Origin: Nitrospirales bacterium
GTDB lineage: Bacteria; Nitrospirota; Nitrospiria; Nitrospirales; UBA8639
NCBI GenBank assembly: GCA_021604105.1
Contig: BQIW01000042.1
Location: forward strand, 1 to 37,449
DNA: 37,449 bases
Direction of reading: 5' to 3'
The stretch's first letter is position 1. Each line of letters opens with the position of its first letter. The notes beneath the pieces were generated by a model. The model was not told where the DNA came from and did no database searches. It saw only the letters and a list, made by a program, of their open reading frames with translations. Shown in pieces: positions 1-37,449 of this stretch. Both the position numbers and the translations under genes were made by a program.

Positions 1-158
1 TGATCCAAAAATCCTGTTTAAGTCTAGACCAGGCAGTCGCATGGCACGTGGTTCCCTCGTCTAGGTGTTTGTCTTCAGATTCCATAATGGGAGTGTTGAA
101 TAATAAGGATGTTCAAGGGCAAATTTGCGCAGGATGAGATTATTCATCAAAGGCTCCG

Positions 159-326
159 GGTCGGTTCAAAAAAGCATGCCCTGAGTCTTCCCGAAGGGTC
201 CGTCCAGTCCTGTCCTGAGGGCTCTCGAAGGAAAGGCCGCAGCCGTTTTTACGCGCGGAGCGTACGCGTAGTATGTGAGCACGGGAAAATGGCGAGAACG
301 CCGCTGGCGGCTTTTTTTAACAGACC
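159..326. repeat. MITE-like palindromic intergenic repeat
   Basis: A 168-bp non-coding element has imperfect terminal inverted repeats: positions 159-175 pair with 310-326 at 15 of 17 bases, each arm with an A/T run next to GC. Inside are two related direct copies starting CCTGAG and ending CGAAGG (180-198 and 214-232). A smaller palindrome sits at the centre (TACGCG at 250-255 against CGCGTA at 265-270), and the flanks GCCGCAGC and GCTGGCGGC are nearly complementary. From memory, very similar sequence occurs between genes in Nitrospira genomes. There is no transposase here, so if mobile it would depend on one elsewhere. When transcribed it would form a long hairpin ending in a T-run and could act as a terminator. 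Confidence 0.65.
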
Positions 327-618
327 CATAATCCTTAGTTCTTGGGTTGGACTTCCTGGCCCACCTTCCGTGGGCGCCGTCCGGTAGATCCCATTGGGTA
401 ATTGTCGCTTTTTTCACGGCCCCATTCCTTAAACTTATTGATTTTTATCGCCGGACGTTCGGAATGCCTCTGTACATAATTGTGTGGAGATTTACGAATA
501 TGCCTTTTGGTCCAAAGGCTCTCGTCTGTCCTGCTGTCGTTCCCTCGTCACGAGTCGAAATGTCGTCATTTTTTGGTTCGACACACATCTGCTGAGTCAC
601 CAGAGTCTTCCTTAAAAA
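327..618. other. Non-coding stretch upstream of the DoxX gene
   Basis: Between the repeat and the promoter region I see no convincing gene. Open frames here are short, begin inside the repeat or lack a ribosome binding site, and their translations resemble no family I know. The stretch separates the repeat from the regulatory region of the DoxX gene. Confidence 0.5.
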
Positions 619-637
619 ACTCATTCATTCAATGAGT
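619..637. promoter_or_regulatory. Perfect 7-bp inverted repeat, possible operator
   Basis: ACTCATT (619-625) and AATGAGT (631-637) are exact reverse complements separated by 5 bases. The repeat lies about 30 bases upstream of the sigma-54-like promoter element at 666-680 and about 140 bases before the DoxX start. It is a plausible binding site for a dimeric regulator. No regulator gene adjoins it, so the partner is unknown. Confidence 0.35.
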
Positions 638-665
638 TATATGAGTATTTTTCCATCCGGCAAGG

Positions 666-681
666 TGGAATGGCTCTTGCC
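666..681 (+). promoter_or_regulatory. Candidate sigma-54 (-24/-12) promoter
   Basis: The sequence TGGAATGGCTCTTGC has the GG and GC dinucleotides at the spacing required by the RpoN consensus TGGCACG-N4-TTGC, and only two of the conserved positions differ. It points toward the DoxX gene, would start transcription near 692 and would leave an 80-base leader. If correct, expression of the DoxX cluster needs an enhancer-binding protein, in keeping with the inverted repeat just upstream. The assignment is by eye only. Confidence 0.4.
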
Positions 682-772
682 ATATATAAGAGGTAAGAGT
701 TCAACAAAGCTTTCGTTAGAACAAACAATGAGGAACCACACACATTTATTCATTCACAAAGGAGAGTAAGCC

Positions 773-1267
773 ATGAAAACATTCTTTCAAACAGAAGAGC
801 GGTGGGCACCGGTGATTTTGCGAGTGATGTTGGCGCTGGTCATTTTTCCTCATGGGGCTCAGAAGTTATTGGGATGGTATGGAGGAAACGGGTTTGAAGA
901 CACCATGGGATTCTTTACCCAACAGATGGGTTTGCCGTGGCTGATTGCCTTTCTGGTCATCATGGGAGAATCGGTTGGCGCCCTCGCACTGGCTGCCGGA
1001 TTCATGACGCGGTTCACCGCGGCCAGTTTGGGCATCATTATGCTGGGGGCCATCGCTACGGTGCACTGGTCCAATGGGTTTTTCATGAACTGGTTTGGCC
1101 AACAGGCCGGCGAAGGATTTGAGTATCACCTGCTCGTCATTGGTATGGGTCTTTCGTTAATGGTGACAGGCGGCGGGAAGTGGTCGGTTGATCAGGTGAT
1201 TGGAAGGTGGCTTGCACGGCAGGAATCATCGTACGCTGATGAGACTCGTCGGACTGCGGCAGCCTAA
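773..1267 (+). CDS. DoxX family membrane protein
   Basis: The 164-residue protein is rich in hydrophobic segments (about residues 14-32, 52-72, 78-98 and 115-135), matching the four-helix DoxX fold of the inner membrane. Visible family features are the early RVMLALVIFPHGAQKLLGW stretch, a glycine-rich second helix beginning with MGESVGALALAAGF, and a late GEGFEYHLL segment. DoxX proteins are linked to quinone- or thiol-related redox and oxidative stress handling, but the reaction of most members is unknown. The start is supported by AAGGAGAG eight bases upstream. It is the first gene of a + strand cluster with a dehydrogenase, an NTF2-like protein and a pirin, which suggests a shared stress role. 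A sigma-54-like promoter precedes it. Confidence 0.9.
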   Translation: MKTFFQTEERWAPVILRVMLALVIFPHGAQKLLGWYGGNGFEDTMGFFTQQMGLPWLIAFLVIMGESVGALALAAGFMTRFTAASLGIIMLGAIATVHWSNGFFMNWFGQQAGEGFEYHLLVIGMGLSLMVTGGGKWSVDQVIGRWLARQESSYADETRRTAAA

Positions 1268-1394
1268 GTGGTATTAGGACTAATCATACTAATAAGGAAT
1301 GAATAATTTTATGGAAAGGAGTCAAGACATGAACAGCGGAACAATCCGTCAGGATAGAAGCAGAACTCTCTCATTAATCATAAAGGAGGAAGTG

Positions 1395-1937
1395 ATGAAC
1401 CGAACAATGAATTTTCAGGTAATTGTTTTATCAGCGGTGATGGGCATGGTTTTTATCATGACGGGTATCGGGCACGCGGATTCTCAGGGCGTTAGCCATG
1501 GACACAAGCAGGTTACCGGAGTCGTAACAACGGAGAAAGGTGGTATTCTCACGGTCAAAACGCCCACCGGGAACTATACTCTGACCGAGAATGGTTCTCG
1601 TCGGCATGGTCACGCGGTCCCCAAGGTGGGAGACGAAGTGACCATGATGCTTGATGAGAACAACGCTGTCATAGAGGCCCATCCCAAGGGCGAGGAAGGC
1701 ACCCATCACTTCTATACAGGGAAGTTGGTGTATATGGGGAAAATGAATAAGGAAATTAAGCTGGAAACTTCCGAGGGTGAGAAAGTCTTTCCGCTTGGTC
1801 GGCTGGAGATCAAAACCAAGCCTATCGAGGAAGGCGCCATGGTCACGGTGGAAGTGAATGAGGGCGGGACCGTCATTGATCTTCATCGGGCGAGTTATGA
1901 TGAGCACAATTTAACTGTCTCGAAGACGATTGAATAA
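1395..1937 (+). CDS. Exported beta-rich protein with internal duplication
   Basis: This is a 180-residue protein of unknown function. The ATG at 1395 is chosen because it follows AAAGGAGGA closely and opens a typical signal peptide (hydrophobic residues about 8-27, likely cleavage near GHA-DS). Two in-frame upstream starts (1299 and 1329, the latter also with an AAAGGAG) would bury the signal. The mature part contains two similar units of about 55 residues, roughly 35-92 and 98-160. Each begins with TG(V/K)(V/L), continues with strands ending in a GxxVT(M/V) motif and closes with (V)I(E/D)(A/L)H. This resembles DUF5666-type OB-like barrels, perhaps binding a metal or ligand in the periplasm. 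Several His residues (HGHA, THHF) are present. Confidence 0.75.
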   Translation: MNRTMNFQVIVLSAVMGMVFIMTGIGHADSQGVSHGHKQVTGVVTTEKGGILTVKTPTGNYTLTENGSRRHGHAVPKVGDEVTMMLDENNAVIEAHPKGEEGTHHFYTGKLVYMGKMNKEIKLETSEGEKVFPLGRLEIKTKPIEEGAMVTVEVNEGGTVIDLHRASYDEHNLTVSKTIE

Positions 1938-1953
1938 GGAAGTCGCTCAGGCT

Positions 1954-1981
1954 CGATCTCTTGCCGGGTGGTGAGAGATCG
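1954..1981 (+). other. Hairpin after the exported protein gene
   Basis: CGATCTCT (1954-1961) is exactly complementary to AGAGATCG (1974-1981) with a 12-base GC-rich loop. It lies 16 bases after a stop codon and 69 bases before the next start. There is no clear T-run, so it may attenuate transcription or stabilise an mRNA end rather than act as a full terminator. Confidence 0.3.
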
Positions 1982-2049
1982 GGCCCATCTTCTGGTGCAG
2001 GTGAACGTGGAAAAATAAAAAGACAGAGAAACGGAGAAGGAGTTGAAAG

Positions 2050-2733
2050 ATGATAGACCTCAACGGGAAAGTGGTCATGATCACAGGAGCATTAGGCGGC
2101 TTGGGCCAGACGGTGACTGGGGCATTCTCCAAGGCGGGTGCCAAGGTCGTGGTCGTGGGCCGGGAACTTCCCGAGAAGCTTCCGGAAGGGCTGCTGGGCC
2201 TTTCAGCGGATGTCACCGATGAGGCTGAAGTTCAGCGACTGATGAAGGAGGCCTTGCACAAATCCACACGCATTGATTGCTTGGTCAATCTTGTTGGCGG
2301 GTTTGCCATGGGTTCTCTTGCAGAGACGGAGGCATCCGCGTGGTCTAGAATGCTCTCCCTCAATTTGACCTCGGCCTTTTTGCTGTCGAGGGAGGCGACT
2401 CGACTGATGACCAAGCAAGGTTCTGGTCGGATCATTCATATGGCCGCTCAGGCCGCCGTGGACCCATTCCCCGGTGCGGGGGCGTACATTGTCTCAAAGT
2501 CCGGCCTTCTTGCTCTGATCAAGGTGCTGGCTCTTGAGTTAGCCGGTTCAGGTGTGAAGGTGAGCGGGGTGTTGCCCTCCACCATTGATACCCCGGCCAA
2601 TCGACAAAGCATGCCTGACGCCGATCCCAACCAATGGGTGAAGCCGGAAGCGATTGCTGCGCTGCTTGTATTTCTCGCCTCTGATGAGGCGGATGCGCTG
2701 AATGGGGCACTCATTCCTATCGGGTCATCATAA
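2050..2733 (+). CDS. Short-chain dehydrogenase/reductase (SDR)
   Basis: This 227-residue cytosolic oxidoreductase of the classical SDR type has a Rossmann nucleotide-binding motif TGALGGLG at residues 12-19, an NLVGG segment in place of the usual NNAG, and a catalytic tyrosine and lysine in AYIVSKSG. The C-terminal part carries a VLPSTIDTPANR segment, the usual PG/T region after the active site, and a late NGALIPIGSS close to the normal SDR end. The substrate cannot be read from the sequence. GAGAAGGAG precedes the ATG. It sits between a periplasmic protein and an NTF2-like protein in the DoxX cluster. The protein is slightly shorter than the usual 240-260 residues but appears complete. Confidence 0.9.
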   Translation: MIDLNGKVVMITGALGGLGQTVTGAFSKAGAKVVVVGRELPEKLPEGLLGLSADVTDEAEVQRLMKEALHKSTRIDCLVNLVGGFAMGSLAETEASAWSRMLSLNLTSAFLLSREATRLMTKQGSGRIIHMAAQAAVDPFPGAGAYIVSKSGLLALIKVLALELAGSGVKVSGVLPSTIDTPANRQSMPDADPNQWVKPEAIAALLVFLASDEADALNGALIPIGSS

Positions 2734-2814
2734 GAATGAGGTTGGGTGAATGGATTAACGTTTCCATTCGAGGTATGAACCGTCAATCTTTATTTATTGA
2801 AAGGAGATGTCATT

Positions 2815-3162
2815 ATGAGTATTCAAACACACGTGCAAGCCGTCATTGATGGAATTTTGGCCGGGAAGCTTTTGGAGACGTTTGACAAGTACTACGCCGA
2901 TAACGTGGTGATGAGTGAGAACCGGAAAGAGGAACGGGTCGGGAAAGCTGTCAACCGGGAGTATGAACAACAGTTTTTAGCAAATGTTCAGGAATTCCAT
3001 GGAGCTCAGGTTGGGAGGATTCTGGTGGATGGGGACCATGCCGCCGTGGAATGGACCTTTGACCTGACCTTCAAAGGGGGAAACCGTGTGAAAATGCAGC
3101 AGGTGGCCGTTCAAACCTGGAAGGATGGAAAAGTCATTCGGGAAGATTTTTATCATGGGTAA
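2815..3162 (+). CDS. NTF2/SnoaL-like protein
   Basis: The 115-residue protein has the pattern of the NTF2-like cone fold: an N-terminal helix (VQAVIDGILAGKLLETFDKYY), a YADNVVMSEN strand turn, and a late run of alternating strands ending in WKDGKVIREDFYHG, typical of SnoaL-like polyketide-cyclase relatives and ketosteroid-isomerase-fold proteins. The ATG at 2815 is preferred over an in-frame TTG at 2797 because AAAGGAGAT lies just before it. Family members bind small hydrophobic ligands or act as isomerases or hydrolases. No specific activity can be given. Its place next to an SDR and DoxX suggests detoxification or redox stress. Confidence 0.8.
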   Translation: MSIQTHVQAVIDGILAGKLLETFDKYYADNVVMSENRKEERVGKAVNREYEQQFLANVQEFHGAQVGRILVDGDHAAVEWTFDLTFKGGNRVKMQQVAVQTWKDGKVIREDFYHG

Positions 3163-3276
3163 AGAATTCCTGTGACCTGAAACACAAGTGCCCACGAAAG
3201 GGTTTACGCTCACAAGGCCATGAGCCTAAGAGATTCAGACCCCCTGTTCTCAACTGTTTTGATAAGGAATGAGGTC

Positions 3277-3576
3277 ATGCTCCGAGCCACTACGCATATA
3301 GATGACACGATGATCACCTTGCAGTTGGAAGGCCGTCTTGCCGGGCCCGCCGTTATCGAAGCGGAACGGTGTTGGCAGGTGGCATGCGTGGATAATCCGG
3401 GTCGACCAGGTCGATTGGATCTGAGGGGGGTGACGTTTTTAGATCAGGAAGGGAAATCATTTTTAAAACGGGTCTTTCAGCAGGGAGCCGGTTTTCTCTC
3501 TTCCGGCTGTCTGACCCGGGCCTATGTTGAGGAAATCACTCGTTCTGGTAAAGAAGACGTCGAGGGAACGTGCTGA
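3277..3576 (+). CDS. STAS-domain-like small protein
   Basis: From the ATG at 3277 the product has 99 residues. It reads like a STAS/anti-sigma-antagonist fold: an opening strand pair (TTHIDDTMITLQLEGRL), a helix containing AERCW, then LDLRGVTFLDQEGKSFLKR, which corresponds to the STAS core 'DLSGVxxxDxxG' loop. The usual phosphorylatable Ser/Thr of that loop appears replaced by Gln (DQEG). It may bind a partner without phosphorylation control, or not be a true switch. An alternative ATG at 3220 lacks a good ribosome site, while AAGGA lies before 3277. The gene ends 15 bases before the pirin start, so the two are probably co-transcribed. Confidence 0.6.
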   Translation: MLRATTHIDDTMITLQLEGRLAGPAVIEAERCWQVACVDNPGRPGRLDLRGVTFLDQEGKSFLKRVFQQGAGFLSSGCLTRAYVEEITRSGKEDVEGTC

Positions 3577-3591
3577 AGAAAGGAGTCCAGC

Positions 3592-4464
3592 GTGACGCAA
3601 CTGAAATCAGTGACAGGAATCTATAAGCCGGGGTCCGTTCACATGGTAGGGGACGGGTTTCCGGTACGGAATATCTTTCCAAGCCAAAATCTGACCGAGG
3701 AAATCAGTCCCTTTCTGCTCCTGGATTATGCGGGTCCGGCATCGTTCCCTCCTACGAATCAACGGCTGGGAGTCGGGGAGCATCCTCATCGTGGATTTGA
3801 GACTGTCACCATCGTCTATCAGGGAAAAGTCGCGCATCGTGATTCAGCCGGAAATGGAGGAACCATCGGGCCGGGCGATGTGCAATGGATGACGGCGGCT
3901 TCGGGTGTCGTCCATGAAGAACTTCATGAGCAGGACTGGGCCAGGAAGGGTGGTACACTACAAATGATTCAACTCTGGGTTAATCTTCCCAAGTCAAGCA
4001 AAATGAGCGCGCCTCGGTACCAAACCGTGCTCAATGAAGACATTCCCCAATGCAATTTTGGGGGCCAAGGCGGTGTGCTCCGTGTGATCGCCGGGGAATA
4101 TGAGGAAAAAAAAGGGCCGGCCAAGACGTTCACGCCCGTGCACCTGTATGATCTGAGGTTGGGAGCGGGACATCAGGGTGTGCTCAGTCTTCCGGTTGGA
4201 TTTAATACCGGCGTATTTGTCCTGAGTGGGGGATTGGTTTTGAATGGATCGCATAAACTCGGGGAGGCCGAGATGGCACTCTGTGATCCGCAGGGGACGC
4301 AGGTGGATCTTGAGGCCACGGACGAGGCAAGGGTGTTGGTGCTGAGTGGAGAGCCGATTCTGGAACCGGTCGCCCGCATGGGTCCTTTTGTCATGAACAC
4401 GGAGGATGAACTCGTGCAGGCTGTGAACGATTATCGTGCGGGAAGGATGGGGCGACTCGAGTAA
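3592..4464 (+). CDS. Pirin family protein
   Basis: The 290-residue bicupin protein carries the pirin signature. Metal ligands are visible as H64 and H66 in EHPHRGFE and H108 and E110 in VVHEE, so the N-terminal cupin probably holds iron. Further family landmarks are GPGDVQWMTA, the IQLWVNLP segment before the second domain, and VLVLSGEPI near the end. Bacterial pirins can act as quercetin 2,3-dioxygenases or redox-sensing co-regulators, and the sequence does not say which. It starts with GTG after AAAGGAGTCC, 15 bases downstream of the STAS-like gene. Pirins are often found beside DoxX and SDR genes, as here. Confidence 0.93.
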   Translation: MTQLKSVTGIYKPGSVHMVGDGFPVRNIFPSQNLTEEISPFLLLDYAGPASFPPTNQRLGVGEHPHRGFETVTIVYQGKVAHRDSAGNGGTIGPGDVQWMTAASGVVHEELHEQDWARKGGTLQMIQLWVNLPKSSKMSAPRYQTVLNEDIPQCNFGGQGGVLRVIAGEYEEKKGPAKTFTPVHLYDLRLGAGHQGVLSLPVGFNTGVFVLSGGLVLNGSHKLGEAEMALCDPQGTQVDLEATDEARVLVLSGEPILEPVARMGPFVMNTEDELVQAVNDYRAGRMGRLE

Positions 4465-4753
4465 GCCGATATTCGAGCTCCTGGATTCTCACATGAGGTA
4501 AGGCGTGGAACTAAGTGGGAAAGAGATGAATGGTGAAAGAAGAAGGTGTTGGTCAAAAATGCGATGATTTTAGCTCGGCCGTAATAATAATATGGATCTT
4601 TCATCTACACATGTAAAAAGACGGTCCCCTGCAACGAACAGAAGGATAGACAACCCGTATGGATAAGCGAACCATTCAGAAAAGAGTGAAATTGAATAAT
4701 TCCGTTGGGAATGCCGTAAATGAAATTAACCGGAATTGGTGGGAATCAACCAC
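4465..4753. other. Intergenic region before the efflux operon
   Basis: About 290 bases lie between the pirin gene and the RND adaptor. I find no gene with a ribosome site and no clear terminator hairpin. The region is more AT-rich than its flanks and presumably carries the efflux operon promoter, but no -35/-10 pair is convincing. No regulator gene of TetR or MarR type adjoins it. Confidence 0.4.
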
Positions 4754-6010
4754 ATGAATGCAGCCATGCTCGGGTCCGGTTTATCTCACTTTGGCAACGG
4801 GAAGGCTGTCATTCGGAAGAGTGTCACACTGTTCCTGATATTTCTTGCAGGATGTGGACAGGGAGGGACCTCGCCTCCGGCTCCTCCACCGCCGACGGTG
4901 GAAGTGGTGACGGTCACCACCCAGGATCTTCCCGATGAACCCGAATTCATCGGACAAACCCAGGCCTTTCGCCCGGTGGAGATCCGGTCACAGGTGACGG
5001 GCATTATTAAGAAAGTGTTTTTTACCGAAGGCAGGAATGTCAAGCAAGGTGACCGGCTGTATCTCATCGACCCTGTACCCTTTAAGGCGGCGTATCTGAG
5101 TGCCAAAGCCAGGGTGACCCAAGCCAAAGCTCGACTGGTACAAGCGAGGCAGGACTTTGCTCGCGTCGAACCTCTTCTGGAAGAACAGGCGGTCAGTCAA
5201 AAGGACGTGGACGATGCCGTGGCGGAAGGGTTAGCGGCCAAAGCCTCCCTGGAAGCGGCGCAGGGGGATCTCGTCAAGTCAAGATTTGACTTGAGTAATA
5301 CCCTGATCGTTGCTCCGATCGGAGGACGTATTTCGAAAAGTCGTTTTTATGAAGGACGTCTGGTGTCTGCGCAGACAGATCTGATGACCACCATCGATCA
5401 ATTGGATCCCATGTATGTGAATGTATCGGTTCCGGAAACGTATTTGTTGCGACGGAGGCGTGAACTGGCGGCCAACAGAGTCCAGAGGCCCGATCTCTTT
5501 CAATTACGCGGCGTCATGACGTTCGCCGATGGCAGTGTCTATCCCCATGAAGGAAAGTTGGATTTTGCCGATGTAGCCATCCGGTCGGAGACGGGGACCT
5601 TGCAGGGCCGGTTTGCCTTTCCCAATCCTGAGGCCGATCTTTCCCCCGGTCAATCCTATTTGTATCCCGGACAATTTGTCCGCATCCGGCTGAAGGGATA
5701 TATCCGGACCGATGCGATTTTGATTCCTCAGCGTGCGGTACAACAGGGTCCCAAAGGCACGTTTGTGAATGTGATCGGACCAGACGATACAGTCGAAGTG
5801 CGTGAAGTGGACGCCACCGGTTGGCGTGGCGGCGATTGGCTCATTGAAGAAGGCCTTCAGCCGGGAGAGCGGATCGTCGTCGAAGGATTTCATAGAATCC
5901 AACCGGGAGTGCAAGTCAATCCAGTGCCGTTCCGGAATGGAGAGGTCACAACGGAAAGCCCGATCCATGAGAATCCGACACCTTCTGAAACCGCCCGGGA
6001 GAACTCATGA
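4754..6010 (+). CDS. RND efflux adaptor (membrane fusion protein), lipoprotein
   Basis: The 418-residue periplasmic adaptor belongs to the AcrA/MexA/HlyD family. The N-terminus is basic, then hydrophobic (VTLFLIFLAGC), giving a lipobox with the lipid-carrying Cys at residue 34, followed by a proline-rich linker. The lipoyl half (EIRSQVTGIIKKVFFTEGRNVKQGD), an alpha-hairpin with heptad-like AKARVTQAKARLVQARQDF, the second lipoyl half (NTLIVAPIGGRISKS), the beta-barrel and the membrane-proximal end (GWRGGDWLIEEGLQPGERIVVEG) follow in the normal order. The start is uncertain: a TTG at 4736 is also in frame, but the ATG at 4754 gives a more usual lipoprotein leader. Its stop overlaps the pump start by 4 bases (ATGA), implying coupled translation. 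It should bridge the pump and outer-membrane factor encoded downstream. Confidence 0.93.
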   Translation: MNAAMLGSGLSHFGNGKAVIRKSVTLFLIFLAGCGQGGTSPPAPPPPTVEVVTVTTQDLPDEPEFIGQTQAFRPVEIRSQVTGIIKKVFFTEGRNVKQGDRLYLIDPVPFKAAYLSAKARVTQAKARLVQARQDFARVEPLLEEQAVSQKDVDDAVAEGLAAKASLEAAQGDLVKSRFDLSNTLIVAPIGGRISKSRFYEGRLVSAQTDLMTTIDQLDPMYVNVSVPETYLLRRRRELAANRVQRPDLFQLRGVMTFADGSVYPHEGKLDFADVAIRSETGTLQGRFAFPNPEADLSPGQSYLYPGQFVRIRLKGYIRTDAILIPQRAVQQGPKGTFVNVIGPDDTVEVREVDATGWRGGDWLIEEGLQPGERIVVEGFHRIQPGVQVNPVPFRNGEVTTESPIHENPTPSETARENS

Positions 6011-9000
6011 GTTCTCATTTTTTTATCGACCGGCCGATCTTTGCCACGGTCATTTCCATTGTGATTGTGGTGGTGGGACTGGTTTCTCTTCAAGTTCTTC
6101 CCATTGCCCAGTTTCCGCAAATTACCCCTCCTGTGGTTCAGATTGAAGCGGATTATCCCGGTGCCAGTGCCGAAGTCGTGGCCGAAGCTGTGGCGAGGCC
6201 GATAGAAGTGCAGCTCCCCGGCATCGACAATCTCTTGTATTACGATTCCTCAAGTACCAACGATGGGCATATGACCATCCGATTGACCTTTGAAATCGGG
6301 ACGGATGTCGATATCGCACAGGTCCAAACTCAAAACCGCCAACGGCTGGCGGAGCCACAATTGCCGCCGGAAGTGGTCCGCCAGGGCATCACGGTCAAAA
6401 AGGTGTCTCCGGATTTACTTGCGGTGGTGGCGCTGAGTTCCAGTGATCCCCGTCAGGATACGGTCTTTCTTTCCAATTTCGCGATTCTCCGGATTGTGGA
6501 TAACATAAAACGGCTTCCGGGGGTGGGGGATGCGACGATCTTCGGAGGACAGAATTATTCCATGCGTCTGATCCTGGACCCGATCCGGATGGCCCATCTG
6601 GATGTGACCCCAACGGATATCGCCAATGTCGTGCGGGAACAAAACCGGGATTTCCCCGCCGGCCGGATCGGGCGTGAACCGGCTCCACAAGGGACGGAAC
6701 TCACCATTCCTGTGATTACTCAGGGACGAATGAGTGATGCTAAAGAATTCGAAAACATGATTGTCCGGGCGTATCCGGATGGTTCCATGGTGCGTCTGGG
6801 CGAAGTGGCCACCGTCGAACTCGGCGCGCAGTCCTATGACCTTGAAGGACGGTGGAATGGCAAACCCAATGTCTTTCTGCTGACTTTTCTCTCCCCGGGG
6901 GCTAATGCTCTTGAAACCGTGAAACGCATCAGAGAGGAAATGCAGAGCCTGACCAACATTTTTCCGGCTGGTGTCTCCTACGATATTCCTTACGATACGA
7001 CCAGATTTATCGAGGTTTCCATTCAACAGGTCGTTAAGACGCTCTTCGAAGCGCTCGTGCTCGTGATATTGGTCGTCTATCTTTTTCTTCAGAGCTGGCG
7101 TGCCACATTAATTCCAGCCGTGGCCGTCCCTGTTTCCTTGATCGGGACATTTGCCGGGATGGTCGCTCTCGGATTTTCGATTAATACTCTGACTCTATTC
7201 GGCATGGTCTTGGCCATCGGGATTGTGGTGGATGATGCGATTGTGGTGGTGGAAAACGTCGCCCGTCATATTCAGAACGGACACCCGTCAAAGGAAGCTG
7301 CGAAGTTAGCCATGTCGGAAGTCACTGGACCGGTCATTGCGCTTGTCGTGGTTCTTGCCGCCGTATTCCTGCCCGTGGCGTTTCTTGGGGGCATTACCGG
7401 AGAACTCTATCAGCAATTTGCGATCACGATTACGCTGTCCGTGGTCATTTCCGGGATTGTGGCCTTGACCCTCAGTCCCGCGCTCTGTGCGTTGATTCTT
7501 AAGCCGGGGCAGGAACGGGAGACCGGGTTTTGGAAGAAATTCAATGACGGATTTGCGTGGATCCAGAATCGATATGTTGGGACGGTTGGCTCGATTCTTA
7601 AACACGTGGTGCTGTCGCTCGCGGTTTTTGGGATTCTGCTTTTTGTCAGCGGTGGGCTGTTACAAGCTCTGCCGTCCAGTTTTTTGCCGGATGAAGATCA
7701 GGGATATTTTATAACGGTTGTGCAATTGCCGGACGGGGCATCCAAGCAGCGAACCATTGAAGTGATGGAACAGGTTGAAAATTATTTTCTTTCGGTTCCC
7801 GAAGTGCACTCCACCGATGCGCTGGTCGGGCAAAATTTCGTCTTTAACACTCGAGGGTCGAATCAAGCGACCATGTTCGTACCACTGCATCATTGGGATG
7901 ACCGCTTGCAATCGGATCAGCATGTTAAATCCCTGATTGGAAACGCTTTCAAAAAATTTGCCGAAATTCCCGAGGCTTTGATCCTGGCTTTTAACGCGCC
8001 TTCCATTCGTGGACTGGGGACGACCGGGGGATTTTCACTTCAATTGCAGGATCCGAGCGGTGGGGATTTCAAACAATTTGCCGCGATGACGCAAGAATTT
8101 GTGAGCAAGGCGCAACAAGATCCGGCCATTGGTGCGATCGGGTCGAGTTTTCGGGTGACGGCGCCGCGATTGTATGCGCGCGTTGATCGGGAACGAGCCA
8201 AGGCCTTGGGTGTGCCCATTTCCGAAGTGTTCGATACCCTGCAAGCCTATTTCGGCAATTTTTACATTAACGATTTCATTAAATTCGGACGAGTCTATCG
8301 GGTGCAGACTGAGGCCTTGCCGGAGTTCCGTTCGAGTCCGGATGACATCGCGAAAATTTATGTGCGGGCCCGGAATGCCGACGGCTCGACGATGATTCCG
8401 CTGGATGCAGTGGTTAGTACAGAATTTACGAGCGGGCCGGATACCGTGACCCATTTCAACGGATTTAATACCGCCTCCGTTCTGGGTGCTGCGGCTCCGG
8501 GATATAGTTCAGGGGCCGCCCTTGATGCGTTGGAACGACTGGCGCAGGAGATTCTGATACCCCAAGGATACGATATCGATTGGAGCGGGATTTCCTATCA
8601 GGAACGAAAGACGGGCACGGAGTCCATTTTTGCCTTTGCCTTCGGCCTCTTGATGGTATTTCTCGTACTTGCCGCGCTGTATGAAAGTTGGTCGGTGCCA
8701 TTTGCCGTGATTCTGGCTGTGCCGTTCGGTCTCTTCGGGGCCCTATCCGCCGTGTGGATTCGGGGCTTGAGCAATGATATCTACTTTCAAATCGGGCTCG
8801 TGACCTTAATCGGCCTTGCGGCACGTAATGCGATTCTGATCGTCGAATTTGCGAATCATCGCTATGAGGGAGGTATGCCGCTGGTGGAGGCGGCCTTAGA
8901 GGCCGTCCGTCTTCGATTTCGGCCGATCATTATGACTTCTATGGCGTTTATTCTAGGTGTGGTGCCCTTGGTGATAGCTTCCGGTGCGGGCGCGGCCAGT

Positions 9001-9177
9001 CGTCAATCTATCGGGACAGGCGTGTTCGGCGGAATGTTGGCGGCGACATTCTTAGCGATCTTTTTTGTTCCGCTGTTCTTTGTGCTGATCAGAAGGCTCG
9101 CTCAACGAATGCGGAAAGGGTCTGCGTCCTCTCCCGCTGAGGATCTGACTGAGTCGGTCTTGGATGGAGAGCCGTAA
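6007..9177 (+). CDS. RND multidrug efflux pump, AcrB/HAE-1 type
   Basis: This 1056-residue inner-membrane transporter has the length and layout of AcrB: an N-terminal helix after FFIDRPIFA, a porter domain, helices 2-6 starting near residue 340, a second porter domain and helices 8-12. The proton-relay aspartates are D409 and D410 in GIVVDDAIVVVEN (AcrB 407/408). The helix-10 motif reads AARNAILIVEFA, with Arg at residue 940 where AcrB has the essential Lys940. The C-terminal SIGTGVFGGM and IFFVPLFFV match the family. It should export hydrophobic or amphiphilic compounds using the proton gradient as a trimer. Substrates cannot be predicted. It is the second gene of a complete adaptor-pump-channel operon, coupled to its neighbours on both sides. 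Confidence 0.96.
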   Translation: MSSHFFIDRPIFATVISIVIVVVGLVSLQVLPIAQFPQITPPVVQIEADYPGASAEVVAEAVARPIEVQLPGIDNLLYYDSSSTNDGHMTIRLTFEIGTDVDIAQVQTQNRQRLAEPQLPPEVVRQGITVKKVSPDLLAVVALSSSDPRQDTVFLSNFAILRIVDNIKRLPGVGDATIFGGQNYSMRLILDPIRMAHLDVTPTDIANVVREQNRDFPAGRIGREPAPQGTELTIPVITQGRMSDAKEFENMIVRAYPDGSMVRLGEVATVELGAQSYDLEGRWNGKPNVFLLTFLSPGANALETVKRIREEMQSLTNIFPAGVSYDIPYDTTRFIEVSIQQVVKTLFEALVLVILVVYLFLQSWRATLIPAVAVPVSLIGTFAGMVALGFSINTLTLFGMVLAIGIVVDDAIVVVENVARHIQNGHPSKEAAKLAMSEVTGPVIALVVVLAAVFLPVAFLGGITGELYQQFAITITLSVVISGIVALTLSPALCALILKPGQERETGFWKKFNDGFAWIQNRYVGTVGSILKHVVLSLAVFGILLFVSGGLLQALPSSFLPDEDQGYFITVVQLPDGASKQRTIEVMEQVENYFLSVPEVHSTDALVGQNFVFNTRGSNQATMFVPLHHWDDRLQSDQHVKSLIGNAFKKFAEIPEALILAFNAPSIRGLGTTGGFSLQLQDPSGGDFKQFAAMTQEFVSKAQQDPAIGAIGSSFRVTAPRLYARVDRERAKALGVPISEVFDTLQAYFGNFYINDFIKFGRVYRVQTEALPEFRSSPDDIAKIYVRARNADGSTMIPLDAVVSTEFTSGPDTVTHFNGFNTASVLGAAAPGYSSGAALDALERLAQEILIPQGYDIDWSGISYQERKTGTESIFAFAFGLLMVFLVLAALYESWSVPFAVILAVPFGLFGALSAVWIRGLSNDIYFQIGLVTLIGLAARNAILIVEFANHRYEGGMPLVEAALEAVRLRFRPIIMTSMAFILGVVPLVIASGAGAASRQSIGTGVFGGMLAATFLAIFFVPLFFVLIRRLAQRMRKGSASSPAEDLTESVLDGEP

Positions 9178-9178
9178 C

Positions 9179-10615
9179 ATGCGTTCTGTCTATGGCCTCT
9201 TTTTGTCGGCGGTGTTGCTTATGTCCTGTGCCATGGGACCGGACTACTCACGGCCCGTCATTAAAACGGCTGACCAGTTTCGCATGTCCGACACCGAAGG
9301 GGAATCGATCGCGAATCTTCCCTGGTGGGAATTACTGCACGATGAGGAATTGCAAAAACTCATTCGTGTGGCGTTGGAGGAAAATAAAAACCTTCAGGAA
9401 GCCGCTGCCAGTGTCGAGGAATTTCAAGCTCGAGTGTTCATCGAACGCATGGATTTTGCGCCTCAATTAAGTACACAACTCAATGCTCCGGTCTTAGGGA
9501 AGTTTGGCGGTTTTGCCGTACAGGGATTTCCGAGCAACTTTAGTTTTTTTGGAACCGGAAATTTGAATTGGGAGATTGATATCTGGGGACGCATTCGTCG
9601 GTCAAATGAAGCAGCATTAGGCGATCTGCTTGCCCGCGAGGAAAATCGACGGGCCGTTATCCTTCAGTTGGTCAGCGGTGTGGCGTCCGCGTATTTGGAT
9701 CTGTTGCAATTCGACATGCAGTTGGATATTGCCAAGCGAACACTTGGTTCCTGGGAAGAATCGGTGAAAATTGCCCGTGCGCGATTACGACAAGGGGTGA
9801 GTTCAAGACTCGATGCAGATCAATTTGAGGCGGAACGGGCCAATGCTGCGGCACGGGTTGCTGAATTCGAGCGGCTCATGGTGCAGAAAGAAAACGAACT
9901 GAGTGTTTTCCTTGGCCGGAACCCCTTTAGGATTCCTCGAGGCCAGGTTCTCACTGAGCAGATTTTTCTGCCAAAGGTCCCGCCCGGCCTCCCTTCGGAA
10001 TTGCTTCAGCGCCGTCCGGATATCGTACAAGCCGAACACGAACTGGCAGCGGCGACTGCCCGTATCGGGGTCGCGAAAGCGGAACGGTTTCCCAAGTTCT
10101 CGATTACGGGTATTCTTGGTCTCGCAAGCCCCCAACTTTCAAGTCTGGTCAGTTCCGGCAGTGAATTTGGGCAAGCCGGACTGGGACTCACCGGTCCGTT
10201 GTTGAATGCCCAGATTCTGGGGTTTCAACAAGAAGCCGTGGTTGCTCAGGCGAAGCAGGTGTTGGCGCAATACGAGCAGACCATTCTTGTGGCATTTAAA
10301 GAAGTGGAGGATGCCCTGGTGGCCGTGCGCACGGCCGAATCCCAACGGATTGCCCAGAAGGAACAGGTGAAGGCTCTCCGATCGGCATTGCGTTTGGCGG
10401 ATCTTCGCTATAAAGGGGGCCTGACCAGTTATGTGGATGTGCTCATCGCCAAACGAGATTTATTCGATGCCGAACTTGAACTCACCTCTACTCATCGTTT
10501 GCATTTGGTGTCGATGGTGCAACTCTATAAAGCGTTGGGCGGAGGATGGTCCCCGGAATCTCCGGAAGGAACCCTCGCCATCTCCAACCCATCATCACAA
10601 CAAACACCATATTGA
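9179..10615 (+). CDS. Outer-membrane efflux factor, OprM/NodT-type lipoprotein
   Basis: From the ATG at 9179 the product has 478 residues. A short leader (MRSVYGLFLSAVLLMSC) gives a lipobox Cys at 17, followed by the family's GPDY(S)RP opening. Two repeats of the TolC-like outer-membrane factor fold follow, with signatures AYLDLLQFD, LRQGVSSRLDADQ and RRPDIVQAEHELAAATARIGVAKAE cut across the strand and helix segments. A ribosome site GGAGA lies 7 bases before 9179, one base after the pump stop; another ATG at 9164 would overlap the pump. It forms the trimeric exit duct of the tripartite pump. No recognisable terminator follows. Confidence 0.93.
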   Translation: MRSVYGLFLSAVLLMSCAMGPDYSRPVIKTADQFRMSDTEGESIANLPWWELLHDEELQKLIRVALEENKNLQEAAASVEEFQARVFIERMDFAPQLSTQLNAPVLGKFGGFAVQGFPSNFSFFGTGNLNWEIDIWGRIRRSNEAALGDLLAREENRRAVILQLVSGVASAYLDLLQFDMQLDIAKRTLGSWEESVKIARARLRQGVSSRLDADQFEAERANAAARVAEFERLMVQKENELSVFLGRNPFRIPRGQVLTEQIFLPKVPPGLPSELLQRRPDIVQAEHELAAATARIGVAKAERFPKFSITGILGLASPQLSSLVSSGSEFGQAGLGLTGPLLNAQILGFQQEAVVAQAKQVLAQYEQTILVAFKEVEDALVAVRTAESQRIAQKEQVKALRSALRLADLRYKGGLTSYVDVLIAKRDLFDAELELTSTHRLHLVSMVQLYKALGGGWSPESPEGTLAISNPSSQQTPY

Positions 10616-11664
10616 GAAGTTTGAAGTGCAGTTCCGGGTTTGGATCTTTCTCTCGCTATGGATGTGATAAAAATCTCATGCGAGGGGATACCAGGAGTTT
10701 AGGTAGGTTAGCCCTGACTTCAAATAATGTACTAAAAATTTCATTTCCATCCCCCCAAGAGGTAATGCTGCCAGCAATGGTTCTCCAGAAGCCCCTACAA
10801 CCCTTTCATGGTCTTGGTTTTTGTTCCTGACGAGCTAAGCAGTATCAGTCCTTGTTTTGATTTTATTGAGTCTTTGGCAAACTGAGGCTCAAATGCACCC
10901 ACCGAAAGTTGAAGCCTTTCTTGTTTCTTTAAAAAAGTCTGAGGTATCCCACTGAAGTTTTTATTCCCTAATCTGCATCCCGGTTTAACCAATATTTGAT
11001 GGATTGCCTTCCTGCCGAATGGTGTTCCTTAAAATATACAGATTTTTCTAGCGGTGAATGTTTTTAAAGTGGGATCTTAATAATTTATTGTAGGGATAAG
11101 CCTGCGCACCTGTAATTTTCACCCCGGTGGCCAAAAACATTGAAATCACTAGCAGGTGGCTGAAATCCTACCTCGTGAATGTGATTGGTACGTAATATTA
11201 CTGTTGCATTATTAATACATAATACGTGAGTATTTTAAAGTAAAATATTCTAGAATTAGATTTATAACTATTTGTTATTAATTTGAAATTTTGTGTATGC
11301 GTTTCTCGTTATTTTTTTCGGTCCATATTTTGCTGTGTTTAATGTTGGTGTCCGTTCCTTTTAATTAGTGGTTGCTTTGTTCAATTCGATTTGTGTATGT
11401 TGACCAGCTGTTGAACTTAATTATTTTATCTTACGAATTTCTATTAATATCATCATCTTCATAAGTGCGATGGGTTCGATTTTTATTTCACATCAATTAT
11501 TTTCATCAGCTCCTTTTTTTATATCCCCCAGTTCATATTCATACCTATTTTTTCCTCCTGATGTATTACTCGATTAAGCAACGTAATACTTCAGGCACAT
11601 AACTCGTTTACATTCTGAATTGGTTTTTAAAGCCAAGGGCATTCAACCGTCTTGTAAGTAACGG
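10616..11664. other. Long AT-rich non-coding region before the polysaccharide locus
   Basis: About 1050 bases contain no frame with a credible ribosome site or family resemblance. The first 450 bases have GC similar to the flanks, and the section from about 11160 onward is strongly AT-rich. At 11119-11170 a GGTGGC-containing phrase occurs twice (11127-11137 and 11155-11165, each followed by an A-rich GAAATC context), vaguely like the repeated ends of some insertion sequences, but I could not assign it. The region probably holds the promoter of the exopolysaccharide operon and may mark a junction of acquired DNA. Confidence 0.45.
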
Positions 11665-13116
11665 ATGGGTTTGTTTATGCATTTTCGAAGAAAAGTTTTA
11701 ATTAAATTAATGTATTTCGGGGACCTGCTTTTGCTCGGCATTTCCTTATTGGGCGTATTGTGGATGTTCTATGCACAAAACAACAGCCTACTTGCCTTTG
11801 AGGAATTCCTGGCGTTGCGAATTAAACTTGAAAATTTTCTGGTAGGGGCTTTCATTGTAGGAATCTGGCACGTCGGGTGTGCCTCCTTTGGACTGTATGA
11901 ATCCAGGCGTCTGTCTACCATTTCCCAAGAGATACCGGATATTCTTAAGGCCACTTCGCTGGTAGCCTTCGTAACAGGAGGAATCGCTTTCTTTTTTCAA
12001 ATAGAAATGGTTTCGGCTGGGGTACTTCTAAGCTTTTGGATCCTTTCGACGGTCTTGATATGCCTTAGCCGGGTAGGTGTGCGAATAACTTTGGCATGGA
12101 TGAGACGTAAGGGAAGAAATTTACGCAATATTCTCATCATTGGCACCAATCCACGTGCATTAGCATTTGCTAGAGAAATTCAAACCAAACCTGAATTGGG
12201 ATACCGTCTACTGGGATTTGTGGATGAGCCGTGGGATGGACTCAACCATGAGCACCTTGGGAATGTTTCTATTCTATCTGATCTTAAAAAATTTCCTGGA
12301 TTTATTCGAACGTTTTCGGTTGATGAAGTGCTCATCGCCCTTCCCTTTCGCTCGTTTTATCAGGAAGCCGCCCAAGTCGTGGCCCAATGTGAGGAGCAGG
12401 GTATTCTCGTTCGTGTGTTAGGTGATCTTTTTTCCCCGAGACTGGCCAAGTCTTCCATTGACGAAGTGGGACCCCATCCCACGTTCAGCCTCAATACCGG
12501 AGCCATAGGAGACCAGGCCATTTTAATCAAACGAGCCATTGATTTAATCATTGCCCTGCCTTCGGTTATTCTTCTCCTCCCATTTTTTGCAGTTGTCGCA
12601 GTGGCCATCAAATGCACGTCTCCCGGCCCAGTTTTTTTTATCCAGGAGCGAGTCGGATTGAATAAACGGTTATTTCCATTCATCAAATTTCGGACAATGG
12701 TGCAGGGAGCCGAATTGCAGCAGGTGGAACTTGAACATTTAAATGAGGTGGATGGAGCCGCGTTTAAGATTACCAATGATCCTCGAGTGACTCCACTTGG
12801 ACGCTTGTTGCGAAAAACAAGTATCGATGAATTACCTCAGCTTATAAATGTCATCAATGGAGACATGAGTCTGGTAGGCCCACGTCCGCTCCCGGTTCGA
12901 GATCTTCAGGAGTTTTATGAGGATTGGCATCGTCGACGCTTTAGCGTCAGACCAGGCCTTACTGGTCTGTGGCAGGTCAGTGGACGAAGTTCTACTTCAT
13001 TTTCAAAATGGATGGAACTTGACCTGCACTATATCGATAAGTGGTCCATCTGGTTGGACCTCAAAATCTTATTTAAAACCATTCCGGCTGTAATGAAAGG
13101 AAGTGGGGCGGTTTAG
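11665..13116 (+). CDS. Polyprenyl-phosphate sugar-1-phosphate transferase (WbaP/WcaJ type)
   Basis: The 483-residue membrane enzyme starts repeat-unit synthesis by moving a hexose-1-phosphate (identity unknown) from a UDP-sugar to undecaprenyl phosphate. The N-terminal third has four hydrophobic helices, then a CoA_binding_3-like Rossmann segment ([17 protein letters not shown], about residue 150). The C-terminal bacterial sugar transferase domain starts with [18 protein letters not shown] (re-entrant helix) and shows FIKFRTM, the catalytic Asp388-Glu389 in [16 protein letters not shown] and [13 protein letters not shown]. It is the first gene of the + arm. The ribosome site is weak and a second ATG lies 12 bases later. 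The next gene begins 35 bases after its stop. Confidence 0.93.
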
Positions 13117-13151
13117 AACTTTTCTCAATTCCCCCCTATTTAGTATTAGAT

Positions 13152-14198
13152 ATGCCAAAAACTGCGCTTATTACTGGAATAACCGGACAGGATGGGTCTT
13201 ATCTGGCCGAACTTCTGCTTGCCAAGGGATACGCCGTTCATGGAATAATCAGGCGGGCCAGTACCTTTAATACCGCTCGTATTGATCATATTTATGCGGA
13301 TCCTCATGATCCCCATGCAAAGCTCTTCCTTCATTATGGCGATCTCAGCGATTCAGGTCAGTTGACCAATCTCATTTATAATACGCAGCCTCAAGAGGTC
13401 TATCATCTCGGAGCGCAAAGCCATGTCCGGGTGAGTTTTGATACTCCAGAATATACCGGCGATGTGACGGCTCTCGGTACTACCCGGATCCTTGAGGCTA
13501 TAAAACGAAGCGGGGTTTCCTGCAGATTTTATCAGGCTTCCTCAAGTGAAATGTTTGGAAATGCCGTCCCCCCTCAATCCGAAGATACCACCTTTTATCC
13601 GCGAAGTCCCTATGGAGCGGCAAAGGTCTATGCCTATTGGATGACCGTCAATTACCGTGAGGGGATGAATTTATTCGCGTGCAACGGAATTCTTTTTAAT
13701 CATGAATCCCCCCGACGGGGAGAAACCTTTGTCACCAGGAAAATCAGCCGGGCAGTTGCGCATATAAAAGCTGGAAAACAAAAAGATTTGTATATGGGAA
13801 ATCTTGATGCCAAGCGGGATTGGGGCTTTGCGCCAGAGTATGTAGAGGGCATGCACCATATGCTTCAAATGGATACTCCGCATGATTTCGTTCTGGGCAC
13901 CGGAGAGACCCACACGGTACGGGAGTTTGTCGAGGAAAGCTTTGGGTACGTTGGTCTCGATTGGCGTGATTTCGTGAAGGAAGACCCGCAGTATCTACGT
14001 CCAACCGAAGTTGACGTCCTGGTTGCCAATCCTGAAAAGTCCAATAAATTACTCAAATGGCAACCTCGTATCACCTTCAAACATCTTGTTAGAATCATGG
14101 TCGATGCGGATATTCGAAAATTAGGAATGGAACCTAATGGAGATGGAGATTCCATCCTTCGCCAGAAATTTCCACATAGGTGGTGGAAGGGTGATTAA
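13152..14198 (+). CDS. gmd: GDP-mannose 4,6-dehydratase
   Basis: The 348-residue extended SDR converts GDP-mannose to GDP-4-keto-6-deoxymannose in the cytosol. The Rossmann motif is [11 protein letters not shown] (G9, G12, G15), the substrate loop shows RRAS(T)FN and LHYGDLSDS, and the catalytic pair is Y154 and K158 in [28 protein letters not shown] and [10 protein letters not shown] are hallmarks of Gmd. Length is close to the family's 340-375. Together with the fucose synthase downstream it gives GDP-L-fucose. No GDP-mannose-making genes are in the window, so mannose activation must be encoded elsewhere. The start codon has only a weak upstream ribosome site. Confidence 0.96.
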
Positions 14199-14306
14199 TC
14201 ATTCAGTTTATTGAAGCCCTCAGCATCGAGTTGATCCTTTCCTTTCATGCATCTGCTGAAAGAACCTCTGATGTGTGCCACACTCAATCCTATTTAATGG
14301 TCAGCA

Positions 14307-15290
14307 ATGAAGCTAAACAGTAAGATATACATAGCCGGTCATACGGGTATGATGGGTTCGGCTTTTCTTCGGCAACTTCAGGCCCGAGGCCAGACACATA
14401 TTCTCACCCGAACTCGACGGGAACTGGACTTGACGAATCAGGCTGCGGTTCAAGACTTTTTTGAAAAAGAGAAGCCGGAGTATGTTTTTGTGGCGGGAGC
14501 CAAGGTAGGAGGTATCTTGGCAAATGCCACCTATCCGGCCGATTTCATTTATCAGAATCTGGCGATTCAAACCAATATCCTACATGCGGCCAATCGGTCC
14601 GGAGTGGAACAACTATTATTTCTGGGGAGCGTGTGTATTTATCCCAAGCATTGTCCTCAGCCAATAAAAGAAGATTATTTGCTGACCGGTGCACTTGAGC
14701 CGACGAATGAACCCTATGCGATTGCCAAAATTGCAGGATTGAAAATGTGCCAGGCGTATAATCGACAGTATGGGACGAAGTATTTATGTGCGATGCCAAC
14801 GAACCTGTATGGAACCGGGGATAATTTCGATCTGGAAACGAGCCATGTATTACCTGCCCTCATCAGGAAATTTCATGAATTGAAGGTTTCCGGCACTCCT
14901 GTTACTCTCTGGGGTACCGGTCAAGCCAGCCGGGAATTTCTCCATGTTGATGATTGTGCGAACGCCTGTATTTTCCTCATGGATCTGGATCCTGAACGAT
15001 TCCAGACCTTACTACAATATCCCGCCGGTCCCCTGGTGAATGTCGGGAGTGGAGAAGACATCAGAATCGTGGAGCTGGCAGAAAGGATTAAGGACCTTAT
15101 TGGGGCATCGGGGCAGATCAATTGGGATGCCAGTAAACCAGACGGAACCCCCAAGCGGAAACTGGATATAACCCGTCTTCATGCGCTGGGTTGGCAACCA
15201 AGCATATCGCTTTCAGAGGGCATCAAAATGACCTACGACTGGTATTTGCGACACGAAACGTCTGTGCAACTCAGGGAGGCTCATTCTTGA
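14307..15290 (+). CDS. fcl: GDP-L-fucose synthase (GDP-4-keto-6-deoxymannose epimerase/reductase)
   Basis: The 327-residue SDR carries out 3,5-epimerisation and 4-keto reduction to GDP-L-fucose. The motif IAGHTGMMGSAF holds the NADP-binding glycines. FLGSVCIYPKHCPQPIKE contains the Cys and Ser of the active site, and EPYAIAKIAGLKMC gives Y137 and K141. ATNLYG-type (MPTNLYGTGDNFD) and LWGTGQASREFLHVDD segments are diagnostic. It lies 108 bases after gmd and its last codons overlap the next gene's TTG start. With Gmd it shows that the polymer very probably contains L-fucose or a derivative. Confidence 0.95.
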   Translation: MKLNSKIYIAGHTGMMGSAFLRQLQARGQTHILTRTRRELDLTNQAAVQDFFEKEKPEYVFVAGAKVGGILANATYPADFIYQNLAIQTNILHAANRSGVEQLLFLGSVCIYPKHCPQPIKEDYLLTGALEPTNEPYAIAKIAGLKMCQAYNRQYGTKYLCAMPTNLYGTGDNFDLETSHVLPALIRKFHELKVSGTPVTLWGTGQASREFLHVDDCANACIFLMDLDPERFQTLLQYPAGPLVNVGSGEDIRIVELAERIKDLIGASGQINWDASKPDGTPKRKLDITRLHALGWQPSISLSEGIKMTYDWYLRHETSVQLREAHS

Positions 15291-16123
15291 ATCCTGTAAG
15301 AATGTTCCCCTCCTCAAATCCGCCCGACTTATCTGATCCCTTACTGATGGCGGCCAGACACCATTCTCCTTGTCCACCAAAGTTCAATCTGTTCGGCATC
15401 GGGGTGAGTCGAACGGATTATCATGAAGCTACAACCATCCTAATTCAGGCAGCCCAGGAACGTCACTCCATGATCGTGGATCATATGCCCGTTCATGGCC
15501 TCATCGAAGCCTGTTCAGATTCTTTCTTGAAAGACAAAATCAACCAGTTTGATATTGTTGCCCCGGATGGGCAGCCGGTTCGCTGGGCTTTGAATCGATT
15601 CCATCAAGCCAATCTTTCTGACCGTGTATATGGTCCGGAGTTAATGCTTCGCTTATGTCAACAAGCCGAGCAAAAAGGTATTGGTGTGTATCTCTATGGA
15701 AGCCAATCAGTGGTTTTGGAAAAATTACAACAAAAACTTCTTCACCGGTTTCCTTTATTGCGAATTGTGGGAGCTGAATCTCCTCCCTTTCGACCACTCA
15801 CGCCAGAGGAAGATGAGGCCACCGTTGCCAGAATCAATCGGAGTGGCGCCGGGCTTATTTTTTTGGGATTGGGATGTCCCAAACAGGAGCATTTTGCCTT
15901 TGATCATCGGCACAAAATTTATGGTGTTCAATTGTGTGTCGGTGCGGCCTTTGATTTTCATGCCGGCACGAAGAAAATAGCACCGCCATGGATGCAACGA
16001 AACAGCTTAGAATGGGTATTTCGTCTGTGGTGTGAGCCCAAGAGATTATGGCAACGATATCTTTTCACGAATTCTATCTTTTTATGGAAAATTCTGAGGA
16101 GGGAATTGGGTCCCTTGAAATGA
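15287..16123 (+). CDS. WecG/TagA/CpsF family glycosyltransferase (GT26)
   Basis: The start is taken as TTG at 15287 because AGGGAGG (15273-15279) lies 7 bases before it and it overlaps the fucose-synthase stop as TTGA, a typical coupled junction. The open frame itself extends about 100 bases further upstream. From there the product has 278 residues. Family motifs follow in order: IVAPDGQPVRWALN, RVYGPELM, YLYGSQ, GLGCPKQE and VGAAFDFHAGT, then MQRNSLEWVFRLWCEP near the C-terminus. WecG-type enzymes transfer ManNAcA, ManNAc or glucuronic acid to a lipid-linked first sugar. The donor here is unknown. The protein should act at the inner face of the membrane as the second step after the priming transferase. 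Confidence 0.92.
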   Translation: MNPVRMFPSSNPPDLSDPLLMAARHHSPCPPKFNLFGIGVSRTDYHEATTILIQAAQERHSMIVDHMPVHGLIEACSDSFLKDKINQFDIVAPDGQPVRWALNRFHQANLSDRVYGPELMLRLCQQAEQKGIGVYLYGSQSVVLEKLQQKLLHRFPLLRIVGAESPPFRPLTPEEDEATVARINRSGAGLIFLGLGCPKQEHFAFDHRHKIYGVQLCVGAAFDFHAGTKKIAPPWMQRNSLEWVFRLWCEPKRLWQRYLFTNSIFLWKILRRELGPLK

Positions 16124-16285
16124 ATAATCGAAAAATTATATCTTCCGCTTTCTTTGCTTCCAGGCTGATTCTTTTATTCTGATCGGTTCGATCGATATGC
16201 ATAAAGTTTAATTAATACATTTAATACTTCCATCTATTTTTATCCTATTATTCATAATATAGACAATTTAACCGTGAGGAAAGCC

Positions 16286-17389
16286 GTGAAAATTCTTTGC
16301 CTTGGCGGAGCTGGATTTATCGGGTCTCATCTAACAGCACGACTCCTTAAAGAAAGACATACCATCACTGTGGTCGATCAAGATCACGAAAAAATCCAGG
16401 AGTGGGTCGGTTTGGATAATCTGAGAATCATCAAAGAAGATATTCGAAGGCCAGATTGGGGCTTGATGGAACTGGTTCAAGACGCGGATGTGGTCATTGA
16501 TTTGATTGCCTATGCGAACCCTGGGTTATATGTAAAAATGCCATTGGAAGTATTCCGTTTAAACTTCACTGAAAATTTAAAAATTGCCGAGGCATGCGTA
16601 GCACTAAAGAAACGTTTAATTCAATTTTCAACGTGTGAAGTTTATGGGAAAACTCCTGCTAGTTTCATGAATGGTCATTTGCTGGAAGCTGACGATCCCC
16701 TTCATGCTACTTTCTCGGAAGACACCACAAACCTAATCATGGGGCCGGTTAATAAACACCGTTGGATTTATGCTTCAGCCAAACAATTATTGGAGCGTGT
16801 CCTTCACGCCTATGGTCTAGAAATTGGTTTTAACTACACGATTATCCGGCCATTTAATTTTATCGGCCCCAAGATTGATTTTCTCCTAAGTGAAAATGAC
16901 GGAATACCGCGAGTCTTTTCTTTTTTTATGGATGCACTGCTTTCTGGAACAGATATGAAACTTGTGAATGGAGGTCATAACAGGCGTTGCTATACCTATA
17001 TAGATGATGCCGTTGAGGCTATTTATCGTATTATCATGGATGTAAATGGTGTCTGTAACAGGGAAATATTCAATATTGGGACTCCTGGAAATGAGATTTC
17101 AATCAGGGAATTAGCAAACAAAATGCAAGATATTTATGTTCGAAGGTACCCTAGAACTGATGCACCCCTACCGCAAATTGTCGATGTTTCCGGGGAAGAA
17201 TTTTATGGAAAAGGCTATGAAGATTCAGACAGGCGAATACCGGACATTTCAAAGGCAGAGGCGTTAATTGGCTGGAAGCCCCAATGGGGATTAAACGAAT
17301 TGTTAGAGAGTACTATGGATTACTATGTTGATCACGTGAACACGACACAGGCAAAGAATGTATCGCCTCTTAAAGAAACTCATATTTAA
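16286..17389 (+). CDS. ArnA-decarboxylase/UDP-apiose-synthase-like NAD-dependent enzyme
   Basis: The 367-residue extended SDR is preceded by GAGGAAA; a GTG at 16274 is also in frame. The Rossmann glycines are in GGAGFIG (7-13). The catalytic region reads STCEVYGKT (Cys117, Glu118) and RWIYASAKQLLERV (Tyr162, Lys166), followed by RPFNFIGPKIDF, GGHNRRCYTYIDDAVEA and FYGKGYEDSDRRIPDI. From memory, this matches the ArnA C-terminal domain (UDP-glucuronate decarboxylase) and plant UDP-apiose/UDP-xylose synthase (AXS). Cys after ST is the AXS form (ArnA has Ser), whereas the position of the other AXS catalytic Cys is Ala77, as in ArnA. The likely substrate is UDP-glucuronate and the likely product a UDP-pentose or 4-keto-pentose. 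It is 162 bases from its upstream neighbour. Confidence 0.85.
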   Translation: MKILCLGGAGFIGSHLTARLLKERHTITVVDQDHEKIQEWVGLDNLRIIKEDIRRPDWGLMELVQDADVVIDLIAYANPGLYVKMPLEVFRLNFTENLKIAEACVALKKRLIQFSTCEVYGKTPASFMNGHLLEADDPLHATFSEDTTNLIMGPVNKHRWIYASAKQLLERVLHAYGLEIGFNYTIIRPFNFIGPKIDFLLSENDGIPRVFSFFMDALLSGTDMKLVNGGHNRRCYTYIDDAVEAIYRIIMDVNGVCNREIFNIGTPGNEISIRELANKMQDIYVRRYPRTDAPLPQIVDVSGEEFYGKGYEDSDRRIPDISKAEALIGWKPQWGLNELLESTMDYYVDHVNTTQAKNVSPLKETHI

Positions 17390-17528
17390 TATATGAATAA
17401 GATGGGATGCTCTTCTGTCACTTGCTTCACCCAGCATTAACTCCAAAGTTAATACTTCCTAATTTGCAATGACCCACGACCGCAGGGCTGATGATCGGCC
17501 TTATGGTTTGTAGGCCTTTCCTGCCGAC

Positions 17529-18680
17529 GTGAAAATACTGCATATCTTTCATGATTTACTTGAAACCGGAGGGACTCCGTTCCAAGTAAGGAACTTGGTT
17601 CAAGCCCAGGCTGATCTTGGCAACGATGTTCTTGCTGTTTCTTATAAGGGTGACTCGGAAAAGATTCCCTCTAATGTTAAGTCTGTCCACTTGGGAAAAG
17701 GTTTGCGCAGTATTTTGCAATTTCGGAAGGTATTGCAATCGTTTAAGCCTCACATTATTCATTTATCAGGTATCTGGATTCCGGTACATCATGTCTGGTT
17801 AAGAGAAGTTTTTCGTTTTGGCGCACCCTGTATTATTTCAACCAACGGGAATTTGAGCCCCCATGGGTTCGGTGTCCGTTTTGGAGGAAAGCCAACGAAT
17901 TTTTACCATATTTGGAGAAAGGCGCTATGGCATAAGTATTTTGATGCTCCGATGCTTAGGGCCGTAGCATGTGTTCATACGCCATCAAAATACGAAGCCG
18001 AAATTCTGACCGAGCTTGGAGTCACCAATCGGTTTGTTGCGCCAGTCGGTATTAATTCATCCTGGGTAAAGGCTCGGCCATGTGATGGTAGGAAATTGCA
18101 TGATCCCGTGACATTTTTACATTTAGGTCGACTGGACATTTTCCACAAAGGATTGGATTTAGTTTGCGATGCGGTCGAAATCCTCATGCGTTCCCGAAAT
18201 CAAAAGCCATTCCGAGTGATTCTGGCGGGTCCTTCAGTAAATGGTTCTATGGAAAAACTTAAAAAGCGTGTATCGGGAATAGGAAACAAGGTTTTTGATT
18301 TTAGAGGTTTTGTTTCGGGAGAGGAGAAAAATTCCCTTTGGACGGAGGTAGATTATTTTCTTAATGTGTATCGTTATGCGGGAATTGCGCTTGCTCCCTG
18401 TGAAGCCTTAGGAAATGGTATCCCACTCATTGCGTCCATGGAAGGGAACCTTGGAGATTGGACCGAGCGAATGAACATGGGAATAGTTGTCCCTCTAAGT
18501 TGTGAGCATTTAGCTGATGAGATGGCTACGGTGTTGAAATATTCAGAGGATATTTATCAACGGCTCTCAGGGAATGCAGTGAATTTTTGTATGACGTATT
18601 CCTGGGGAAAAGTAGCACAAGACTTGGTCGATGAATATAAAAAGATCATTGATGACTATTCCCGTGAGAGTCGGCCATGA
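17529..18680 (+). CDS. Glycosyltransferase family 4
   Basis: This 383-residue GT-B fold enzyme begins with GTG at 17529 in a weak ribosome context. The N-terminal domain opens MKILHIFHDLLETGGTPFQ, where the glycine-rich loop contacts the acceptor. The C-terminal donor domain carries GRLDIFHKGLDLV, VILAGPS, and a nucleotide-sugar region with APCEALGNGIPLI, which takes the place of the canonical EAxxxGxPV retaining-GT motif. Donor and acceptor are not predictable. It sits between the sugar-nucleotide enzyme and the flippase, so it should add a sugar to the lipid-linked repeat unit at the cytoplasmic side. The 139 bases before it contain no gene. Confidence 0.9.
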   Translation: MKILHIFHDLLETGGTPFQVRNLVQAQADLGNDVLAVSYKGDSEKIPSNVKSVHLGKGLRSILQFRKVLQSFKPHIIHLSGIWIPVHHVWLREVFRFGAPCIISTNGNLSPHGFGVRFGGKPTNFYHIWRKALWHKYFDAPMLRAVACVHTPSKYEAEILTELGVTNRFVAPVGINSSWVKARPCDGRKLHDPVTFLHLGRLDIFHKGLDLVCDAVEILMRSRNQKPFRVILAGPSVNGSMEKLKKRVSGIGNKVFDFRGFVSGEEKNSLWTEVDYFLNVYRYAGIALAPCEALGNGIPLIASMEGNLGDWTERMNMGIVVPLSCEHLADEMATVLKYSEDIYQRLSGNAVNFCMTYSWGKVAQDLVDEYKKIIDDYSRESRP

Positions 18681-18735
18681 GTTTGAGTAGAAGGTCTTGT
18701 GATGTTTTGGGTAAATCCGAAGCCGCATTACCGTT

Positions 18736-19980
18736 ATGGTGTTGAATCACTGGGGAAAAAGAGGCGGCATTTCACTTGTTGACCAGGGAGTACACGGAGG
18801 TACGAATTTTCTCATCAACATTATTCTCGCTCGTTGGTTGAGTCCTCACGAATATGGGGCATTTGCCGTAGCATATACTATTTTTCTTCTTATTGGTGCC
18901 ATTCACACTTCAGCAATAATCGAACCAATGATGGTTTATGGAGCACGAAAATACATAGAAACATTCAGAGGGTATATTGGAAGTCTCCTATTAGGACACG
19001 GAATTTTCTCTCTGCTGGTCTGTGTTATTTTAATCAGTTCTTCTTTGACATTCTTAGCATTTGACTCTATCGAGCTGTCTGATGCCTTTCTGGGTTTAGC
19101 CATTGGAAGTCCTTTTATTCTTCTACAGTGGATGATTCGCCGAAGTTTCTATGTAATTTCTCATTCAGTATGGGCTCTTGCCGGAAGTATTATGTATTTC
19201 ATATTGAATGCGTTGGTAATTTTTCTCCTTTATCAGAAGGCTTCGCTAAGTCCGTTTTGGGCATTTTTATCAATGGGTCTAATAGGTTTACTTGTGAGTG
19301 TTTGTCAGATAGGCATCCTGAAGCCTGAGTTTAAATGGACTGGGCCTTTGAGCCTTTCTTCGATATTCCATGATCATAGGGAGTTCGGAGCATGGAATAT
19401 CATTGGAACAATTATCAAATGGGCGTCGACAGGTATTTTAACCATTATGGTGTCGGCCTTTCTTGGTCTAAAATCTGCTGGAATCTTGTCCGCAGTGCGA
19501 ATCCTTTTTCGTCCCTTAGATCTTATTTTAAATGCTGTATCATTGGTGGCATTACCCGTACTATCTTCCGTGCAAGGCGAGAATGCTTCAATTGACCTTC
19601 GCAGGAAATTGCATGGTCTACTTTGGTTGGTCTGTGGAACCGTAGCGATATACGGCATTCTTCTCTCCTCATTTTCTGAATTCATCATTCATTATCTCTA
19701 TAAGGGACTTTATGATGGTCATCGTAACCTTTTTGTGTTGATATCTCTCAGCTTTGTTGCGTCTTCCTTTGTGTTTGTTTTTACGCTGGGTCTTAAATCG
19801 ATTGGAATTACTCGGGAAATTGCCAAAATCTGGAGCACGTCCGCACTTGTTGTTTTCGTTGGTTCAATTCCGATGATTCATATCTGGGGAATTCCTGGAG
19901 CGTTGACTGTCCAAATACTTTCCACGTGTATCGCTGGGTATCTTTCCTGGTTGGGAGTGAGGCGGAAAATTGTTGCGTAA
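18736..19980 (+). CDS. Wzx-type polysaccharide flippase
   Basis: The 414-residue integral membrane protein shows about 12 hydrophobic segments. It opens with GKRGGISLVDQGVHGGTNFLINIILARWLSPHEYGAFA, written here in pieces: the RGG and Q-x-x-x-x-G-T-NF residues and the EYG(A)F turn are typical of the polysaccharide transport branch of the MOP superfamily. Charged residues are scarce inside the helices. It would flip the undecaprenyl-linked repeat unit to the periplasmic side for the polymerase encoded at 26241. The gene is 55 bases after a glycosyltransferase and 16 bases before the next one. The length is at the short end of the family. Confidence 0.9.
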   Translation: MVLNHWGKRGGISLVDQGVHGGTNFLINIILARWLSPHEYGAFAVAYTIFLLIGAIHTSAIIEPMMVYGARKYIETFRGYIGSLLLGHGIFSLLVCVILISSSLTFLAFDSIELSDAFLGLAIGSPFILLQWMIRRSFYVISHSVWALAGSIMYFILNALVIFLLYQKASLSPFWAFLSMGLIGLLVSVCQIGILKPEFKWTGPLSLSSIFHDHREFGAWNIIGTIIKWASTGILTIMVSAFLGLKSAGILSAVRILFRPLDLILNAVSLVALPVLSSVQGENASIDLRRKLHGLLWLVCGTVAIYGILLSSFSEFIIHYLYKGLYDGHRNLFVLISLSFVASSFVFVFTLGLKSIGITREIAKIWSTSALVVFVGSIPMIHIWGIPGALTVQILSTCIAGYLSWLGVRRKIVA

Positions 19981-19996
19981 AAAAGGAAAAAAATAG

Positions 19997-21181
19997 TTGA
20001 AGATTTTGCATTGGTATCCAAATCTTTTGAGAGGTGGTGCTGTTGCGAATGGAGTATTGGGTTTATCCCATAGTCAGGCGAAACTTGGAGCAGATGTTGT
20101 CATCGCGAGTGCTAGCACAACTACGGAACCATTGTATTATCCCATAGACCGCCCTAAGGATGTTGAGTTTTACGAATGGTGCCCAAGATGGTTTATGAAT
20201 TATCGAGGGCGAGGTTTGCGTATCCTGTCTAGGAATACAATTAAAAAATTACAATCATTCGACCCTGAAATTGTGCACGTCCATGGCGAATTTAATATAG
20301 ATAATTTGCACACGTGTAGAATTTTTCATTGTCCAGTTGTATTGAGTCCCCGTGGGGCATTTGCCCCAAGACTCTTAAAGAGAGGAGTAGGAGTGTGGGG
20401 GGGGAAATATGCCTATCTTAAGCTAGCCAAAAAGATTTTATATGAAAAAGTCGTCGCATTTCATGCACTTTCCCCATTGGAGAAAGTGCAAATTGAGGCC
20501 GTCCTTCCAGCGAGTCAGGTGTATTGTGCTGCTCAAGGACCAAATCTTCAATTAGAAAAAGATCTGGTTCCTGCAGGGGTGAAAGACGGAAGCGTTGATG
20601 AAATACAATTGCTCTGTGTGGGTAGATTGGATGTCTACACAAAAGGATTGGATTACTTGATTCAGGCTTTTGCATATGCCGCTAAACGTATACAAGGGAA
20701 ACGTCTTTGCCTAAGACTCATTGGCCCAGATTGCAAGGGCGGAAAAGAACAACTGAAACGATTGGCTCGAAGTTTAGGCGTCCTTGGGCATATCAGATTC
20801 GAGGGTGTGGTAATAGGCAAGGAACTAATACAGGCATTGAAGACATCTGATATTTATGTCCAGATGTCGCGACATGACGGTTTTGGGCAAAGTGTTTGTG
20901 AGGCGTTACTGATGAATATGCCTGCTATTCTTTCTCGCGAAATCGGTTGTATATCATATGCAAATATTGAGGATATGGCGCATATAAGAAAAGTTCCCCT
21001 AAGTGGAGGTGAGGCGGGTAATGCCATCATTGACTGTGCTGCACGCCTTACAGAACTTAAGGCATTGGCAAAGACTCATAGTAATCAGTTGCGGACCATT
21101 TTTTCTTGGGAAAGTGCAGCCCAGGCACATCTTAATGCTTATGCGAAATTTTCCGGATGTCCACTGCCAGCGGGCAATTAA
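19997..21181 (+). CDS. Glycosyltransferase family 4
   Basis: The 394-residue GT-B protein starts with TTG after AAAAGGAAAA. The opening MKILHWYPNLLRGGAVANG has the acceptor-side glycine loop, and HVHGEFNI and SPRGAFAPR are typical of GT4 enzymes from polysaccharide loci. The donor-binding half shows GRLDVYTKGLDYLIQAF, LIGPDCKGG, and SRHDGFGQSVCEALLMNMPAI, whose E-x7-P pattern matches the retaining GT4 nucleotide site. The sugar transferred is unknown. It lies immediately after the flippase and 7 bases before the nucleotidyltransferase/kinase fusion gene. Confidence 0.9.
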   Translation: MKILHWYPNLLRGGAVANGVLGLSHSQAKLGADVVIASASTTTEPLYYPIDRPKDVEFYEWCPRWFMNYRGRGLRILSRNTIKKLQSFDPEIVHVHGEFNIDNLHTCRIFHCPVVLSPRGAFAPRLLKRGVGVWGGKYAYLKLAKKILYEKVVAFHALSPLEKVQIEAVLPASQVYCAAQGPNLQLEKDLVPAGVKDGSVDEIQLLCVGRLDVYTKGLDYLIQAFAYAAKRIQGKRLCLRLIGPDCKGGKEQLKRLARSLGVLGHIRFEGVVIGKELIQALKTSDIYVQMSRHDGFGQSVCEALLMNMPAILSREIGCISYANIEDMAHIRKVPLSGGEAGNAIIDCAARLTELKALAKTHSNQLRTIFSWESAAQAHLNAYAKFSGCPLPAGN

Positions 21182-21188
21182 TAATATT

Positions 21189-22583
21189 ATGCAAAGGGAT
21201 CAAGTGTTCGTAAATGAGCGCATGAGGCAAGCAATGCCAAACGACCTGTCTGAGGGATTTTTGGCATCAAACCTCTTTCGATTCTTTGAAAACGAGGGAA
21301 TTTGTTATGTCCTGGTTGGGGATTCTCGGGAGTATCCAGCAAAAATACTGAGTGATGTGGATTTAGTTATTCAGCCGGAGTGTGTCAGTAACCTTGTTCC
21401 CTGTCTGATGAAGTTTTGTGACCTTTATAATTTAAAGATTGTTCAAATTCTTCAGCATGAGCAATCGGCGTGGTTTTTTGTTTGTACTTGGACGGGTAAT
21501 GATGGCAAACACCATGTTTTTTATCCCGATGTTTGCACCGATTATATTCGCCGGGGAAGGCGATTTTTAAGTGCTCGCGGCTTGTTGTCCGGGCGTATTC
21601 GAAAACACATTGACTCAGATGCTCAGCAATGTTCGTTTTTTGTGCCAGCCCCGGAGCAGGCTTTTATCTATTACCTGTTGAAAAAAATTGATAAAGGCCA
21701 CCTGGCTCAAAGCCATCAATCCTATCTGAGTGGAGAATGGAAGAAAGCCCGGAAGGAATCAAAAAAGCAATTGCAAGAATTTTGGAGTGAGCCGGAAGTA
21801 GAAATGCTTTGCGAAGCAGCAGAATCTAATTCGTGGAATGAGGTTTGTGATGCATTGCCTAGGCTACGGAAGGCACTTCGCGGGAATCTCGCATTTTCAT
21901 GGAAATATTTTGCACGAGATGTGCAAAGAAAAATTCAAAGAATTATGAAGCCAACTGGAATTCATGTTGTCCTCCTTGGGCCAGATGGGTCCGGGAAAAG
22001 TACCATTCTGGAGCATATTGAGGAATCACTGGCACCTGCCTTTCGTAGGACGAAGCGGTATCATCTTAGACCATTTTTGGGAAGGCGCAAACTTACTAGA
22101 GCGCCGGAGTTGAATCCGCATGGTAAGCGGGTGAGGGGATTGTTGACTTCCATGATCAAGCTGGGTGTCTGGTGGATTGATTTTACCATTGGATATTTTG
22201 CCAGTGTATTTCCTTGTCTGGTTCGTTCGACGCTTGTTTTATTTGATAGATACTATTTTGATTTACCCATTGATCCTAAACGATATCGATATGGTGGTCC
22301 TCTTTGGTTAGCGAAGCTTTGTGGGAAATTGATACCTCGTCCGGACCTCGTGATATTGTTGGATGTTCCGGCAGAGGAATTGTTTTTGCGAAAAGCCGAA
22401 GTTGCGATAGAGGAAAGCCATCGACAACGACAAGCGTACCGTGAATTTGTCGGCACCTTGCCAAATGGACATATCATTGACAACTCGGAACGATTAGAGG
22501 AAACAATTCAGAAGGTAGAGGCTGTAGTCCTCAATTATATGGAGATCCGTGCCATCTCCAGCCTTGGTCATGTTAAACAATGA
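21189..22583 (+). CDS. Nucleotidyltransferase-like/thymidylate-kinase-like fusion protein
   Basis: The start is uncertain; ATG at 21189 (7 bases after the previous stop) gives 464 residues, and an ATG at 21234 has a nearer GAGG. The N-terminal half resembles a nucleotidyltransferase fold (YVLVGDSREYP followed by LSDVDLVI, a D-x-D pair). The C-terminal half is a P-loop kinase: Walker A GPDGSGKST at 264-272, a DRYYFD motif as in dTMP kinases, LVILLDVPAEELFLRKAE, and a lid-like HRQRQAYREF. Such fusions are found in polysaccharide loci, but their substrate is not established to my knowledge. It is directly followed by an APH-fold kinase gene. A role in phosphorylating a glycan intermediate or nucleotide sugar is only inference. 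Confidence 0.75.
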   Translation: MQRDQVFVNERMRQAMPNDLSEGFLASNLFRFFENEGICYVLVGDSREYPAKILSDVDLVIQPECVSNLVPCLMKFCDLYNLKIVQILQHEQSAWFFVCTWTGNDGKHHVFYPDVCTDYIRRGRRFLSARGLLSGRIRKHIDSDAQQCSFFVPAPEQAFIYYLLKKIDKGHLAQSHQSYLSGEWKKARKESKKQLQEFWSEPEVEMLCEAAESNSWNEVCDALPRLRKALRGNLAFSWKYFARDVQRKIQRIMKPTGIHVVLLGPDGSGKSTILEHIEESLAPAFRRTKRYHLRPFLGRRKLTRAPELNPHGKRVRGLLTSMIKLGVWWIDFTIGYFASVFPCLVRSTLVLFDRYYFDLPIDPKRYRYGGPLWLAKLCGKLIPRPDLVILLDVPAEELFLRKAEVAIEESHRQRQAYREFVGTLPNGHIIDNSERLEETIQKVEAVVLNYMEIRAISSLGHVKQ

Positions 22584-22584
22584 G

Positions 22585-23607
22585 ATGAGGGCTCTGAGTC
22601 TCTTTTCATCAGATTCGCAGGTTAGGGCCCTTCCTACTTCCAGAAACCCCCGTTTACTACTTACTGGGTCGACGGTAAAACGTCGCTGGCAGGAGAGTGC
22701 TTTATACCCTGCTCATAGAAGAGTTGCCAAGTGGTATCGATTTTTCCTGCGCTTAAAAGTGGCAACAGGATTGGGTTTAATTGCCCCCGTAATAAATGAT
22801 CACTCAAAGATCAACGACTTCATAAAGGACATTTTTCCCGATGTTGATTCCGCGGCACTCCTCATTGGTTCAGCAGGACCAAATCAGAAAAATATTATTC
22901 AATTATGGAGTCGGGAAAGAGGGGTCGTTGGGTACATAAAATATGCCGAGACACTCATTGCTCGATCCAGACTAGAAAACGAGTACAAGATGTTGGGGTG
23001 TATTCCTAAAGGAATCGGTCCGGACATACTGAAGTACACCTCATTTAACGATGGGAAAGCCCTGGTCCTCAGTCCGATATTCGGACGAGCTATGCCAGTA
23101 AATTTGCCTCCCCCGTACTGGATTCACGAATTTCTGAATGGTCTTCAGATCTCACCGTGCATGGGAATCAACGAACACCCAGGCGTAAGATTTTTTCAGG
23201 AAAAATACGGCAGTGTGGTCCTGCCCTGGCTCGAGTCTCTTTCTCAACGAAAATGGCCCGTTGTGGTATATCATGGTGATTTTGCACCATGGAACGTACT
23301 GCATTGGTCCCATGGAAGTGTCGCTGCGATAGATTGGGAGTATGGATTGTCAGAATCCCTTCCGCACCTGGATTTAATCCATTATTTTTTACAAGTCGGG
23401 CGCTTGATCCGGTTTTGGGCTCCACGCCAGGCAAGGGTATTTGTCATTAACTACCTGCTGAGACACTGTTCATTGGGTCTTAACGAGATAGAAGGGCTAG
23501 TGAGCTTGTCAGCTTATCATGCATATCGCGAGGCAATTGTGGACGGTCATGTGGAAAATTCAAATCGTGTTCTTTGGTGGAGGTCCGTATGGGAGTGCGA
23601 GAGGTGA
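22585..23607 (+). CDS. APH/choline-kinase-fold phosphotransferase
   Basis: The product has about 340 residues; GTG at 22549 and ATG at 22570 are alternative starts and none has a strong ribosome site. The kinase fold is shown by YIKYAET (nucleotide-binding Lys), RSRLENEYKML (helix-C Glu), the Brenner motif HGDFAPWN (His230, Asp232) and the metal-binding AIDWEYG (Asp250). All catalytic residues are present, so it is probably active. The family phosphorylates hydroxyls of aminoglycosides, choline or sugars. In this setting a sugar, lipid-linked unit or ethanolamine/choline acceptor is conceivable. It begins one base after the fused kinase stop and overlaps the following glycosyltransferase, so the three are tightly coupled. 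Confidence 0.75.
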   Translation: MRALSLFSSDSQVRALPTSRNPRLLLTGSTVKRRWQESALYPAHRRVAKWYRFFLRLKVATGLGLIAPVINDHSKINDFIKDIFPDVDSAALLIGSAGPNQKNIIQLWSRERGVVGYIKYAETLIARSRLENEYKMLGCIPKGIGPDILKYTSFNDGKALVLSPIFGRAMPVNLPPPYWIHEFLNGLQISPCMGINEHPGVRFFQEKYGSVVLPWLESLSQRKWPVVVYHGDFAPWNVLHWSHGSVAAIDWEYGLSESLPHLDLIHYFLQVGRLIRFWAPRQARVFVINYLLRHCSLGLNEIEGLVSLSAYHAYREAIVDGHVENSNRVLWWRSVWECER

Positions 23608-24842
23608 AACGACTAAAAGTCTTGATCTCAGCCTATGCTTGTGAACCGGAAAAAGGTTCGGAATCTGGTGTTGGGTGGAACGTGGCTCTGCAAATGGCAA
23701 AGTATCATGACGTCTGGGTAATCACCCGCAGCAATAACCGATCGAGCATTGAAGCAGCCTTAAAACGTTGTGACCAGCCTAAGCCACATTTCCTCTACTA
23801 CGATCTCCCCAAGTGGATCCGGTTCTGGAAGAAGGGGGGGAGAGGCGTCAGAGCCTACTATTATATGTGGCAAATGGGAATATTGATATTGATTCGAAGT
23901 CTGCACCGGACCATGAACTTCGAACTGATCCATCACGTGACGTTCGTGAAGTTTTGGACGCCGAGTTTTCTATCCTTTCTCCCAATTCCATTCTTGTGGG
24001 GTCCTATTGGTGGTGGAGACACGACCCCCGTAGTGCTGCGTACGGAGTTGGACTTTAAGAGTAAAATGTACGAGACGGGTCGACATCTGGCTTTGTGGAT
24101 AGGAGAGCATGATCCGTTTGTTTGGCGAACGGCAGCAAGAAGTCGGATGGGAATCGCCACAACAAAGGAAACGGCATGCCGCTTAAGAAAGCTGGGTGTA
24201 TCTAATATAAAACTCTATGGTGAGGCCGGGCTAGAAATGAGTGCGATTGCTCAACTTACGCAATCCTCGAAGCGGTCGGATTCTTCGTTTAGGTTTGTGA
24301 CAATTGGAAGATTGTTAGGGTTTAAAGGGGTTTTTTTGGCGCTACGGGCATTTGCACAAGCCAATCTGCTGCATTGTGAATATTGGATTATCGGTGATGG
24401 TCCGGACAGAAGGAGATTGGAGAAACTCGTGGAATCTCTTGGTATTGCAGAGCGAGTAAAATTCTTTGGGGAAATTCCCAGGTCTAAAGTGTTGAGTAAA
24501 CTCGGCGAATGCAACGTGCTTGTACACCCCAGTTTTCATGAATCAGGTGGCTGGGTCTGTTTGGAGGCCATGGCCGCTGCACGACCCGTAATTTGCCTGG
24601 ATCATAGTGGACCTGCCACGCAAGTGACGGACAAAACCGGAATACTCATTTCTGTAAATTCTACCGAACAGGTGTTACGGGATATGGGAGAGGCAATGCA
24701 AAAGTTAGCTTATACCCCTTTTCTTTGCGAACAGATGGGCAGAGCTGGGCGGGAAAGAGTGTTGCAAGATTATAGCTGGGATTCCAAGGTTGATGTTCTC
24801 AATGAATTCTATCATGAAGTGGCACTCCAGGGATCGCCGTAA
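23589..24842 (+). CDS. Glycosyltransferase family 4
   Basis: The 417-residue enzyme takes its start at ATG 23589 because GGAGG lies 5 bases upstream; a GTG at 23604 overlaps the kinase stop by 4 bases and is an alternative. It opens with a KVLISAYACEPEKGSESGVGWN stretch (the ACEP..GSE.GVGWN signature of a GT4 subgroup), followed by an acceptor-side HHVTFVKFW and PFLWGPIGGGD. The donor half shows TIGRLLGFKGV, IGDGPDRRRLE and HPSFHESGGWVCLEAMAAARPVI, with the conserved E-x7-E spacing. Substrates are unknown. It is separated by 145 bases without a gene from the next glycosyltransferase. Confidence 0.9.
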   Translation: MGVREVKRLKVLISAYACEPEKGSESGVGWNVALQMAKYHDVWVITRSNNRSSIEAALKRCDQPKPHFLYYDLPKWIRFWKKGGRGVRAYYYMWQMGILILIRSLHRTMNFELIHHVTFVKFWTPSFLSFLPIPFLWGPIGGGDTTPVVLRTELDFKSKMYETGRHLALWIGEHDPFVWRTAARSRMGIATTKETACRLRKLGVSNIKLYGEAGLEMSAIAQLTQSSKRSDSSFRFVTIGRLLGFKGVFLALRAFAQANLLHCEYWIIGDGPDRRRLEKLVESLGIAERVKFFGEIPRSKVLSKLGECNVLVHPSFHESGGWVCLEAMAAARPVICLDHSGPATQVTDKTGILISVNSTEQVLRDMGEAMQKLAYTPFLCEQMGRAGRERVLQDYSWDSKVDVLNEFYHEVALQGSP

Positions 24843-24987
24843 AACGATTGTGTCATGATCTCGTATGACTCAGCCTGACACATTGGCAGAGTCGCATATC
24901 CTCTATGGGTAGATGTCAGATAACCTTTTCATCCAATTTTCTTTTCCGTAGACCACTGCTCAAGAAAAGACAGGTCCGATAACAACA

Positions 24988-26190
24988 ATGGAAAATAAGC
25001 TTAGGGTTTTGATTGTCCACAATTTTTATCAAGAGCCCGGTGGGGAAGACGAAGTATTTGCCGCCGAAGGCCGACTCCTCGAAGCGAATGGCCACAAGGT
25101 TATTCGGTATACCTTACATAACGACTCTATACAAGAAAACTCTATGGTTGACCTTGCAAAGGCATTAATTTGGAATAACAAGGTGTATCATGCTCTTCGT
25201 AGACTTATTCAACGAGAACGCCCGCAAGTCGCCCATTTTCATAATGTCTTCCCATTAATTTCCCCTTCAGCCTTTTTTGCAAGTCGGGCGGAGAAGGTCC
25301 CCGTCATATTAACGCTGCACAACTATCGGCTTCTGTGTTCCAACTCACTTTTTTATAGAGATGGAGAAGTATGTGAGGACTGTCTTGGAAGTATTTTCCC
25401 AATTTCCGGAGTTATTCATCGGTGCTACAGAGGGAGTCGAGTAGAAAGTGCTGGTGTAGCGGCCATGCTCAGTATCCATCGAATGATGGGGAGCTGGAAA
25501 TACAAGGTCAATACATTTGTTGCGCTCACAGATTTTGCCAGGCAAAAATTTATTGAGGGAGGACTTCCAGAAAAGAAGATTGTAGTTAAACCGAACTTTG
25601 TTGAGCCTGACCCGGGTTTTGGTAGGGAGAAGGTACAAGATTACGCGTTATTCGTTGGTCGGCTTTCCTCAGAGAAGGGACTTAGTACGCTTTTAAGGGC
25701 CTGGTCAGCGTTGCATGAGCGTATACCACTCAGGATTATTGGCGATGGGCCGCTTGCCCACCAGGTTCAGGATGCCTCTAGGACTATAACGGGAGTTGAA
25801 TGGTTAGGAAGACTGAAAAAGACCGAGGTCTTATTGGCCATGAAGCAAGCGATGTTTTTGGTCTTTCCATCCGTTTGGTACGAAGGACTTCCGATGACAA
25901 TCATTGAAGCGTTTGCCGTCGGATGTCCCGTCGTAGGTAGTGCCATTGGGGGAGTGAAAGACTTGATTGTTTCGGGGAAAACGGGCCTTCATTTTCGTCC
26001 TGGTGATGCAGAGGATCTGGTGGAGCAAGTGACATGGGTGCTGGCTCACCGAAGCCAAGTTTTGGAGATGCGGAGTCAGGCTAGGTTAGAGTATGAAACC
26101 CGTTATTCGAATGTTAAAAACTATAAAGATTTAATGGATATATACGACCAAGCTAGGAGTAGGGAAACGGCAACGGTTTTTGCTCAATAG
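24988..26190 (+). CDS. Glycosyltransferase family 4 with Cys-rich insertion
   Basis: The 400-residue GT-B protein opens with VLIVHNFYQEPGGEDEVF, the acceptor glycine loop. A short segment near residues 112-150 has LLCSNSLFYRDGEVCEDCLG and a later HRCYRGSR; the spaced cysteines (CEDC with a third in HRC) are found in a GT4 subgroup and might bind a metal. The donor half has GRLSSEKGLSTLLRAW, IIGDGPLAHQV and PSVWYEGLPMTIIEAFAVGCPVV. Ribosome site is weak. The following polymerase gene begins 50 bases downstream. Its job is probably the last or a branching transfer in repeat-unit assembly. Confidence 0.9.
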   Translation: MENKLRVLIVHNFYQEPGGEDEVFAAEGRLLEANGHKVIRYTLHNDSIQENSMVDLAKALIWNNKVYHALRRLIQRERPQVAHFHNVFPLISPSAFFASRAEKVPVILTLHNYRLLCSNSLFYRDGEVCEDCLGSIFPISGVIHRCYRGSRVESAGVAAMLSIHRMMGSWKYKVNTFVALTDFARQKFIEGGLPEKKIVVKPNFVEPDPGFGREKVQDYALFVGRLSSEKGLSTLLRAWSALHERIPLRIIGDGPLAHQVQDASRTITGVEWLGRLKKTEVLLAMKQAMFLVFPSVWYEGLPMTIIEAFAVGCPVVGSAIGGVKDLIVSGKTGLHFRPGDAEDLVEQVTWVLAHRSQVLEMRSQARLEYETRYSNVKNYKDLMDIYDQARSRETATVFAQ

Positions 26191-26240
26191 CGGGTGAAAT
26201 TAAAGGAATAGGACTATTAAAGAAGAAGCCCTGGGTTACG

Positions 26241-27581
26241 ATGAACGTCATTGTAGAATTACTTGGTATGAGAAGCTGGCTGTTTGGGCTGATTGCGCTA
26301 TCCACAGTCCTTTATGGAAGAATTTTGACAGAGTTGGGCGGGCCGGCGGTTGTGAAGTTTTTTCATTTTGCCTTAGTGGCCATTTTCGCCGTTCTTCTTC
26401 TCCCGTTTTTGAGCAATTCTATTTCTTGGTCTCTTATGTATGGTCTCTTATTGCTTTTGTGGGTCATGATTTTAAGTGCAGTCATCAACAATGCTGGAAT
26501 AATAAATATTTTACTCGATTTTCTGGTACTTTCCGAGCCATTTCTTCTTCTGGTCCTAATGATCAACCAACCGATGTCCAAATCACAGATTCAGACCTTT
26601 CGTTGGCTGCTTGTGGTTTTTATTTGTATACACGTTGGATTATCATATGCGCAGGCTCTCGCAGGCGGCGGAACTGATGACGTAAAAGGCGTTTTTCTTG
26701 AACAAGGCGCTGGACATCATGTTGCCGGAGCCGTTGCCCTGACCGCAGCAGTTTACTTTTTTACGGCTCTTGAGAGTTTTTCTCTACCTGTACGCGCGAT
26801 GATAAGTCTTATCATCGCGAGTGTGGTCATTCTTTCGGATTCAAAACAGGTCATTGCTGTTTTCCTGTTGGGACTTGGTTGTTTGCTGTGCACGAAACTT
26901 GGAGATTTTCGGAAGTTCTTCTTATACGTCACATTGTTTATGATTTCAGCGGCGGTGCTTTTATTTTCCGCCTTTACTATTTTTCCGGCATTAACGACCT
27001 GGGCGGATCTGAACTTGATCTTAAAAGGGTTAACCGTAAAGTTTGGGATTTTATCGCTTATTTTTACTCACTATGACTCTACCCTGAATTGGATTTTTGG
27101 GTTAGGGCCAGGTCATACCGTTGGCAAGTTGGCATTCATGTTGCCCCAGTATGATGAACAGCTTCGTTCTCTTAGTGTGTCTTTTTCATCTGTTACTCAA
27201 CACGCATGGAACTATCAACAAGGAAATTATCTGTCGCATTCGGTTACAGGGTCCAGCATGTGGTCTCCTTTTTTCTTCTGGGCAGGGGTATGGGGTGATC
27301 TTGGGATTCTGGGGATTGTATCCTACGGATTTCTTTGGGTCATTGTGATTTTGCGCATCTGCACAAATGATCTTGCTCGTTTTCTCGCCTTTACCGTCCT
27401 CATATTTGGTATCGTCTTTTCCTGGTTAGAAGAACCTGGCTATATGCTATTTGTGGTGACCATTATAGGACTGAGTTGGCAGGAGCAACAGGCTAGATTG
27501 CCCATACAAAGTTTTGAGATGGAGAGAGAAAGTAGAAATTGCCGTGTTAATAACTGTACGAATGCAATAATGAGGAATTGA
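26241..27581 (+). CDS. Wzy/WaaL-like O-antigen polymerase or ligase family protein
   Basis: The 446-residue membrane protein has about 11 hydrophobic helices. There is a large polar loop at about residues 275-350 (LGPGHTVGKLAF ... YLSHSVTGSSMWSP) before the last helices. The loop placement, an Arg in SLPVRAMIS and the GLGPGH motif fit Wzy or WaaL proteins, which are highly variable, so polymerase rather than ligase is inferred from the Wzx/Wzz context. It would polymerise lipid-linked repeats in the periplasm. It is the last + strand gene of the locus, and its 3' end faces the convergent beta-helix gene across the hairpin at 27677-27717. Confidence 0.82.
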   Translation: MNVIVELLGMRSWLFGLIALSTVLYGRILTELGGPAVVKFFHFALVAIFAVLLLPFLSNSISWSLMYGLLLLLWVMILSAVINNAGIINILLDFLVLSEPFLLLVLMINQPMSKSQIQTFRWLLVVFICIHVGLSYAQALAGGGTDDVKGVFLEQGAGHHVAGAVALTAAVYFFTALESFSLPVRAMISLIIASVVILSDSKQVIAVFLLGLGCLLCTKLGDFRKFFLYVTLFMISAAVLLFSAFTIFPALTTWADLNLILKGLTVKFGILSLIFTHYDSTLNWIFGLGPGHTVGKLAFMLPQYDEQLRSLSVSFSSVTQHAWNYQQGNYLSHSVTGSSMWSPFFFWAGVWGDLGILGIVSYGFLWVIVILRICTNDLARFLAFTVLIFGIVFSWLEEPGYMLFVVTIIGLSWQEQQARLPIQSFEMERESRNCRVNNCTNAIMRN

Positions 27582-27664
27582 AGGTTGAGCCGTGAAATAA
27601 GATTTATGGTTGGATGAGGGATTGAGTTGGTCCCAATAGATTTTATGGGTTAATTGAAAAATCC

Positions 27665-27717
27665 AAAAAAAGATGCGTGAAGCAATAGATTTTCGCCGCA
27701 ACAATCTATTGCTTCAC
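27665..27717 (-). terminator. Hairpin terminator between convergent operons
   Basis: Positions 27677-27691 (GTGAAGCAATAGATT) are exactly complementary to 27703-27717 with an 11-base loop. On the - strand the hairpin is followed, after five bases, by seven T residues (A-run 27665-27671), so it is a good intrinsic terminator for the beta-helix operon. On the + strand the T-run is poor, so termination of the synthesis operon may be weaker. Confidence 0.75.
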
Positions 27718-27821
27718 TTCGATTTGCCAATAGCTTTTGGAGATTCTGCTATTATATCTCCTGACTCCCACAAAGGGAGAAAAGTTTGTTACAGGGACAT
27801 GGACTCATCGGAGCCTTAGTT

Positions 27822-29492
27822 TTATTTTGTTAAAGTTGGAGGGGGAGCAGGAGGATAGATACAATCCATTGCCAGGTTTGTCGCAAGCGAGTCTGGATGT
27901 ATGAAAAAGGAATTTTGATCTTGATTTGCAGTTGATTGCCATTCAGGGAAACGAATACTTTTCCCTCCTTCGCCTAGTCGAAAAGCTCCAGGAATGGACG
28001 GCTTCATCCATATATTCCCATCGGAAAATAAGCCATTCAGGAAAAAGGAATGGGGGTCTGTTATCAATAAGGCATGATCACCGGAGATGATATTATTCGT
28101 TAATCGCCATCGTTCCGTTTTGTGCTCTGTTCTTTCACCCGTCTCCCAATTGTTCACCATTCGAGTGAATGGAGCCTGTACAATAATTTGATAGCCCCGG
28201 TTGGCATAAATTCGGCTTCCGGTTAATGTAAGATCTGGTGTTTGCACCGTTCTAAATCCCCATTGATTGTTCTGGTAAATTTTGGCGTTGGTGATTGTAA
28301 TTCGTTCACTGGCTTCGACGAATAATCCATACGTTCGGTTTCCGCACCAACGACCGTCTTCCATGCGAATATTTCGATTATCATAGTCTAACCAAAAACC
28401 CGTGGTGTGATTTCCGCGGGCTATGTGTCGTCTGAAGATAGCATCGTGGATTTGTACGGCCTTCATGCCAGCCACTCCCCAATGTACGAAATCTCCCTTT
28501 ACACCTCTCCAATTGTTACGTAACGTTTTGTCGTCTTCAGATAGGAGGTTTTTGATCTTAGCGAGCTGATATCCTGAGGCCCCATTGTTCCTGGCTTCAT
28601 TTCGTTTGCTTGTCAAGTTTTGGATGTTGTGCAAAAAATAACCCATGCCATTATTCCAGGAAAAGAGAAGGTCTTCTAAGGTGACATTGTTTCCATCCGT
28701 GATGACTAGGGCGCTACCGAGAAAATCAGAAGCCGCATGTTGAAAGGTTAAGCCTTTGAGTACAAGATTTGTTTTTCCTTTGATAAGTACCGGACGGCTA
28801 CGAATGGCAACTTCAATTAAGCTTTCAGAAGGGGCTACTCCTTCAGGTAGAGCGATGAAAATTTGACTGGTGCTTTCTGTTGCAAAAAATGTCCCAGCTA
28901 CTAATTCGGTTGACGATAAAACCTGTTTTAATGGAATTCCATTGACGAAAACCATCTCTTTCCTTCTCACAATATGACTGACGTTGACCCTGCCCTTCCA
29001 ACTCTCAGGAAGTGATTTGACCCCCCACTTATAGGGCCAGCTATGAACGAAGATATTGGGGGCTTTTGTAGATTTCCAGTTTCGAAAAATATCTGCCCCA
29101 GAAATAATGGCTTTGCCAATTTCGGTCGCCTCAAAGATAATTGGAGGATCTGAATCTTGTTGGTTGACGATTATTTGGAATTTTTCTCGGTAGACTCCAG
29201 GGGCCACAAGAATTTTTGTTCCAAGTCCAAGCGCACGATTTTCAATGGCAATTGTTGTGGCCTTCCCCAAGGTTTTGAGTGGCAAATTCGCGGTTCCCGG
29301 ATTAGAATCAGAAGCGGCTAGGTGTTTATTGTTGACGTGGATGGTTCGAGCTACCTCTATGAGTCCTAAGGGGAGCGGCGCCCCATAGGAACTAGCTTGC
29401 AATACATTTGGTAAGCCTAAGACTATTAATATTGAATACAACTTCACATAGTTTACAGCGTTCACCTTGAGATGTACTAAAACCTTTTTCAT
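27822..29492 (-). CDS. Secreted right-handed beta-helix protein (paralogue A)
   Basis: The 556-residue protein starts at 29492 with AAAGGAGCG six bases upstream. The N-terminus is basic, then hydrophobic (LYSILIVLGLPNVLQA), a likely signal peptide. The mature part opens with the ASDSNPGT..LPLKTLGKA motif (DUF1565-like start of pectate-lyase-fold proteins) and PGVYREK, and continues with beta-helix coils containing GFWLDYDN, GLFVEAS and IYQNN. Possible roles are binding, epimerising or cleaving the secreted polysaccharide; no catalytic triad can be identified. It is a close relative of the protein at 30031-31671 with shared REMVFVNGI, NWETGER and GNH words. It is the last gene of the - strand arm. 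Confidence 0.85.
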   Translation of the reverse strand: MKKVLVHLKVNAVNYVKLYSILIVLGLPNVLQASSYGAPLPLGLIEVARTIHVNNKHLAASDSNPGTANLPLKTLGKATTIAIENRALGLGTKILVAPGVYREKFQIIVNQQDSDPPIIFEATEIGKAIISGADIFRNWKSTKAPNIFVHSWPYKWGVKSLPESWKGRVNVSHIVRRKEMVFVNGIPLKQVLSSTELVAGTFFATESTSQIFIALPEGVAPSESLIEVAIRSRPVLIKGKTNLVLKGLTFQHAASDFLGSALVITDGNNVTLEDLLFSWNNGMGYFLHNIQNLTSKRNEARNNGASGYQLAKIKNLLSEDDKTLRNNWRGVKGDFVHWGVAGMKAVQIHDAIFRRHIARGNHTTGFWLDYDNRNIRMEDGRWCGNRTYGLFVEASERITITNAKIYQNNQWGFRTVQTPDLTLTGSRIYANRGYQIIVQAPFTRMVNNWETGERTEHKTERWRLTNNIISGDHALLITDPHSFFLNGLFSDGNIWMKPSIPGAFRLGEGGKSIRFPEWQSTANQDQNSFFIHPDSLATNLAMDCIYPPAPPPTLTK

Positions 29493-29922
29493 GCTCGCTC
29501 CTTTATTGTTAAAGCACCACAGTAGCAGGCGGTACGAATACTACTTCCACGAAATACTCTCCTGGAATGCCACGAGGTCAAACGTAAGCCATTTTCAAAA
29601 GACCATTCAGGTCATTAAGGAAAAACTTTGACTGAAGGTCTCTGCCGATGAGTTGTTGCTTTTGACCAGTGCCGACTTAGGGATTTAAGTAAAACTGAAA
29701 AAAAGATAAAACCTGGTAAAAAATGAAGCGAATGGATGAGCAGAATGGATGAGTATAAATTTAACGGTAACGATGTGAATACTTCAAAGGGCGCTATTTG
29801 TTCCTATCGGGAAAACCTGCAATAAATATTATTAAGAGGTCTGCATGATTTCATACTAAACAACTTTGGTCCTTAATGGAACATTCAATTTCAATTATTT
29901 TGGATATCCTGTGCGGTTCCCT
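29493..29922. other. Non-coding gap between the beta-helix genes
   Basis: About 430 bases between the downstream paralogue's start and the transposase-like remnant hold no recognisable gene. Its right-hand part is AT-rich. The promoter of paralogue A may lie within about 100 bases of 29493, but no convincing -35/-10 pair was seen. It may include further decayed insertion-sequence DNA. Confidence 0.4.
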
Positions 29923-30030
29923 TTTAGATTTGGAAGTCTCGAAGAAGAGTGTATCTGACAACATCGATTAGGTAACATTGAGCAAGCCCAACAACAGATC
30001 AATGGATGGATCCGATGGTACAATTGCTGC
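29923..30030 (+). pseudogene. Transposase (integrase-core) remnant
   Basis: In one + strand frame the translation reads FRFGSLEEECI, stop, QHRLGNIEQAQQQINGWIRWYN. This resembles the C-terminal integrase-core end of IS3/IS481-type transposases (remembered pattern: SLKEECIWQH...LEEA...I..WI.(W/F)YN.), where the in-frame TGA at 29956-29958 takes the place of the usual Trp codon. There is no start codon and the normal RPH region that should follow is absent. The remnant abuts the 3' end of paralogue B on the opposite strand. It suggests an old insertion sequence between the two beta-helix genes. Confidence 0.45.
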
Positions 30031-31671
30031 TCAATTTAGACCAAGATAGGTGCAATCATCTAAAAGATCTTGCCGTGGCTTTACGGGGTAGGCAAAGGTT
30101 GATGTCTGATCTTGGTTCATGGTGGTTTGCCATTCGCTAAATGTCAAGCGGTCGGCGGAAGCTTGAAATGGTTTGGTGTTAGATGCGCTAGACCAAAAAT
30201 TCCCGCTGGACCTTAACCCTAGTCCCAAGGGATTCTTGAAACTGCTTTGGACTAAAAGGCCATCGCCAACAATAACATTGTTCTCCAGCGTCCATTTTTC
30301 TGCGCCAATATTATGCCTTTCTCCTGTTTCCCAGTCGTTTACCCCTCTGGTCTTCTGTCCTTGGACTCGAATCTGGGGACCCCGATTGTGGTAAATCTGG
30401 CTTTCTTCTAGATTGATCTGACTTGAATTCACAATCCTAATTCCCCACTCGTGGTTTTGGTAAATTTTCATGTTTGTTATTGTTAGAGGGCCTTGGGTGG
30501 CCTCAAGGAATAAGCCATGTTTGAGATTACCACACGATATCCCCTCTTCTAATCGAATGTTCTTGTTATCGTAGTCTAGCCAAAAACCAGCCGCGTGATT
30601 CCCTTGGGCACGATGTCGGCGAAATACGGCGTCGTGTATACCCATAATTTTCGCTCCAGCGACTGCCCAATAGACGAAATTTCCCATTGCTCCTCTCCAG
30701 TTATTAAATGAGGTTTCATCATCTTCGGAAAGATAGTTTTTTACTTTCCAGGCGGTGTGTCCGGGGCCCCCATTGTATGTCGAGATATTTCTTCGGGTTG
30801 TTACATTTTGTACATTGTGAAACTGATACCCTCCCCAACTATTCCAAGCGAATTCGCAATCTTCAAGGTGAACGTTTTGTGCATTCGTAATGCCGAGTGC
30901 GTGGCCAACAAGGCCAGATGCGTCATGCTGAAACCTTAGCCCTTTTAGAACTATATTGGCTTTTCCCTTAATGTTAAGGAGTCCGCTTCGAACGGCAACT
31001 TCAACCTCACTCCGTTTGATGCCAATTTCATCTGGTAAAAAAATCATTATTTCGGAATTTTCTTCTGAAACAAAAAAATTGCCAGGCTTCATTTCAGAGT
31101 GCAAATCTACTTGATTGAACTTGATCCCATTCACAAAAACCATTTCTCGACGTCGGACAATTGGTTGCAGAATTGTTTTGCCTTCCCATCCAGGAGGATA
31201 TGGCCTGACTCCCCATTTGAATGGCCATTGATGTGTGTAGATTTTTTGGTGTTTTGTCTCCTTCCAGTTTCCCCAGATTTCTGATCCAGAAATAATGGTC
31301 TTCCCTTTTTCAAGAGCTTCAAATGTAATGGTGGGATCCAGTTTTCTGTTGCTGAATTCCATATGAATTTTCTCTCGATAAATGCCAGGAAAAATAAGGA
31401 TTTTTGAACTGAATCCTCTTTTATGATTTCCTAGCGCGAGAGTTGTTGCCATTCCTATGGTCTTGAGAGGCAATATCTGGGTTCCTGGATTGGAGTCTGA
31501 TGCGTGAGGGGAAGTGTTGTGGACATAAATAACTCTATCTGATTGCGTCGATGGGAGTGTGTCTGGTGCTCCAATGGCTGCAAGGACTCGTACTGGAATA
31601 AGGAACACACAAAAAAATCCCATGACGTAAAAAAAAGGCAATGTAAAGTTTGGTCTGGTTCTGTTTGTCAT
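30031..31671 (-). CDS. Secreted right-handed beta-helix protein (paralogue B)
   Basis: The 546-residue protein is likely exported: a hydrophobic leader FFYVMGFFCVFLIPVRVLA precedes the probable cleavage. The mature part opens with HASDSNPGTQILPLKTIGMA and PGIYREK, then many short strand-turn repeats with N-rich turns, as in parallel beta-helix proteins. GFWLDYDNKNIRLEEG, HGLFLEA and NDWETGER match paralogue A, so the genes arose by duplication. No lyase or epimerase residues can be assigned. The upstream ribosome site is weak (GGAA). It is separated from the CpsD-like gene by about 330 bases, so it may have its own promoter. A carbohydrate-active or polymer-binding role is inferred from context. 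Confidence 0.85.
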   Translation of the reverse strand: MTNRTRPNFTLPFFYVMGFFCVFLIPVRVLAAIGAPDTLPSTQSDRVIYVHNTSPHASDSNPGTQILPLKTIGMATTLALGNHKRGFSSKILIFPGIYREKIHMEFSNRKLDPTITFEALEKGKTIISGSEIWGNWKETKHQKIYTHQWPFKWGVRPYPPGWEGKTILQPIVRRREMVFVNGIKFNQVDLHSEMKPGNFFVSEENSEIMIFLPDEIGIKRSEVEVAVRSGLLNIKGKANIVLKGLRFQHDASGLVGHALGITNAQNVHLEDCEFAWNSWGGYQFHNVQNVTTRRNISTYNGGPGHTAWKVKNYLSEDDETSFNNWRGAMGNFVYWAVAGAKIMGIHDAVFRRHRAQGNHAAGFWLDYDNKNIRLEEGISCGNLKHGLFLEATQGPLTITNMKIYQNHEWGIRIVNSSQINLEESQIYHNRGPQIRVQGQKTRGVNDWETGERHNIGAEKWTLENNVIVGDGLLVQSSFKNPLGLGLRSSGNFWSSASNTKPFQASADRLTFSEWQTTMNQDQTSTFAYPVKPRQDLLDDCTYLGLN

Positions 31672-31998
31672 TTCAAGGATTCCAATATTGCTTGTGACAG
31701 AATATGCCGATTGATTTCACTCAATTACGAGGGGACGAGGTGCCAGCAGGACTCTCCTGCATGGTTCCCATGGGCTCCGCAAAAATCCGGTTTATAGTCA
31801 TTGAGGCGGGGTTATTGCTTAGACTCTCTGTTGAATCTCTTTCGGTGGTGAAAAGATGTTGAGAGAACTACCAGAAAAACGCGGGTCAACTTGCGGGAAC
31901 GTGTGCGAGGAAATCATTCGGCTTACCCTGTGTTTTTAAGATATCTTCTGGCCTACCGTGTATTGGTAACCCTTGTGATGGAGATTTTATTCCTGCGA
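31672..31998. other. Intergenic region with small hairpins upstream of paralogue B
   Basis: About 330 bases lie between the CpsD-like gene and paralogue B, both on the - strand. GCAGGA (31746-31751) and TCCTGC (31755-31760) form a perfect six-base hairpin with a three-base loop, next to a second CATGG/CCATG repeat. These may be regulatory or terminator-like. No gene or clear promoter was seen. Confidence 0.4.
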
Positions 31999-32757
31999 TC
32001 ATAGTCTCCGGTAAATCCAATCGGGTATATATCGTTTTTGCTTATTGAACGCAATGCCAAGAATATTCCCACCGCTTTCGATGAGTTTATCCTTTAAACT
32101 TTGAACCACGTGTGAACGGGATTTCACCGCTTCAATTACGAGGACTACGCCATCAACCATCGAACAGAGAGCCAATCCATCGTGTGAGGAACTAATTGGT
32201 GGAGAATCAATGAGGATATAGTCGAACTGCTTTTGGACTGGCTCCCATGGGAGCACATCCCGTGATAACCATGATGTGCTTGAATTCGATTCATGATTTT
32301 CCGAAAGGAAACACAGGGAAAGAGACAGTTCATGATGGGGAATGCTTGAAACTGACAAGTCAATAGAGCCACCGTGTCTAATGGTCGATTCCAATGGTAT
32401 TTTTGGTTCCATATGAAATGCCTGATGTTGATCGGCATGCCCGGGACATGTGTCGACTAGAAGTACGGACTTGTTGTTTTGCTTTGCTAAGAGCATCCCA
32501 AACTCTCTGACGATAGCCGAGGTACCTTCACCTTTACTTGAACTAATAAATTGAATGATATTCCGTTCTGGAGAAGGAAGGAGAGTGGAAATACTTTGGC
32601 GCATACGCGCCATTTCATCCTGCATTTCCAGGCCTGGCAAATGCGAGGTATAAGAGGGCGTATAGGGAGTAATAGAAGGCGCATTGGCTCTTGGTTCGTG
32701 CTTTTCTAATTCACGCTTATCATACGCATATTGTAAAGCCTCAAAAACTTTGCTCAT
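31999..32757 (-). CDS. CpsD/CapB-type BY-kinase homologue with degenerate P-loop
   Basis: The 252-residue protein starts MSKVFEALQYAYDKREL, a common opening in exopolysaccharide BY-kinase relatives. It carries FISSSKGEGTSAIV where Walker A normally ends GK(S/T): Thr79 stands at the P-loop Lys position. The Walker A' Asp appears as LLVDTCPGH, without the usual D-x-(D/R) pattern, and Walker B is YILIDSPPI. The C-terminus ends NKQKRYIPDWIYRRL and has only Tyr243 and Tyr249, not a Tyr cluster. In kinase-active relatives autophosphorylation controls polymer length with a GumC/Wzz partner, here the next gene upstream. This copy may regulate without kinase activity. AAGGA precedes the ATG by about nine bases. 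Confidence 0.88.
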   Translation of the reverse strand: MSKVFEALQYAYDKRELEKHEPRANAPSITPYTPSYTSHLPGLEMQDEMARMRQSISTLLPSPERNIIQFISSSKGEGTSAIVREFGMLLAKQNNKSVLLVDTCPGHADQHQAFHMEPKIPLESTIRHGGSIDLSVSSIPHHELSLSLCFLSENHESNSSTSWLSRDVLPWEPVQKQFDYILIDSPPISSSHDGLALCSMVDGVVLVIEAVKSRSHVVQSLKDKLIESGGNILGIAFNKQKRYIPDWIYRRL

Positions 32758-32948
32758 TTATCAAATCCTTCTTAATTCATTTGGTTACATCTATGTTTCT
32801 TATTCCGGAACGGTATGTGGCCTTTTCAATTCAATGGACTGGTTCGTTATCCCTCGTACTCACTGTTGGTAACTTTAGTCTACTTGATCTCTGGAAAATT
32901 TTTGAGACGAAATCGTCATTATTCACACCCAAACCTGCACATGGAGAG

Positions 32949-34409
32949 TCACGAGTTCTTATAGGTAATGCTTGTTAGGATTGGTAACCCTAAATCGTGG
33001 GAGGCATATTCGGGACGCGAATATCCGCTTTCTAAATATTCGCTCGCGATAACCCACAAAATTGCCGAGACACCTCCAATCATTATTCCGAGGAAAAGAA
33101 TTAACCCCTTTTGAGGTTTAACGGGCTTCATGGGCATAGTGGCTGGCTGAATCACGCTGATATTGGCCATTTTGAGTTGGTCCATGGCCTCAGATACTTT
33201 TGCTTCCTCTACCTTCGTTAAGTACATCTTATAATTATTTTTGTCTGAATCAACTTTCATTTGGAGTGTCTCGAATTCTTTCTCTAAAAAATCCAATTTG
33301 GCTAACTGTTCATATAACTTTTTAAGTTGAAATGTAACCTCGTTGATCTGGGAGGCATGGGCATTGAGTTCAGACTCCACGGTAAGAAGTTCAACCTCCA
33401 ATCCCTGGTAAACCGGGTTTATCCCCTTTGTTACTTTATCGTTAAGGGATCCCTGTTGATTTTTTATGAACTGTTCGACCAGTTTGATTTCGTTTCTAAT
33501 GTTAACCACAAAACGGCTTGTTTCATGGTATTTGGATAAAAGTCGTTGTTCCTCTAGGCCCAATTGCAGTAAGTTGGCCTGGGCTCCGTCAATGACTTTT
33601 TGTTGCTCTGAGACACTCGAAAGGGCCACATGTTTTGGGACATTTTTTATCTGTTCTTTTAATGATTCATATTTACTTTTTAATCCATTTTCTTTGTTTT
33701 GTAGATTTTTTTGGATGGTGTTTAACTCATTTCGCTGTCCCAGAAGGAGCGCTTTCTCTTCGTCCAAATGGGTAAGTTTATTTTGGTGTTTGAATTCTTG
33801 GAGTTGCGACTTGGAGTTGTGTAGTTTTTGTTCGTAGTCATGTAACTGTTTGCTCAAAAACATCCCTTTCGGATTACTGAAAATTTCAAGATGTTTTTCC
33901 AAGAGGAGATCAACAAGAAGGTTTACTACTTTTTCAGCAATCTCTGGTTGTCTGTGAAGAAAGGTAATTTGGATGATATTTGACTCGCTCACTTTAGAGA
34001 CAGATAGGTTTTTCCGCATTTCGTTAATGCCGGAATCTAGGGCTGAAAATTTTTCTGGAGCGGTTTCAGCGATTCCTGGATAGACAACTCCTACGTCTAA
34101 AACCTCTAGTACACGTTTCGTAAGGTCTCTGGTAAGTAAAATTTGAACCTCTGACTCGATCATGCTTTTTTGGTCCACTGATATTTCTGGATTCATGGCT
34201 CCTACTTCTGGATGATAAACATTTTCTCTGCCCATCTTTACCATGACGGATGATTGAGCTTGGTAAACGGGTGTCATGAGAAAAGCCGTTCCAACAGCTA
34301 TGGCGACGGCACCAACAAATATGCCAAGAATTTTGTTCTTGTGTTTAAAGAACAAAGTTAGGATATCTCTGATGCTAATAAATTGGGTGCCTGTTTTTTG
34401 AGGTGTCAT
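32949..34409 (-). CDS. GumC/Wzz-type polysaccharide chain-length determinant
   Basis: The 486-residue inner-membrane protein has one N-terminal helix (about 27-45, KILGIFVGAVAIAVGTAFLM) and one C-terminal helix (about 434-458). Between them lies a long periplasmic coiled-coil region (about 175-420, rich in Gln, Lys, Glu and Leu heptads). The motif TPVYQAQSSVMVKMGRENVY after helix 1 and VIQPATMPMKPVKPQKG before helix 2, including the conserved Pro-rich stretch, are family marks. It should form the ring that sets chain length and links to the CpsD-like protein, whose gene starts about 190 bases downstream on the same strand. No kinase domain is fused. The ribosome site is weak. Confidence 0.92.
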   Translation of the reverse strand: MTPQKTGTQFISIRDILTLFFKHKNKILGIFVGAVAIAVGTAFLMTPVYQAQSSVMVKMGRENVYHPEVGAMNPEISVDQKSMIESEVQILLTRDLTKRVLEVLDVGVVYPGIAETAPEKFSALDSGINEMRKNLSVSKVSESNIIQITFLHRQPEIAEKVVNLLVDLLLEKHLEIFSNPKGMFLSKQLHDYEQKLHNSKSQLQEFKHQNKLTHLDEEKALLLGQRNELNTIQKNLQNKENGLKSKYESLKEQIKNVPKHVALSSVSEQQKVIDGAQANLLQLGLEEQRLLSKYHETSRFVVNIRNEIKLVEQFIKNQQGSLNDKVTKGINPVYQGLEVELLTVESELNAHASQINEVTFQLKKLYEQLAKLDFLEKEFETLQMKVDSDKNNYKMYLTKVEEAKVSEAMDQLKMANISVIQPATMPMKPVKPQKGLILFLGIMIGGVSAILWVIASEYLESGYSRPEYASHDLGLPILTSITYKNS

Positions 34410-34632
34410 CAGATATAAATTTTTCCTTGAAAAATTTCAGAATTTGTGTATTTCTTTGACTCTCCCTTAAGAATGCCTTAAAGGAAGTTTAGAAAAAATG
34501 ACACCATGAATATGGTGCGTATACTTAATCTTCATTGAAGAACCGAATTCCTCCCTTTGGTTCAAGCAAGACACTCCAAGATTCAAGGCAAATGATTTGC
34601 CATCCGGGGTACTCCCAATCTCAGTTTCCAAT

Positions 34633-36903
34633 CTATTCATGTGAATTAGCTTGAGACCCCTGGTTTGTCGGGGTTTTCAATTCTTTGGGGATTTTTGGAA
34701 ATGCAATGTCTTGTCCTGGAAAGATTTTCTTGGGATTCCGAATGTTGGGGTTAATCTCCAAGACACGTTGAACATAACTCGGATGATAGGATCCATAAAC
34801 AACCTTGAGCAATTTTTCTAAGGTATCGCCCTTTTGTACGGTGGCCACAGCATAGGGGACATTAGATTTGTCCTTAACTTTGATTTCATTTTTTTTGAGT
34901 TGTGTGGAAGAGTGAGCAAAGAATGTTTTTGAAGAAGGTAATTTCTTGTCTTCAACCGACACCAACGTTTTGTCAGGCTCACTCACTTTTTTGGGACCCT
35001 CGACGCTTGGTAAAGGCGGAAACACAATCTTTTGTCCCGGATACATTCTTCGCACGCTTGCAATATGACGATTATGTTTAAGAACGAATTGAACTGTCGA
35101 TGGGTTAGCCGACCCGTATACATCATGCAATAATTTTGCCAGTGTGTCGCCTTTTTTCACGATCCTGGTTACGGGTGAAAGTGAGGCACCCATCTCCGAG
35201 TTGCTTGGACTTTTCCGCATTGTCACACCTGTTTGAGCGACAGGGACCGATGGAGGGCTATTTTTGCTGGGTGGACTGATTCGTTCTTCAGCGACAATCG
35301 AGGGTTGTTCTTCATGCTCACTGGGGTTTTCAGGACTTATTCGAACCAGATTGGTCTCACTGACATTCTCAGGTAGTGTTTTTGTCTCATCCTGAGCCAC
35401 TGGCGTTCCTGCCACCATAATATTTGCCTCAGCCGTTGGAATCCCTTCTTCGTGGATCAAGAGCTCAGGAGATCCTGGTTGTGAAGATTGGATAACTTGT
35501 ATGTCTGTTTCATCCTGACCAAGCCTCGCTCCATTTTCCGGACTGTCTGCTTCAGCCTTCGCTGGAATCTCTTCCTGGGTGGAGACGTTGAAGAGTTCTT
35601 GTTGGAGGGGCAGGATTTCAGGCGATTGTGTCTCTAAAGTTGAGGATACCTCTCGGACCTCTAAAACTGGAGGTGTCTCATGCGGGGAGTTATCCTGGGG
35701 ATTTCCGGCAAGTAGGAGGTCTTCTTGATTGTCAGGAGCGATAGGTGTTTTGACATGGGGTTGAGTCGTGGTTGATTTGGAATTCGAGCTGACCAGGTTC
35801 AGTAGTTTCTCAAGGACTTCAGATACCGATTGCGTTAAGGTCGTTTGTGCTTTTTCGGTCAGGGCCTGACCTGTTTGAGGAGGGGATGGGGTATATTCCT
35901 CCACACTGAGCATGTCTTGAGCGGATGCAAGGTCTTGTTTCGGATTTTCCCTATCGTTACCTGATTGTCCGTTCCTATTTATTGAAGGTATATCCGAAAA
36001 TTTTGATTCAGTCAGAGGCAGGAGTGCGACAAGGGCAAGGACAAGAATGAGAGCCAAGCCGATCAGGGGAACTAATTTCCAGAGTGAATAGGCAGGTCGG
36101 CCGGTTAGATCCCCGATTACCTCTTTAGCAATTCTGGCTGTCACCAAAGCTTTGTTATATCCAAAAGCCGTGACCAGGGCATTATCACAGAGAATATTCA
36201 GTCGCCGGGGAATCCCTTTGGCTTCTTGCACAATTAGAGCTAAGGCCGAATTTGTAAAAATCTTTTTCCCTTCCCCCCCGGCCTTGTCCAAGCGATGCCG
36301 GATATATTCAAAACTTTCCAGCTTGGAGAGGGGCTGAATGATGGCTCGTACGGCGATGCGTTGCCGTAGCTGCCGGAGTTCATAACGATCGAGAAGGCTA
36401 TCTAATTCCGGTTGCCCTAACAGCACAATTTGAATGAGTTTATCTTTTGGGGTCTCCAAATTTGACAACATGCGCAGATGTTCTAAGGTGTCCACGGGCA
36501 TATTTTGCGCTTCGTCAATTAAGAGCACCACGGTCCGGCCTTCTTGATATTTGTCTATGAGGACAAAATGGAGTTGCTCCAACACTTCGGCATCGTCCCC
36601 GTCGATGGGGGTATGTCCCAGTTCACGCAAAAGGGTCTTGAGTAAGCTGGTAAATGACAGGTTGGGATTGAGGAGATACACCGTTTCCTGATTGGCCTGA
36701 TGGTGTTGATTCAGAAACGATCGGAGAATGGTCGTTTTTCCAAGACCAACTTGGCCGGTAACCGCAATAAATCCTTTTTTTTCCCTCATGCCATAGATCA
36801 GCGAACCCAATGCCTGCTTATGGCCTGGACTGAGATACAAAAAATCCGGATCTGGTGTGGTATTAAATGGCTTGGTCCGTAACCCGAAAAAATTAAAATA
36901 CAT
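34633..36903 (-). CDS. GspA/ExeA-like AAA ATPase with two C-terminal LysM domains
   Basis: The 756-residue protein opens with YFNFFGLRTKPFNTTPDPDF, the usual start of GspA/ExeA ATPases. Walker A is GQVGLGKTT at 50-58 and Walker B LLIDEAQN with Asp130/Glu131; an RLNILCDNALV segment marks the end of the AAA part. A hydrophobic helix at about 275-297 crosses the membrane, followed by a long acidic, Ser/Pro-rich linker (about 300-575) and two LysM domains (about 577-627 and 686-736, each with KKGDTL or QKGDTL). ExeA carries a different peptidoglycan-binding module in this place. The ATPase would be cytoplasmic and LysM periplasmic, tying energy to the cell wall. It is the first gene of the - arm; AGGAA precedes the ATG. 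Confidence 0.9.
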   Translation of the reverse strand: MYFNFFGLRTKPFNTTPDPDFLYLSPGHKQALGSLIYGMREKKGFIAVTGQVGLGKTTILRSFLNQHHQANQETVYLLNPNLSFTSLLKTLLRELGHTPIDGDDAEVLEQLHFVLIDKYQEGRTVVLLIDEAQNMPVDTLEHLRMLSNLETPKDKLIQIVLLGQPELDSLLDRYELRQLRQRIAVRAIIQPLSKLESFEYIRHRLDKAGGEGKKIFTNSALALIVQEAKGIPRRLNILCDNALVTAFGYNKALVTARIAKEVIGDLTGRPAYSLWKLVPLIGLALILVLALVALLPLTESKFSDIPSINRNGQSGNDRENPKQDLASAQDMLSVEEYTPSPPQTGQALTEKAQTTLTQSVSEVLEKLLNLVSSNSKSTTTQPHVKTPIAPDNQEDLLLAGNPQDNSPHETPPVLEVREVSSTLETQSPEILPLQQELFNVSTQEEIPAKAEADSPENGARLGQDETDIQVIQSSQPGSPELLIHEEGIPTAEANIMVAGTPVAQDETKTLPENVSETNLVRISPENPSEHEEQPSIVAEERISPPSKNSPPSVPVAQTGVTMRKSPSNSEMGASLSPVTRIVKKGDTLAKLLHDVYGSANPSTVQFVLKHNRHIASVRRMYPGQKIVFPPLPSVEGPKKVSEPDKTLVSVEDKKLPSSKTFFAHSSTQLKKNEIKVKDKSNVPYAVATVQKGDTLEKLLKVVYGSYHPSYVQRVLEINPNIRNPKKIFPGQDIAFPKIPKELKTPTNQGSQANSHE

Positions 36904-37449
36904 CGCGTATTCCTACTTATGCGTTTCTGGAAATCGCTGGCTAAAAAATGGACACCTAAATCTCTGCACTTTCCTGTCTTTCGTATGTGTCCCCCGCTTC
37001 ATGCTTTAGTCAACAAAGCCACACAGGTGACTGTGGGGATATTTCAGGAAAGGGAGCAACAACTTTTTGTTGCCTTCGTTCAAAATACCCTCAATTCATG
37101 GGCACTTAGTCGGTTGAAGTAGAGCCGTTTTGGTTCCCTCAGTCTACAATCAAACCACTATCAAAGGCTTTCCAAAATGAATGAAGACACTGCACTTGGG
37201 GGAAAGAACGAAGATACGAACGTCACAAACTTCTTCGCATGCACCGCACTTCAGGATGAAAGAAAATTGAGAGGTCTAGTGTATCAAGATACGCCATTTT
37301 TGGGTAAAAAAGGTATGATAATGCGGATGAAAAAACCTTAAGAATATGTACTGTATAAATAATTAACAATTATAACGAAAAATATCAATATATAGCTAGT
37401 GATTTCTTATGTGTCGACAACTCTAACTTACATATCCAGGCACCTTCTC
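36904..37449. other. Upstream region of the LysM-ATPase gene, right edge
   Basis: About 550 bases to the window end contain no supported gene. A 67-residue frame at 36919-37122 and a 54-codon frame at 37177-37341 lack ribosome sites and family resemblance. The - strand promoter of the polysaccharide-export arm should lie in the first 200 bases, though no clear elements are seen. The last 150 bases are strongly AT-rich. Confidence 0.45.
37056..37073. promoter_or_regulatory. Perfect 7-bp inverted repeat upstream of the - arm
   Basis: GCAACAA (37056-37062) and TTGTTGC (37067-37073) are exact reverse complements with a four-base loop. The repeat lies about 155 bases upstream of the LysM-ATPase start and could be an operator or an RNA hairpin. 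The following bases are not a clean T-run, so a terminator is less likely. Confidence 0.35.

Follow-up and report, generated by a model that had tools for sequence, protein, structure and literature searches.

The window analyzed here, a stretch of 37,449 nucleotides from a Nitrospirales bacterium (contig BQIW01000042.1), holds among its polysaccharide genes an enzyme gene that raises the question of which pentose its product makes. A preliminary description of the locus had proposed a mixture of active-site residues from plant UDP-apiose/UDP-xylose synthase (AXS) and from ArnA, with UDP-apiose, UDP-xylose and a 4-keto product as options. The gene is a single intact frame on the plus strand (16286..17389) with the start codon GTG, encoding 367 amino acids. 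According to the open reading frame listing the earliest possible start is 16274, 12 bases upstream, but the N-terminus of the relatives (MKIL) matches the start at 16286 rather than that at 16274. No rival frame is found opposite the gene, the reverse strand being full of stops. A Pfam Epimerase match (133.8 bits) identified the protein as an extended SDR, and the decarboxylase signature residues listed for UDP-glucuronate decarboxylases in Table 3 of PMC12820599 were all found to be kept in the alignment, i.e. Thr116, Glu118, Arg159, Tyr162, Lys166, Asn191, Arg317 and Tyr82. Judged by these residues, the protein belongs to the UDP-glucuronate decarboxylase group of extended SDRs, which is the family relation assumed at the outset.

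The mixed signature itself was recovered by alignment. Ala77 (codon at 16514..16516, plus strand) occupies the position of AXS Cys100, and Cys117 (codon at 16634..16636, plus strand) that of AXS Cys140 and ArnA Ser433. Cys117 is held by the motif FSTCEVYGKT, which occurs in the window protein together with the tail YGKGYEDSDRRIPDI, as described. After STCEVYG there is an extra loop (approximately residues 122-145, encoded by 16649..16720 on the plus strand) of the same length as in AXS and the bacterial UDP-apiose synthases (bUAS), but missing from ArnA and UXS; it comprises 24 residues, against 9 in all 15 ArnA/U4kpxs-type rows. During ring contraction, Cys100 reportedly moves a proton at C3', as is said in a mechanistic paper from 2019. 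PMC12820599 names Cys100 as a key residue in proton transfer and ring opening, and PMC7984243 agrees with a central role for it. According to Table 3 of the former, human UXS and E. coli ArnA carry Ala and Ser at these positions, and plant UAXS has Cys at both. The Cys at AXS1 position 100 that marks AXS and bUAS is thus absent from the window protein. The Cys at position 140 is present, but as bUAS-type sequences are without it, it does not define the family. The Ser433 and short loop of ArnA and U4kpxs are likewise lacking, their places being taken by Cys117 and the long loop. The Cys of STCEVYG had been read as a sign of apiose synthesis, a claim that was not supported, since the three bUAS-type sequences compared have Ser there and keep Cys100, the reverse of the window enzyme.

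When PDB chains were searched by sequence, Arabidopsis AXS1 came out on top (6h0p/6h0n, 277/275 bits), followed by ArnA (246 bits) and, far behind, human UXS (97 bits); the window protein is 42% identical to AXS1 and 40% to ArnA. Its AlphaFold model has a sound fold (mean pLDDT 76.8), and a fold comparison with this model again placed AXS1 first (6h0n, TM 0.88), next the AXS1 C100A mutant (6h0p), which according to its PDB title contains NADH and substrate, then ArnA (TM 0.85) and human UXS (TM 0.75). The active-site stretches 77-83, 118-127 and 142-164 have pLDDT values below 50, and therefore no argument is drawn from active-site geometry.

By scanning prokaryote genomes, we found 21 relatives that are 50-78% identical to the window protein. 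They come from metagenome bins, with taxonomic origins as labelled in their records, i.e. Nitrospirota, Acidobacteriota, Calditrichota, Actinomycetota, Thermodesulfobacteriota, Verrucomicrobiota and Bacteroidota. Position 77 is Ala in all 21 and position 117 is Cys in 20, the exception being a Ser in L029. The Ala/Cys pair is thus fixed across the clade and not peculiar to one sequence, and since the pairing is kept across relatives, the mixed signature is not due to chance. Fixed residues peculiar to the clade include Asp72, His158 and Ile197. The ArnA/U4kpxs-type rows all have Ala/Ser and a loop that is 15 residues shorter (15/15), while UXS has Ala at the Cys100 position (2/2), Ser at position 140, and no loop. 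Plant AXS combines Cys/Cys with the long loop, and the bUAS-type sequences L031, L032 and L034 combine Cys/Ser (Cys100 kept, Ser140) with the long loop. L032 can very probably be equated with YpUAS of PMC5607165, because its neighbors are WP_066111464.1 and WP_066111468.1 and YpUAS is WP_066111466.1. In that paper YpUAS is named as 64% identical to the assayed XpUAS and stands outside the assayed set, of which XpUAS, GrUAS and CeUAS all gave UDP-apiose and UDP-xylose. An Acidobacteriota-centered search found matches in 44 of 297 genomes, and the 29 loci read all had Ala/Ser. In the loci read from three further searches (296, 297 and 297 genomes, the first two sharing genomes with earlier sets), no AXS-like bacterial sequence with Cys100 was found, and each ArnA-type locus among them had Ala/Ser.

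The Ala/Cys pair also occurs in a relative on a haloarchaeal plasmid (L030, 11983-13059, 49% identity), which lies among the methyltransferase and oxidoreductase genes of a glycan cluster. Virus contigs contained six relatives, five of ArnA type by motif (L111-L115, Ala/Ser) and one more distant. Finally, a 43-residue truncated copy of the decarboxylase start is found immediately before the intact gene in L010 (9998-10129), and is a trace of a partial duplication.

The placement of the window protein was analyzed by means of a maximum-likelihood tree of 43 rows, built without the columns of the two cysteines and without the loop. The 15 ArnA/U4kpxs-type rows formed a clade (support 97/94) without the window protein, and AXS formed another with the three bUAS sequences (98/99), with the window protein outside. 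The query clade, which includes the window protein, had a core of 17 rows (99/96) and, with less support, comprised 21 rows (89/89). On a long branch, a sequence from Halomarina joined AXS (82/91), and the grouping of the query clade with AXS and Halomarina had a support of 70/73. In topology tests, neither the union of the query clade with ArnA (p-AU 0.407) nor that of Halomarina with the query clade (p-AU 0.105) was rejected. Among 18 positions distinguishing AXS/bUAS from ArnA types, the query clade agrees with AXS at six and with ArnA at five, has a residue of its own at three and is variable at four. By descent, the window enzyme is thus neither AXS nor ArnA, and the firm placement inside ArnA-type decarboxylases that the preliminary description had named as its refutation was not seen. 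The NCBIfam model PRK11908, which the window protein passes at 321 bits (cut-off 294), was considered as proof of U4kpxs identity and rejected: AXS1 (290.5 bits) and the bUAS-type sequences are only 4-51 bits under the cut-off, clade members straddle it (L009 scores 293.2), and a true U4kpxs reaches 694.

Compared with the known systems, the window enzyme shares with plant AXS the fold, the general decarboxylase residues, the Cys at position 140, the extra loop and the tail YGxGYxDSDxRIPD, but differs in having Ala for Cys100 and in standing outside the AXS and bUAS clade. With bUAS (the XpUAS, GrUAS and YpUAS type) it has in common the fold, a similar loop length and an NP after the Cys100 position, at 40-42% identity for the two compared, whereas the cysteine pattern of YpUAS and its two relatives is reversed. 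ArnA and U4kpxs (37-40% identity) have the same Ala at the Cys100 position, but Ser for Cys117, no loop and a clade of their own. UXS likewise shares this Ala and the signature residues, but is more distant (28-31% identity).

We regard it as moderately probable that the protein is an NAD-dependent UDP-glucuronate decarboxylase that provides UDP-xylose and/or UDP-4-keto-xylose, without apiose, for the exopolysaccharide cluster in which its gene is found. It would then represent a third clade of NAD-dependent UDP-glucuronic acid decarboxylases beside ArnA/U4kpxs and AXS/bUAS. Bound NAD+ would oxidize C4 of UDP-glucuronate, the C6 carboxylate would then be lost, and the resulting 4-keto-pentose would be either reduced back to UDP-xylose or partly released as UDP-4-keto-xylose. 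Without the Cys100 thiol, no retro-aldol ring contraction to apiose would be expected. The pentose would probably be used by a glycosyltransferase of the cluster, which also includes GDP-fucose genes. Xylose or its 4-keto form is preferred because the key ring-opening residue is Ala here, and the sharing of this Ala by the ArnA-type sequences (15/15) and UXS (2/2) argues in the same direction; the order of the closest solved relatives (AXS1, ArnA, then UXS) supports a decarboxylase in general. Among the product options first proposed, UDP-xylose and the 4-keto form are accordingly the ones now favored, and apiose has become less likely. Against UDP-xylose or UDP-4-keto-xylose as product, the protein is slightly nearer to AXS1 than to ArnA and has the AXS loop, and the genome has a UXS of its own, so that a second UDP-xylose maker meets no obvious need.

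The genes surrounding the decarboxylase make the proposed role in a polymer plausible. Upstream on the plus strand are a polyprenyl glycosylphosphotransferase for initiation of the repeat unit (11665..13116; TIGR03025, 422 bits, cut-off 296), a GDP-mannose 4,6-dehydratase (Gmd, 13152..14198; TIGR01472, 501 bits, cut-off 415), a GDP-L-fucose synthase-like (Fcl-like) gene (14307..15290; NF047922, 468 bits, slightly under the cut-off of 500) and a glycosyltransferase of the WecG/TagA/CpsF family (15191..16123; TIGR00696, 165 bits, cut-off 69), whose frame overlaps the preceding gene and probably has its real start further inside. Right after the decarboxylase follows, on the plus strand as well, a GT4 glycosyltransferase (17529..18680; Pfam Glyco_trans_1_4), with an equivalent place in L009 and L058, which is a candidate user of the decarboxylase product. 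Further downstream on this strand are a flippase-like polysaccharide exporter (18736..19980; Pfam Polysacc_synt, 33.5 bits), another GT4 glycosyltransferase (19997..21181) and two more within 23574..26190 (23574-24842 and 24988-26190). Two kinase-like frames also lie in the cluster, one with a thymidylate-kinase-like P-loop (21003-22583) and one APH-like, slightly under the cut-off (22549-23607), and both are kept in L009 and L058. On the opposite strand, two right-handed beta-helix proteins (27822-29492 and 30031-31671) are possible polymer-modifying enzymes, and a chain-length gene is likewise found on the other strand from the cluster.

The order of the cluster genes is identical in L058, a relative from the same genus, at 81-95% identity, while L059 keeps the cluster up to the decarboxylase and differs afterwards. 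Only three of 20 sampled genomes of the genus have the decarboxylase gene, which is therefore accessory. Elsewhere in the genome of the window there is an ordinary UXS (L002, 336 bits to human UXS), as well as two nucleotide-sugar dehydrogenases above the TIGR03026 cut-off, one of which is nearest to the UDP-glucose dehydrogenase TuaD, yet under the cut-off of the TuaD model. With these dehydrogenases and a UXS of its own, the genome probably supplies UDP-glucuronate and makes UDP-xylose by a separate route. A literature search at the level of listings gave nothing relevant on UDP-glucuronate decarboxylases in Nitrospira exopolysaccharide.

Outside the lineage of the window, the gene is typically found in another setting. 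Immediately downstream of the decarboxylase gene, 13 of the 21 relatives encode the same GT2 glycosyltransferase, at distances ranging from an 8-base overlap to 210 bases. Examples are the copies at 4643-5386 in L012 and 11339-12085 in L019, with 11 more in further relatives, and overlap with the decarboxylase is frequent. The copies are 64-77% identical to that of L012. Among solved structures this GT2 comes nearest to dolichol-phosphate mannose synthase (49 bits), followed by a weak match to ArnC (24 bits); in NCBIfam it is matched best by polyprenyl- or dolichyl-phosphate sugar synthases, all well below cut-off. A close copy was not found in the genome of the window, the best match there being 36% identical over a part. 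The simplest reading of this gene order is that the clade usually supplies a UDP-pentose to a polyprenyl-phosphate-pentose synthase, in a manner resembling the Arn pathway (ArnA-ArnC-ArnT) without amination. In the lineage of the window, the decarboxylase gene is placed in the exopolysaccharide cluster instead of in the GT2 module. The pairing with a GT2 is the likeness to the Arn pathway; the difference is that no homologue of ArnB, ArnD, ArnT, ArnE or ArnF was found at E 1e-4 across 25 stretches, made up of the window plus 24 related ones, and that the GT2 is absent from the window. A search of the literature at listing level returned no described example of a lipid-linked pathway for plain pentose or xylose, which is a weak sign of novelty.

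Several membrane proteins were also found near the decarboxylase in the relatives, i.e. PMT_2 in L012 and L025 and GtrII in L026. Beside the gene in eight of the 21 there is a family of multi-helix membrane proteins of approximately 590-700 amino acids (e.g. L023:1734-3500 and L020:8023-9936, with six more), of which two members were scanned without any match in Pfam or NCBIfam. The predicted model of the unnamed membrane protein beside the Acidobacteriota copies is poor (mean pLDDT 58.7). These proteins are perhaps GT-C glycosyltransferases, which is only a guess.

Among other explanations, the one that survives best is a UDP-apiose/UDP-xylose synthase that contracts the ring without Cys100, perhaps via Cys117, which we regard as unlikely. 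AXS1 is the best match in both structure and sequence, the extra loop is common to AXS, and Cys117 is as in plant AXS. Moreover, CeUAS from Entotheonella, which makes UDP-apiose, is given in PMC5607165 as 43% identical to AXS1 and 44% to XpUAS, and the five clade members compared are 40-43% identical to AXS1 and 35-44% to YpUAS. CeUAS, compared here by its published identity figures, may lie near the query clade and share its Ala/Cys signature, and it is because it is about as distant from AXS1 as the clade is that apiose keeps the standing given here. On the other side, the window protein has Ala in place of the residue that PMC12820599 describes as key for opening the ring, and Cys140 is probably dispensable for apiose, since YpUAS and other bUAS-type sequences have Ser there. 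None of the eight gene-carrying genomes searched yielded a GT90 homologue of the apiosyltransferase from X. pisi, but no control matched either.

An ArnA-like role, in which UDP-4-keto-pentose is the true product and is passed on to an aminotransferase, reductase or epimerase, appears unlikely. It would fit with xylose being already covered by the UXS of the genome, and an ArnB/PseC-like aminotransferase (43% identical to ArnB) does exist in the genome. This aminotransferase, however, lies on another contig and adjoins a UDP-GlcNAc 3-dehydrogenase-like gene, ArnB and ArnD homologues are missing from the stretches searched, and the PRK11908 score hardly discriminates. Within the window, no recognized gene takes up a 4-keto pentose.

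A more speculative proposal, and in our view a distinctly doubtful one, is that the clade has a fourth solution to UDP-glucuronate decarboxylation, with the thiol at position 117 instead of 77 and the ring opened or contracted from the other side. The product would be apiose or another rearranged pentose; in most lineages the neighboring GT2 would attach it to polyprenyl phosphate and membrane glycosyltransferases would then move it, in a lipid-linked pentose route that skips the amino reactions of Arn. Action on a different NDP-uronate, or another reaction such as 4-epimerization, would suit a versatile family and the fixed residues of the clade's own, but is very improbable given that the carboxylate and decarboxylation residues Glu118, Arg159 and Arg317 are kept.

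The clade completes a natural two-by-two arrangement of the two active-site positions, i.e. Ala/Ser in UXS and ArnA, Cys/Cys in plant AXS, Cys/Ser in the bUAS type and Ala/Cys here. It thereby offers a direct way to ask whether Cys100 alone sets apiose against xylose. Should the clade prove to make no apiose, an AXS-like STCEVYG would be no evidence for apiose in a genome, and a naming trap would be closed. Furthermore, the pairing of decarboxylase and GT2 in the majority of the relatives points to a possible lipid-linked pathway for plain pentose in several phyla.

Follow-up and report, generated by a model that had tools for sequence, protein, structure and literature searches.

WbdD of E. 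coli O9a is a kinase that acts on a glycan and recruits a mannosyltransferase; it is the chain terminator of an ABC-transporter pathway and also carries a methyltransferase and a coiled coil (PMC3482155). The K. pneumoniae O7 ORF6 protein combines methyltransferase, kinase and glycosyltransferase, and its kinase phosphorylates the end of the glycan; the closest structural match of this kinase is the APH-fold AmiN, and it lies on the same polypeptide as GT2 modules (PMC11231755). Here we describe a locus within a 37,449-nucleotide stretch (hereafter the window), one contig of a Nitrospira-type Nitrospirales genome, the sequence of which points to a nucleotidyltransferase (NTase), a thymidylate kinase (TMK)-like kinase, an APH-fold kinase and a GT4 glycosyltransferase as a single functional cassette inside a Wzx/Wzy-type exopolysaccharide (EPS) cluster. 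The features of the cassette and its neighbor are as follows.

21189–22583, plus strand: gene 1, NTase/TMK-like fusion (ATG 21189, TGA 22583, 464 residues)
21249–21713, plus strand: NTase-like domain, about residues 21–175, with an Asp triad invariant in 14 homologues
21354–21356, 21360–21362 and 21528–21530, plus strand: NTase catalytic triad D56, D58 and D114
21939–22580, plus strand: TMK-like P-loop kinase domain (Pfam PF02223, 28.3 bits)
21978–22004, 22245–22250 and 22389–22400, plus strand: TMK-like Walker A GPDGSGKST, DR motif and LID-like RKxE
22585–23607, plus strand: gene 2, APH-fold kinase (ATG 22585, 340 residues)
22939–22941 and 23272–23295, plus strand: APH ATP-binding Lys, K119, and catalytic loop HGDFAPWN
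23329–23340, plus strand: APH IDWE, with metal-binding D250 and E252
23589–24842, plus strand: GT4b glycosyltransferase, third gene of the cassette (PF00534, 97 bits; motif AYACEPxKGSExGVGWN)
24988–26190, plus strand: GT4c, a second GT4 glycosyltransferase, with 34–50% identical copies in loci L050, L051, L052, L053 and L055

The cassette and WbdD share a polysaccharide-cluster kinase of the protein-kinase/APH superfamily that works with a glycosyltransferase, whereas WbdD has no NTase or TMK-like partner. A WbdD-type chain terminator was rejected as a description of the locus: a Wzx flippase is encoded there along with Wzz-type proteins, and the gene 2 product has no methyltransferase domain by Pfam scan. 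In its published description the O7 ORF6 protein resembles the cassette in fusing an APH-fold-like kinase to glycosyltransferase modules, but these are GT2 rather than GT4, the protein is a chain terminator, and it contains neither an NTase nor a TMK-like domain. With the LicA/LicC/LicD system the cassette has in common a kinase plus nucleotidyltransferase logic, and LicA is the best solved-structure match of the APH family profile; however, only the catalytic half aligns, and no LicC or LicD partner was found among the window ORFs scanned, so the locus does not qualify as LicA/LicC/LicD choline decoration. Finally, thymidylate kinases share with the gene 1 product the fold class, the Walker A and DR motifs and the basic LID residues, but the gene 1 product adds an N-terminal NTase domain and an EPS context, and lacks the dTMP motifs. 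In the open-licence literature we found no description of a TMK-like protein linked with a polysaccharide kinase cassette.

The genes around both kinases are, by their predicted products, those of a typical Wzx/Wzy-type exopolysaccharide cluster: a sugar transferase, a GDP-mannose dehydratase, a fucose-synthase-like reductase, a UDP-xylose-synthase-like protein, a WecG-type GT26, several GT4 enzymes, Wzx, and Wzz-type and tyrosine-kinase-like proteins. A 446-residue protein (26241–27581) without a Pfam or NCBIfam match is probably the Wzy polymerase, given its position and its counterpart in locus L025. Beside the cluster, on the minus strand, lie two adjoining right-handed β-helix (NosD-like) proteins (27822–29492 and 30031–31671), and β-helix ORFs also occur beside the cassette in genomes G297 (L052) and G354 (L050). 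Further on, a protein that combines an AAA ATPase with a LysM domain (34633–36903) has Wzz-type and AAA_31 proteins as neighbors, an arrangement suggestive of EPS export of the exosortase type.

The initial annotation had drawn attention to two kinase genes separated by one base, the second overlapping a glycosyltransferase gene, and had quoted two motifs from each. These details are accurate. Only base 22584 lies between genes 1 and 2, and gene 2 shares 19 bases with GT4b when the latter is read from ATG 23589; the longest GT4b ORF begins at TTG 23574, and a GGAGG ahead of ATG 23589 makes the latter the likely start. The start of gene 2 was placed at ATG 22585 because aligned relatives start at the same residue. 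GPDGSGKST and DRYYFD occupy residues 264–272 and 353–358 of the gene 1 product, and HGDFAPWN and AIDWE residues 230–237 and 248–252 of the gene 2 product.

D56, D58 and D114 are the sole invariant columns of the NTase region among 14 homologues that are 13–37% identical to the window protein, and the D56-x-D58...D114 arrangement would form the metal-binding triad expected of Pol-β-type nucleotidyltransferases. A Pfam scan of this region of the gene 1 product gave no match, while PF14907 matches it in 3 of the 14 relatives (best 1e-6); the nucleotidyltransferase label was assigned because of the invariant Asp triad together with these matches. At the hG[GS] position before the DxD the window protein has VGDS and many relatives LRNY, and the best PDB match of the region, at a weak E value of 0.039, is a nucleotidyltransferase-like protein. 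That gene 1 is a fusion, as originally proposed, is confirmed by the NTase being a separate ORF in G354.

The TMK region scores just over the PF02223 gathering score of 27 bits, and the profile of the TMK-like family matches solved thymidylate kinases at 1e-10. The Walker A residues G/D/G/K/T as well as R354, R401 and K402 are invariant in 16–17 TMK-like homologues. Assignment as a dTMP kinase was rejected: the NCBIfam model TIGR00041 reaches 24.6 bits against a cut-off of 83.25, such that only the broad Pfam family passes, and the dTMP-binding elements TREPGG and S-x-x-x-YQ are missing, the gene 1 product having YHLRPFLG and DRYYFDLPIDPKRYRY instead. The same genome encodes a housekeeping TMK (G000:C21, 175.9 bits) with TREPGGT and DRFFDSTLAYQ. 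Thus, the score far under the cut-off, the missing motifs and the normal TMK elsewhere argue that gene 1 does not encode a dTMP kinase.

The gene 2 product has the HxDxxxxN loop, DxE metal site and ATP-binding Lys of APH-fold kinases. H230, D232, N237, D250 and E252 are invariant in 15 APH homologues and the ATP-binding Lys is present in 13 of them. The window protein falls under the PF01636 gathering threshold (19.3 vs 23.2), which its relatives in L053 (37.7) and L052 (30.9) pass. The best solved-structure match of the family profile is the choline kinase LicA (4r77, 9.8e-9), in an alignment limited to profile residues 181–287; the Choline_kinase family PF01633 matches 8 of 15 members, and RIO1 matches two of the 15 weakly. 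One APH relative, in G232 (L054 1459–3024), begins with a stretch that resembles a methyltransferase (Methyltransf_8 at 25.7 bits, slightly short of its cut-off), a combination that recalls WbdD-type terminators; as this is not general among the relatives, a methyltransferase was rejected as a general cassette partner. AlphaFold models of the gene 1 and gene 2 products were poor (pLDDT 51 and 33) because the alignments are shallow. The conserved catalytic residues and dN/dS values, relative to the G015 orthologues, of 0.16 for gene 1, 0.19 for gene 2 and 0.09 for GT4b show that the cassette genes are functional and under purifying selection.

Random association across genomes, which the initial annotation had named as a counter-indication, was looked for and not seen. 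In profile searches of 396 Nitrospirota genomes, 15 had a member of the TMK family and 12 a member of the APH family, with 10 genomes having both (hypergeometric p = 8e-15, a value that assumes independent genomes, which related genomes are not); the domain fusions and the breadth of phyla count for more than this p value. Both kinases lie in a single locus in nine of the ten genomes, the exception being G350, where they are on two short contigs, and a further locus with both, in G038, was found among the relatives. Across the window genome and 59 relatives, APH adjoins NTase-TMK in every genome with a close NTase-TMK. G018, a Nitrospira genome, carries a paralogous set at 46%/44% identity, in which the two genes again adjoin; its three NTase-TMK/APH modules (contigs C95, C298 and C299) comprise two near the window version and one of about 45% identity.

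The two genomes with APH and no TMK both gave weak APH matches (46–56 bits). In 5 of the 15 TMK genomes there is no nearby APH: the TMK scores of G031, G300, G357 and G397 are weak, three of these four being short TMK-only proteins, and in G363 a contig end lies close to the TMK gene. Short TMK-only relatives of 223–246 residues (L059 7026–7706, L060 6175–6846 and L061 6624–7364), in glycosyltransferase clusters without APH, are possibly a separate subfamily.

Plasmid records were used for the survey beyond Nitrospirota. A TMK search of 72,556 such records gave eight matches (four Leisingera, and Agrobacterium, Legionella, Hymenobacter and Streptomyces), and all six matches of an independent APH search fell within these eight; in the other two, an annotated phosphotransferase adjoins TMK (Legionella) or is one gene away (Streptomyces). 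The relatives sit among flippase and glycosyltransferase genes of polysaccharide loci, and as judged from these matches the cassette is present in at least four bacterial phyla. Transposase ORFs lie beside it in G024 (L022 2973–3590 and 16121–17365) and an rve-domain (integrase-core) ORF in G297 (L052 6487–7071), consistent with horizontal transfer. No match to the cassette was found in phage records. Among viral contigs (IMG/VR) there was one NTase-TMK relative (L068 4748–6064); the part of this contig that was read contains neither a recognizable APH nor a recognizable GT4b. A defence system was rejected, PADLOC having given only weak P-loop matches.

In profile searches of the loci, GT4b accompanies the kinases in Nitrospirota, Agrobacterium, Leisingera, Streptomyces and Hymenobacter; it was also seen without kinases in G034 and G227. 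The domains are distributed over genes as follows.

Window: NTase-TMK, APH and GT4b as three genes
G024: NTase-TMK, then an APH-GT4b fusion
G354: NTase as a separate, overlapping ORF, then a TMK-APH-GT4b fusion of 1018 residues
G192: NTase-TMK, then an APH-GT4b-GH123-like fusion
Hymenobacter: an APH-NTase-TMK fusion, with GT4b two genes on

Fusion of the domains in differing combinations is strong evidence for a joint task. The C-terminal GH123-like region of the G192 fusion (L051 6636–10841) is 39% identical over 566 residues to a G024 protein, where the counterpart is a separate protein of 609 residues (L022 6737–8566); a GH123-like protein is a possible fifth component of the cassette.

Pairwise distances over eight loci with a flippase showed strong co-divergence of TMK with APH (r 0.90) and with GT4b (0.92), and of APH with GT4b (0.79), whereas Wzx of the same loci gave non-significant values of 0.12–0.31 against the cassette. 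The NTase follows less well (0.65–0.73). When the two loci nearest the window were left out, TMK-APH and TMK-GT4b remained at 0.83 and 0.89 and the NTase signal was gone. Because TMK, APH and GT4b co-diverge and Wzx does not, the cassette has been inherited as a block while the rest of the clusters was exchanged. GT4c, with r values of 0.69–0.80 over six loci, is a looser partner that often adjoins the cassette in Nitrospirota. The proposal that the kinases form a system-like, uncharacterised unit is therefore strongly upheld: the genes co-occur non-randomly in several phyla, their domains are fused, and they co-diverge. As to its extent, the two kinases do belong together, but the unit extends beyond the pair first proposed, since it includes the overlapping GT4.

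The most likely product of the cassette is a phosphate-bearing modification of the polymer. Our tentatively favored reading, held at somewhat less than even confidence, is that the cassette phosphorylates a glycan residue in a step coupled to GT4, with the NTase/TMK-like protein acting on the phosphate. In this scheme the lipid-linked repeat unit would receive a particular sugar from GT4, and before export APH would place a phosphate on a hydroxyl of this residue or of its donor. The new phosphate would next be the target of the NTase/TMK-like protein; this is the least certain step, the role given to the two domains being a guess, and the polymer would end with a phosphate, a diphosphate or a phosphodiester-linked substituent. 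Coupling of phosphorylation to glycosyl transfer seems most likely because the APH-GT4b fusion recurs, and phosphorylation or nucleotidylation of a glycan intermediate, as first suggested, would be compatible by analogy with the WbdD and O7 ORF6 precedents. These, however, belong to ABC-transporter pathways, whereas the window locus is of the Wzx/Wzy type. Also against this reading are the TMK genomes without nearby APH, the GT4b genes without kinases, and LicA, the closest solved APH relative, being a small-molecule choline kinase, which fits activation of a precursor equally.

That main rival, a possibility on the unlikely side, accounts for these data almost equally well. In it, the substrate of APH would be a free sugar or small alcohol; the NTase/TMK-like protein would turn the product into a diphosphate or a nucleotide-activated donor, which GT4 or, alternatively, the NTase domain would attach to the glycan, in the manner of LicA/LicC/LicD with other enzymes. 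Enzymes with an NMP-kinase fold normally have a phosphate group as acceptor, which would suit a second phosphorylation, and the succession of a kinase and a nucleotidyltransferase is reminiscent of known salvage routes. The LicA and PF01633 matches of the APH family point the same way, but the LicA alignment is confined to the catalytic half, LicC and LicD families are missing from the window genes scanned, and the loci have no sugar-releasing enzyme in common, the GH123-like protein occurring in two only. A common sugar pathway was rejected: GDP-fucose genes are present in several loci, though not in every one, and rhamnose genes in others, so no common donor can be named.

It is improbable that the TMK-like domain serves to regenerate the donor nucleotide locally as a nucleoside monophosphate kinase (for instance by removing UMP or CMP), with APH doing a separate job. 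The fold, the Pfam class and the fusion with GT4 in G354 would agree with this, but the dTMP-binding elements are missing, a normal TMK is encoded elsewhere, and an enzyme reserved for a small number of EPS loci would be unnecessary if its task were to recycle nucleotides. Less probable again are regulatory kinases that phosphorylate or bind cluster proteins to control polymer assembly: the APH and protein-kinase folds are related, but beyond the weak RIO1 matches no protein-kinase Pfam family matches the APH members, the fusion partner is a biosynthetic GT4, and NTase and TMK keep small-molecule catalytic residues. A chance neighborhood is hardly credible, for although polysaccharide loci are variable hot spots of gene exchange with transposase and rve-domain ORFs, the co-occurrence is non-random, the fusions take at least three different combinations, and the co-divergence does not extend to the flippase found in these loci.

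To return to phosphorylation coupled to GT4, its boldest form, that an undescribed, widespread four-activity cassette uses a lipid-linked repeat unit to build a new phospho-linked substituent, with phosphorylation and nucleotidyl or phosphodiester chemistry as successive steps, is rather doubtful; we know of no polysaccharide pathway with this logic. If the cassette does decorate the polymer with phosphate, many environmental bacteria would make phosphorylated, that is anionic and metal-binding, extracellular polymers by means of genes presently annotated 'hypothetical protein' and 'phosphotransferase'. Phosphate decoration would then be predictable from genomes via the cassette, and its natural fusions offer compact proteins for biochemistry.
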